Source of the DNA: Centroberyx gerrardi
Taxonomy: Eukaryota > Chordata > Actinopteri > Beryciformes > Berycidae
Reading direction: 5' to 3'
Length of the DNA stretch: 64,000 bases
Assembly: GCF_048128805.1 (NCBI RefSeq)
Contig: NC_136002.1
Location: 30,641,837 to 30,705,836 of the forward strand
The first letter of the stretch is position 1. The number at the start of each line of letters is the position of its first letter. A model generated the notes under the pieces. The model had not been told where the DNA came from and searched no databases. It worked only from the letters and a program-made list of their open reading frames with translations. Positions 1-64,000 of the stretch are shown here, piece after piece. The position numbers and the translations under genes were made by a program.

Positions 1-182
1 TCAAATTTGGCTGGTAAAATGACGACAGTAGCTGCTGTATTTTGGAATCCACCAGGCACTGTGGGTGAACATGTCAATTTCCTGCCCAGAGAATGAGGCA
101 AATATATTTTAAACTAAGGTTTTGATTTTGCGTCCGCAGGCGTAACTGTTCGTCAGCTGCAGGTAAACACCTGAGCAGAGAG

Positions 183-3100
183 ATGGCGATCGCCCACGTG
201 GCCACAGAGTACGTGTTCAGCGACTTCCTGCTGAAGGAGCCCAGCCAGGCTCGGTACCGCAGCGTCCGGACCGAGCTGGCTGTGGACAAGATGGTGACCT
301 GCGTGGCGGTGGGCCTTCCCCTCCTCCTCATCTCTCTGGCCTTCGCTCAGGAAGTCTCTGTCGGTGAGTGGCGACCTGAGTTTGAGTCCAAGGCTATTCC
401 AAGACCAGTTTGAGTCAGGGCCAGGTCCAAAGGGGGTCGAGACCAAGTCAAGACTGAGACCAGAGCAAATCAAGTCCTATTCATGTCCAAAAAAGACAGT
501 AAACAGTGTACATGTCTTTCCAAATGCTCAATAGTCTGTCTTGGGATCTGTTTACGACGAACGTTTATGATAAGCATTTAGCTACGCTGCCAAAAACTAT
601 ATTGAAGACGGCTAGAAACAAAGTAACAGTAAACATGTCCCTGTCTGGGCCAATCAGTAACAAATATGCCCCCCCCCCCCCATAATATGTAATTATGAAA
701 ATATGAGAACGCATTGGTGAGATGCATCATTCCCCCAAGTTTCAGCAAAATCCAACAAACAATCTAACAAGTAAGCAATCTAAAAATCTCCCCCAATTTC
801 ATCTTGGGAGACACAAATTTCACTTAATAGGCAAAATGACTTTGAAACAGGGAGTCGTGGTGTAGTGGGTATCTTCCTCCCTCTTCTTGATGTCTTCTCT
901 GATTGGCTAAGTGTTGATGAGCTAAACTGGGCTGCTCCCATTCCAAAAAGGTTCACACAGATCCTTCAGATCCTGACAAGTCACAAGAGTCACAAAATTT
1001 GCAAATAGGAGAATGCAGATTTGCAAGTCTACTTATAAGGGAACTGTGAAATTCAGTAGGTGTAAATGTATTGAGAGCTTTACAGGCACAAAACTGAAGA
1101 CACGTCTGTAAACCATCTCTAAACCCTTCAACATCCAGCTGATTAATGCATAAAGTTTTTACTAATCAGTGTATATAAATTTTACATACCATACACAGGT
1201 GTAATCCCTCAAATGGTTTGAAGTGGAGGGGAGAAAATACACAAAGATGGACCAGGTGGAGAGAAACGTATCTTTGAAAATGTTTAGATAGGCTGGAAAA
1301 GGTCGAGTCAACATCCAATAGTGGCTAAGATTAAGAAAAGTCCGAGTTAAAATTAGCACAAAACTGTGAGAAATCCAAGACATCAGGAAAATGGTCTGGA
1401 GACCGGACTCAGGTACTGCAGCTCTGACTGGAGGCATGAATAATTGACAGGGAAGGAAATTAAACTGTTTTTATCCATAGGCAGGTGGCTGGTAAATCCC
1501 TAAAACTCCACGCTGTCAGAGTAGACAAACTCATAAAACGCTGTTTCCTTGCTGGGCTTAGTTTTGATACAAAGTACAGTATAAGTAAAGTAGTCTGCAC
1601 ACCAAGAGGAAATAAGGCTGGAAAACTTAAATTCTTCTAAATAGGCACAACAAAGCAAAAGAATAGAGTTTTTCAGCCTGTTTTTCTCTTAGCACACGGA
1701 CTACTTTATATTTTGTATTTCACTGTCGGTCACACACACTCTACTAAGCCGGAGAAGAGGAACGTGGTTGGACATGACGTTTATTTTTGCCTCAGTTTTG
1801 ATGCAGACAAAAAATGTTGGCTTCATGTCGGGCCTGGTTCAAAGTTTCAGCCTTGTTACTGCCGCTTCCTCAGAAGTACAAAGTGTTGGCTGCAAATGCG
1901 CAACAGCTCTTAATAATATTTCCACTAAAACCATTTCCATTTCCAGCTCTTAATAACATTTCCTTACTATTTCACAGTAACTTAGTAATTTAGCAGATCC
2001 CTATGCTGCTAAGATGGTAGGACAGCTTTCACTTGCACCTGTCAGCCTGCCCCTTCGACTGGCTTTGCATGCAGGCGGTGATCAGATTAGATAGGCGATT
2101 GAATAGAGTATATTGTCTTTTTACAGTCTGGGTAGTTTAGTTTATTGTTTATTCGTCAGGTGCCATGCACAACACTGTTGTGCTGGATTTAGCTGTAGAG
2201 CTAATTTTCGTCCGCAGTCCCTGGGCAGGAAATATAGAGTAAATAATACAAAGATGAGATTTTTCAAATGTGATTCAGGATGGCATTTTTGGCCATAAAA
2301 CCCGAATTTCTAATGGAGATTATTACAGTTTCCTATATCCAAGAGACAACCCGCCTTGTATGTTTTGAAGAGTTTACAGATCAAAATGTTAACTGATAGA
2401 GATAAAAATCAACTGTTCGATGCTCGCTGACTCTTTCCCAGTGTTCACACACCTGATAACCCTGATCTCTTGCTATCCTCCTTCATTTTAATTATCTCAT
2501 TTTTGTGCGTTTATGGTCTTTGTTTTCACAAAGCAGTTGGTGATTAAACCTGTTTGTTAAAAGCACTTTTTGAATAAATTGGGTGTGACTTGTTATTACA
2601 TGCTGTCTGTGCCTCTGTGTGTTTCTCTCAGGTACTCAGATCAGCTGTTTTGCTCCTTCTAACTTCTCCTGGAGACAGGCTGCTTATGTTGACTCCTACT
2701 GCTGGGCAGCTGTTCATACACACACTCTACCTCTGTGGCTGCACAAGGTACACACACACACACACACACACATACACAGGGTTATGGTTACCCATACTAT
2801 TGAAAGTTTTACTGTTAGTCGTTATGTTGAATATTTAACTTTTGCACACACTCGCACACACCACACAGAAACATATTAAAGACTACAATATTTTGCATAA
2901 TATTTAGTATTAGGGGAGTTAGTGTTAAGGGCAGTTTATAGTACAGCGATTTATGATCGTCACCACTGGCGATGATCATATTCTATCGTCGGTCGCAATG
3001 ACATGTTGTTTATACTTCCAGTGACAGGCAATCTGTCATTGTTGCGATGGTCGTTGCGCCCAACGCTGAGACTTAAACTGGATTGAACTTTGACCCCATC

Positions 3101-6100
3101 GCTGGCACAGTTGTCATGACAACATTATGGAACTCTCTTATCCTAACGTCGATTAATTCTCTGAGCTCAAATTAAACAGTAATCAACAGCTCTGGAAGAC
3201 CGTACTTTTGTAATGGACTGTAGAATAAAACGTACACTGAGGAGACAATTTATGCTATTTATCTAGACCTGGATAAAGACAATAGATTTACTTGAATGAA
3301 ACTTCTTATTTAAAAAGAAAGAGTGAAAAATAACATTGCAAAAGCAGTTGCATAACATGTAGGTACATTAGGCTATTCTGCAGGCTGGTTTACAAACTGT
3401 ATTATTATTATTTTCCTTTCAAATGGTTAAATTTTCAATTAGTGCAATTAAGAAAATATATTTGGTTACATGGCGTTATTAAAAGCAGACTGCAGCAGCT
3501 GGTTGAAGGCGGTGGAGTCTGGAGGCTCCGACTCGCTTTCAGAACAGACACAACACTTCACAACCTGGGAATATTTGCGTTACTTTGAACTGATGGAAGA
3601 AAAGGGTAAAAACATTATTGTTACCTGTACATCATGTGTTGTGAGCGCTATCTGCTGTTTATTTTTTAGACCAGACATGATTAATCAAAGCTGCCTCTGT
3701 GATCATACTAGTTTACCATAAAGACGATCAGACCCCGAATAAATGAAAGCTGCTAAGTAGATAACAGGTAAGTAGATAACAGCAGTGTACTCGGTGATGA
3801 TTTCTATAGCCTACTAGTGAGAAGTTACATCACCAGAAGACATAAAGGTTGTGAAGTTTTTAAGCAGGTAACTTGAAAGCACTTTACTGAGTTACTTTTA
3901 ATAAAGACTAACTTAGTAAAGTAACTAGTTGCTATTTAGAACTATAGTAACAAAGTAAAGTAACTAGATGAGAGCAAATGACTGAACCTCTGCGATGCGT
4001 TCTATAATCGCTCTAGTGTTTATACTTTTTATGAGCAACAGCGTCCAAAATCAAAGTGGAGCGATGATGGAATGTTGGTGACTTTGTAGTGATGTGCATC
4101 GGGCGATCATAACTCGTTGTACTATAAACTGCCCTTTACTGCTGGAACAGGAAGCATTTTGATGAGTCTTTCGGGGCACCATGCCTTGTGGAAATAATAA
4201 AGGTATAGCAACAACTTCATTAAACCTTTTTAAAACTTTTGTATTTGTTCAACAGGATCCACTGGTTTAACCTGATAAAAGCAGGGTGTTCCCTGTCAGC
4301 CTGCCAGTGTTTTGAGAATGATACAAATGTGAAATATTCTCCAGATTATGTTAGATTTCCTCCATGATGCATTTGAGTGACAGTGATACAGTTTCAAGCC
4401 AGCAGAGTCAGCCCTGCCAGGAGGCTCTTGTGTCGAGATTGAGTGTGTTATTTTAATTTTTTGAGTGAGATGTTGTAGGCTAAGGGTAACGCTAATTACA
4501 GGGTGTGATAATTGACGTGATACATGACGTGTCATTTGATGTTCCTAATTTGATCTTCTATCATGGCGACACTGCAGGCAGCAGATTTAAAGCGGCAGCA
4601 GCGCTGGCACTTGCATTTCACCACTGCCATGGGTAAATTTACATTATCATATTTTCGTGAGTGAGTGACGTAAAAGATGATTCACAGCCTGATCTGCAGT
4701 TCGCTTTTTATATTTGAAGACCAGCTCGACTGTATTGTGTTCATATTTTGTCCATACATCTGAACAATTGTATGCTACTTGTGAAATTGCTTGCTTAGTT
4801 TGAAATCACTGTGTCACCTTTATAAGTTATTTTGCTTTGAAATACATGAAAGGTCTCTGCAGTTCCAGAAATCTCACAAAAACAGCCGTTTTGTTCTGTT
4901 CCTCTGCTGACGCTCCGAAACTGAGCGAAGTTCAGAGCCAGACGTGTGAAGGTGGTTTGTTGTGCCACTCGATGCTTCAAGTGCACAGTGGGCCTTTGAA
5001 AAGAACTGGCATATTTGAAAACACCCACATCTGACTCTTTGAGTCCATTTCTGCCATTATACTTAGCCTCAGGGGTTTTTGTGTGTTATTAAAGAGTCCT
5101 GAATACCCTGTCTCTATGTAAAATCCACCCAAATGGTGATGCTGCCGCCTGAGCCTCTCTAAAAGTCAGGGAGAAACCTTGATAAGTAGGCATAAAGTTG
5201 TATACAATGGATATTCACACAGTTTTTGTTGTTACTAAGCCGCTCTTTATTCTGTTATACTGTGTTCCACCCTTTCCTGCCAACCTTTCCTCCTCAAATA
5301 TTACCACTATCACTAACAATAAAAATAAATTATTATAACTACATCTGTAAAGTAAAATGAGCATACAGCATGTACTGACAGTCAGCTATGGTAAAGGGAA
5401 GACTTGCTCTTCTGGCTCCATTCATTCCAGTATTTTCCCCATTTTCTCTCCTCAGTTCTTCCCCTACATCCTGTTGCTGGTGGCGGTGATGATGTACACC
5501 CCGGCGTTGTTCTGGAGGTTTTCCGCAGCGCCGCTCCTGCAGTCGGACCTCAGCTTCATCATGGAGGAGCTGGACCGGTGTTACAACCGAGCTGTCACCC
5601 TGGCCAAACGCATGGCCACCTCCGGCCTGCCCTCCGCAGACAGGTAGGACGCCTGCAGCCAGCTCAGGTTTGGGGTCGTGATTTGAATGTATGGATTTTT
5701 CAGATCCGGTTTTATAAACATCAACATCTCTTTGTCGAATTAGCTGTGATACCTTGGTATAATTACTCTAAACAATGGTAGCCTCTAACTCACACCAGTT
5801 GAATTGTTAGTGTTAGTGTTTCTCAAAATTAAGACCACACTCTGAAAGCTTTAGCTCCATTTGCGCCCTCTTCCTGCTTTGTGCCATAAAACAATCACTG
5901 TTTGTGCCATGAATCAATCCAGCCGATTTGCTGCAAAATCTGACCCAGTGGCACACACTAATGATTAGTAAATCCAAGAATGGATACCTGTGTCTACGTG
6001 GAGAACTGTCTTCAAGTTGTCTTGGACAGAACGAACTTGTCAAGAACGCGAGAAGAGAGAACATACAGAGATTTGTGACGCAACTTCACAGTCTCTGGAC

Positions 6101-9100
6101 GCCAAATGCGAACCACGCTGTAACCAAGTGTTCCTCTACCAAGTTATGTTGTTCACTCTTCTTTCTCCCTCTCTCTTTCTTTCTCTCCTCCCCTATTCCC
6201 TGAGCAGCGACCCTACGGAGGGCTGCTTCATGTACCCGCTGGTGGAGAAGTACCTGATGACCAAGCGCTGCTCGCGGGTGCTGCTGTTCCGCTACCTGCT
6301 GTGTCGCGGTCTGACGCTGCTCACCCTGCTGTGTGCCTGCGTCTACCTGGCCTACTACCTCCGCCTGGCCTCCGTCACCGACGAGTTCGGCTGCTCGCTG
6401 CGCGCCGGCCTGCTCGCCTCCGACCCCACCGTCCCCGAAAAGGTGCAGTGCAAGCTCATCGCCGTGGGAGTCTTCTCCTTGCTGAGGTATTTGCGGTGGG
6501 ATGAGATTTTTCTGCGCAGCATATTGTTTGAATACGACAGCAGGGCTTGACTTGATTCTGAGTGTTTGATTCTGTTTCCAGCCTCGTCAACTTGGTCTTG
6601 TTCATTGCGCTGGTTCCTGTGGTGATCTACGCCAGTCTCCGCCCCCTCTTCTGCCACGGATACGCCCGCTTCCTGGAAACCTACCAATCCCTGCCCACCG
6701 TGAGCGTCCTGCCCAGCCCCAGCGGCCAATGGGACGACCTCTCTCTGTATCTGCTCTTCCTGGAGGAGAACCTCAGCGAACTCAAGTCATACAAATACAT
6801 CAAGGTATGTGTGTTGCATTCGTGTGTGTCCGTGTCAACTCTGATCAGGTATGACAGCATTTTAAAGGTTAATTCCAGTTATTTTCAACCTGGGTCTTAT
6901 TTTTCTAATTTTTGCCATCATGGCGATCGATTCTGATCAAAATTTCGTCAATTGCCTCACTGTAGAGCTACATATCTTTCAGTTTGCAAGGAGCACTACT
7001 CTCTGATACAGCCCAAAGTAGCCAACAGAAACAGTCGACCCCAAAAAGGCGATTAAAACACGGCCTTTCAACACAATAGCGGTGTAATAACAGTAATTTC
7101 ACATCAAGTCAATAACACAAGTACCTACATGAGAGATTATCAGTTAACAAAAAACAAACAGATGCAAATAAAATCTGTTAAATATTTCTGGAAACCCTGA
7201 GTAACAGGGCAGGAAATTAACTTTTTTCTATTGCAGTCTTTTGGGGTCGTTTTCCTATATTTTAAGGGAATTATCCGCACAGTTTGAATGTGTGTTCAAC
7301 AGTCAGATTGTTTGGATAACCCCAGTTAGTAACCCCATTGTATGGATATTTAAAAAATAAAAAAATAATTCATTATCTTTTTCCAGCTTTACTTTGCTGT
7401 GTTTTATCATGGTGCTGGCGGCAGCACAAATCCCCCAAAGGATTAATGAAGTATCTATTCAATCTAATCTATCCTATTTATCGAGCTGCACAATGATGGC
7501 TAAAATGCAAAATTGATTGTTTTTCTACATTTTGTGATGATGATTATTCGTCTTGATGGTTACTTGGATGATTATTTTGCTGAACTTCTTGTGTCTTCTG
7601 TCAGCAGCTTGACTATTTTCAGTCTTTTCTATTTGTTATTTTATTTTATTAAATCAAATGTAATCAAGTGTAAATTGTAAATTAAATTGACATTTTATAT
7701 TTTCCATCTTCGTCTATCCATGTGTAGGCCCTCTTGCATTATCTGGACTACTTTCAACTACAGCTGACATTCTATATTAAATTAAATGTTTTATTATTGC
7801 TGATCTGCCAATATATAATTATTAACTATGGAAACTAAAATTGGAATACATGGTTATAAAATGAATTGCAGCCCTACATATCTATCCTGTTTGTATAATG
7901 TACTGTGTTTCTCCCTGTAGGTGCTGGAGTTGCTGAGAAGACGAGGAGAATGCTCCGGAGAAGACTTTGACTCCATGGGTCTGCTGCAGACGCTCTGCCT
8001 GGTGAAGACGGACGCTGTGGACGGGAACAAAGCCTCCGCTGCCACAGGGAAACCGGATCAAACTAAAGCTAACGTAGCCAACCCGAACGGCAGCCCCACA
8101 GCAGCCAGCGCTGGAGCCGTGAAGACCGGCGCCGGAGGTCCGAACTCAGCCCCGCTTAACGACAGCAGGATAGAAACTGAGATGAAGGGTGAGTGTGAAG
8201 AAGGTGGAGTTTCCCCTCGATGACTGATTGAAACATTTTAGGCATTTTTTTCAGCTGATGCTCTTATCCTGAGCAATTTGCATTATCGGTCTGATATTGG
8301 CCTTTTGATAAAACTTGGATATCGGCCAGTCGCTGTTTTCCCCTGCCGATATAATGGAGGTGAGGATATGATTTTACTCAACAGCTTCAGTCTGTAAAAC
8401 CTGAAATGAAACCTGCCTCACCCTGCCTTAATGAGCTGCTAACCCACCTAAAAAGAAATGTCATTACTCTGGCTTTAAATGTAGAGTTTTAGTGTCCCAT
8501 GAGGGTCTAAATGCTGTTTCAGAGGCTTTTCTACCCTGACAAGAATAAAAATCAAGGGGAAATACTGAATCTTTGTAATTTTTTGGAATTGTTTGGCAAG
8601 AAAATGGTCAAATTTAGATGGTTAGATGGTACCTTTTCTTTGTCTGTACCTTCCAGTAATGGATGGATGCTGTTAACTGAATAAGCCTTTAAGCAAAACA
8701 CTGAAACACCCACTTGCTGCTTCTTTTATCTGGTCCATGAAGTAACACAGAGCATGTGAGACATGTCAGCAGTCAGGTAAAGTGCTATGATAAAGGAGGT
8801 TTATCTGAGTTGTGTGGGTTCAAAAATCATAGGCAAAAAGAAATCAGCCAGAACTCACAAACTGGAAAAAAAGGAAGAAATCAAAAAGAAGCCCACTGAT
8901 GTAAAAAAAAAAAAAAAAAAAGGACAAAAAGACTAAGAACTAAGAAATTGCACAACAGGTAGAGACCATCATCAGTTCTGAAGTAACACAAAATATTTTT
9001 TTTCTTTCCAGAGTTCACTCCATTGCTGCCGGGAAACAGCGACACGACGGGCGGCAACAAACAGAGCGAGGGAGGGACTGTCCGCCAGCGAGCGATGTGA
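183..9100 (+). CDS. panx1: Pannexin-1, complete, seven coding exons
   Basis: Forms large-pore plasma-membrane channels that release ATP. Exons: 183-363, 2632-2747, 5456-5643, 6208-6486, 6582-6804, 7921-8188, 9012-9100; all have GT/AG borders and matching phases, giving 447 residues (human PANX1 has 426). The N-terminus [20 protein letters not shown] and the first membrane segment [18 protein letters not shown] are diagnostic. Extracellular loop cysteines are present: ISCF and SYCW in loop 1, FGCS and VQCK in loop 2. Exon 6 encodes TDAVDGNK, matching the C-terminal caspase site of mammalian PANX1 (DVVD before G). The loop-1 stretch before LPLWLHK is shorter than in mammals, and a CA repeat lies just after the exon 2 donor. 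A possible 5'-UTR acceptor is at 138-139. I saw no other gene in the introns; intron 2 holds a Harbinger MITE and intron 5 has repeat-like sequence (6845-7470). I cannot say which teleost paralogue this is (panx1a or panx1b). Confidence 0.95.
2928..4135. mobile_element. PIF/Harbinger-type non-autonomous element in panx1 intron 2
   Basis: The ends are inverted repeats of about 30 bp: AGGGCAGTTTATAGTAC at the left, and its near-complement ending CTGCCCT at the right. The element is flanked by TTA on both sides (2925-2927 and 4136-4138), the 3-bp duplication typical of PIF/Harbinger. Length is 1208 bp. An internal 83-codon open frame (3470-3721) resembles no transposase I know, so I treat the element as non-autonomous. 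Confidence 0.8.
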
Positions 9101-11590
9101 TTGGCTGCCGGCATGGCATTGAGACTGTGTTTCAAGGGGGAAGAGCGATTTCTACTTCTGATCCGGGGCTGATGGAAGCTCAAGTCTGGCCGTCTTCCCC
9201 ACAACTCAGTCCGAACAAAGCGGACAAAACTCAGCGGACATAGTGAAACAACACGGTGACGTTTAATCTCACCTCAAAGATATTCAACTGCCTGACATAC
9301 ACAAAAACAAAACCTTTTAGTCTCCCAGGTTTGAATGATGTCCTCAATTGTGATTGGCTGAAGAAATAGAAATGCTGGATTTTTTTTTTACTGCCTTTAC
9401 TCACAGCCGAAGCCAGGCCGTTCTCCTGCCCGGCACAGTGATTGGTAAACAAAAATAAAAAGGTAAATAAAGTGAGGAGAAAGGTCTGGCAATATTACTA
9501 GACACCTGGTTCTAACTGAGAGGAAAACTCATTTTGGTACTATTCGAATGTGTGGAACCATGTAGAACCCAGCCTGTGGGTGCTACAAGTTGAAGTACAT
9601 GCTTCAAATACTACTGGTGCCAAGGGCAAAATAGAGAGAACGATGTGACTATTCTGCTCTATGAATTATGGGATATAATGACATCAGACTGACTACAGTA
9701 GGCCGTCTCAGCATCCTGCCTTCGAATGCAAACTAGTTGGCGGAAAATGTCAGGATGTTATTCGTACTTCTTTATACACCTATCAGGGATGTGACTTTTC
9801 AGGTCTTTTCAAGATTTATGGGTTTTTGGGTTGTTGTTTTTTTTACTGATAACCTGTTTAATTCTGAGAGAGATTTTTTGTTTATTTCCTTTCCCCATGA
9901 CTTCCTGGTTTGACCACATCCCTGATATGTTTGTTTACCTACTACAGTAAATGCAGTAGATACTGTTGCAGTACGAGAGGTTGGTCACGTCCGACATGAA
10001 CCATAGCCTTGCTGCCTAAACCGATGGGATGATATGAGGGGAAAAAAACTGATGAGATTACGAACTGAACTAAGCGGAGTATCGCTGCCGCCGCAAGAAA
10101 ACCACATATCTGCAACACCTACATCTGTCAGGGAGGAAGAAAACAGTGCTGTATTCACTCATACATGTAATGAAAGTATACAGTGGGGGTTTTACCAGGT
10201 TTTCATGGCCAAAGGGTCATGAAACTAACTAAACTAACTAAATCACCAAAATTGCAATTATGTGGTTTTCGGCAACAGCAGGGGTATTTATTTGCACTAC
10301 TGTCATTCTGGGAGAATGCAATTTTGTGAGATTATCGATCACATTTCAATAAAAAGATTTTAAAGGGGATTACCACTAAATCAGGAGTTCATTCATGATA
10401 TTCATGTGTTGTACGGTCTAGAACACGCCAATGGATATTTGTGAACATGATGTGAATTTTCCCAAAGCCAGAAACCAGAGAGCTAAGACATGAACTTGTG
10501 GACTTACATGTCACCGCATGAGTCTGAGTCTTCGTTCTCTGGTTTCTTTTAAGGGAGAGTTTTCAGCTTTTGCAAATATTGATTGGACTGTCCAGACTAT
10601 GAAAATAATATATGAATTCTTAAATTGTGTGGTATTCCCTTTTAAGAGCCAGATTATGTGTACAGGATAGTTTTCTCTTTTGCAGATTTATGTTAATCAT
10701 TCTTTTACATATAAAACCAGCCAACAGCGGCACAAACGGGGAGATTTAATCTGAAAATGCTATGTTCATTGCCCAATATTTAACCGCTGTTTACATCCTC
10801 CAAAACATAATAGTAAAGGGCTTAATATAGGTAATAACTTGTCAGAGTTGGTGTCAAATTTTTTTTTTCAATATTTGAATGTCTCAACCTGAAATTGAAC
10901 TCTTCATATAATATTTGCTTGGGAATCTCAGGGAAAACCCCATCTCATTACACTATAAACAGCTGTCACTGTAAATGTCAGACTTCTTGTGTATTTTGCC
11001 TGCCTGTATATGCTGCAGTAAGTGGATTATTATCATGACATGTAGTTTCCACTGTGGTAGGATTTCGTGTTTACATTGGTGTGTGCGTTTCTGACATGTT
11101 TTATACACTTTTCTGCTCTTTTTTTCAAGTAAATGTTTTGGGATCCCATTTTGAGCATTGGGACATTTTTTAAATGTACAATCTTGAAAGAAACTGCTGT
11201 TGTCTTTGTTATGATACTTGTGACATTTATTCTGTCTGCATTTGGTAATTTCAGAACGGATAATTTGATATAAACATCTGCCGGTCGTGTTTGTAATATG
11301 CTGTAATATTTACACTTTTTGAATTGTTGGAAAGGTTAAGACAGAATAGTTGGAGGAGATTGCTGTTGAGTTTTATATCGTCAGATTAGTTTATGAAGGT
11401 TTAAAGGTCAGAGTCTAACTGGGTGGGACTTCACTTCATCCAGAGGTAAGAGGGAGACTTTGCCTACGTTTCTGTCCAAATTAAACGATTGACTGAAATC
11501 TCTCTGACATTTTCTTTGTTAATGACTTCAACATGCTGCTTTAATACCGAAAGATAGCCAAATAAAGTTGTTTGTTGCTTAACAGGAACT
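9101..11590 (+). other. panx1 3' untranslated region and downstream DNA
   Basis: No open frame here looks like a gene. AATAAA signals occur near 9455-9470, near 10348 and at 11561-11566; the last, followed by a T-rich stretch, is the best candidate for a distal polyadenylation site. That would give panx1 a long 3' UTR of about 2.4 kb. The assignment is inference from signal position only. Confidence 0.45.
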
Positions 11591-14405
<2,815 letters not shown>

Positions 14406-16159
14406 TGATGTCACCGTTGCAGCGTCGACCACCATCACCCGTGCCAGCTTGTTTACTTCAGGGAGACTGTGTTTGGGCAAATGCTGAGTGGCTGGCTGAG
14501 CACAACAACTGGGAGCAAGACGAAGACACTTAATTTAAATTATTTCTTCAAGTATATATTAATAATATTACTACCCTAAGCTACCTTCCCTCTACTCTGA
14601 TTGGTTCGCGCTTCACCGCATCATCAGTGTGGAAAAAAGTCAAAGCCAGCTGGACTTAAGTTTGTAGCTGCGCTGTTTGTGTTGCCGGCTTCCATTGAAA
14701 ATTAATGACTTTCTATTGCCCATAATCTGAACGCACCTTAAGACTTTTTTACCTGTTGATGATACTGTTGCTGTTGTGCCAAATCTAATCGCCTTTGCAT
14801 TGTGATTGATCGCTGACCATGTGACCGTGGGACCAGAATTATTGTGGTTTGGAAACAGTACAGAAGGAAGCAGCTTAGTCCAGTGTTTCTCAGAGTGGCG
14901 GGACCATTCTGACATTTAGCTGTGGGACAGATTTAGTTTAGTTTTGATTAGTTTATGTGACATAAAGAGACCCCATTGGGCTTGTAAAAACATCACATCT
15001 CAATAGAAACAAATCAAGATTAGAAGTCAGGACTAACAGAAACTAAACTAAAACTAAGCTACTAAGCCAGGAAGACACCGTCTTAATTCAGCTGTTCTGT
15101 TCATGTTGAGTTTAGCAGGTGAATCAAGAGTTCAGTCATTCCATGATTATTCCACGATGAATTCCATGATTCCATTCAACAATCATACAGGGAGAAATCC
15201 ATCGTGGGAAGCAGAGAGACCAATTTCTCCACCCACAGTAGCAGAAAATAGACCAGAATGCAATGCAAGGCAGGTTGAGTTTTAAGTAAGGGGTGAAACA
15301 CTTTTTCTCAACTAGAAAACTTGATTGCTCTCACTATCGCCATCTCTCTCTCCTCCTTCATGTATTACGCACAGCTGAATTTTACAAATTCTCTTGGGGT
15401 TGTCGAAAGGCATTCTGGGAAATGCAGGAAATCTCTAACTGAAGTAGAAGTAGATGAGGCGGGTTGAGGGAAAGCAGCACCAAAAAAGTACACTTCAACA
15501 GTTCATCACAAAATAACTCCTGGAATGCATTGAACATCATAGATTGAAGATATAAAACAGTATTAGAGTATCCCAGGGTGGATTTTTTTCTTTAAATTGA
15601 ATCCAATGCTATGCAATGTCTTCATTACAGTCAGAAGCTTTGTGTAATAACAGGTGCCTGTTTATTACATTGCACTAACAATGCATCAAAATCAGTAAAA
15701 ATGACTTATTCCTCCTATTTGCACAGCAAAATAAAACAATCTTTGTTATGAAAATGACTCAGCTGCACTTAATAAGGATGAAGCATTGTTATCACAGTTA
15801 CTTAATTTGATATATACCAAAAATGTACAGGAATTTCTCTTGATGATATTGGTCCAAATACAGACTTACCTTGATAAACATGTTCACACCTAATTAGCCG
15901 TGAGCAGTGTGGACACAGTCTTTTTTTATTCATGTTTGTAATAAAAACACATTTCCTGCAATTCTAGTTTCCCGTGCCAATTTTGCTTTTTTTTTTTTTA
16001 CCACAAAAATCGGAAATTGGAAAATTGACACAACTCAAAAGAAATGATGTACCTGACATCTTAAAAAAATACTTCTGTTGAAGGATGAGTATTTATGACT
16101 ACAAAAACGCTAGAAATCAATCAATCATCAATCAATCTTCTGAACTGTGAGAAACAATG
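14406..16159. other. Intergenic, no gene seen
   Basis: After aamdc copy 1 the sequence is AT-rich with only short open frames and no splice-linked exons. The first few tens of bases keep similarity to the same place after aamdc copy 2 (GATGATGTCAC), showing that the duplication extended past the stop codon. Confidence 0.5.
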
Positions 16160-16688
16160 TTTTAGCAGTATTTTTTATTCTGAGGGGCTGCCTGCGTGAC
16201 CTGTGCGTGCAGCAGCGTAACGTCAACGTCATCAGAGAGCTAGCATTAGCTTTAGCCTTTAGCTTGAACCTGCGTTTTGGGAAAACGAAGGGCTTTATTG
16301 GAAGTTAAGACTTGGAAAAAAAGGTGAAAGTTTGAACTACCGCGCACAAAATGAAGCGCTTGGCAGGTCGTTTTGTATATAAGCGTTTGGGACGCTAATA
16401 ATAGTACGTAAAAAATCAGCGCCATCTAGCGTCCTTTTGGGGCGATGGTTCACCCAGCCGCTAATTGGTGGTATGCAAATGAACAGGTGTGGGTAATCTG
16501 CGTGTTCAACACTAGAAGCATCAGAAGTCCTTCAGAAACTAACATTTTAACACAAAGTAAGCCAGGTTTCCATTGCAGTCATGGGAGGAGATCGTCAGAG
16601 TGTCTTGGAGTTACAGCCTGTATTTTGGTAAAGTGAAAACCACCTGAAGAAAGACTTCGTGTATTCCGAGGAGGAGAGAGGTCAAAAC
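16160..16688 (+). promoter_or_regulatory. Promoter-like CpG-containing block
   Basis: Contains CpG-rich segments, inverted CCAAT-type ATTGG motifs, a TATATAAG (near 16376) and an octamer ATGCAAAT (16473-16480). It runs directly into the ATG and donor of the next entry. Its partner gene is unknown. It could be a first exon of something to the right, including an upstream exon for aamdc copy 2, or a decayed promoter. Confidence 0.35.
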
Positions 16689-16754
16689 ATGGCGCTTCAT
16701 TTCTCAACCGTCTTGTTCGGCCTTCGCCATGTTTCTCCACCAAGACGTGTTGCG
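16689..16754 (+). CDS. Orphan first-exon candidate, 22 codons
   Basis: ATG at 16689 opens 22 codons (MALHFSTVLFGLRHVSPPRR, then VA) ending exactly at a strong donor GCG/GTAAGT at 16755. The peptide has arginines and a histidine and no acidic residue, like a mitochondrial targeting start. I found no matching second exon, and splicing to the aamdc copy 2 acceptor would put a stop in frame, so it may be a UTR exon with an upstream frame. Product unknown. Confidence 0.3.
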
Positions 16755-18276
16755 GTAAGTTTATTTTACTGTGGTTTCTGTAATGGGTCCCAGCGGGTCA
16801 ATGTCTCGTCTAATTTATGGGTAACCTGTCCAGTGAGTTTCTTCAAATTGAAGGGTCAGCTCTTCTGTTTTGTAACTTGTTCGGACGGACTGTGCGCTAT
16901 AAGGCCTGTAGTTTCTGAGTAGCCCGATGTGCTTTTCAGGCCGTTTTGCTGTGCCCTGAATTGAACACTTCAGGTTTATGGATTTATTTATTTATTTATT
17001 TAATATAAGAGAAGTTTTAAGTGATGAAAGTGTAAACTGAAGTGGTTGCAGTAGTGCTGTAGAGGAGTAGCCGTTCACGGCAGGCCTAGTACTAACCCTC
17101 CCCCCTAATTGTGTTTTATTGAACTTGACAGTCATGCAGTCTAACAGCACATGAAAGCGGATATCTGTGTTTCTCAGCTCAATTCATGCAGTAGTTCCAC
17201 TATGGTCTTTTTTTGCCAGGTTTGTTTTATGGGATGGGGTAAAAACGCATTTAGTTCATAGGCAATTCACACCTTCTGTCTGCTTTTATTCAGGTCTTGA
17301 ACTACATGTAGGCCTATTGCAGTAAATCACCGTGTGCATGCATTTACTTTCTGAACATGCATTGCCAATATATTGCAAATTCGGGTTTAGGGTTTTTCTA
17401 CATTCAATCACCAATTCCCACATGGCTTTCTTTCCAAAATGCTATATTTTCATTTTGAGAGAAAATGTCCAATCAATATGATTTTGTCTCTCATAATTAT
17501 GAAAAGTCAGAGTTTCTCAAAAATAAAATACTAGCTAATGTTTATGAGAGTTTTTCATAATTATGAGATGGTAATAAAATAGGCTATAGTTGTCCTGGTT
17601 TACATTTCCTCATGTAAGCTGTTTACATTGCACTGTGTTGCACTGCCAATTCATTGATTTGTCAAATTTTCTGTAGGTTTCCGCATTTGATATAAACGTT
17701 GGTGAATGAATGCATTTGGAAAAAAATATCTAAAAACCTGCGACTGCTAGAATGGTTTACAAGCGGATATATGGCCCCTGGATTGTGCAGCAGGTAAAGC
17801 GCTGCAGTTAGCTTGATTCTCCACTAGATACTGCTAGAGCTCCATTTGTTTTTGTGAAGTGAGTTCACAAGTGAGTTACAGGACCGTAAAAAAATATGCA
17901 TTTTGTTCACCAGAAGACTATTCTGTTCAGATACACAGTTCCGTTGCATCTTTATCATCCAGATTATCTTAAAATACACACATCTTTCCTGCTAACGTAG
18001 CTGTAAATGGGATTTTGATTCCTCCGATGTTTTAGTTTCCTATTGGACTAGAACGCACCACGTGACCAGGAAGAGCCTAGAAGCTGCATTCGCGAGCCCC
18101 TCGTTTCTTATAAATAACATATTTTCCTGAGGTTATATCGCATTTGACATGTTTAAGGTTAGCGTACTTTTGTTCATTGTTTCTTGAATGGTCTTAAAGT
18201 CATAATTTCGGTCCAAACCCGTCAGTCAGAGTGATATCGCCGATAACGACTCCTTTCCCTCTGTCAGTTTAACGGT
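16755..18276. other. Upstream of U2; no gene seen
   Basis: AT-rich sequence with an ATTTATTTATTT microsatellite (near 16981) and palindromic TCATAATTATGA patches (17490-17570). No coding exon recognised. The last 250 bp should contain the U2 promoter, but I could not place a proximal or distal element with confidence. Confidence 0.4.
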
Positions 18277-18463
18277 ATCGCTTCTCGGCCTTTTGGCTAA
18301 GATCAAGTGTAGTATCTGTTCTTATCAGTTTAATATCTGATACGTCCCCTACCCGGGGACCATATATTAAATTGATTTTTGGAATAGGGAGATGGAATAG
18401 GGGCTTGCTCCGTCCACTCCACGCATCGACCTGGTATTGCAGTACCTCCAGGAACGGTGCACC
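18277..18463 (+). ncRNA. U2 spliceosomal snRNA gene
   Basis: About 187 nt, colinear with vertebrate U2. The 5' end ATCGCTTCTCGGCCTTTTGG, the branch-point pairing segment GTAGTATC, stem-loop II around GTCCCCTACCCGGGGAC, the Sm-type site GATTTTTGG and the 3' end CAGGAACGGTGCACC are all present. U2 pairs with the intron branch site in the spliceosome. A 3'-box-like GTTAAAAGAAAA follows at 18474-18485. Compensated changes in stem IIa and intact functional segments suggest a working gene. Confidence 0.93.
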
Positions 18464-18473
18464 CTCCTCTATT

Positions 18474-18485
18474 GTTAAAAGAAAA
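18474..18485 (+). promoter_or_regulatory. U2 3'-box-like element
   Basis: GTTAAAAGAAAA lies 10 bp after the U2 3' end. It resembles the vertebrate snRNA 3' box (GTTT, short gap, AAA-purine) that directs Integrator cleavage. It is also like the boxes after the U1 copies in this window (GTTCAAAGAAAA). Confidence 0.55.
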
Positions 18486-20054
18486 TATTAATTATCTCTG
18501 AGGGTTGTGTTAGTGGTTTATAATTGTGTGCCAAATAAATCAACTCCTAGTATTCTGTTACATCACCACATTTGGTAGGAAAATAACAGGTGATTGATTG
18601 AATGACGGCCACAGCCAGTGAGCTGTGTATTGTGAAGTGTTGGTAGGGAATACATATGTCATCATGGGAATACTATGAATAGCATGTAGGTTTTTATGCC
18701 AGTCTACACCAGCTGATTTCCGCTAATTATCCTCTCTGGTTGAAGGTGTGTTAATGTAGTGTTTGGTTGGGAACAAAAACCTGCAAACTTTTGAGTCACG
18801 GCGCCACTTGACTGAAACCCACTTGATTTATGTCACATAAAGTCAGTACTAATTCACCGTATGTTAGTATAAAAGCTTAAAATCACAACGGGAATACTGC
18901 AAGGGATTGTAATTCAGAAATATTCCATGGGCTTGAAATTGTAATCATTTGTCAATAATACTGTACCTCAGTTTCTGACAGCATCACCTAACCTAAAACC
19001 AGTGTTATTACTTTATTACATTTTAGAATTTTTGTACTTAACAAGTGGGGTAATGTGCACTCCTGGCAGTAATTGATATAATATATAAATGTAAAAATAT
19101 AATATATTAATATAATAAATCCAACAGCCTTTACAAGTGTTTTTCTCTGATAATTTTTTATATTTGAGTATATTTTGAGGATGGTGGATATCCATGCAAA
19201 ATGTTCTCCAACATGTAACTTGATGTTTTGTCCTGGAAGGCCATCTGACACCTTTCCCTCTAACAATCAGTTTGTAGCTTCTTGCAGTTTTGTAACTGTT
19301 GCTGTCAATACAGCAGTTTTGATATTTTTTAATTAATTGTGCAGCCCTGTGCTAGATGGAAACAAATGCTGCAGGGCATCCCACTGTGCTTCTCTGATCT
19401 CAAGAACAACAACCGATGACTCCCATCTTATAGTTATATAAGAATTTACATCGCCTAATAATATTAAATATAGACTTCAAACCTGCCTGATCACCACAAT
19501 ATCATAACACACAAAACTTTTTATTTTCTCTCTTTAACAACAGTTTGGCGAAAACTTGTAAATTACTTTATCTAGTAATAAAATATTTTGTGTCAAATGA
19601 TTAATGTCTTTGGTAAGCAGTCGTGTAATGAGTGGGAATGTACAGCGAGGCGCTCATTATTGCTAAATATTTTGTATAGTGTGTTTAGTTGTCATGTCGT
19701 GTGTTTTGTCCCATTCCAAACAAACTAATTTTCGCACTCATGACTATACAGACATATTTGCTATTTGACCTTGTTGAAGTGTATTTTAAGTGTTGTTGCA
19801 CACAGTGTTGACAGTCACTGATTTACACTCCAAAGGAGCATGTGACTGATGTGGCATGTTGTATGCACACCACTAGTTATAACAAAACAAAAAAACAGTA
19901 AGCGGCTGTTGACTCGGTGAATTAAAGGGACGATGTGCGCTGTGTTCTTTTCTTTCCACATTTGAGAAACCTATATCAAACTTCTATTCATTTCTGGTAT
20001 GCTAAGCTTTGGGCTTGATTGGATTTGTTGTCGGGCTGCATTACACTGTGGTTG
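18486..20054. other. Spacer between U2 and the U1 region
   Basis: No gene seen. AT-rich, with only short frames. The final part (from about 19820) has weak similarity to the upstream spacer of the U1 genes, consistent with an old decayed U1 unit. Confidence 0.4.
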
Positions 20055-20138
20055 TTTTGACCCCTGCAAATTCCCCAAATGTGCAAATACTGACTATATA
20101 ATTTCTGGTAGTGGGGGACGGCCTTATGCTCTTCCCTG
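20055..20138 (+). pseudogene. U1 snRNA 3'-half relic, diverged
   Basis: Matches the last part of U1 (GACCCCTGCAAATTCCCCAA, later TAATTTCTGGTAGTGGGGGA and a TTCCCTG end) with many substitutions: the stem after AAATGTG no longer pairs well and the GCGTTCGCGC loop is lost. No U1 5' half precedes it. The oldest member of the tandem U1 region. Confidence 0.8.
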
Positions 20139-20711
20139 AGATTTTATCAAAAGGAAGCCAAAACACACTGCAGAAGAGGGCAGATTATCATAAATGGTTA
20201 TTAATAGGTTATTTATAACACACAGGGGGCTATAAAATACAAATATTTTGCTAATGGCAAGAATTTTACAAAAGAAACTGTTGTTGTACACCGTGGACAG
20301 TTACTTGTTTCTACTCCAAAGCAGTAGGTGGCAGTAACGCTACCCACCAGTAAAAAAAACAGGAAGTGGATATTGAGTGGGACAAAAGAACCATGTGCTT
20401 TGTGTTTTTTTTTTTCTTCTTTCTTTCCTTGTATGACAAATGCGGATCAAATAACCTCTCATTGCTGGTGTCCTTTAGCTTTGGTTTGACTGCATTTGCT
20501 GTTGGGCTGTTACTGTAGAGACATTACAGATGTTTTTGCTGTAGAACTTCATGTGGCAATACAGCAATGCATGATGGGTATAAAACAATTAATGAAATGT
20601 ATCTTTTTGTCAAGTGAAATTACAGTCCGATTATTACTATTTTAACAGCAACGGTACAAAATGGAAGTTTAGGTGATGTCACAGGCTCTGGATTTGGTGA
20701 TTTATACATTA

Positions 20712-20775
20712 TCAGCACCATCATCCAGAGCGGTGTGTGTGTGAGTGACTCCCCTCAGTCTGATGTGTACAACTC
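20712..20775 (+). promoter_or_regulatory. U1 proximal promoter block, copy A
   Basis: 64 bp directly before U1, conserved in the three U1 copies that keep their 5' end (also 23247-23310 and 49241-49304). The block AGCACCATCATCCAGAGCGG sits about 40-62 bp upstream of the start, where the snRNA proximal sequence element lies in vertebrates. There is no TATA box, as expected for a polymerase II snRNA gene. Confidence 0.6.
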
Positions 20776-20939
20776 ATACTTACCTGGCAGGGGAGACACC
20801 ATGATCATGAAGGTGGTTCACCCAGGGCGAGGCTCAGCCATTGCACACCGGTTGTGCTGACCCCTGCGAATTCCTCAAATGTGGGAATCTCGACTGCATA
20901 ATTTCTGGTGGTGGGGGACTGCGTTCGCGCTCTCCCCTG
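20776..20939 (+). ncRNA. U1 snRNA gene, copy A (full length, variant)
   Basis: 164 nt, the standard length. The 5' end ATACTTACCTG pairs with 5' splice sites, and loop I GATCATGAAGG, the Sm site AATTTCTGG and the final stem CGTTCGCGC are present. It differs from the cleaner copy at 49305 in the U1A-binding loop (ATTGCACACC instead of ATTGCACTCC), in stem III (TTCCTC for TTCCCC) and at GGTGGTGGGG. A 3'-box-like GTTCAAAGAAAA follows at 20947-20958. It may be transcribed, but the loop II change makes it a possible variant or early pseudogene. Confidence 0.88.
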
Positions 20940-20946
20940 ATCAAGT

Positions 20947-20958
20947 GTTCAAAGAAAA
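20947..20958 (+). promoter_or_regulatory. U1 3'-box-like element, copy A
   Basis: GTTCAAAGAAAA lies 7 bp after U1, matching the position and pattern of the vertebrate snRNA 3' box used by Integrator. Confidence 0.55.
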
Positions 20959-21221
20959 ACTTTGCAAATAGTTCTTGAAGCAAGTCTTTTTTTTCCCCCC
21001 ATAACAGACTGGATTCATATTCAATCACATCATTTTCACAAATATTTTCAGAGTTGATTTGTAATACAGATTTGTGTGGGGAAACCTTTGAAAAGTTTTG
21101 TTCCAAAATAAGATATCCACCATTTTAAAAAAAGAAAATAGATACCCACTCTCCCTTATATATATTATTAATGCAGGACATCCCATCAAACTCTCCTTAA
21201 ATGCCCCTTAATCTTGACTCC

Positions 21222-21308
21222 TGTGCTGACCCCTGCGAATTCCCCAAATGTGGGAATCTCGACTGCATAATTTCTGGTAGTGGGGGACTGCGTTCGCGCT
21301 CTCCCCTG
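21222..21308 (+). pseudogene. U1 snRNA 5'-truncated copy B
   Basis: 87 nt matching U1 from about nucleotide 78 to the 3' end (TGTGCTGACCCCTGCGAATT onward), nearly perfect. It has no 5' half and no promoter block: it is joined directly to spacer sequence (ATCTTGACTCC) that elsewhere follows a U1 gene. A 3'-box-like GTTCAAAGAGAA follows. It looks like a product of unequal exchange within the tandem array. Confidence 0.85.
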
Positions 21309-21840
21309 ATCAGCTGTTCAAAGAGAAACTGAATCTTAAAATCTGCAGTATGTATGTTTCATTTTAAATATCTGCAGACACATCTCTGGTAACCAGTATT
21401 CCCTTTAAATAACCATACATTTTCATTAGCTTACATTAATTCACTCCTTAATTCACGTAAAATACCCTTAAAATTAAGGTAGTTATTAATGGAGGACATC
21501 CCATCAAAATCTCCTTAAATGCCCCTTAATCTTGACTCCATACTTTTAAATAAAAAAATTAATAAAAAATACCCACTCTCCCATACTGAGTGCTGACATG
21601 ATAGTTAAGCACATTACAGATTAGTATTGAAGTTAGGAGTCAGTTTAAGACATTTGCTTATAAAATAGTTTATAATTTGATGACAGAATCATTTGCTTTT
21701 CAAATATTGCCTGATGAATTTCAAGTAGCAACATTTTTCAAAATGGATATATGTAACATTTTGTAATGAAACCCTTCATTTGCTTTTTGTTATGAGTTTG
21801 TTGTATGGGAAGAATCTGTGCTGCTGTACGCAGTGTAGAC
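21309..21840. repeat. U1 array spacer
   Basis: Spacer after copy B. Parts recur after U1 copy A (21121-21220) and after the split U1 (44874-45062), such as CATCCCATCAAAATCTCC and ACTGAGTGCTGACATG. This shows tandem duplication of U1 units. No gene. Confidence 0.6.
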
Positions 21841-22804
21841 CAGTGGTTCCCAAAATGAGGTCCAGGGACCCCCAGGGGTCTGAGGGGACACTGGGCAAAA
21901 TGAAGAGTTAAATGTCACTGTTATTTCATTCACTAGAGGAGTATTAGAGAGTGCATAGGAATGACTATTCTGGACTATACTGAGACTTCATGTTCCCCGC
22001 CTCCAGACAAAACAAAAATTTTCTCAGTTGGGATTTCCCAGGACAAAATCTTTATCAAACAGTGGTTTATTCACGGCGTTTTCCCATGGTAACAAGTACA
22101 TTTTCTTTGTTTTCTCGACATATTGAGTTATTTAGGCTATGTCATTATCTTGAGATAATACATTTTGTTTTCCTGAGATAATGAGAAAATTATCTCGAGA
22201 TCTCTGAGGGAAACATGAGAATTTTGTCATTATCTCGGGATAACAAACATTGTTTTTTCAGGGTAATGACAATTTTCTGCTTGGAACTTGCATTCTAAAG
22301 GAAAGCATATTATTCAAAACAAATGTTGAAGTCGGCCTACCTGTTAGTGTTCAGGGCGTCTTCAGTCAGTCAGCAGGTCAAGTGTAATGCACTGGAGTTG
22401 GAAATCTCGAAGAATAATATAAATTAATTCATTATCTCGGGAAAACCAAATTAAGTTTTACAGAGAAAACAACATAATTACTCTATGCCCATTACTTTAT
22501 CTTGAGATAATGAGAAAATTATGTAGTTATCACACAAAAACAAAATGTGTTATACACATTGATAATACGTTATTATCGTGTATAGGTTTTTTTTCTGATT
22601 TCTGTCTAATTTTTGCTTCTTGTGAAATACTGAATAGTTTTCAGCCTCTTGGCCTTCTTTGATAATCAGATGAAACGACCTGAAAAGGGAAAACCATTCT
22701 TTGGTTGAACTGTTCACCACTTTGCATGTGCAGCCTGTGACAGAAGGCTGAGTAGGCATGGCTTCATTTTAAGGGTCGCAAGCCAAAAAGGTTGAGAACC
22801 TCTG
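21841..22804. mobile_element. hAT-type non-autonomous element in the U1 spacer
   Basis: The left end CAGTGGTTCCCAAAATGAGG and the right end (read inward) CAGAGGTTCTCAACCTTTTT are typical hAT-like termini. They are flanked by an 8-bp duplication GTGTAGAC/GTGTAGAT (21833-21840 and 22805-22812). The 964-bp element has no coding capacity and contains ATTATCTCGAGATAAT-type palindromes. A near-identical but 5'-truncated copy is at 47889-48797, so it inserted before the U1 unit was duplicated. Confidence 0.75.
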
Positions 22805-23246
22805 GTGTAGATATCAACTAGTTTACACTCCGAAGCAGTAGGTGGCAGTAGTGAGGGATGTTAGATGCCACCACCAGTGGAAAAACAAGAAGAAGCTTTT
22901 GAGCCAGACAAAAGGACCATGCGCTCTGTGTACACTGTTTTTTTTTTCTTTCTCCATTTTATGTGGATCAAACAACCTCTCATTTCTGGCATGCTTTAGT
23001 TTGAACTTGTTTGAATTTGCTGTTTGGCTGTTGCTCATTTTTCAGAGTTAGTGTAGATGAAATATGTTAAAGTTGTTTTGGGTTTTGTATGACCGTGCAG
23101 CATTGCATCATGGGAAAACATAAACACAATGTAACCTTCTCAAGAGAAATAGCATGCTTTTTGTAATCCTTTTAACAGCAGGGGAACAAAATGAGGTTGA
23201 GCAAATGTCATAGACTCTGGATTAGTGGATTTGTTTTTATACATTA
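22805..23246. repeat. U1 upstream spacer, copy C
   Basis: Starts with the GAAGCAGTAGGTGGCAGTAG block and runs to the U1 promoter. It is nearly identical to 48798-49240 and more distantly similar to 20300-20711. It marks the upstream half of each U1 unit. No gene. Confidence 0.6.
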
Positions 23247-23310
23247 TCAGCACCATCATCCAGAGCGGTGTGTGTGTGAGTGACTCCCCTCAGTCTGATG
23301 TGTACAACTC
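23247..23310 (+). promoter_or_regulatory. U1 proximal promoter block, copy C
   Basis: Same 64-bp block as before copies A and D. It still faces the 5' half of a U1 gene that has been split by a transposon. Confidence 0.6.
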
Positions 23311-23405
23311 ATACTTACCTGGCAGGGGAGACACCATGATCATGAAGGTGGTTCACCCAGGGCGAGGCTCAGCCATTGCACTCCGGTTGTGCTGACCCCT
23401 GCGAA
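23311..23405 (+). pseudogene. U1 snRNA copy C, 5' half (split gene)
   Basis: First 95 nt of U1, ending at CCCCTGCGAA. The remaining 69 nt resume at 44618 after the transposon pair, and 95 + 69 = 164 nt, so no U1 base is lost. The sequence equals that of the intact copy D, including ATTGCACTCC in loop II. The last seven bases (CTGCGAA, 23399-23405) are one copy of the target duplication. Confidence 0.95.
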
Positions 23406-23998
23406 TGGGAGTGGGCCATACCGTAGTGCAATTGTCTTGATCGTAATTGGTCTAAAGTTTACAGTACTTAAACTGAGTTGTGGCTCCCCCAAGTGGTCAA
23501 ACGAAATACTGAGCACACTTCATTTAGGGCCCTGATGAGGTGGGCCCTGATGAGGTGAACCCAGAAGAAAGCCATTATCCCTTACTATCTTATCTCTTAT
23601 CACTTATCTCTTATTATTCAATGTGTTAGTATATAATGTACCACTATTTACTGTGAGCACAAATGTCATTTTGTGTGTCACAATGACTTCTTTCATCATT
23701 TTTTGTGATGTGTGGTGTCACCCTACTAAAAGGAAAACTGCAGTGGGTGTAACAATATAGATGCAGCCTGACAGTTCCATCATTTTCCACAAACGTGATG
23801 TCTGACTTAGTTTCATTTCAGAAATATATCAAATAATTCAAGACACTGCCAATATAGTAAGGACAGAATCTTCCAGCAGAGGCATTCATACACCATAATA
23901 CATCAGATCTGTAATCAGAAAACTGCACATTGGTCACCAGCTGCGATACGTGTCCCTTTATGCCTATAGATCTTTAAGATTTTCTTTGTATATGATTA

Positions 23999-24074
23999 CA
24001 GGGGAGAGCGCGAACGCAGTCCCCCACTACCAGAAATGATGCAGTCGAGATTCCCACATTTGGGGAATTCGCAG
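23999..24074 (-). pseudogene. Inverted U1 3' half captured inside unit 1
   Basis: On the minus strand this reads CTGCGAATTCCCCAAATGTG through to the U1 3' end CTCTCCCCTG: 76 nt with one visible mismatch (GCATCATTT for GCATAATTT). It begins exactly at the target duplication and is abutted (24075 onward) by GAGTCTACAGGAGACTACAG, which resembles the inward-read right terminus. It is therefore an inverted copy of a transposon/U1 junction. Confidence 0.9.
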
Positions 24075-25053
24075 GAGTCTACAGGAGACTACAGGAGGAG
24101 TCTACAATACAGCTCACCCCCATTCAAAGCAAATGTTGCAGAGACTGTTGAAATCAACTATGTATTCCATATGTGTGATATTGGCCATTTCAGATTTAAA
24201 TCAGCTATTTATTGTGATACCTCTTGAAGCCATTGAAGAATGCTGCTATAACAACACAATCTCAAGTGTATTTGTATAAGCAAATGCTACATAATTCATG
24301 TCATTTATTCACGTTACTGGACTGATGTTTTTCAATGAAATACAGCTTATTTTATCAAAAGTATACTTGTGTGAGAATGCTTTTGTCTTTTCCTAAATGC
24401 CATTTATTTACATTTGTCACTTCTATCTTTATGAATTCCCTTATGACTATTGGGAGGCTGATTAAAAGTAGTTTAATATTTCTGAGGCTGATTAAAGCTA
24501 CTTTAATGTTTCTATTGCTATATGTGCAAAATTATCTGATATCGTTGTACTATAGGCACATGTCCTTACATGCAAGTAATCTCTATGTGTCCCTATTTTT
24601 TGATAAACAAATATACCCCCATTGTTGCATTCATTAATTGATATTCCACAACTCACTGTTACTGTAGCACTGACCACTTTATTGAATAAAGTGCATGAAA
24701 TGGGGAACACTTAGAAAAAAAAACACAGCACTACAGTGTAGACAATAAAGTATCATTGAACCTGATTAAGAATTAAATGTCATAAAAATGAAGACTATTT
24801 AAAATATGTACATGAATATGTACATGAAAATGAAAACTATTTACAATTTGTCCAATGAGATACAATTATTTACAGATAAAGAATCTTTCCACCAGATCAC
24901 CTTACTGAATAAATTGCTGACAACACCACAGCACTACAGTTTAGACAATTTAAAAGGTATCACTGAACATGATTAAGAATGAAATGCAATAAAAATGAAG
25001 ACTATTTACAATATGTACAATGCAACCGTACCATATTTACAGATATTTACAGC
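24075..25053 (-). other. 3' flank of the transposase gene, unit 1
   Basis: AT-rich sequence after the transposase stop codon. A minus-strand AATAAA (TTTATT at 24678-24683) can serve as polyadenylation signal. It includes imperfect direct repeats of about 200 bp (GCACTACAGTGTAGACAATA near 24728 and GCACTACAGTTTAGACAATT near 24931). No gene. Confidence 0.5.
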
Positions 25054-28000
25054 TCATTCCTCCAACTTGTCGACAACAGAGGTGAAGTGTTCATAGCTGC
25101 CGTACACTCTGTTGCACAGACCTTTTGATGTGGACATCATTTTTACAGGGCAGAAAGTCTTTTTTTTGTATTTTTTATGTCCTTGGGTTGGTTGGCCACA
25201 GAGTGTACAGACAGGGAGATTTTGCATCCGCGACAGTTTGCCTCCTACTTCTGAGGGGTGTTCCTTCACCTTACGCTTGTATTGCGTAGCTCTCGCCCAG
25301 AATGAAGGACTGCCAATACTGTGTGATGTCTGAGTAGCGGGCATTATGGGCAGAGTTGGAGGGACTGATGTAGGTGGGCCAGCAATCCCAGGGGTTGCCT
25401 GACTGGCAGGCATTATGGGCCGTGTGGAGGGGCCAGCAATCCCAGGGGTTGCCTGCCTGGCAGGCATTATGGGCCGTGTGGAGGGGCCAGCAATCTCAGG
25501 GGTTGCCTGCCTGGCAGGCATTATGGGCCGTGTGGAGGGGCCAGCAATCTCAGGGGTTGCTGTAGATGCAGAGAGGGAGGGCACAGGTCTGGTGATGGTA
25601 GAGGTGGCAGGGGTTTTTCTCACTGGCGGTGGCAGTAGCACAGGTGGCAGTGGTGGTTGAAGCCGGGAGAGTGGCATGATTATGCCTGTCCTTCCCTTTA
25701 ACTCCTTTGTCCCTGCCGTGCTGGGTGTGGGCACATATTCCATCAGGGGGTAGTCTGGTGGAGGGAGGACTGCTGGCTGGTGTGGTGCTGGAGGTAGGTC
25801 TGCAGATGAGATGGAGGTGGTCTTTGTGATGGTGGATGGCTGTTTGGTGGCGTGCATGTTGAGGAGCCTCTCTTGGTGACGGATGAAGTCCCGCACAGTC
25901 TTGATGTTAATTTTTGGTAGAGGAATGCCTGCTTTGCACAGGACTGGATCCTCCACCAAAATCCGGTGCTGGATTCGCTCGTACGCCTTCAAGATGGTGC
26001 TCTTCTCAGGACTGCTGCGAGACCCTTGAGGTGAGCGCAACCACAGCAGTTTCACCAGTGTGTACATCAGCCTGTTGTGCTGAGCACTGATGTCCTGTTG
26101 TGCTGGTGCATAGCGCTTGGCCATCTTTACCCTCTGTATCACAGCAGCATCAACAAGATCATCCCTTTTTGTGCGGCAGTAGAGGGTGTTGCCCCAGTGT
26201 GTTCTGTACAGCTGGTTGAACTGCTGCGGCTGCTTGTCATGCTCCTCCACTGCATTCCAGACTTCGAGGACCTTGTTCCTCTGCTCAGTGGTGAGTGACA
26301 GCTTGTCCTCTGTCAGGCCAATCTCCACCAGCACAGAGCAGAACATTTCCAACTTGTGAAAGCCAGGAAGAGGGTTTGGACTGCAGGCATCCTCCTGTTA
26401 AAAAAAATGCCATACGAATGCGGTAAGTTTAAATGTGTACATTATCCAGCAACCAGTGCATTGTATTTCATTCTAGCAGACACACAGTTACTCACAAAGG
26501 CCGGAGGGTGAACAGTGGAGGTTTCGTCGCTGGTGAGCGTAATGTGGGGCAGGACGGCATCCAGCACATCGTCATGTGCCTCCACGTCGCTCTGGTACGC
26601 CTCATCTGCCTCTGGATCGGGCTGCCCAGGCTGAACCACCTCCTCCTCTGGACCAGGTCCATCGTTGACAATGTCCTGAAGACAGAAGGGTCCAGATTCA
26701 CCTGTGCTCTGGCTGAACAGGTACTCCAACCCCAGCAGCTCGTTGGAAGGGACATCAGCAGGAGCCCGGAAATTCTCCTCCACAGTCTCTCCGAACAGCT
26801 GCCGACAGCGGGTGTTGAGGCGGTCAATCAGCGGCGCCGAGTAGGTCCTGTGGTGCCGTCCTTTGCCACCAAACACGGCATCCGAGCTCCTGTCTGAGTT
26901 CCACCGTGCAATGCCACTTATCAGGTAAACCTGATAGGGCCGTGCTGCACAGTGGGGACCTGAGTAGAGTAGAGTAGAGTTTTAATGTCCCCGAGAGGCA
27001 ATTTGGCTTGCAAACAGCAGTAGTAGAAATGGTATCCATACAATATATACATACAATATAGACATACATACACACATAAACACAAGTACACAGTTAGCGC
27101 CAACATCACTGTTGTCGTTTGTCACTTGTCACCAGAACCATCAGAAGAGGCAGCAAGAATGAAAGAAAGATGGGGGGCACCGTATCACATCCACAGATAG
27201 TCACAGTCCCAATTTGTTTAAAAAACCAATGTGTGTCACCTCTAGGGTGGTAAAACCTCCGCCTTGAGGGGAGCAAATTAAACTCACTGTGTAAAGAACA
27301 CTGCGATCATCTGCTGCTGGTTTATTGGAGGTTCCCAGCAACAGCCGAAAGAAAATCGGGGATGCAGCCTTTGTCAATTACACCCCAAAGCTATGGAACA
27401 CATTACCTTTAGATATCAGGGAAGCCAGCTCGCTAAATATTTTTAAAAGAACGCTAAAAACTTATCTCTTCACTTTAGCCTTTAACTAGCTATGACTTTC
27501 CTGATACAGGCCTGAAACTCTTTTTTGCACTTTGCTTCACACTTATGCACTGATGCACTTCTTTTAAAATGTTGTATTTTACTTGATTTTATGCATTCTA
27601 TGTACTCTATTTTTTTACTTTTTTATTATTATTATTCAGTGGGTTTTATTTTCCATCTTATTTTCCATTAATTATGGCATTCTATCCCTGTTTGTTTATG
27701 CTCATTCTATGTCTATTTTCATGTGAAGATGCATTCTATGTATTCTATTCTCATCTTTATCTTATTTTTACTATTATTATCAAGTTTTATGTGAAGCACT
27801 TGGGGCATGTAATTTCTTTGTTGTAAAGCACTTTGAGCTGCATTTCTTGTATGAAAGGTGCTATACAAATAAAGTTTATTATTATTATTATTATTATTAT
27901 TATATTAAAGGGTGCTGGGAGTCCAATAAGATGACCTGAGCTTTCTGCGAGGCTCTGACTTGGTGCAGGTGGCAAAGATCATTTAAATTTACACCAGTAA

Positions 28001-31000
28001 CTTTACGGCACACATTCACAATTTTTCCCAGCAACATCACAATAAAAGGTATTAGAATAATGACAGGGTCACATGTTTAATCTGTTACAAGTATACAGAC
28101 TACACTTGTGTACCTGGAATCATGTGCGGCAGAGCTTTGTGGAATCCTTCCAGGCTGTTGCTTCCACGCAGGCATTTGTAGTAGGGCACGTCCACATTGT
28201 TGATGGTTGTGGTACGTGCCACCCTATACATGTTCATGTCTGGTGGATCCTGGATGCACTCCAGGTGTCGCTGCTGGCCTGCCCACATCTCATCAATGGC
28301 CTCTGTAAATACACATACATACATACATACATACAGTGTGTTAGGTTCACTTTGTACGCTACACTATCCGTATCGATGTTGTAATAACTTTTTTGTATGA
28401 GGTCTTTTATACCAGGTGTTTTGAAGAGGCTCACTCCACTCTCGTCCAGCCCAGCGGGACCTTTCAGCTCCTCGATGGCCTGGTGGATGAGCCGGAATGT
28501 TTCCTGAGCCCCGAGTGGGACCCTCCGCACATGGTGTTTCAGCTGCTCCCTGGAAATGTAGTGGCGGACAACATCCTCATCTGAGACAGACTTCAGCGTT
28601 GCCAGGTCCTTGGCTCTGACGGCCTTGATGAGCAGCTCCAGGTCTGTGCGGTTGTAGGCCAGCACTGCCCCAGCTAGAGCAGACTTGAACACAGCGTACT
28701 TGGAGTGAGAATCTGTGCGTATGGCTGCGTCAAACCGGTGGATCCAGTGGAAGATGTCCAGACGCACAACCATCCCATTGTCCACCCAAGGCTGGAACAA
28801 AGTCTCCAACGCTGTTGGGCCCTGCGCACGGCAACACCCACGGTCCACATACAAGATTTTGGGGACAGGTTGATTGGCCAGCCGGAACCTTTCCATGACT
28901 CCACGGCACATCGGTTCCAGCTTCTTAGTGGACTCCTCACAGGTCAGCACAAATGAAACTATTTGGGAGTGCTCGTTTCCGATGCTGGTGAACCACTCAG
29001 CTGAGCCTTGACCCTCCCCGGACAGCTTCTTCACCACCTAAAAAATATGTCAAGTTTGCATAATGTGATAACCTCTGTTAGATTCTATTCATATGTGATT
29101 TTTCTTAATCATTTTACAACAGTGTGAAAATTTGTTCAATTTAAAACTGAATAAAAACAAAACAATACTGCAATATGTTTTGCACCATACAGTATGGCAT
29201 TATGTTTTGATTTACATACTTTCTTGGTGGAATCCATTTTCAGCACAGTGCCAAAAGTGGAGAGGATCTGGCTCCGGTAATCCTGCACATTGTTGGCCTC
29301 TGCCAGCAGGAAGGCGTGGCGCAAGAGCCGCGCAGAGGGAAGCTCTCTTGGAGGAGGTGGAGCCTGGAATGTGTGTCTGAATGCAGAGACAATCCCTCCG
29401 GGTTCCGCTACAGTCATGAGGAGTGTGGTGTACAGGTCCTTACGTTGAAGGTACTCCTCAACGTGATTCTCCTGTATCTGCCGCCACACCTTGACCATAG
29501 TGTTCCCTTCGGTCCGGTCCCTCAGAAGGCGCACAACATTCCTATCCACACCACGCCTGTAAGTAGAGTCACAATCAATATGTTGAGGTTGATTTGAGTG
29601 GCTACTTTCAAGTTTGTTAAATGCACACATTATGTTCAGTATACTCACTTGCTGGTGAGGATGGCAGGGAACATAGCTTGATGAGCCTCGCTAAGTTGTG
29701 ATAATATAGCGGGATCCCACGCAAGCCACCGACCCATTGTGCCACCTTCTCCGCTCCTGGCTGCCTTGAGGCACTGTCCACAGCACAGGACCTCCGTCAG
29801 CATGGCATACCAACCGGATACATCACAGATGTGACGTACCTGTGGGGAAAAAATCAAATCAAATAAAGGCCAATAGCAGCATATGATGTTTACATACATA
29901 GTAATAAATATTCAACTGTAATGTAATAACTCTAACACAGGTGAAGTGAGTTATACCCGGTGGTGGTAGCCAGACTTGTAGAGGTGCACATTCCGTCCTC
30001 TACCCACACACTCGTCACCTCGAGGACACTTCAGGGAGTACCTCCACACTCCAACAGGGCGCCACACAAAGACGCGGCTCCGAAAAAAGAGCTGTGGAGT
30101 TGGCAGAGCACCCCTGACATAGCCGGGAGGTTCTGGTGGGTAAAACCACATGCGGTCTGATTTCATCACCCGTCGCCTCTTGAACAGACCAGTGTTGTCC
30201 TTGTAGATTTGAACGGGGGTGAACAGCCCTCTTTCTGTGTCCTCTTTGAGCCAGGAAATGTCGGCAGATGGGATGCCATTGGGGTTTTCCCACGGACGCA
30301 CCCAACCCTCTAGCTCCACCTGCAAAACACATAACACATACAAAACATTTGGTTATTATTGTGTACAAAGTAATGTTAAAACATAAAACCAATTTAAAAA
30401 ACATGTAAAACAAATTGTTCTCATTTACATTGTTTGCATATAATGTGAATATCACTTACAGGGGAGTCACTCAGAGGTGATTCCACGGGATAATCATGAC
30501 CCTTGGTTGTGGACGGGGACTCTGTGGGCTGGCTAGTGGACACATGCTGCTTGGGCCGGACAGCAGCCTCGGGCTGTTTAGGCCGGACAGCGGCCTCGGG
30601 CTGTTTAGGCCGGACAGCGGCCTCGGGCTGTTTAGGCCGGACAGCGGCCTCGGGCTGTTTAGGCCGGACAGCGGCCTCGGGCTGTTTTGGCCGGACAGCG
30701 GCCTCGGGCTGTTTTGGCCGGACAGCGGCCTCAGGCTGCTTGGTCTTGTCTGTGGGCCGGGAACCCTGGGACTGGGAATCCAGAGACTGACTGCTAGTCT
30801 CGCCCATAAATGGGGACTCGTGGGACTTGAGCGAGTCTAAGAATTTACCAAACAAAGTAGTTTTGTATTATGAATTATTTTTTTTAAAAACAGTTTGATG
30901 TCTATTAACTCACTAAGTATCTCACTTACCTTCCACAGCCTGGCTTGCAGCTAACAGTTCACTGTCATCACCTGGCCATGATGAAGGATCACACTTGGAG

Positions 31001-32070
31001 GTGCTTGCCTGCGGTTGCTGGACAAAAAATGTAATGTAACTATCTAGATTTTATGACGTACCAGTTTTTAATTACCAAAAGCAAACAAACACTTTTAGCC
31101 GCAGTGCTTAAAATATCAGTAATTTGAACAATTTTCATTTCAGCTCTTCCTGTTTCATAACAAATAAATAATCAAATCAATATTTACTTGATCCTTGTCA
31201 TGAATATATTTCCTGAACCTCTTCATCTGCACGCTTGTGATGTGGGTCACTGGTGTGTTCAACCACCTCCTCACAGAACTGTTTGCCTTCTTTATTATCT
31301 CCCTCTGCTCATCACTGAACTGCTCTGGCCTGTCCTTTTGGGTGTGGTACTGGCTGTAGAGTTCCCACATCTCCTGAAAGGTGTGATCCTCAAACCCTCT
31401 CTGACCGTAGATACACCTGTCGATGTTGGCTTCAAGGAGACTGGAGACTTGTGGGAAGCTCTCTGCATATTCTGTGAGGTAGTCTTTCACCCACTGGTTC
31501 ACAAGCTCTCCCTTTCTATGTGGGTTTGTCACCTCTGATCTGTGCTTGTCAAGCACGCTGGAATCATATACATCAACTTAGTACCGTCATCATTAATATC
31601 ACTGCAATTGTGATAATGAGTAAAGAAACTTTGCAAAGATGAATAATAAACACCGATAATAGCCATAGTTTTGTGCAAACAGATATACAGGTGATTTATT
31701 TTAAGCATGCCATCAAAATGGTATTTAAAATGCATAGCCTACAATGGTATTAAATATAATATGCTTACTACTTCATGTAGCCCACATCGTTTGCCACAAG
31801 CCAGTGAAATGGTGCATCCTCATACTGGCCAAATGGCACCACCAGCTTTCCCAGGCACAGCTGACGCGACGGCGCGGGGATACCCTCTGCTCGAAGGAGC
31901 TTCTCTGCGTGGGCCAGGGCAGTGGCCTGGTTGAGCAGCTCCTGTGGAGGTTTGGGGAAGACCATCCTTTTATCCCGATAGTAACGGGCCTCTTTGGTCG
32001 CCATCAGTACGGCCTGTTGGCGATTTGCAGGGACATCTGGCTTGACGACGCGGATTACTGGGGTCGCCAT
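25054..32070 (-). CDS. Dada-type transposase, 11 exons, open throughout (unit 1)
   Basis: DDE/RNase-H-fold transposase predicted to cut and join the element at U1. Exons on the minus strand: 32070-31769, 31557-31188, 31017-30930, 30836-30460, 30319-29957, 29839-29649, 29556-29220, 29037-28413, 28302-28114, 26959-26496, 26394-25054. All have GT/AG borders with compatible phases, giving 1548 residues without a stop. The start has a good context (AAGATGG). Features: seven KQPEAAVRP repeats (286-348); a Cys/His cluster (C477, C483, H498/499, H503, C505, C519-C523); catalytic candidates D672 (KMDST), D741 (ILYVDRG) and E936 (SNSLEGF) with D770xxH773 between; four Pro-rich 18-residue repeats; a C-terminal zinc-ribbon-like motif (C1498, C1501, H1508, C1517). 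The C/DxxH motif fits the MuDR/hAT/P/Dada group. Exon calls are by hand. Confidence 0.82.
26963..27110 (-). repeat. LINE/SINE-type 3' tail in transposase intron
   Basis: Read on the minus strand it has the fish retroelement tail pattern GCCTCTCGGGGACATTAAAA followed by an ACTCT repeat. It lies in the intron between the ninth and tenth transposase exons. A copy in unit 2 is at 37569-37716. Confidence 0.4.
27330..27905 (+). mobile_element. LINE 3' end with TTA microsatellite tail, unit 1
   Basis: Reads out of a decayed reverse-transcriptase C-terminal part (AAGCTATGGAACACATTACC) into a 3' end with AAGCACTTTGAGCTGCATTT and CTATACAAATAAAG, then a TTA repeat. This is a very common fish LINE tail (Rex/CR1/L2-like; clade not resolved). 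It sits in the intron between transposase exons nine and ten and is spliced out. Unit 2 copy at 37936-38511. Confidence 0.6.
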
Positions 32071-33816
32071 CTTAAGTTGTAGCTACTGAAATACACTTAG
32101 ATACAGTAACGACACAACAACAGCAGCAACAACAACAACAACAACAATATTATTATTATTATATTATAATAATATATTAATTACTAATATAACAATGAAC
32201 ATTAGTGTACAACAGGTAATTGATACACTTTTAGCACACAGCGAGGAAGAGGAGGAAGTGTCAGAGCAGGGTGACAACTGCTAAACCCTGATTACAGCTC
32301 CTCAGATGAAGATGAAGAGAACTCTGAGGGAGAGTTCTCATAACTCCTTGGCCTACAAGACTGACTCTTTCCCATGCATCTGACATTTTATCCACTTTTC
32401 AACTTTTCTTCCCTTTGCCTAAGTTTTAGGTTTTTGCTTATGGCAAAACTCCAAGAGTGTGCATGCCGTCTTTACACTCAAAATCAGTTGAAATCTTTTG
32501 CCCCAAAAGTTGCCAGTAAAACATCAGGAATATGGAACTCTTATTATGGATTATGGAATATCAACTTCAACTTTGTCTGTCCCCGAGGGGAAATTTGTCT
32601 TGCAGCCAGATAAAACCTAGAACACACAGAGACATAGGCACACGGACTCAGGTACAAAAAATATGATAAAATACATGAATACATCAAGTGACAACAGGAA
32701 ACCTAGAGTATGTTTAGCCATCGCTAAAACCATCATCAGCCCCCAGTAGTTAAATGGGAAACTAATCATCAGCTGGGTCATCATGAGCATTTAACAGTTT
32801 GGTGGCCTGAGGAACAAAAGAATTATTCAACCTGTTATACCTGGCCTTTGGTAGTCTAAATCTCCTTCAGGAGGGTAGGAGCTCAAATTCTCCATACAGA
32901 GGATGAAGAGGACACTATGGAACTCTATTCCTTGGAATAATAAGACTTCCATATTCCATATACCCCTATACCATATTCCATATACCCCTATACCATGTTT
33001 CATATACCCCTGCCATAGCCATAGCCTGGGAGGCAGCGCTGCCTTACAGATAACATTGGAGGCAAAAAACACACTGAGAGAAATCATTGTAGTTGTTATA
33101 TTCTCCTGTCTTGGATAATATAGGCCATGGCAGTTTTTTGACAGCAGGGAAAAATGATTAAAAAAAAACCGAATGGTGTAAAATCTAAAAAATACAGTCT
33201 CCCTGACCTCTGAAACATTGAATAAGAGTCTATTTATTAATGAGTGATGGGTTGTTTTTGGATGCAAAATAGATTTGGAGTTCAAGATTTGGTATGGTAA
33301 CGTAACGTTATAGGTCAAGGTAAACTTTATTATCCCAGATAGGGAAATTCGGGTGGTCAAGGTGCAGAAGTAGGCCTACATATAGAGATTAATAACAAGG
33401 CAACGTCGTTGTAACGTTAGCTATAACGTTACCTAAAACCGCCAAATTTACCGGTGCATGTAACGTTAGCCTCTGCATTATTTTACTGTATTAAGGCAAT
33501 GTTTTAATGTCTGTGTGGCATCCATGAATCTCTTTCTTTTGTCCATATTGACTTTAAACGCGCGAAATTAATTTCGCGAAAATAACCATATTCTATAGTG
33601 GGTCAATTTTATCCGCTGGCGATTATGGGTATAAATGCCCATTTAAAAAAAAAACTGGTTTTATCTTTACTGTTATTTAACAATAGGGGATGCTACATAA
33701 CACAATTTTAGGAAACGTCAAAGACTGGGGTACTACCTGTGACTCCGGAGTTTTGCTGTAGTTTTGCTGCTAGCTAGCTAAATTCAGATTTGCATATCGT
33801 CGACGTGTGATTGGTA
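32071..33816. other. 5' flank of the transposase gene with nested repeats, unit 1
   Basis: Should hold the transposase promoter (minus strand). It contains a CAA/TTA microsatellite (32110-32170); a short + frame starting MNISVQQVIDTLLAHSEEEE (32197) that resembles the acidic N-terminus of piggyBac-like proteins but soon stops; a LINE 3' end (32572-32885); a second L2-like tail near 33315-33360; and AACGTTA-rich sequence. No intact gene on the + strand. Confidence 0.45.
32572..32885 (-). mobile_element. LINE 3' terminal fragment, unit 1
   Basis: On the minus strand it encodes the end of a fish LINE reverse-transcriptase frame (pattern PSGGRF-like, RLPKARYNRLNNSFVPQ, ATKLLNAH) and then a TTTCCCCTCGGGGACA tail. 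5'-truncated. Copy in unit 2 at 43178-43491. Confidence 0.55.
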
Positions 33817-33979
33817 GTCTACAGTGTCTACAGTCGAGACATGTGATTGGTAGTCTACAGTGTCTACAGTCGAGACATGTGATTGGTAGTCTACAGTCGA
33901 ATCCTACGATCCAATAGGGAGTCTACAGTCAAAGTCTACAGTGACTTAGACCAATCAGAACGCGTAACTGTCTACAGTA
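33817..33979 (+). repeat. Subterminal GTCTACAGT array, unit 1
   Basis: Eight copies of GTCTACAGT in about 165 bp, some inside a longer unit with ATGTGATTGGTA and TCGAGAC. It lies 25-190 bp inside the right end of the element. The same motif family (GAGTCTAC, GACTACAG) occurs at 24075-24110 beside the captured U1 fragment. The arrangement is what one expects of transposase-binding subterminal repeats; this role is inference. Confidence 0.75.
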
Positions 33980-34604
33980 GTTTGCACTACCGTAGACTCG
34001 TTCCCTGCGAATGGGAGTGGGCCATACCGTAGTGCAATTGTCTTGATCGTAATTGGTCTAAAGTTTACAGTACTTAAACTGAGTTGTGGCTCCCCCAAGT
34101 GGTCAAACGAAATACTGAGCACACTTCATTTAGGGCCCTGATGAGGTGGGCCCTGATGAGGTGAACCCAGAAGAAAGCCATTATCCCTTACTATCTTATC
34201 TCTTATCACTTATCTCTTATTATTCAATGTGTTAGTATATAATGTACCACTATTTACTGTGAGCACAAATGTCATTTTGTGTGTCACAATGACTTCTTTC
34301 ATCATTTTTTGTGATGTGTGGTGTCACCCTACTAAAAGGAAAACTGCAGTGGGTGTAACAATATAGATGCAGCCTGACAGTTCCATCATTTTCCACAAAC
34401 GTGATGTCTGACTTAGTTTCATTTCAGAAATATATCAAATAATTCAAGACACTGCCAATATAGTAAGGACAGAATCTTCCAGCAGAGGCATTCATACACC
34501 ATAATACATCAGATCTGTAATCAGAAAACTGCACATTGGTCACCAGCTGCGATACGTGTCCCTTTATGCCTATAGATCTTTAAGATTTTCTTTGTATATG
34601 ATTA

Positions 34605-34680
34605 CAGGGGAGAGCGCGAACGCAGTCCCCCACTACCAGAAATGATGCAGTCGAGATTCCCACATTTGGGGAATTCGCAG
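34605..34680 (-). pseudogene. Inverted U1 3' half captured inside unit 2
   Basis: Identical to the fragment at 23999-24074: the U1 3' half from the target site CTGCGAA to the RNA 3' end, reversed relative to the host U1 gene. Confidence 0.9.
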
Positions 34681-35659
34681 GAGTCTACAGGAGACTACAG
34701 GAGGAGTCTACAATACAGCTCACCCCCATTCAAAGCAAATGTTGCAGAGACTGTTGAAATCAACTATGTATTCCATATGTGTGATATTGGCCATTTCAGA
34801 TTTAAATCAGCTATTTATTGTGATACCTCTTGAAGCCATTGAAGAATGCTGCTATAACAACACAATCTCAAGTGTATTTGTATAAGCAAATGCTACATAA
34901 TTCATGTCATTTATTCACGTTACTGGACTGATGTTTTTCAATGAAATACAGCTTATTTTATCAAAAGTATACTTGTGTGAGAATGCTTTTGTCTTTTCCT
35001 AAATGCCATTTATTTACATTTGTCACTTCTATCTTTATGAATTCCCTTATGACTATTGGGAGGCTGATTAAAAGTAGTTTAATATTTCTGAGGCTGATTA
35101 AAGCTACTTTAATGTTTCTATTGCTATATGTGCAAAATTATCTGATATCGTTGTACTATAGGCACATGTCCTTACATGCAAGTAATCTCTATGTGTCCCT
35201 ATTTTTTGATAAACAAATATACCCCCATTGTTGCATTCATTAATTGATATTCCACAACTCACTGTTACTGTAGCACTGACCACTTTATTGAATAAAGTGC
35301 ATGAAATGGGGAACACTTAGAAAAAAAAACACAGCACTACAGTGTAGACAATAAAGTATCATTGAACCTGATTAAGAATTAAATGTCATAAAAATGAAGA
35401 CTATTTAAAATATGTACATGAATATGTACATGAAAATGAAAACTATTTACAATTTGTCCAATGAGATACAATTATTTACAGATAAAGAATCTTTCCACCA
35501 GATCACCTTACTGAATAAATTGCTGACAACACCACAGCACTACAGTTTAGACAATTTAAAAGGTATCACTGAACATGATTAAGAATGAAATGCAATAAAA
35601 ATGAAGACTATTTACAATATGTACAATGCAACCGTACCATATTTACAGATATTTACAGC

Positions 35660-38600
35660 TCATTCCTCCAACTTGTCGACAACAGAGGTGAAGTGTTCAT
35701 AGCTGCCGTACACTCTGTTGCACAGACCTTTTGATGTGGACATCATTTTTACAGGGCAGAAAGTCTTTTTTTTGTATTTTTTATGTCCTTGGGTTGGTTG
35801 GCCACAGAGTGTACAGACAGGGAGATTTTGCATCCGCGACAGTTTGCCTCCTACTTCTGAGGGGTGTTCCTTCACCTTACGCTTGTATTGCGTAGCTCTC
35901 GCCCAGAATGAAGGACTGCCAATACTGTGTGATGTCTGAGTAGCGGGCATTATGGGCAGAGTTGGAGGGACTGATGTAGGTGGGCCAGCAATCCCAGGGG
36001 TTGCCTGACTGGCAGGCATTATGGGCCGTGTGGAGGGGCCAGCAATCCCAGGGGTTGCCTGCCTGGCAGGCATTATGGGCCGTGTGGAGGGGCCAGCAAT
36101 CTCAGGGGTTGCCTGCCTGGCAGGCATTATGGGCCGTGTGGAGGGGCCAGCAATCTCAGGGGTTGCTGTAGATGCAGAGAGGGAGGGCACAGGTCTGGTG
36201 ATGGTAGAGGTGGCAGGGGTTTTTCTCACTGGCGGTGGCAGTAGCACAGGTGGCAGTGGTGGTTGAAGCCGGGAGAGTGGCATGATTATGCCTGTCCTTC
36301 CCTTTAACTCCTTTGTCCCTGCCGTGCTGGGTGTGGGCACATATTCCATCAGGGGGTAGTCTGGTGGAGGGAGGACTGCTGGCTGGTGTGGTGCTGGAGG
36401 TAGGTCTGCAGATGAGATGGAGGTGGTCTTTGTGATGGTGGATGGCTGTTTGGTGGCGTGCATGTTGAGGAGCCTCTCTTGGTGACGGATGAAGTCCCGC
36501 ACAGTCTTGATGTTAATTTTTGGTAGAGGAATGCCTGCTTTGCACAGGACTGGATCCTCCACCAAAATCCGGTGCTGGATTCGCTCGTACGCCTTCAAGA
36601 TGGTGCTCTTCTCAGGACTGCTGCGAGACCCTTGAGGTGAGCGCAACCACAGCAGTTTCACCAGTGTGTACATCAGCCTGTTGTGCTGAGCACTGATGTC
36701 CTGTTGTGCTGGTGCATAGCGCTTGGCCATCTTTACCCTCTGTATCACAGCAGCATCAACAAGATCATCCCTTTTTGTGCGGCAGTAGAGGGTGTTGCCC
36801 CAGTGTGTTCTGTACAGCTGGTTGAACTGCTGCGGCTGCTTGTCATGCTCCTCCACTGCATTCCAGACTTCGAGGACCTTGTTCCTCTGCTCAGTGGTGA
36901 GTGACAGCTTGTCCTCTGTCAGGCCAATCTCCACCAGCACAGAGCAGAACATTTCCAACTTGTGAAAGCCAGGAAGAGGGTTTGGACTGCAGGCATCCTC
37001 CTGTTAAAAAAAATGCCATACGAATGCGGTAAGTTTAAATGTGTACATTATCCAGCAACCAGTGCATTGTATTTCATTCTAGCAGACACACAGTTACTCA
37101 CAAAGGCCGGAGGGTGAACAGTGGAGGTTTCGTCGCTGGTGAGCGTAATGTGGGGCAGGACGGCATCCAGCACATCGTCATGTGCCTCCACGTCGCTCTG
37201 GTACGCCTCATCTGCCTCTGGATCGGGCTGCCCAGGCTGAACCACCTCCTCCTCTGGACCAGGTCCATCGTTGACAATGTCCTGAAGACAGAAGGGTCCA
37301 GATTCACCTGTGCTCTGGCTGAACAGGTACTCCAACCCCAGCAGCTCGTTGGAAGGGACATCAGCAGGAGCCCGGAAATTCTCCTCCACAGTCTCTCCGA
37401 ACAGCTGCCGACAGCGGGTGTTGAGGCGGTCAATCAGCGGCGCCGAGTAGGTCCTGTGGTGCCGTCCTTTGCCACCAAACACGGCATCCGAGCTCCTGTC
37501 TGAGTTCCACCGTGCAATGCCACTTATCAGGTAAACCTGATAGGGCCGTGCTGCACAGTGGGGACCTGAGTAGAGTAGAGTAGAGTTTTAATGTCCCCGA
37601 GAGGCAATTTGGCTTGCAAACAGCAGTAGTAGAAATGGTATCCATACAATATATACATACAATATAGACATACATACACACATAAACACAAGTACACAGT
37701 TAGCGCCAACATCACTGTTGTCGTTTGTCACTTGTCACCAGAACCATCAGAAGAGGCAGCAAGAATGAAAGAAAGATGGGGGGCACCGTATCACATCCAC
37801 AGATAGTCACAGTCCCAATTTGTTTAAAAAACCAATGTGTGTCACCTCTAGGGTGGTAAAACCTCCGCCTTGAGGGGAGCAAATTAAACTCACTGTGTAA
37901 AGAACACTGCGATCATCTGCTGCTGGTTTATTGGAGGTTCCCAGCAACAGCCGAAAGAAAATCGGGGATGCAGCCTTTGTCAATTACACCCCAAAGCTAT
38001 GGAACACATTACCTTTAGATATCAGGGAAGCCAGCTCGCTAAATATTTTTAAAAGAACGCTAAAAACTTATCTCTTCACTTTAGCCTTTAACTAGCTATG
38101 ACTTTCCTGATACAGGCCTGAAACTCTTTTTTGCACTTTGCTTCACACTTATGCACTGATGCACTTCTTTTAAAATGTTGTATTTTACTTGATTTTATGC
38201 ATTCTATGTACTCTATTTTTTTACTTTTTTATTATTATTATTCAGTGGGTTTTATTTTCCATCTTATTTTCCATTAATTATGGCATTCTATCCCTGTTTG
38301 TTTATGCTCATTCTATGTCTATTTTCATGTGAAGATGCATTCTATGTATTCTATTCTCATCTTTATCTTATTTTTACTATTATTATCAAGTTTTATGTGA
38401 AGCACTTGGGGCATGTAATTTCTTTGTTGTAAAGCACTTTGAGCTGCATTTCTTGTATGAAAGGTGCTATACAAATAAAGTTTATTATTATTATTATTAT
38501 TATTATTATATTAAAGGGTGCTGGGAGTCCAATAAGATGACCTGAGCTTTCTGCGAGGCTCTGACTTGGTGCAGGTGGCAAAGATCATTTAAATTTACAC

Positions 38601-41600
38601 CAGTAACTTTACGGCACACATTCACAATTTTTCCCAGCAACATCACAATAAAAGGTATTAGAATAATGACAGGGTCACATGTTTAATCTGTTACAAGTAT
38701 ACAGACTACACTTGTGTACCTGGAATCATGTGCGGCAGAGCTTTGTGGAATCCTTCCAGGCTGTTGCTTCCACGCAGGCATTTGTAGTAGGGCACGTCCA
38801 CATTGTTGATGGTTGTGGTACGTGCCACCCTATACATGTTCATGTCTGGTGGATCCTGGATGCACTCCAGGTGTCGCTGCTGGCCTGCCCACATCTCATC
38901 AATGGCCTCTGTAAATACACATACATACATACATACATACAGTGTGTTAGGTTCACTTTGTACGCTACACTATCCGTATCGATGTTGTAATAACTTTTTT
39001 GTATGAGGTCTTTTATACCAGGTGTTTTGAAGAGGCTCACTCCACTCTCGTCCAGCCCAGCGGGACCTTTCAGCTCCTCGATGGCCTGGTGGATGAGCCG
39101 GAATGTTTCCTGAGCCCCGAGTGGGACCCTCCGCACATGGTGTTTCAGCTGCTCCCTGGAAATGTAGTGGCGGACAACATCCTCATCTGAGACAGACTTC
39201 AGCGTTGCCAGGTCCTTGGCTCTGACGGCCTTGATGAGCAGCTCCAGGTCTGTGCGGTTGTAGGCCAGCACTGCCCCAGCTAGAGCAGACTTGAACACAG
39301 CGTACTTGGAGTGAGAATCTGTGCGTATGGCTGCGTCAAACCGGTGGATCCAGTGGAAGATGTCCAGACGCACAACCATCCCATTGTCCACCCAAGGCTG
39401 GAACAAAGTCTCCAACGCTGTTGGGCCCTGCGCACGGCAACACCCACGGTCCACATACAAGATTTTGGGGACAGGTTGATTGGCCAGCCGGAACCTTTCC
39501 ATGACTCCACGGCACATCGGTTCCAGCTTCTTAGTGGACTCCTCACAGGTCAGCACAAATGAAACTATTTGGGAGTGCTCGTTTCCGATGCTGGTGAACC
39601 ACTCAGCTGAGCCTTGACCCTCCCCGGACAGCTTCTTCACCACCTAAAAAATATGTCAAGTTTGCATAATGTGATAACCTCTGTTAGATTCTATTCATAT
39701 GTGATTTTTCTTAATCATTTTACAACAGTGTGAAAATTTGTTCAATTTAAAACTGAATAAAAACAAAACAATACTGCAATATGTTTTGCACCATACAGTA
39801 TGGCATTATGTTTTGATTTACATACTTTCTTGGTGGAATCCATTTTCAGCACAGTGCCAAAAGTGGAGAGGATCTGGCTCCGGTAATCCTGCACATTGTT
39901 GGCCTCTGCCAGCAGGAAGGCGTGGCGCAAGAGCCGCGCAGAGGGAAGCTCTCTTGGAGGAGGTGGAGCCTGGAATGTGTGTCTGAATGCAGAGACAATC
40001 CCTCCGGGTTCCGCTACAGTCATGAGGAGTGTGGTGTACAGGTCCTTACGTTGAAGGTACTCCTCAACGTGATTCTCCTGTATCTGCCGCCACACCTTGA
40101 CCATAGTGTTCCCTTCGGTCCGGTCCCTCAGAAGGCGCACAACATTCCTATCCACACCACGCCTGTAAGTAGAGTCACAATCAATATGTTGAGGTTGATT
40201 TGAGTGGCTACTTTCAAGTTTGTTAAATGCACACATTATGTTCAGTATACTCACTTGCTGGTGAGGATGGCAGGGAACATAGCTTGATGAGCCTCGCTAA
40301 GTTGTGATAATATAGCGGGATCCCACGCAAGCCACCGACCCATTGTGCCACCTTCTCCGCTCCTGGCTGCCTTGAGGCACTGTCCACAGCACAGGACCTC
40401 CGTCAGCATGGCATACCAACCGGATACATCACAGATGTGACGTACCTGTGGGGAAAAAATCAAATCAAATAAAGGCCAATAGCAGCATATGATGTTTACA
40501 TACATAGTAATAAATATTCAACTGTAATGTAATAACTCTAACACAGGTGAAGTGAGTTATACCCGGTGGTGGTAGCCAGACTTGTAGAGGTGCACATTCC
40601 GTCCTCTACCCACACACTCGTCACCTCGAGGACACTTCAGGGAGTACCTCCACACTCCAACAGGGCGCCACACAAAGACGCGGCTCCGAAAAAAGAGCTG
40701 TGGAGTTGGCAGAGCACCCCTGACATAGCCGGGAGGTTCTGGTGGGTAAAACCACATGCGGTCTGATTTCATCACCCGTCGCCTCTTGAACAGACCAGTG
40801 TTGTCCTTGTAGATTTGAACGGGGGTGAACAGCCCTCTTTCTGTGTCCTCTTTGAGCCAGGAAATGTCGGCAGATGGGATGCCATTGGGGTTTTCCCACG
40901 GACGCACCCAACCCTCTAGCTCCACCTGCAAAACACATAACACATACAAAACATTTGGTTATTATTGTGTACAAAGTAATGTTAAAACATAAAACCAATT
41001 TAAAAAACATGTAAAACAAATTGTTCTCATTTACATTGTTTGCATATAATGTGAATATCACTTACAGGGGAGTCACTCAGAGGTGATTCCACGGGATAAT
41101 CATGACCCTTGGTTGTGGACGGGGACTCTGTGGGCTGGCTAGTGGACACATGCTGCTTGGGCCGGACAGCAGCCTCGGGCTGTTTAGGCCGGACAGCGGC
41201 CTCGGGCTGTTTAGGCCGGACAGCGGCCTCGGGCTGTTTAGGCCGGACAGCGGCCTCGGGCTGTTTAGGCCGGACAGCGGCCTCGGGCTGTTTTGGCCGG
41301 ACAGCGGCCTCGGGCTGTTTTGGCCGGACAGCGGCCTCAGGCTGCTTGGTCTTGTCTGTGGGCCGGGAACCCTGGGACTGGGAATCCAGAGACTGACTGC
41401 TAGTCTCGCCCATAAATGGGGACTCGTGGGACTTGAGCGAGTCTAAGAATTTACCAAACAAAGTAGTTTTGTATTATGAATTATTTTTTTTAAAAACAGT
41501 TTGATGTCTATTAACTCACTAAGTATCTCACTTACCTTCCACAGCCTGGCTTGCAGCTAACAGTTCACTGTCATCACCTGGCCATGATGAAGGATCACAC

Positions 41601-42676
41601 TTGGAGGTGCTTGCCTGCGGTTGCTGGACAAAAAATGTAATGTAACTATCTAGATTTTATGACGTACCAGTTTTTAATTACCAAAAGCAAACAAACACTT
41701 TTAGCCGCAGTGCTTAAAATATCAGTAATTTGAACAATTTTCATTTCAGCTCTTCCTGTTTCATAACAAATAAATAATCAAATCAATATTTACTTGATCC
41801 TTGTCATGAATATATTTCCTGAACCTCTTCATCTGCACGCTTGTGATGTGGGTCACTGGTGTGTTCAACCACCTCCTCACAGAACTGTTTGCCTTCTTTA
41901 TTATCTCCCTCTGCTCATCACTGAACTGCTCTGGCCTGTCCTTTTGGGTGTGGTACTGGCTGTAGAGTTCCCACATCTCCTGAAAGGTGTGATCCTCAAA
42001 CCCTCTCTGACCGTAGATACACCTGTCGATGTTGGCTTCAAGGAGACTGGAGACTTGTGGGAAGCTCTCTGCATATTCTGTGAGGTAGTCTTTCACCCAC
42101 TGGTTCACAAGCTCTCCCTTTCTATGTGGGTTTGTCACCTCTGATCTGTGCTTGTCAAGCACGCTGGAATCATATACATCAACTTAGTACCGTCATCATT
42201 AATATCACTGCAATTGTGATAATGAGTAAAGAAACTTTGCAAAGATGAATAATAAACACCGATAATAGCCATAGTTTTGTGCAAACAGATATACAGGTGA
42301 TTTATTTTAAGCATGCCATCAAAATGGTATTTAAAATGCATAGCCTACAATGGTATTAAATATAATATGCTTACTACTTCATGTAGCCCACATCGTTTGC
42401 CACAAGCCAGTGAAATGGTGCATCCTCATACTGGCCAAATGGCACCACCAGCTTTCCCAGGCACAGCTGACGCGACGGCGCGGGGATACCCTCTGCTCGA
42501 AGGAGCTTCTCTGCGTGGGCCAGGGCAGTGGCCTGGTTGAGCAGCTCCTGTGGAGGTTTGGGGAAGACCATCCTTTTATCCCGATAGTAACGGGCCTCTT
42601 TGGTCGCCATCAGTACGGCCTGTTGGCGATTTGCAGGGACATCTGGCTTGACGACGCGGATTACTGGGGTCGCCAT
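35660..42676 (-). CDS. Dada-type transposase, 11 exons, open throughout (unit 2)
   Basis: Second copy of the transposase gene, apparently identical to that in unit 1. Exons on the minus strand: 42676-42375, 42163-41794, 41623-41536, 41442-41066, 40925-40563, 40445-40255, 40162-39826, 39643-39019, 38908-38720, 37565-37102, 37000-35660. The same 1548-codon frame, the same DDE and DxxH residues, the same KQPEAAVRP repeats (seven copies) and C-terminal zinc-ribbon-like motif. Having two open copies argues that the family is young or still active, if the duplication is real. Confidence 0.8.
37936..38511 (+). mobile_element. LINE 3' end with TTA tail, unit 2
   Basis: Copy of the 27330-27905 LINE tail inside the intron between transposase exons nine and ten of unit 2. 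It is carried as part of the duplicated unit rather than inserted separately. Confidence 0.6.
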
Positions 42677-43177
42677 CTTAAGTTGTAGCTACTGAAATAC
42701 ACTTAGATACAGTAACGACACAACAACAGCAGCAACAACAACAACAACAACAATATTATTATTATTATATTATAATAATATATTAATTACTAATATAACA
42801 ATGAACATTAGTGTACAACAGGTAATTGATACACTTTTAGCACACAGCGAGGAAGAGGAGGAAGTGTCAGAGCAGGGTGACAACTGCTAAACCCTGATTA
42901 CAGCTCCTCAGATGAAGATGAAGAGAACTCTGAGGGAGAGTTCTCATAACTCCTTGGCCTACAAGACTGACTCTTTCCCATGCATCTGACATTTTATCCA
43001 CTTTTCAACTTTTCTTCCCTTTGCCTAAGTTTTAGGTTTTTGCTTATGGCAAAACTCCAAGAGTGTGCATGCCGTCTTTACACTCAAAATCAGTTGAAAT
43101 CTTTTGCCCCAAAAGTTGCCAGTAAAACATCAGGAATATGGAACTCTTATTATGGATTATGGAATATCAACTTCAAC

Positions 43178-43491
43178 TTTGTCTGTCCCCGAGGGGAAAT
43201 TTGTCTTGCAGCCAGATAAAACCTAGAACACACAGAGACATAGGCACACGGACTCAGGTACAAAAAATATGATAAAATACATGAATACATCAAGTGACAA
43301 CAGGAAACCTAGAGTATGTTTAGCCATCGCTAAAACCATCATCAGCCCCCAGTAGTTAAATGGGAAACTAATCATCAGCTGGGTCATCATGAGCATTTAA
43401 CAGTTTGGTGGCCTGAGGAACAAAAGAATTATTCAACCTGTTATACCTGGCCTTTGGTAGTCTAAATCTCCTTCAGGAGGGTAGGAGCTCA
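43178..43491 (-). mobile_element. LINE 3' terminal fragment, unit 2
   Basis: Copy of the 32572-32885 fragment, carried inside unit 2. Confidence 0.55.
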
Positions 43492-44422
43492 AATTCTCCA
43501 TACAGAGGATGAAGAGGACACTATGGAACTCTATTCCTTGGAATAATAAGACTTCCATATTCCATATACCCCTATACCATATTCCATATACCCCTATACC
43601 ATGTTTCATATACCCCTGCCATAGCCATAGCCTGGGAGGCAGCGCTGCCTTACAGATAACATTGGAGGCAAAAAACACACTGAGAGAAATCATTGTAGTT
43701 GTTATATTCTCCTGTCTTGGATAATATAGGCCATGGCAGTTTTTTGACAGCAGGGAAAAATGATTAAAAAAAAACCGAATGGTGTAAAATCTAAAAAATA
43801 CAGTCTCCCTGACCTCTGAAACATTGAATAAGAGTCTATTTATTAATGAGTGATGGGTTGTTTTTGGATGCAAAATAGATTTGGAGTTCAAGATTTGGTA
43901 TGGTAACGTAACGTTATAGGTCAAGGTAAACTTTATTATCCCAGATAGGGAAATTCGGGTGGTCAAGGTGCAGAAGTAGGCCTACATATAGAGATTAATA
44001 ACAAGGCAACGTCGTTGTAACGTTAGCTATAACGTTACCTAAAACCGCCAAATTTACCGGTGCATGTAACGTTAGCCTCTGCATTATTTTACTGTATTAA
44101 GGCAATGTTTTAATGTCTGTGTGGCATCCATGAATCTCTTTCTTTTGTCCATATTGACTTTAAACGCGCGAAATTAATTTCGCGAAAATAACCATATTCT
44201 ATAGTGGGTCAATTTTATCCGCTGGCGATTATGGGTATAAATGCCCATTTAAAAAAAAAACTGGTTTTATCTTTACTGTTATTTAACAATAGGGGATGCT
44301 ACATAACACAATTTTAGGAAACGTCAAAGACTGGGGTACTACCTGTGACTCCGGAGTTTTGCTGTAGTTTTGCTGCTAGCTAGCTAAATTCAGATTTGCA
44401 TATCGTCGACGTGTGATTGGTA

Positions 44423-44585
44423 GTCTACAGTGTCTACAGTCGAGACATGTGATTGGTAGTCTACAGTGTCTACAGTCGAGACATGTGATTGGTAGTCTAC
44501 AGTCGAATCCTACGATCCAATAGGGAGTCTACAGTCAAAGTCTACAGTGACTTAGACCAATCAGAACGCGTAACTGTCTACAGTA
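44423..44585 (+). repeat. Subterminal GTCTACAGT array, unit 2
   Basis: Copy of 33817-33979: eight GTCTACAGT motifs just inside the right end of unit 2, about 25 bp from the U1 junction. Confidence 0.75.
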
Positions 44586-44617
44586 GTTTGCACTACCGTA
44601 GACTCGTTCCCTGCGAA

Positions 44618-44686
44618 TTCCCCAAATGTGGGAATCTCGACTGCATAATTTCTGGTAGTGGGGGACTGCGTTCGCGCTCTCCCCTG
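44618..44686 (+). pseudogene. U1 snRNA copy C, 3' half (split gene)
   Basis: The last 69 nt of U1, following the target duplication CTGCGAA at 44611-44617, with intact Sm site and terminal stem. A 3'-box-like GTTCAAAGAAAA follows at 44694-44705. With 23311-23405 it makes one complete 164-nt U1 interrupted by the transposon pair. Confidence 0.95.
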
Positions 44687-45062
44687 ATCAACTGTTCAAA
44701 GAAAACTTTGCAAGTAGTTCTGGAAGCAATTCTTCTTTTTTTCCCCCATGACAGACTGGATTCATATTTAATCACATCATTTTCACAAATGTTTTCAGAG
44801 TTCATTTGTAATACAGATTTGTGTGGGGAAACATTTGAAGAGTTTTGTTCCAAAATAAGATATCCACCATTTAAAAAAAAGAAAATAGATACCCACTCTC
44901 CCTTATATATATTATTAATGGAGGACATCCCATCAAAATCTCCTTAAATGCCCCTTAATCTTGACTCCTTACTTTTAAATAAAAAAAAAAAAAACTCTCC
45001 CATACTGAGTGCTGACATGATAGTTAAGCACATTACGGATTAGTATTGAAGTTAGGAGTCAG
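44687..45062. repeat. U1 downstream spacer, copy C
   Basis: Matches the sequence after U1 copies A and D (GGATTCATATTTAATCACAT and TTCCAAAATAAGATATCCAC), confirming that the split U1 was an ordinary member of the tandem array. It ends where the LINE at 45063 begins. No gene. Confidence 0.65.
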
Positions 45063-47888
45063 CTTTGGTGTTGCAGGAACAACAGTGCATTTGTGTGTGT
45101 GTGTGTGTGTGTGTATGTGTGCAATGTCATTTGGGTCAGTGAGAGGCAGAGAGTCAGTGAGAGGCAGGGGGCTTGTTTGTGAGCCCCACTGCCATGGGGA
45201 AGAAACTGTTCAGGTGCCGTGAGGTTTTGGTCTTGATAGACCGGAGCCGGATGGAAGTCTTTGGAAGAGGTGGTGACCGGGATGGGAAGGATCAGCGATG
45301 ATCTTTCCCTCTCTCTTCCTGGTCCTGGAGTGGTACAGGTCCAGTAGAGACGGCAGGTTGCAGCCGATGATCTTCTCAGCTGACCGGATGATCCGCTGCA
45401 GTCTGCCTCTGTCCTTGGCGGTGGAGGCAGCGTACCAGACGGTGATCGATGAGGTGAGGATGGACTCAGTGATGGCCGTGTAGAACTGGACCATCGTTTT
45501 CTGCGGCATTTTGAGTTTCTTCACCTGCCGCAGGAAGAACATCCTCTGTTGGGCCTTCTTGGTGGTGGCAGTGATGTTCTCCTCCCACCTGAGGTCCTGG
45601 GAGATTATGGTTCCCAGGAATCTGAATGACTCCACAGTGTTAACTGGGGAGTCACACATGGTGAGGGGGGCGGTTGGGGCTGGGCTCCTCCTGAAGTCTG
45701 CAACCATCTCTACAGTTTTCAGAGCATTCAGCTCCAGGTTGTTCTGGCTGCACCAGGAAGCCAGGTGGTCAACTTCCTTCCTGTAGGCGGACTCATCCCC
45801 GTTGGTGATTAATCCAATGAGGGTTGTGTCATCCGCAAACTTCAGGAGTTTTACAGAAGGGTGGCTAGAGGTGCAGTTGTTGGTGTAGAGGGAGAAGAGT
45901 AGAGAAGAGAGCACACAGTCTTGTGGGGCTCTAGTGCTGATGGTCCGGGGCTTAGAGACAAGCTTGCCCATCCGCACGTACTGCTTCCTGTCTGTCAGGA
46001 AGTCAGTGATCCACCTGCAGGTGGGCTCAGGCACGTTCAGCTGGGATAGTTTGTCCTGGAGAAGAGCTGGGGCGATGGTATTGAATGCGGAGCTGAAGTC
46101 CACAAACAGGATCCTGGCGTAGGTGCCGGGGGAGTCTAGGTGCTGGAGGATGAAGTGGAGTCCCATGTTGACTGCGTTGTCTACAGACCTGTTGGCCCTG
46201 TAGGCAAACTGCAGTGGGTCGAGGAGGGGGTCGGTGATGGCCTTGAGGTGGGCCAGCACGAGGCGCTCGAAGGTCTTCATTACCACAGAGGTCAGGGCTA
46301 CTGGTCTGTAGTCATTAAGGCCTGTGATCCTCGGCTTTTTGGGAACGGGGATGATGGTCGATGTTTTGAAGCAGGCAGGTACCATGCATTCGTCCAGTGA
46401 GGTGTTAAAGATGTCCGTGAACACTGGAGCCAGCTGGTCTGCACAGTGCTTCAGTGTGGGGGGTGAGACAGCGTCCGGTCCAGCTGCCTTGCGGGGGTTC
46501 TGTCTTTTGAAGAGCTTGATATTGTCTCTCTCCAGGATGGAGAGAGGTGTGATGGGACTAGGGGGCGGGGGCTGTCTGGGGGTGTCTGGGTCTGGAGGGG
46601 CGGGGTGTCTCTGTCCTGGCTGGAAGGAAGAGGTGTAGAAGCTGTTGAGGGGGACTGGGTGTGAGGGTCAGAGTCAGGACTGTTCCATTGTCTGTCGAAT
46701 CTACAGTAGAATTAATTCAGGTCATTTGCAAGTCTGAGGTCATTCATAGAGTGTGGGGATTTGGTTTTATAGTCTGTGATCTCCCGTAGTCCCTTCCAGA
46801 CTGACGAGGAGTCGTTGGCGGAGACTTGTTGTTCCAGCTTCTTAGAGTACTGTCGTTTGGCCTCCTTAATCGCCTTGCCAAACGTGTATCTAGCCAGTCT
46901 AAACCAATCCCTGTCTCCACTCTTGAAAGCCCTCTCCTTCTCCATACGCAGCTGTCTTGAGTCTTGCTGTGAACCAGGGTTTGTCATTGTTATAACTCAC
47001 CCTGGTGCGTGTTGGAATACAGCTGTCTTCACAGAAGCTGATGTATGATGTCACAGCCTCTGTGTATTCGTCCAGGCTGTTGGAAGCAGTCCTGAAAATG
47101 TTCCAGTCTGTGTTATCCAGGCAGTAACAAAGTTCCTCCACTGCTTCTCTGTTGCCCCAATTCTTAGTTCTCCGCACAACAGGTTTAGAAAGTTTTCGTT
47201 TCTGCCTATATGTCGATATCAGATGAATAAGAGCGTGGTCAGATAGTCCCAGAGCCACGCGGGGGACTGCGCGATAAGCTCTGCTGATAGTGCTATAACA
47301 ATGATCCAGAGTCTTCTCCTCCCTGGTCGGGCATTTAATTAGCTGTTTATATTTGGGGAGTTCGTGGGTTAAGTTGCCCTTGTTAAAGTCCCCGAGGACA
47401 ATAACTGGGGAGTACGGGTTCCCTCTCTCCACTCCCAATATTTGTCCGGTGAGTTGGCGTTGAGCCTCTTGCACATTGGCTTGCGGGGGGATGTAAACAC
47501 CAGCCAGTATAAAGGAAGTGAATTCACGGGGAGAATAAAACGGTCTGCAGGTGATGAAAAAAGATTCCAGGTCAGGAGAACAAGTTTGTGAAATCACTTT
47601 CACATTGTTGCACCAGCCTTGGTTTATATAGAAACAAATCCCTCCACCTTTTGTTTTGTGTGAAAGCTTCGGGTCGCGGTCCGCGCATAGGAGCTGGAAG
47701 CCGGGTAGTTGTACGGCGGAGTCCGGTGTAGAATCACACAGCCACGATTCCGTAAAACACAGACCAGAAGAGAGAGAAAAGTCTCTGTGTGTCCTGATAA
47801 GAAGACGCAATTCGTCCATTTTGTTGCACAGTGAGCGGACATTTGAGAGGAGTATTCCCGGTAGAGGCGTGCGTAATCTCGAGAGCAA
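45063..47888 (-). mobile_element. Jockey-superfamily LINE (CR1/L2/Rex-like), 5'-truncated and decayed
   Basis: On the minus strand from the right: an apurinic-type endonuclease (47889-46899; LSNVRSLCNKMDEL, VLGDFN, LSDHALI), a linker (46987-46712), and a reverse transcriptase (46424-45210) with palm motif [17 protein letters not shown] and the C-terminal part [12 protein letters not shown]. At least two frame changes separate these parts. RAPQD replaces the usual GAPQG in the RT, so the copy is dead. ORF1 and the start of ORF2 are missing. The 3' UTR carries a TG repeat near 45092-45118. Compared with the paralogous U1 spacer it replaces about 243 bp (21644-21886). Confidence 0.85.
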
Positions 47889-48797
47889 GACACTGAGCAA
47901 AATGAAGAGTTAAATGTCACTGTTATTTCATTCACTAGAAGAGTATTAGAGAGTGTATAGGAATGACTATTCTGGACTATACTGAGACTTCATGTTCCCC
48001 ACCTCCAGACAAAACAAAAAAATTCTCAGTTGGGGTTTCCCAGGCCAAAATCTTTATCAGTGGTTTATTCATGGCGTTTTCCCATGGTAACAAGTACATT
48101 TTCTTTGTTTTCTCGACATATTGAGTTATTTAGGCTATGTCATTATCTCGAGATAATACATTTTGTTTTCCTGAGATAATGAGAAATTATCTCGAGATCT
48201 CTGAGGGAAACATGAGAATTTTGTCATTATCTCGGGATAACAAACATTGTTTTTTCAGGGTAATGACAATTTTCTGCTTGGAACTTGCATTCTAAAGGAA
48301 AGCATATTATTCAAAACAAATGTTGAAGTCGGCCTACCTGTTAGTGTTCAGGGCGTCTTCAGTCAGTCAGCAGGTCAAGTGTAATGCACTGCAGTTGGAA
48401 ATCTCGAAGAATAATATAAATTAATTCATTATCTCGGGAAAACCAAATTAAGTTTTACAGAGAAAACAACATAATTACTCTATGCCCATTACTTTATCTT
48501 GAGATATGAGAAAATTATGTAGTTATCACACAAAAACAACATGTGTTATACACATTGATAATACGTTATCGTGTATAGGTTTTTTTTCTGATTTCTGTCT
48601 AATTTTTGCTTCTTGTGAAATACTGAATAGTTTTCAGCCTCTCTGCCTTCTTTGATAATCAGATGAAACGACCTGAAAAGGGAAAACCATTCTTTGGTTG
48701 AACTGTTCACCACTTTGCATGTGCAGCCTGTGACAGAAGGCTGAGTAGGCATGGCTTCATTTTAAGGGTCGCAAGCCAGAAAGGTTGAGAACCTCTG
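47889..48797. mobile_element. hAT-type element, left end lost to the LINE
   Basis: Nearly identical to 21887-22804 but lacking the first 46 bp of the element and its left target copy, which the LINE replaced. The right terminus GAGAACCTCTG and the following GTGTAGAT remain. Confidence 0.7.
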
Positions 48798-49240
48798 GTG
48801 TAGATATCAACTAGTTTACACTCCGAAGCAGTAGGTGGCAGTAGTGGGGGATGTTAGATGCCACCACCAGTGGAAAAACAAGAAGAAGCTTTTGAGCCAG
48901 ACAAAAGGACCATGCGCTCTGTGTACACTGTTTTTTTTTTTCTTTCTCCATTTTATGTGGATCAAACAACCTCTCATTTCTGGCATGCTTTAGTTTGAAC
49001 TTGTATGAATTTGCTGTTTGGCTGTTGCTCATTTTTCAGAGTTAGTGTAGATGAAATATGTTAAAGTTGTTTTGGGTTTTGTATGACCGTGCAGCATTGC
49101 ATCATGGGAAAACATAAACACAATGTAACCTTCTCAAGAGAAATAGCATGCTTTTTGTAATCCTTTTAACAGCAGGGGAACAAAATGAGGTTGAGCAAAT
49201 GTCATAGACTCTGGATTAGTGGATTTGTTTTTATACATTA
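48798..49240. repeat. U1 upstream spacer, copy D
   Basis: Near-identical to 22805-23246. It starts at the GTGTAGAT target copy of the hAT element and leads into the U1 promoter. No gene. Confidence 0.6.
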
Positions 49241-49304
49241 TCAGCACCATCATCCAGAGCGGTGTGTGTGTGAGTGACTCCCCTCAGTCTGATGTGTACA
49301 ACTC
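49241..49304 (+). promoter_or_regulatory. U1 proximal promoter block, copy D
   Basis: Third copy of the 64-bp block directly before U1, with the AGCACCATCATCCAGAGCGG element in the position of a proximal sequence element. Confidence 0.6.
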
Positions 49305-49468
49305 ATACTTACCTGGCAGGGGAGACACCATGATCATGAAGGTGGTTCACCCAGGGCGAGGCTCAGCCATTGCACTCCGGTTGTGCTGACCCCTGCGAAT
49401 TCCCCAAATGTGGGAATCTCGACTGCATAATTTCTGGTAGTGGGGGACTGCGTTCGCGCTCTCCCCTG
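49305..49468 (+). ncRNA. U1 snRNA gene, copy D (intact)
   Basis: 164 nt with every functional segment intact: ATACTTACCTG 5' end, loop I GATCATGAAGG (U1-70K), loop II ATTGCACTCC (U1A), Sm site AATTTCTGG and final stem-loop. A conserved promoter block precedes it and a 3'-box-like GTTCAAAGAAAA follows at 49476-49487. It is the best candidate for a working U1 gene in this window and still carries an unoccupied CTGCGAA target. Confidence 0.93.
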
Positions 49469-49475
49469 ATAAACT

Positions 49476-49487
49476 GTTCAAAGAAAA
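49476..49487 (+). promoter_or_regulatory. U1 3'-box-like element, copy D
   Basis: GTTCAAAGAAAA, 7 bp after U1, as after copies A and C. Confidence 0.55.
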
Positions 49488-49683
49488 CTTTGCAAGTAGT
49501 TCTGGAAGCAACTGTCCCCCCCCCCCCCATGACAGACTGGATTCATATTCAATCACATCATTTTCACAAATATTTTCAGAGTTGATTTGTAATACAGATT
49601 TGTGTGGGGAAACATTTGAAGAGTTTTGTTCCAAAATAAGATATCCACCATTTAAAAAAAAGGAAATAGATAATATAATGAAT
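49488..49683. repeat. U1 downstream spacer, copy D
   Basis: Same downstream spacer as after copies A and C, with a poly-C run (49516-49529), ending near 49670 where the tRNA cassette array begins. Confidence 0.55.
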
Positions 49684-50267
49684 TGGTGGTGAACTGTGAT
49701 CATCAGAGGGTGTACAGTCACCAATGGGTAAAACATGGAATTGAGTTTATCAGAAATCAACAAGATATGATAGGCTTGACTGTAGAGTGAAATTAGATGT
49801 GAAACAGCATTCAGTTAATGTGAAACGGTTCTGGTATTCAGACCTCATCTTATAGGTATTGTAGAAGTGATAGTGTCCCTTGACATCTGTAGCAGCACTG
49901 ACGCCAGTCTATCCTCCAGTCAGCTGCTGGTTTGATAATTTGGAGTTTGAAAAAGTTTGTTGCATTGGCCGGGAATCGAACCCGGGCCTCCCGCGTGGCA
50001 GGCGAGAATTCTACCACTGAACCACCAATGCAAGTTCTGTGGGTGAAATGGACCCTCACAGGCTGACTGACAGGCAACTGACATGTTTCAAGTGGGGTCC
50101 AGGTGTAACCTCAAGAGATGTGTCTTCAGTCTCCGGTGCTTCTCGGCGTTTTGGCTAAACTTTAAGTGAAGGTCTCACGCGATCACGACGGCGACATCGG
50201 CTACTAAGCACTACTACTAAGTCGGCTGTGTCTGGACTGAAGAATACGCTGCGTTTTTCTTTTTCAG
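49684..50267. repeat. tRNA/U2-ORF1 cassette, unit 1 (partial)
   Basis: First, shortened copy of the cassette: CTGTGATCATCAGAGGGTG block, tRNA-Gly on the minus strand, then a short U2-like/ORF1 relic ending near 50268. It lacks a tRNA-Leu of its own and most of the ORF1 part. Confidence 0.75.
49961..50031 (-). tRNA. tRNA-Gly (GCC), copy 1
   Basis: 71 nt on the minus strand: GCATTGGTGGTTCAGTGGTA start, anticodon GCC in CTCGCCTGCCACGCGGGAG, B box GGTTCGATTCC and a closing acceptor CCAATGC. Folds as a standard cloverleaf. Confidence 0.95.
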
Positions 50268-50268
50268 T
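50138..50268 (+). pseudogene. U2 5' fragment fused to LINE ORF1 relic, unit 1
   Basis: GCTTCTCGGCGTTTTGGCTA (50138 onward) matches U2 from nucleotide 4 with one mismatch. It is followed by TTTAAGTGAAGGTCTC and the first part of the ORF1-like sequence seen in units 2-4. Truncated by an internal deletion. Confidence 0.7.
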
Positions 50269-50346
50269 TTGAGACTACTTAGACAGTGGGCTTCATTAAT
50301 GTTACTGACTGCCGCTTTAAGTCTGTCTGATAGTCAGGCACATGAA

Positions 50347-50429
50347 GTCAGGATGGCCGAGCGGTCTAAGGCGCTGCGTTCAGGTCGCAGTCTCCCCTGG
50401 AGGCGTGGGTTCGAATCCCACTTCTGACA
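50347..50429 (+). tRNA. tRNA-Leu (CAG), copy 1
   Basis: 83 nt: GTCAGGATGGCCGAGCGGTC start, anticodon CAG in TGCGTTCAGGTCGCA, long variable arm (TCTCCCCTGGAGGCG) typical of leucine tRNAs, and B box GGTTCGAATCC. A T-rich stretch follows. Confidence 0.95.
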
Positions 50430-50756
50430 GCAACAGTTTTGCACTGGATCTGTGTGATGTGTAGCTGTGGGAAATGATACGGTGGTAAACTGTGATCATC
50501 AGAGGGTGAACAGTCACCAATGGGTAAAACATGGAATTGAGTTCATCAGAAATCTACAAGATATAGTGGACTTGACTGTAGAGTGTTATTAGATGTGAAA
50601 CAGCATTCAGTTGTGTGAAAACGGTTCTGGTATTCAGACCTCATCTTATAGGTATTGTAGATGTGACAGTTTCCCTTGACATCTGTAGCAGCACTGACGC
50701 CAGTCTATCCTCCAGTCGACTCCTGGTTTGATCATCTGGAGATTGAAAAAGTTTAT

Positions 50757-50827
50757 TGCATTGGCCGGGAATCGAACCCGGGCCTCCCGCGTGGCAGGCG
50801 AGAATTCTACCACTGAACCACCAATGC
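50757..50827 (-). tRNA. tRNA-Gly (GCC), copy 2
   Basis: Identical in all key parts to copy 1; 71 nt on the minus strand, facing tRNA-Leu copy 1 about 330 bp away. Confidence 0.95.
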
Positions 50828-50933
50828 AAGTTCTGTGGGTGAACTGGACCCTCACAGGCTGACTGACAGGCAACTGACATGTTTCAAGTGGGGTCCAGGT
50901 GTAACCTGAAGAGATGTGTCTTCAGTCTCCGAT

Positions 50934-51525
50934 GCTTCTCTACGTTTTGGCTAAGATCAAGTTTAAGTGAAGGTCTCACACGATCACTCCAGGTGGCGAC
51001 GGCGACATCGGCTACTAAGCAGTCGGCTGTGTCCGGACTGAAGAATACGCTGCGTGTTTCTTGGATGAGTGTGGAGGAACAGATGAAGGAGCGTGTCAGT
51101 TTTCTGCCTACAACAGAATACGTCGGAGAGGTTTTATGATGTGTCGTTCTTTACAGTGTCTAAGAAGGAGGAGGTGAAAGGACTAGCCGTTAAGCTAGCT
51201 CACACCGCTTTGAAGTATTTCAGTGTTGAAGCCTTGTGTCGGAACGGTCATCGTATAGTCACTGTACACGTGTATAACCCGTGGATAACCGAGAAGACCC
51301 TAAGATATTTCCTGGGCAGATACACCACAGTGCTGCTGGGGATGAAGGAGATTCTGGACGCCCTGGGGATTTGAACCGGTAAACGGCAGTTTCGATGATC
51401 GCCCCTGCCATCACCCCCACCGTCCCCACCGTCTCCGGGCAGAGGAGCTGGGCTGAGCAAGTGGAAGTGAGTCCTGCAGCCGGTGAGGAATATCTTGTCA
51501 TGGATATTTTGAAATATAGTTGATG
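50934..51525 (+). pseudogene. U2 5' fragment fused to Tx1-type ORF1 relic, unit 2
   Basis: A 29-nt U2 match (50934-50962, ending GGCTAAGATCAAGT, three mismatches) is followed by an ORF1-like frame in two phases: MSVEEQMKERVSFLPTTEY, then KLAHTALKYFSVEALCRNGH and RYFLGRYTTVL to a stop at 51374. The zinc-knuckle part is deleted in this copy. The pattern (YNPWIT, FLGRY, DALGIW) is that of ORF1 in Tx1-clade LINEs. Confidence 0.7.
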
Positions 51526-52199
51526 CTCTTATGCAGAACGACTTGCAATGAGTGCAACACATACAACAAACAACCCACAGTAATGTTTAACTACAGTTTA
51601 TCATGTCATACTCTCCAAGTTGTTCTGTTATGGGTTTATATCAGATCAAGAAAGGAGTTTAGTCTGTAGCTGATAACGCAAAAGCTGGTCAGCTGAGTGT
51701 TTGTGTGTGTTCATGTTAAACTGAGTGGTATTCCCCCTTAATTACAGAAAGAATAATAAATCTGGGGGTGTGTCCAGTCTGTTGGCATCGAGAGAGGGTA
51801 AGCAGGAACCTTTTGCTTCATGAATTTATGTTATAGGATAATTAAGTATTAGCAACACCATCATGTCCCCTTCTTAAATAGTTTTTAACTTCTTCAGCTT
51901 TGCTTCAATGCAGCCATGAAACAGAAAATGCGCCCTGCTTGGACACATTTAGTTGATTTGCTGGTAGAGCTAAGTTAGCTTGTCAGCCAGTCTGTAGCTA
52001 GTACAAAAATAACTCCCAGCCTGCCAGTGTTGGCTATGAATAACACTGGTAGTGGAAGTTTATTGCCTTTGCAGCTGTTAAATTGTAACATTTCCCTAAC
52101 ATTGTCGGGTGATTTTTATATTTGAGACTACTTAGACAGTGGGCTTCATTAATGTTAGTGACTGCCCCTTTAAATCTGTCTGATAGTCAGGCACATGAA

Positions 52200-52282
52200 G
52201 TCAGGATGGCCGAGCGGTCTAAGGCGCTGCGTTCAGGTCGCAGTCTCCCCTGGAGGCGTGGGTTCGAATCCCACTTCTGACA
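52200..52282 (+). tRNA. tRNA-Leu (CAG), copy 2
   Basis: Identical to copy 1 over the whole 83 nt by eye. Confidence 0.95.
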
Positions 52283-52609
52283 GCAATAGTTTTGCACTGG
52301 ATCTGTGTGATGTGTAGCTGTGGGAAATGATACGGTGGTAAACTGTGATCATCAGAGGGTGAACAGTCACCAATGGGTAAAACATGGAATTGAGTTTATC
52401 AGAAATCTACAAGATATAATGGACTTGACTGTAGAGTGTTATTAGATGTGAAACAGCATTCAGTTGTGTGAAAACGGTTCTGGTATTCAGACATCATCTT
52501 ATAGGTATTGTAGATGTGGCAGTTTCCCTTGACATCTGTAGCAGCACTGACGCCAGTCTATCCTCCAGTCGACTCCTGGTTTGATCATCTGGAGATTGAA
52601 AAAGTTTAT

Positions 52610-52680
52610 TGCATTGGCCGGGAATCGAACCCGGGCCTCCCGCGTGGCAGGCGAGAATTCTACCACTGAACCACCAATGC
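52610..52680 (-). tRNA. tRNA-Gly (GCC), copy 3
   Basis: Identical to copies 1 and 2 by eye; 71 nt on the minus strand. Confidence 0.95.
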
Positions 52681-52786
52681 AAGTTCTGTGGGTGAACTGG
52701 ACCCTCACAGCCTGACTGACAGGCAACTGACATGTTTCAAGTGGGGTCCAGGTGTAACCTGAAGAGATGTGTCTTCAGTCTCCGGC

Positions 52787-53275
52787 GCTTCTCTGCGTTT
52801 TGGCTAAGATCAAGTTTTAGTGAAGGTCTCACACGATCACTCCAGGTGGCGACGGCGACATCGGCTACTAAGCAGTCGGCTGTGTCCGGACTGAAGAATA
52901 CGCTGCGTGTTTCTTGGATGAGTGTGGAGGAACAAATGAAGGAGCGTGTCAGTTTTCTGCCTACAACAGAATACGACGGAGAGGTTTTATGATGTGTCGT
53001 TCTTTATAGTGTCTAAGAAGGAGGAGGTGAAAGGACTAGCCGTTAAGCTAGCTCACACCGCTTTGAAGTATTTCAGTGTTGAAGCCTTGTGTCGGAACGG
53101 TCATCGTATAGTCACTGTACACATGTATAACCCATGGATAACCGAGGAGACCCTAAGATATTTCCTGGGCAGATACACCACAGTGCTGCCGGGGATGAAG
53201 GAGATTCGGGACACCCTGGGGATTTGAACCGGTAAACGGCAGTTTCGAGTGCAACTAAAAGAAGACGCTGATGGA
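52787..53275 (+). pseudogene. U2 5' fragment fused to Tx1-type ORF1 relic, unit 3
   Basis: The U2 match at 52787-52815 has two mismatches in 29. The ORF1-like frame again changes phase after TTEYDGEVL, and reads on through YNPWITEETLRYFLGRYTTV to a stop, cut short near 53275 before the zinc knuckles. Confidence 0.7.
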
Positions 53276-54167
53276 TATCACGGCGACATAAAAAAGGGAA
53301 CAAAACAATTGTACCCAATTAGCCATATTCCAAAAATGTCCATGACAAGAATATCTCCATCCCTTGTTTTCCTGACAAATCTACTGAACAAAATATACTA
53401 AGCTAAACTATGCAGCAGTGCCTGCGAAAATATATCCCACTAATTAGGCACAATTATTTTGTTTTCTTTTTTATGGTGGAAGCTAAATATCTTGTCATGG
53501 ATATTTTGAAATATAGCTGATGCTCTTATCCAGAACGACTTGCAATGAGTGCAACACATACAACAAACAACTCACAGTAATGTTTAACTACAGTTTATCA
53601 TGTCACTCTCTCAAAGTTGTTCTGTTATGGGTTTATATCAGATCAAGAAAGGAGTTTAGTCTGTAGCTGATAACTCAAAAGCTGGTCAGCTGAGTGTTTG
53701 TGTTCATGTTAAACTGAGTGGTATTCCCCTTTAATTACAGAAAGAATAATAATTCTGGGGGTGTGTCCAGTCTGTTGACATCGAGAGAGGGTAAGCAGGA
53801 ACCTTTTGCTTCATACATTTATGTTATAGGTTATATTAAGTATTAGCAACACCATCATATCCCCTTCTTAAATAGTTTTTAACTTCTTCAGCTTTGCTTC
53901 AATGCAGCCATGAAACAGAAAATGCGCCCTGCTTGGACACATTTAGTTGATTTGCTGGTAGAGCTAAGTTAGCTTGTCAGCCAGTCTGTAGCTAGTACAA
54001 AAATAACTCCCAGCCTGCCAGTGTTGGCTATGAATAACACTGGCAGTGGAAGTTTATTGCCTTTGCAGCTGTTAAATTCTAACATTTCCCTAACATTGTC
54101 CAGTGATTTTTATATTTGAGACTACTTAGACAGTGGGCTTCATTAATGTTACTGACTGCCCCTTTAA

Positions 54168-54628
54168 AGTCGAGATGAAACGGCATTTCGAGAGTATCTA
54201 ACTTCCGTATCGTGACGTATTTCCGAGTGAAACAGGAAAGACAGGCGGGACATAACGTTGGGAGGAATTTGATTTGAACGTTGAAAAGTGGGCGTGTCAT
54301 AACACCCGAAGACACACCGAAGTACCATGCTGTTGCTAGCTAGCTAACTAATGAATCTTAGCCTCTTAGCTCTGTGCGCTAAAAGTTGAAGATTGATTGA
54401 TGGGTGGATGCCATGATATTATTGGTTGAAATTAGTTACGGGCATGCTTACGTAAGCACACAGCATATTTTGTTTTACAGGAAGAAAACATGATTGAATT
54501 TTGATATAAGAATACAATGAAATTGATTTTTTTTTTTTTTTTTGGCATATATTGTTAAATAGGTGCACAGTATGACCGGGGATGTGATCTAAAAGGGTTA
54601 AAAAGGCATTTTTCATTTCATCTCGTCT
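54168..54628. mobile_element. TTAA-flanked MITE in cassette unit 4
   Basis: 461 bp between TTAA at 54164-54167 and 54629-54632. Termini AGTCGAGATGAAACGGCATT and (inward) AGACGAGATGAAATGAAAAA form imperfect inverted repeats. Cassette units 2 and 3 provide the empty site (CTTTAAGTCTG and CTTTAAATCTG), so the insertion is certain. TTAA duplication indicates piggyBac or Kolobok type; superfamily not resolved. Confidence 0.85.
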
Positions 54629-54658
54629 TTAAGTCTGTCTGATAGTCAGGCACGTGAA

Positions 54659-54741
54659 GTCAGGATGGCCGAGCGGTCTAAGGCGCTGCGTTCAGGTCGC
54701 AGTCTCCCCTGGAGGCGTGGGTTCGAATCCCACTTCTGACA
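54659..54741 (+). tRNA. tRNA-Leu (CAG), copy 3
   Basis: Identical to copies 1 and 2 by eye; 83 nt. It lies 27 bp after the TTAA-flanked MITE. Confidence 0.95.
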
Positions 54742-55077
54742 GCAACAGTTTTGCACTGGATCTGTGTGATGTGTAGCTGTGGGAAATGGTACGGTGGTAA
54801 ACTGTGATCATCAGAGGGTGAACAGTCACTCAATTCCATGTTTTACCAAACATGGAATTGAGTTTATCAGAAATCTACAAGATATAGTGGACTTGACTGT
54901 AAAGTGTTATTAGATGTGAAACAGCATTCAGTTGTGTGAAAACGGTTCTGGTATTCAGACCTCATCTTATAGGTATTGTAGATGTGACAGTTTCCCTTGA
55001 CATCTGTAGCAGCACTGACGCCAGTCTATCCTCCAGTCGACTCCTGGTTTGATCATCTGGAGATTGAAAAAGTTTAT

Positions 55078-55148
55078 TGCATTGGCCGGGAATCGAACCC
55101 GGGCCTCCCGCGTGGCAGGCGAGAATTCTACCACTGAACCACCAATGC
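55078..55148 (-). tRNA. tRNA-Gly (GCC), copy 4
   Basis: Identical to the other three copies by eye; 71 nt on the minus strand. Confidence 0.95.
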
Positions 55149-55254
55149 AAGTTCTGTGGGTGAACTGGACCCTCACAGGCTGACTGACAGGCAACTGACA
55201 TGTTTCAAGTGGGGTCCAGGTGTAACCTGAAGAGATGTGTCTTCAGTCTCCGGT

Positions 55255-56297
55255 GCTTCTCTGCGTTTTGTCTAAGATCAAGTTTTAGTGAAGGTCTCGC
55301 GCGATCACTCCAGGTGGCGACGGTGACATCGGCTACTAAGCAGTCGGCTGTGTCCGGACTGAAGAATACGCTGCGTTTTTCTTGGATGAGTGTGGAGGAA
55401 CAGATGAAGGAGCGTGTCAGTTTTCTGCCTACAACAGAATACGTCGGAGAGGTTTTATGATGTGTCGTTCTTTACAGTGTCTAAGAAGGAGGAGGTGAAA
55501 GGACTAGCCGTTAAGCTAGCTCACACCGCTTTGAAGTATTTCAGTGTTGAAGCCTTGTGTCGGAACGGTCATCGTATAGTCACTGTACACAAGTATAACC
55601 CATGGATAACCGAGGAGACCCTAAGATATTTCCTGGGCAGATACACCACAGTGCTGCCGGGGATGAAGGAGATTCGGGACACCCTGGGGATTTGAACCGG
55701 TAAACGGCAGTTTCGAGTGCAACTAAAAGAAGACGCTGATGGAAATGACGGTTACATCCACCCACCGGCGGCTTTCACCATCAGAGCTGACCAGAGGTAC
55801 CTTGTCTATTCTGGACAGCCTATATTCTGTAGAAAATGCAGCACATATGGGCATGTGGCAGACAGTTGCACACAATTGAGATGTAGGAACTGTGATAATC
55901 TGGGACACAGCATGATTGATTGCACACAACCGAAGAAATGCAGCTTGTGTGGGTCAGAGGACCATCTATTCAGACAGTGTTCCAACGCCACTCCATCATA
56001 TGCCTTGAAAATTGCACTCCGCCATGCAAAGACCACCATGTGCCACAGACTGAGAAGCCCGCGCTCGAGCCATGTGACATCAACATCGTCGTGAGGGAGC
56101 TGCAGGAGGAGAGGGAGAGGTGGGAGTGGGAGAAGACCCCCATCGCCCCCGCCATCATCGCCCCCGCCATCATCGCCCCCGCCATCACCCCCACCGTCCC
56201 CACCGTCTCCGGGCAGAGGAGCTGGGCTGAGCAAGTGGAAGTGAGTCCTGCAGCCGGTGAGGAATATCTTGTCATGGATATTTTGAAATATAGCTGA
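55255..56297 (+). pseudogene. U2 5' fragment fused to Tx1-type ORF1 relic with CCHC knuckles, unit 4
   Basis: The most complete copy. A 29-nt U2 match (55255-55283) leads into an ORF1-like coding remnant spread over several frames: MSVEEQMKERVSFL, KLAHTALKYFSVEALCRNGH, YNPWITEETLRYFLGRYTTV, then IHPPAAFTIRADQRYLVYSG and three CCHC zinc knuckles (CRKCSTYGHVADSC, CRNCDNLGHSMIDC, CSLCGSEDHLFRQC; CX2CX4HX4C each), then an acidic ELQEERERWEWEK stretch. This order is typical of nucleic-acid-binding ORF1 proteins of Tx1-clade LINEs, some of which insert specifically in U2 (Keno). The frames are broken. No reverse transcriptase is present. Confidence 0.7.
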
Positions 56298-56862
56298 TGC
56301 TCTTATCCAGAACGACTTGCAATGAGTGCAACACATACAACAAACAACCCACAGTAATGTTTAACTACAGTTTATCATGTCACTCTCTCAAAGTTGTTCT
56401 GTTATGGGTTTATATCAGATCAAGAAAGGAGTTTAGTCTGTAGCTGAGAACGCAAAAGCTGGTCAGCTGAGTGTGTGTGTTCATGTTAAACTGAGTGGTA
56501 TTCCCCTTTTAATTACAGAAAGAATAATAATTCTGGGGGTGTGTCCAGTCTGTTGACATCGAGAGAGGGTAAGCAGGAACCTTTTGCTTCATGAATTTAT
56601 GTTATAGGTTATATTAGCAACAACATTATATCCCCTTCTTAAATAGTTTTGAACTTCTTCAGCTTTGCTTCAATGCAGCCATGAAACAGAAAATGCGCCC
56701 TGCTTGGACACATTTAGTTGATTTGCTGGTAGAGCTAAGTTAGCTTGTCAGCCAGTCTGTAGCTAGTACAAAAATAACTCCCAGCCTGCCAGTGTTGGCT
56801 ATGAATAACACTGGCAGTGGAAGTTTATTGCCTTTGCAGCTGTTAAATTCTAACATTTCCCT

Positions 56863-58415
<1,553 letters not shown>

Positions 58416-59010
58416 TGATGTCACTGTTGCCGTGCCGACTGCCTTGAACCAGGGAAACTGCCTGTAGTGCACTGCTGCCCGCAGACTCCGTTTTGCCGTA
58501 ATGAGTAGCTGGCTGGGTGAGAACAGTTTAGGGCAGTTTCAGTCATCTTATCATGTGCCATCGAGGGTTTAAGAGGCTTTCTGTCCAACCGAAACACTAC
58601 AGGAGCTGAATTCACTGATTAGCACAACTTCAACTAGAGAGGAGGAACTCATGAGTGAAATCAGCTGCTGTAGTGTTTAGTGTTTGGTTGGAGGGAAAGC
58701 CTGTATATTCTTGGCCCTCCACAGCATGTGATTGCACACCACTGGTTCAGGGCAAGGCTACATCTTAAGTCCTGTTCACACTGCACTTAGCTTAATGCTG
58801 GCACATTGTCAAGTGGGCAGAAACCCTGATTTTAGCCCAGGCTTAGCTGGCACCAACTTTGCAGAGTTAATAGAAATCTAGAACTTTAATAATTGACCTG
58901 CATAGTGGAAAAGCACTTTAGAAGGTCTTCACACTGTTGACTACAGCTGTATTTACACAGGATAAAGAATCAAAGTTTTATTTCTTTGTGGTACAATCTC
59001 TTTTCATGGC
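58416..59010. other. Downstream of aamdc copy 2; no gene seen
   Basis: Begins with GATGATGTCAC shared with copy 1, then unrelated sequence. No polyadenylation signal stood out. Confidence 0.4.
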
Positions 59011-59637
59011 TGTTTCAAAGGATAACGCTGGTATTTTTTTAATGCATTTCTTACAGTCAACAAATCCTATGAAAATAACAAAATCAACAATGCGTTTGCT
59101 CTACTCCCGTTACTTTCTGACTTCCCACGTTCCCTTTTTAGCCGTCAACCCGGAAGTCATTGGCTCCAATTGTAAGCTAAAAACCTTTAAACACAGCTCA
59201 CAAAGACATAGTTTCTATTTTAAAAATCGCTAACTGTTATCACGAAAAGTCTGGTTATTGTGGTTATTACCAAATCAAATGGGAACAAATTCTTCATTAC
59301 ACCGGGGACTATTTTCTGTGCTACGGAACTACTTTCCTGAGATGGAAAACGTGTTTACAGCCGGCTTATTAAGTTGTTTGAGGAAAAAGTCGGCCGGCCC
59401 GGTGCATCTCGATGATGAAATATGTTGCAGAGCAGCAGCATGGCTCTTTGACGTGTTTTTAATAGTTTTTTTTATACAATGGAGTTCTGTGGCTGCTGGG
59501 ACATGAGGCTGCATTGGGCACCGGCTACATGGACGAGACTTGTTGGCAAAACAAAATCATTGCTGATTTTGTTATTTTCATAGGATTTGTTGACGGTAAG
59601 AAATGCATTAAAAAACACCAGCCTTATCCTTGAAACA
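59011..59637. mobile_element. MITE with long terminal inverted repeats
   Basis: About 75 bp at each end are inverted copies: TGTTTCAAAGGATAACGCTG and onward at the left, and its near-complement ending CCTTATCCTTGAAACA at the right, including GTCAACAAATCCTATGAAAA on both sides. The 627-bp element has no coding capacity. No clear target duplication, so the superfamily is unresolved. Confidence 0.8.
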
Positions 59638-60906
59638 GGGTAAAAAAGTCAGTCAGGTTCCAGGTGGGTTCTCGCTGCTTTAACAGCCATAAAAGCTTCA
59701 GATCTGTGCTAGAGAAAGTATTAAAATATTTGCTGTACCTGTGGAGTACCGACCTACTATACTGTTGAGATGTACTATTCAAGGAAGATTGAAAGCCGAG
59801 GCTTCCTTTTACAGTCAGATCTTACTATCAAGTTTGATGTTGTTGATGCACGTTGGTAGAAATCAAAGGCACGATCATTATTTATAAACTGATCATGTGC
59901 CTAAATTCATCATGGCCCATTTATAAACCATGCATCAGAAGTTTGATTCATTTGCACTCATTGATATATTCCAGGTACATAAACAATTTCAAAAATTACT
60001 TAAAGATAAAGTTCAGATTAAATGCAAGTACATAAGAGGCACCTGCTGTGGTTGTTCCTTTCTTGGAAATGACATCAATCTTTGCAACCTTGATTTCATT
60101 GAATACGTAATACTTTAACTTTCATAGGGCAAAAATGTATTTCTGCTTGTTTGTCACACAATAAAATTACAAGATGAAGAATCTCCCATGACATGGGTTT
60201 AATTTGTCATCAAGAGCAAAAATGTTTTCAACAAAGTGTAGAGTACAAAACATGTCTGAATCCCTGTACAAAGAATACTCCACGAGTGAAAAATGCCTCA
60301 GACTAAAACTAAACTATAATGGGTTGCTGTCACTCCCACCATCTTGCCTCCCCAAATTAATAAACCTCTTGCTTTCCAGGAGGGATGCAAAATGGTTTCA
60401 GACACAAGCTGTGCTATCCAGGGTTCCTACACCTTTTCAGCTTCAAAGTCCAGCCTCACAGTTTTAAATTTAGAGGTTTATTTATTGTGGATGTAACACT
60501 GATGGAAATCTGGATTGACATGGCTAACACTAATGTACTGGATGTGGCTAACAAGCTAGCCTTCTGCTTTACCTGCTTGTGGGTAAAGCACAGAACTTAA
60601 ACACAGTCCTGACTGAAGGAAAGAAAAGCCAAGGCACTCTCATATGGAACAGCTAGAAAGCCTTTACTGCTGTGGCCACCTTATGTTTTGGCAAAGATGC
60701 TTTCACCGGGGGGAGTATTTCATAAATAAAAAATGGATAAGTAGCATCAGTGGTGCTCAACTGAAACGCATCAGGTAGCCATAGCAACACAGGGTTTCAA
60801 ATCTTTCCACATAAAGCCTTGTCCATCTTTTCTTCACTCCAGTAAGCGCATTTATCGCAAGTAACCTTTCAAATAATCACTTGAGCACTAAGGAAACACA
60901 CTGAAG
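59638..60906. other. Region between the MITE and ints4
   Basis: Mostly the 3' UTR of ints4 on the minus strand or intergenic DNA. A minus-strand AATAAATAAA (TTTATTTATT near 60478-60488) is a candidate polyadenylation signal, giving a UTR of about 420 nt. Nothing else recognised. Confidence 0.4.
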
Positions 60907-63193
60907 TTAGCGTCGGGCAGGTTTGGGCATGATGTAGACCTTGACCGGCTTGCTGAAGGGAATGGTTCCTTCTATGGCGGCTTCTGGTGGCGGGAGGCCG
61001 TCGGTGCTGTCGCTCCATCCCGGCTTGGAGGAAGAAGAGGAGGAGCTGTAGGCCAGCAGGAGGCGAACCTCGATCTGACAAGGCTCTGGGAGGGAAAAGA
61101 GAGGAGAGTGAATATAACAGTCTCAGTGGATGCAGTCAGTCTGAATGTAATGAAGAATGAGGCGTAGATAGAGCAGATGTAAGAGAAAAATGAATTAAAG
61201 GTCAGAGGTAGACCTGGGTGAAGAGTGTGTGTGCTACAGACCTGTCCATGCGGTGTGTGAGAGGTAGACCTGTGTGATGAGTCTGTGTCTGTCAGGTCCA
61301 GGCTTCCTGAAGTCTCCAGGTTTGGGCTGGATCACATGACTCTGGCCGTCTGGATACAGAACCTGGACAGAGAGAAATACACAAGTTGATTCCCCAAACT
61401 GATAAAACAGTAAAAGAAAGCTGGAACTTGTCATAATTTTCGCACTCACCTTAACTCCAACCTTATTCTGTTCAAATTTATTTTGTGTTTAGCAATCTTC
61501 ATCGTGATTCTTGACTTTGTGGCTCAACCAGAAAGTGAAAACTGTTTTTAAGTATTTTAAGGCATTGCATATTAAGTATTTTGTGTTTTCCCACTTCTGG
61601 GAGCCGAAAATTTGAAATATCTGAATGGGAGAAAATCTACAGCCAGTCTATAAACAATGTTCCAATAATAAAAAAACTAATATTTTACAACAATATTTTT
61701 GGACCTGAGCCCGACCCAAATCCAGGCTATTCTTGAAAACGTTGGGTTCGGTCTGGTTCGCGCCCCTGAGCCAGACTGACCTGGACTTTCACCGTATTCT
61801 GGGGGTCCTGGACGTGCTCCAGCGTGGCGTCGATGTCCAGCGCCACCACCAGGCCGGTGGTGAACCTCAGCGGGTTGTCGGACTCCCCCGTCGGCTCTAT
61901 GATGGTGGCCGTCGCCCGGTGGATCTGTCAGCCGATGGGGGAAAACACATTAAAAAGGGGAAAACCACTCAGTTTAAGAATGTCGTCGGGTGGAAAACCT
62001 CATATCTGAAGAGATTTTTGTGTTTTAGAAAATCCTCCATTGGCTGAGCAACTTTCATGGCCCTAGGATACATTAAAGAATCAAATTTAATTGTATACTT
62101 CAAAAATACATGGTACATGGCAGTGGGAAAGATGCAATCCCCAGCCAGTGAGGGACTTAAACTCTTAAAACTCATTGATTCCACAGACCTGTTCGGGCAG
62201 TTTGAGCTGCAGCAGGCCGCTCTGTCTCAGTGTGGTCTGCAGGATCTTCACCAGCTCCACCGGTTTACAGGAGGACAGCCGGGGCATCAGCTCCAAAACC
62301 TTCTCCACAAAACTGTCCTGGAGGTGGGGCAGCTCCGTCAGAAACAGCCTGGAGGAGGCAGGGAACATGGGATACAGACGTGTGGGAGGGGGCTTCACAG
62401 ATTTGGACTGCTAACCTGGAGAGTCTTGGTTGACTAGAAAAATAAGGAGTAAGGAACTACTTATGATAATAAAAAAAAAAGACTTGAAAGTGCGTAAATA
62501 GCCTGGGGAACCATAAATACAATATATGCACACTTTAGGCAATGTGTTTCAAGAGGATACACACTTCCTCAGGCAGCAAATTAAAAAATTACACATTTTC
62601 ATCTTTGCGACTATTAGCTTGAATTAAAAGCTTTCACAAAATCACCCGAGAGAGAGAGACTGGGAGACTGTAGAGTGGAAAGAGGACTAGGAGAAGGAAA
62701 GATGAGGTTTAGGAGAAAGATAGGGAGGTAGAAGGAACAGAGGAGCGGAGAGAGAGATGGCTTCATCTGTGGGGGCCTGAACATCGAAAGACAGAGCAAC
62801 AGGAGAGAGAGAGAGAGAGAGAGAGATGGTTACCTCTGAAAAGACTCAACTTCCTGCAGAAACTTCTCAGAGCTGCTGATGAGAGGCTCCAACCTGAAAG
62901 AAAGAGAGAGAATCACAAACCAAGGCACGTCCATAATGAACAGTATGTGTGTATGGATGTGTTTTGGGGTGGAGGCTGCGAGATTTGCTGCAGGCTACGT
63001 AAAGTCACAAATGTGTGTATGGTGAGTACACACGATTTGGTGTGTAATGTGTGTGTGTACCAACCCTCGTCTGGTGCGGGCGGTGAGGACGAGCTGCAGA
63101 GCTTTGGCCTGCAGGCGGACGTGGTGGATGGTGGCGACCTGTCGGCTCTCCAAGCCACTGTACAGAAACTCCAGCTTGTAGGTCTCCTCCAGG

Positions 63194-63230
<37 letters not shown>

Positions 63231-63883
63231 CAAAGGCAAACATTTACTGATATTATAAGAGAGAGATTAAGAGTGTGAGTGCATGTATGTGTCCGTGCAA
63301 GCATGTTTGTGTACGTGTGCATATGTACAAGAGTGTGTGAACGTGTGTGTGTGTGTGTGTGCTGACCTGTCGAGCTGCAGCTGTTGCCGTGGCGTTCTGT
63401 TTGAGGCAGAGGGGGACGGCCATGTTCCACAGCTTCTCCTGCAGGGCCTGAGGAAGGACAGGGCAGAGGTCACAAAACACATGCTTCCATTCATTCCAGA
63501 AACTTCCATTCTCTTTAGAAAACCTGAAATGCTTGAAAATATACTTCCAATTGTATACAAACATTTCCTAACTTGTCTCCAACCGTCACCTCATCCCAAC
63601 CCTTATCCTCCTCTCCCAAACCCCCTAAAATATGCTTTTCTCTTTTTAAAGCCAGGGAAGGTTTTTGTCTCAGCCAGTCGGTGTCGTCTACCTCCGATAT
63701 GATGGATGCGATGCAGTTTGATTGATTACATATTTATTGGGGAATTGATCCGATACATACTACACTGGCTGTCTATGGAGAACCGGTACCTTCATGAGCA
63801 GCAGCTGGCAGCGGAGGTATGTGGCGCAGAAGTCGGCGGCTCCAGCCAGTTCGGTCTGCAGCTCCCCGAGCCGCCGCAGGTCT
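60907..63883 (-). CDS. ints4: Integrator complex subunit 4, C-terminal part (gene runs off the right edge)
   Basis: INTS4 scaffolds the INTS9/INTS11 endonuclease module of Integrator, which cuts nascent U1/U2 and other transcripts in the nucleus. Minus-strand exons: 63883-63790, 63447-63367, 63195-63065, 62893-62834, 62348-62189, 61924-61781, 61362-61242, 61085-60907; phases agree throughout. Read in order: DLRRLGELQTELAGAADF, ALQEKLWNMAVPLCLKQ, ILEETYKLEFLYSGLE, LPHLQDSFVEKVLELMPRLS, TATIIEPTGESDNPLRFTTG, VLYPDGQSHVIQPKP, GDFRKPGPDRHRLITQVYLS and the C-terminus IPFSKPVKVYIMPKPARR. These match vertebrate INTS4 closely, including the ARR end; human INTS4 has 963 residues, and about the last third is here. 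A serine run (SSSSSSS) in the last exon is a local difference. Stop codon at 60907-60909. Confidence 0.95.
62806..62825. repeat. GA microsatellite in ints4 intron
   Basis: Pure AG/GA dinucleotide run within an ints4 intron. Confidence 0.8.
63197..63228. repeat. CA microsatellite at ints4 splice acceptor
   Basis: CA run directly against the acceptor of the exon ending at 63195 (read on the minus strand it is a TG run before TAG). A further GT run lies at 63341-63360 near the next donor. Confidence 0.8.
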
Positions 63884-64000
63884 CTGACACACAGAAAAGC
63901 ACATTCACAAACGGGGACGGGTGAGATCTGTTTCCATCCATTCCAGAACTTTACCAGCCAAACATGATTTATGATTTATAATGCAAGACAACGGCTACAC

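Follow-up and report, generated by a model that had tools for sequence, protein, structure and literature searches.

A head-to-tail pair of identical Dada-U1 transposons within a single U1 gene of Centroberyx gerrardi

The transposase of Dada elements has been described as a DDE enzyme that carries a DxxH motif together with an N-terminal CCCC and a C-terminal CCHC zinc finger (Kojima and Jurka 2013, PMC3706591). For insertions into U1 genes, the same work favours a 6-bp target duplication, GCGAAT, while still allowing one of 8 bp. It also points out that U1 carries ATTGCAC at the same distance, and considers that the corresponding repeats of Dada-U6 might contribute to target recognition. In a later study, binding was inferred to occur mainly downstream of insertion sites (Kojima 2022, PMC8869645). 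We take 'downstream' to mean the U1 5′ side because the U1 target is written there as its complement.

Tandem Dada-U1 elements are already on record from zebrafish. On chromosome 12, two different Dada-U1 families are separated by GCGAAT, and the legend to Fig. S3 of the same paper reports two U1A copies on chromosome 3 with no additional nucleotides between them (PMC3706591). The initial annotation of the DNA examined here knew of no described tandem chain, and these Dada-U1A/U1B tandems, published in 2013, overturn that statement. Comparable arrangements are found among other mobile elements. In Drosophila, site preference during active periods gives rise to tandem dimers (McGurk and Barbash 2018, as summarised in PMC7214746), and double insertion at one site is one of three routes proposed for their origin (PMC7214746). 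Casposons, which occupy a tRNA gene, can stand head to tail with nothing but the duplicated target between them, and Tn7 islands likewise occur in tandem at a single site; rebuilding of the target after each insertion is stated for the related CRISPR case (PMC9939771).

Layout of the tandem and its surroundings

The window, by which we mean the entire stretch of 64,000 nucleotides that was analysed (C6:30641837-30705836), comes from an assembly of 778.9 Mb in 278 contigs, which was also searched. Within it, two head-to-tail units of 10,599 bp split one U1 snRNA gene and differ from each other by 0 mismatches. Nucleotides 1-95 of the gene, assigned by Rfam and sequence comparison, occupy positions 23311-23405 of the forward strand and end with the target word CTGCGAA (23399-23405). 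Unit 1 follows at 23406-34004, then a forward-strand CTGCGAA common to both units (34005-34011), unit 2 (34012-44610), the third copy of the target word (44611-44617), and finally the 69-nt 3′ part of the U1 gene (44618-44686), the last two likewise on the forward strand. The units do not differ at any position, internal repeat arrays included. Identical 10.6-kb units at exact target copies rule out a chance origin of this layout.

The order U1, CTGCGAA, unit, CTGCGAA, unit, CTGCGAA, U1 had been proposed in the initial annotation, and it holds to the base. The same is true of the statement that U1 loses nothing. Specifically, the 95-nt and 69-nt parts, once rejoined, match letter for letter the intact 164-nt U1 gene at 49305-49468 (forward strand), the element ends are exact at the target copies, and no host sequence is lost. 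The target duplication needs a more careful wording. CTGCGAA is indeed present three times, as had been noted, but all three junctions have ten letters in common, CCCTGCGAAT, and a duplication of 7 bp is consequently only one of the possible readings.

The intact gene at 49305-49468 lies in a paralogous stretch that serves as an empty-site control, because the rejoined host flanks of the tandem align with that stretch at 97.7% identity over 1,794 aligned positions, unbroken across the insertion point. Rfam matches to U1 in the window are located at 20776-20939 (intact, forward strand), 23311-23467 and 49305-49468, and a U2 gene and tRNA genes were also matched. The broken gene at 23311-23467 scores 82.4 bits compared to a cut-off of 69.5. 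In the 264 kb around the locus, which include 18,589 letters N, no further match to the unit exceeds 118 bp, and complete U1 genes are absent apart from the two intact genes and the split one. The matches to the unit that fall at U1 genes in this region correspond to the unit's own U1 fragment, which is described below.

Several additional small-RNA sequences are found nearby. A loose U1 fragment (nucleotides 78-164, 100% identical, without the 5′ part) is located at 21222-21308, between the first two U1 genes, and a weaker fragment of 81% identity begins at 20039. Seven clustered tRNA matches in repeated units adjoin the U1 genes at 49961-55148.

The element, its transposase and its relatives

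By its target, its transposase motifs and its sub-terminal repeats, the unit fits a Dada-U1 element. The earlier description of a Dada-type element that targets U1, with a single target copy common to the two units, is thus backed by site, motifs and junctions. The insertion lies in U1 at the CTGCGAAT site and is accompanied by a short target duplication, as is that of another copy at C23:4500889. The sub-terminal repeats are GTGCAAT at the left end and TTTGCAC at the right end (6/7), and both are in register with ATTGCAC of U1. Terminal inverted repeats are absent: the tips agree at a few letters at most, and the agreement sits in the sub-terminal repeat.

Open blocks on the minus strand can be joined through GT/AG introns into a model of 1,530 amino acids without an internal stop. 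This predicted transposase gene has ten exons and spans 25054-32070 in unit 1. Exons 1-5 are at 31769-32070, 31188-31557, 30460-30825, 29957-30319 and 29649-29839, and exons 6-10 are at 29220-29556, 28351-29037, 28114-28300, 26496-26944 and 25054-26394. The identical model in unit 2 occupies 35660-42676, also on the minus strand, at an offset of 10,606. The splice joins were picked by hand from lists of GT/AG sites; those between exons 2 and 3 and between exons 7 and 8 use weak splice sites, and for exon 9 an alternative acceptor is possible. Both transposase genes had been called open in the initial annotation. A stop-free spliced model can be drawn, which agrees with that description, but two of its joins are weak and the two identical copies amount to one observation.

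The model carries MDSTKK at residue 638, VDRGC at 707, LDIFHW at 736 and NSLEGFH at 920, with DxxH present after the second D. The DDE residues and DxxH were placed by eye from the order and pattern given in PMC3706591 rather than by alignment to the dataset of that paper. The zinc fingers are represented by C444, C450, C487 and C490 (N-terminal CCCC) and by C1480, C1483, H1490 and C1499 (C-terminal CCHC). Some of the gaps between these residues differ by 1 to 3 residues from those of Dada-U6_DR (PMC3706591).

Among the eight ORFs scanned against Pfam, DUF6729 was the sole family above the cut-off, in two of them, and a PDB search with one ORF gave nothing below E = 0.09. Residues 380-1080 were used as the query, and scoring was confined to the 7,999 candidates with most words in common; this gave 46 homologs, 35 of which have fish names. 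The best of these, from Esox, Sebastes and Pygocentrus, are 87-89% identical. The matches listed are labelled uncharacterized, hypothetical, unnamed or DUF6729, and none among them is named Dada. A tree of 22 chosen homologs (of the 46) and the window core gives the window element no firm placement. In this same tree, distant fish groups are intermixed. On the basis of the protein core, the 87-89% identity across fish and the mixed tree could reflect either horizontal transfer or the persistence of many old lineages.

A search of the assembly with a 67-base left-end query, in which all five candidates were scored, revealed at least five left ends, and all counts from it are lower bounds. They belong to the two window units, to the copy at C23:4500889 (100%) and to two diverged copies (94% and 93%). 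There is no second tandem and no mixed tandem among these ends. At C23:4500889, one full-length copy stands alone in a U1 gene of an array (C23:4496000-4515999; units of ~850-870 bp), inserted at the same target word; it is the third full-length Dada copy. BLAST aligns it with the window unit over 10,707 positions at 98.87% identity (13 mismatches, 9 gap openings); global alignment of the same pair yields 2 substitutions and two 54-bp insertions in the repeat arrays. The sole substitution within the coding model is silent. Judging from these comparisons, the Dada-U1 element is young and has moved recently, its single copy on contig C23 being only 2 substitutions away. The two diverged copies are disrupted by stops, gaps and rearrangement, and U1 is missing from the left end of one.

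Unit position 8288 is G in both window units and A in all three other copies, and therefore the window pair share a derived base. At unit position 3385, it is the C23:4500889 copy that deviates (1/3). These sequences suggest that one window unit probably derives from its neighbour, or else that the two descend from a donor missing from the assembly.

Each unit also contains an inverted U1 3′ fragment followed by right-end-like letters. In unit 1 this fragment of the U1 3′ half lies on the minus strand at 23999-24079 and begins at the target word; its equivalent in unit 2 is at 34605-34685. It may be the relic of an older rearrangement or a nested insertion, captured by the Dada-U1 family. A broken relative is present in a U1 gene from C23:16243110 onward (about 4911-7098 of locus L008), where a forward left end is followed by an inverted U1 3′ half that is joined directly to a right end, also inverted.

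Likeness between the U1 target and the element ends

The right end of the element resembles the U1 5′ side at equal spacing: TTGCAC is present in each, and 19 nucleotides after GCAC the target begins. Read toward the target, the two are identical at 16 of 26 positions, among them TTGCACT and CCCT, which are in register. This score was reached by 20,000 shuffles in a fraction of 5e-05 and, on recount, 2e-04, with the length of 26 positions having been chosen after looking at the sequences. The agreement fades with length, from 16/30 (8.5e-04) and 17/40 (0.010) to 20/60 (0.08, not significant). When the same comparison is made with windows of the unit on its two strands, 16/26 is reached by 1 and 2 of 10,573 windows, 16/30 by 9 and 6 of 10,569, and 17/40 by 128 and 104 of 10,559. 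Against the complement of the left end, the U1 5′ side agrees at 18/26 positions (0 of 20,000 shuffles) and at 26/60 (7e-04 of shuffles).

The U1 3′ side shows nothing comparable. It agrees with the right end at 4/26 and 14/60 positions and with the left end at 1/26 and 13/60, which is chance or less. It had been suggested that the transposase reads mainly the 3′ half of U1. This proposal is unsupported, since both element ends are similar to the U1 5′ side and neither is similar to the 3′ side, which speaks against a reading of the 3′ half. The binding inferred in PMC8869645, on our reading of its orientation, likewise points to the 5′ side. The resemblance might mark what the transposase reads, and it strengthens the 2013 proposal of a role in recognition for repeats common to element ends and target.

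Origin of the tandem and comparison with known systems

The best explanation for this locus, and one somewhat more likely than not, is that a single kind of Dada-U1 DNA transposon inserted here twice in recent time, the second time at a regenerated target. The initial annotation had considered repeat insertion plausible, and we rank it first because a zebrafish tandem of two families exists (PMC3706591) and because the target survives insertion. Entry of the first element into the U1 gene would have produced a target duplication (GCGAAT, 6 bp, if the published interpretation holds). The target would survive this event, with the left junction retaining the entire U1 5′ side and the right junction setting the element's right end beside a target copy. 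The transposase would then insert a second element at the regenerated site, giving unit, target and unit with orientation kept. We infer both this second transposition and the junction that it hit. The donor would most likely be a local copy, for example that on the sister chromatid after replication.

Some observations weigh against repeat insertion. Identical copies from a local source are equally expected from local tandem duplication, and only one tandem locus is present among the at least five left ends in the assembly. Moreover, the U1 5′ side and the right end look less alike the longer the stretch compared, and the internal U1 3′ fragment shows that the Dada-U1 family also rearranges. 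Repeat insertion, duplication between target copies and reintegration of a circle all yield the identical sequence.

A second, considerably less probable origin is duplication in place of one unit and one target copy, in which the short target copies would have served for template switching, slippage or end joining. This is compatible with the 0 differences in 10,599 positions between the units, with the derived base and the repeat-array states that they share and that distinguish them from the contig C23 copy, and with the occurrence of the same 10 nucleotides at all three junctions. However, the homology available to such an event is just 10 nucleotides long, at a distance of 10.6 kb. Furthermore, the chromosome 12 tandem of zebrafish consists of two different families, and duplication of one element therefore cannot make it. 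That tandem needs insertion, of which the Dada-U1 family is thus capable (PMC3706591).

The same product would result if an excised Dada circle carrying one target copy had recombined with the resident copy or integrated beside it. Circularization with rolling-circle copies is a published route to tandem transposons (PMC7214746), but no evidence of a Dada circle was found in the available text of PMC3706591 or PMC8869645, and we regard this origin as improbable.

Slightly more doubtful still is an error in the assembled copy number, such that the animal has one unit or more than two. The absence of any difference over 10.6 kb, beyond the length of many reads, is what such an error could produce. 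Yet the junction of right end, target and left end shares only 10 nucleotides with both flanking U1 sides, and the window contains 0 N. Some real read should therefore have held this junction, and the contig C23 copy was assembled as a single unit. The exact copy number is nevertheless less sure than the junction, as identical 10.6-kb units, two or more, can be miscounted.

As its alternative, the initial annotation offered unequal exchange between occupied U1 copies. We reject such an exchange as the first step, because with the element it would also duplicate a U1 3′ half, a spacer and a U1 5′ half and would not give element, target word and element; a direct join of unit, target and unit by exchange would require a crossover within the 10-nt target copies.

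The resemblance described above permits a further, tentative proposal that we think unlikely as it stands: the right end might be a working copy of the U1 5′ target, in which case each insertion would rebuild the target and chains would grow at one U1 gene. If true, a eukaryotic DNA transposon would possess a self-renewing landing pad of the kind argued for casposons, and other U1 genes would be spared. A preference of new insertions for occupied U1 genes would limit the damage to U1 genes. The locus combines a very young and open-framed tandem with an empty paralogous site at a distance of 4.6 kb, and another contig holds a single copy that is nearly identical. This makes it a good natural case for learning how Dada reads U1 and whether occupied sites remain targets.

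Among known systems, the zebrafish tandems of Dada-U1A_DR and Dada-U1B_DR are similar in their U1 site, CTGCGAAT, in their tandem Dada-U1 units and, on chromosome 12, in the target copy between units (PMC3706591). They differ in that the window pair consists of identical units with the target copy kept, whereas chromosome 12 joins two families and chromosome 3 has no extra nucleotides (PMC3706591). The actinopterygian Dada-U1 families have the same U1 target and a Dada transposase (PMC8869645); in contrast to the window tandem, the main text of that study nowhere uses the words tandem, head-to-tail or nested. The Drosophila dimers involve other elements and hosts, and the window site, unlike theirs, is one fixed position in a small-RNA gene (PMC7214746). 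Casposons and Tn7 islands likewise have head-to-tail elements with target copies alone between them and repeat insertion at one site, although they are prokaryotic and their integrase is unrelated (PMC9939771). In other words, the phenomenon itself is already known, and the window tandem is a clean new example of it, a very recent and identical pair in another genome. To earlier work it contributes a derived base common to the two units and a more complete comparison of both element ends with the U1 5′ side.
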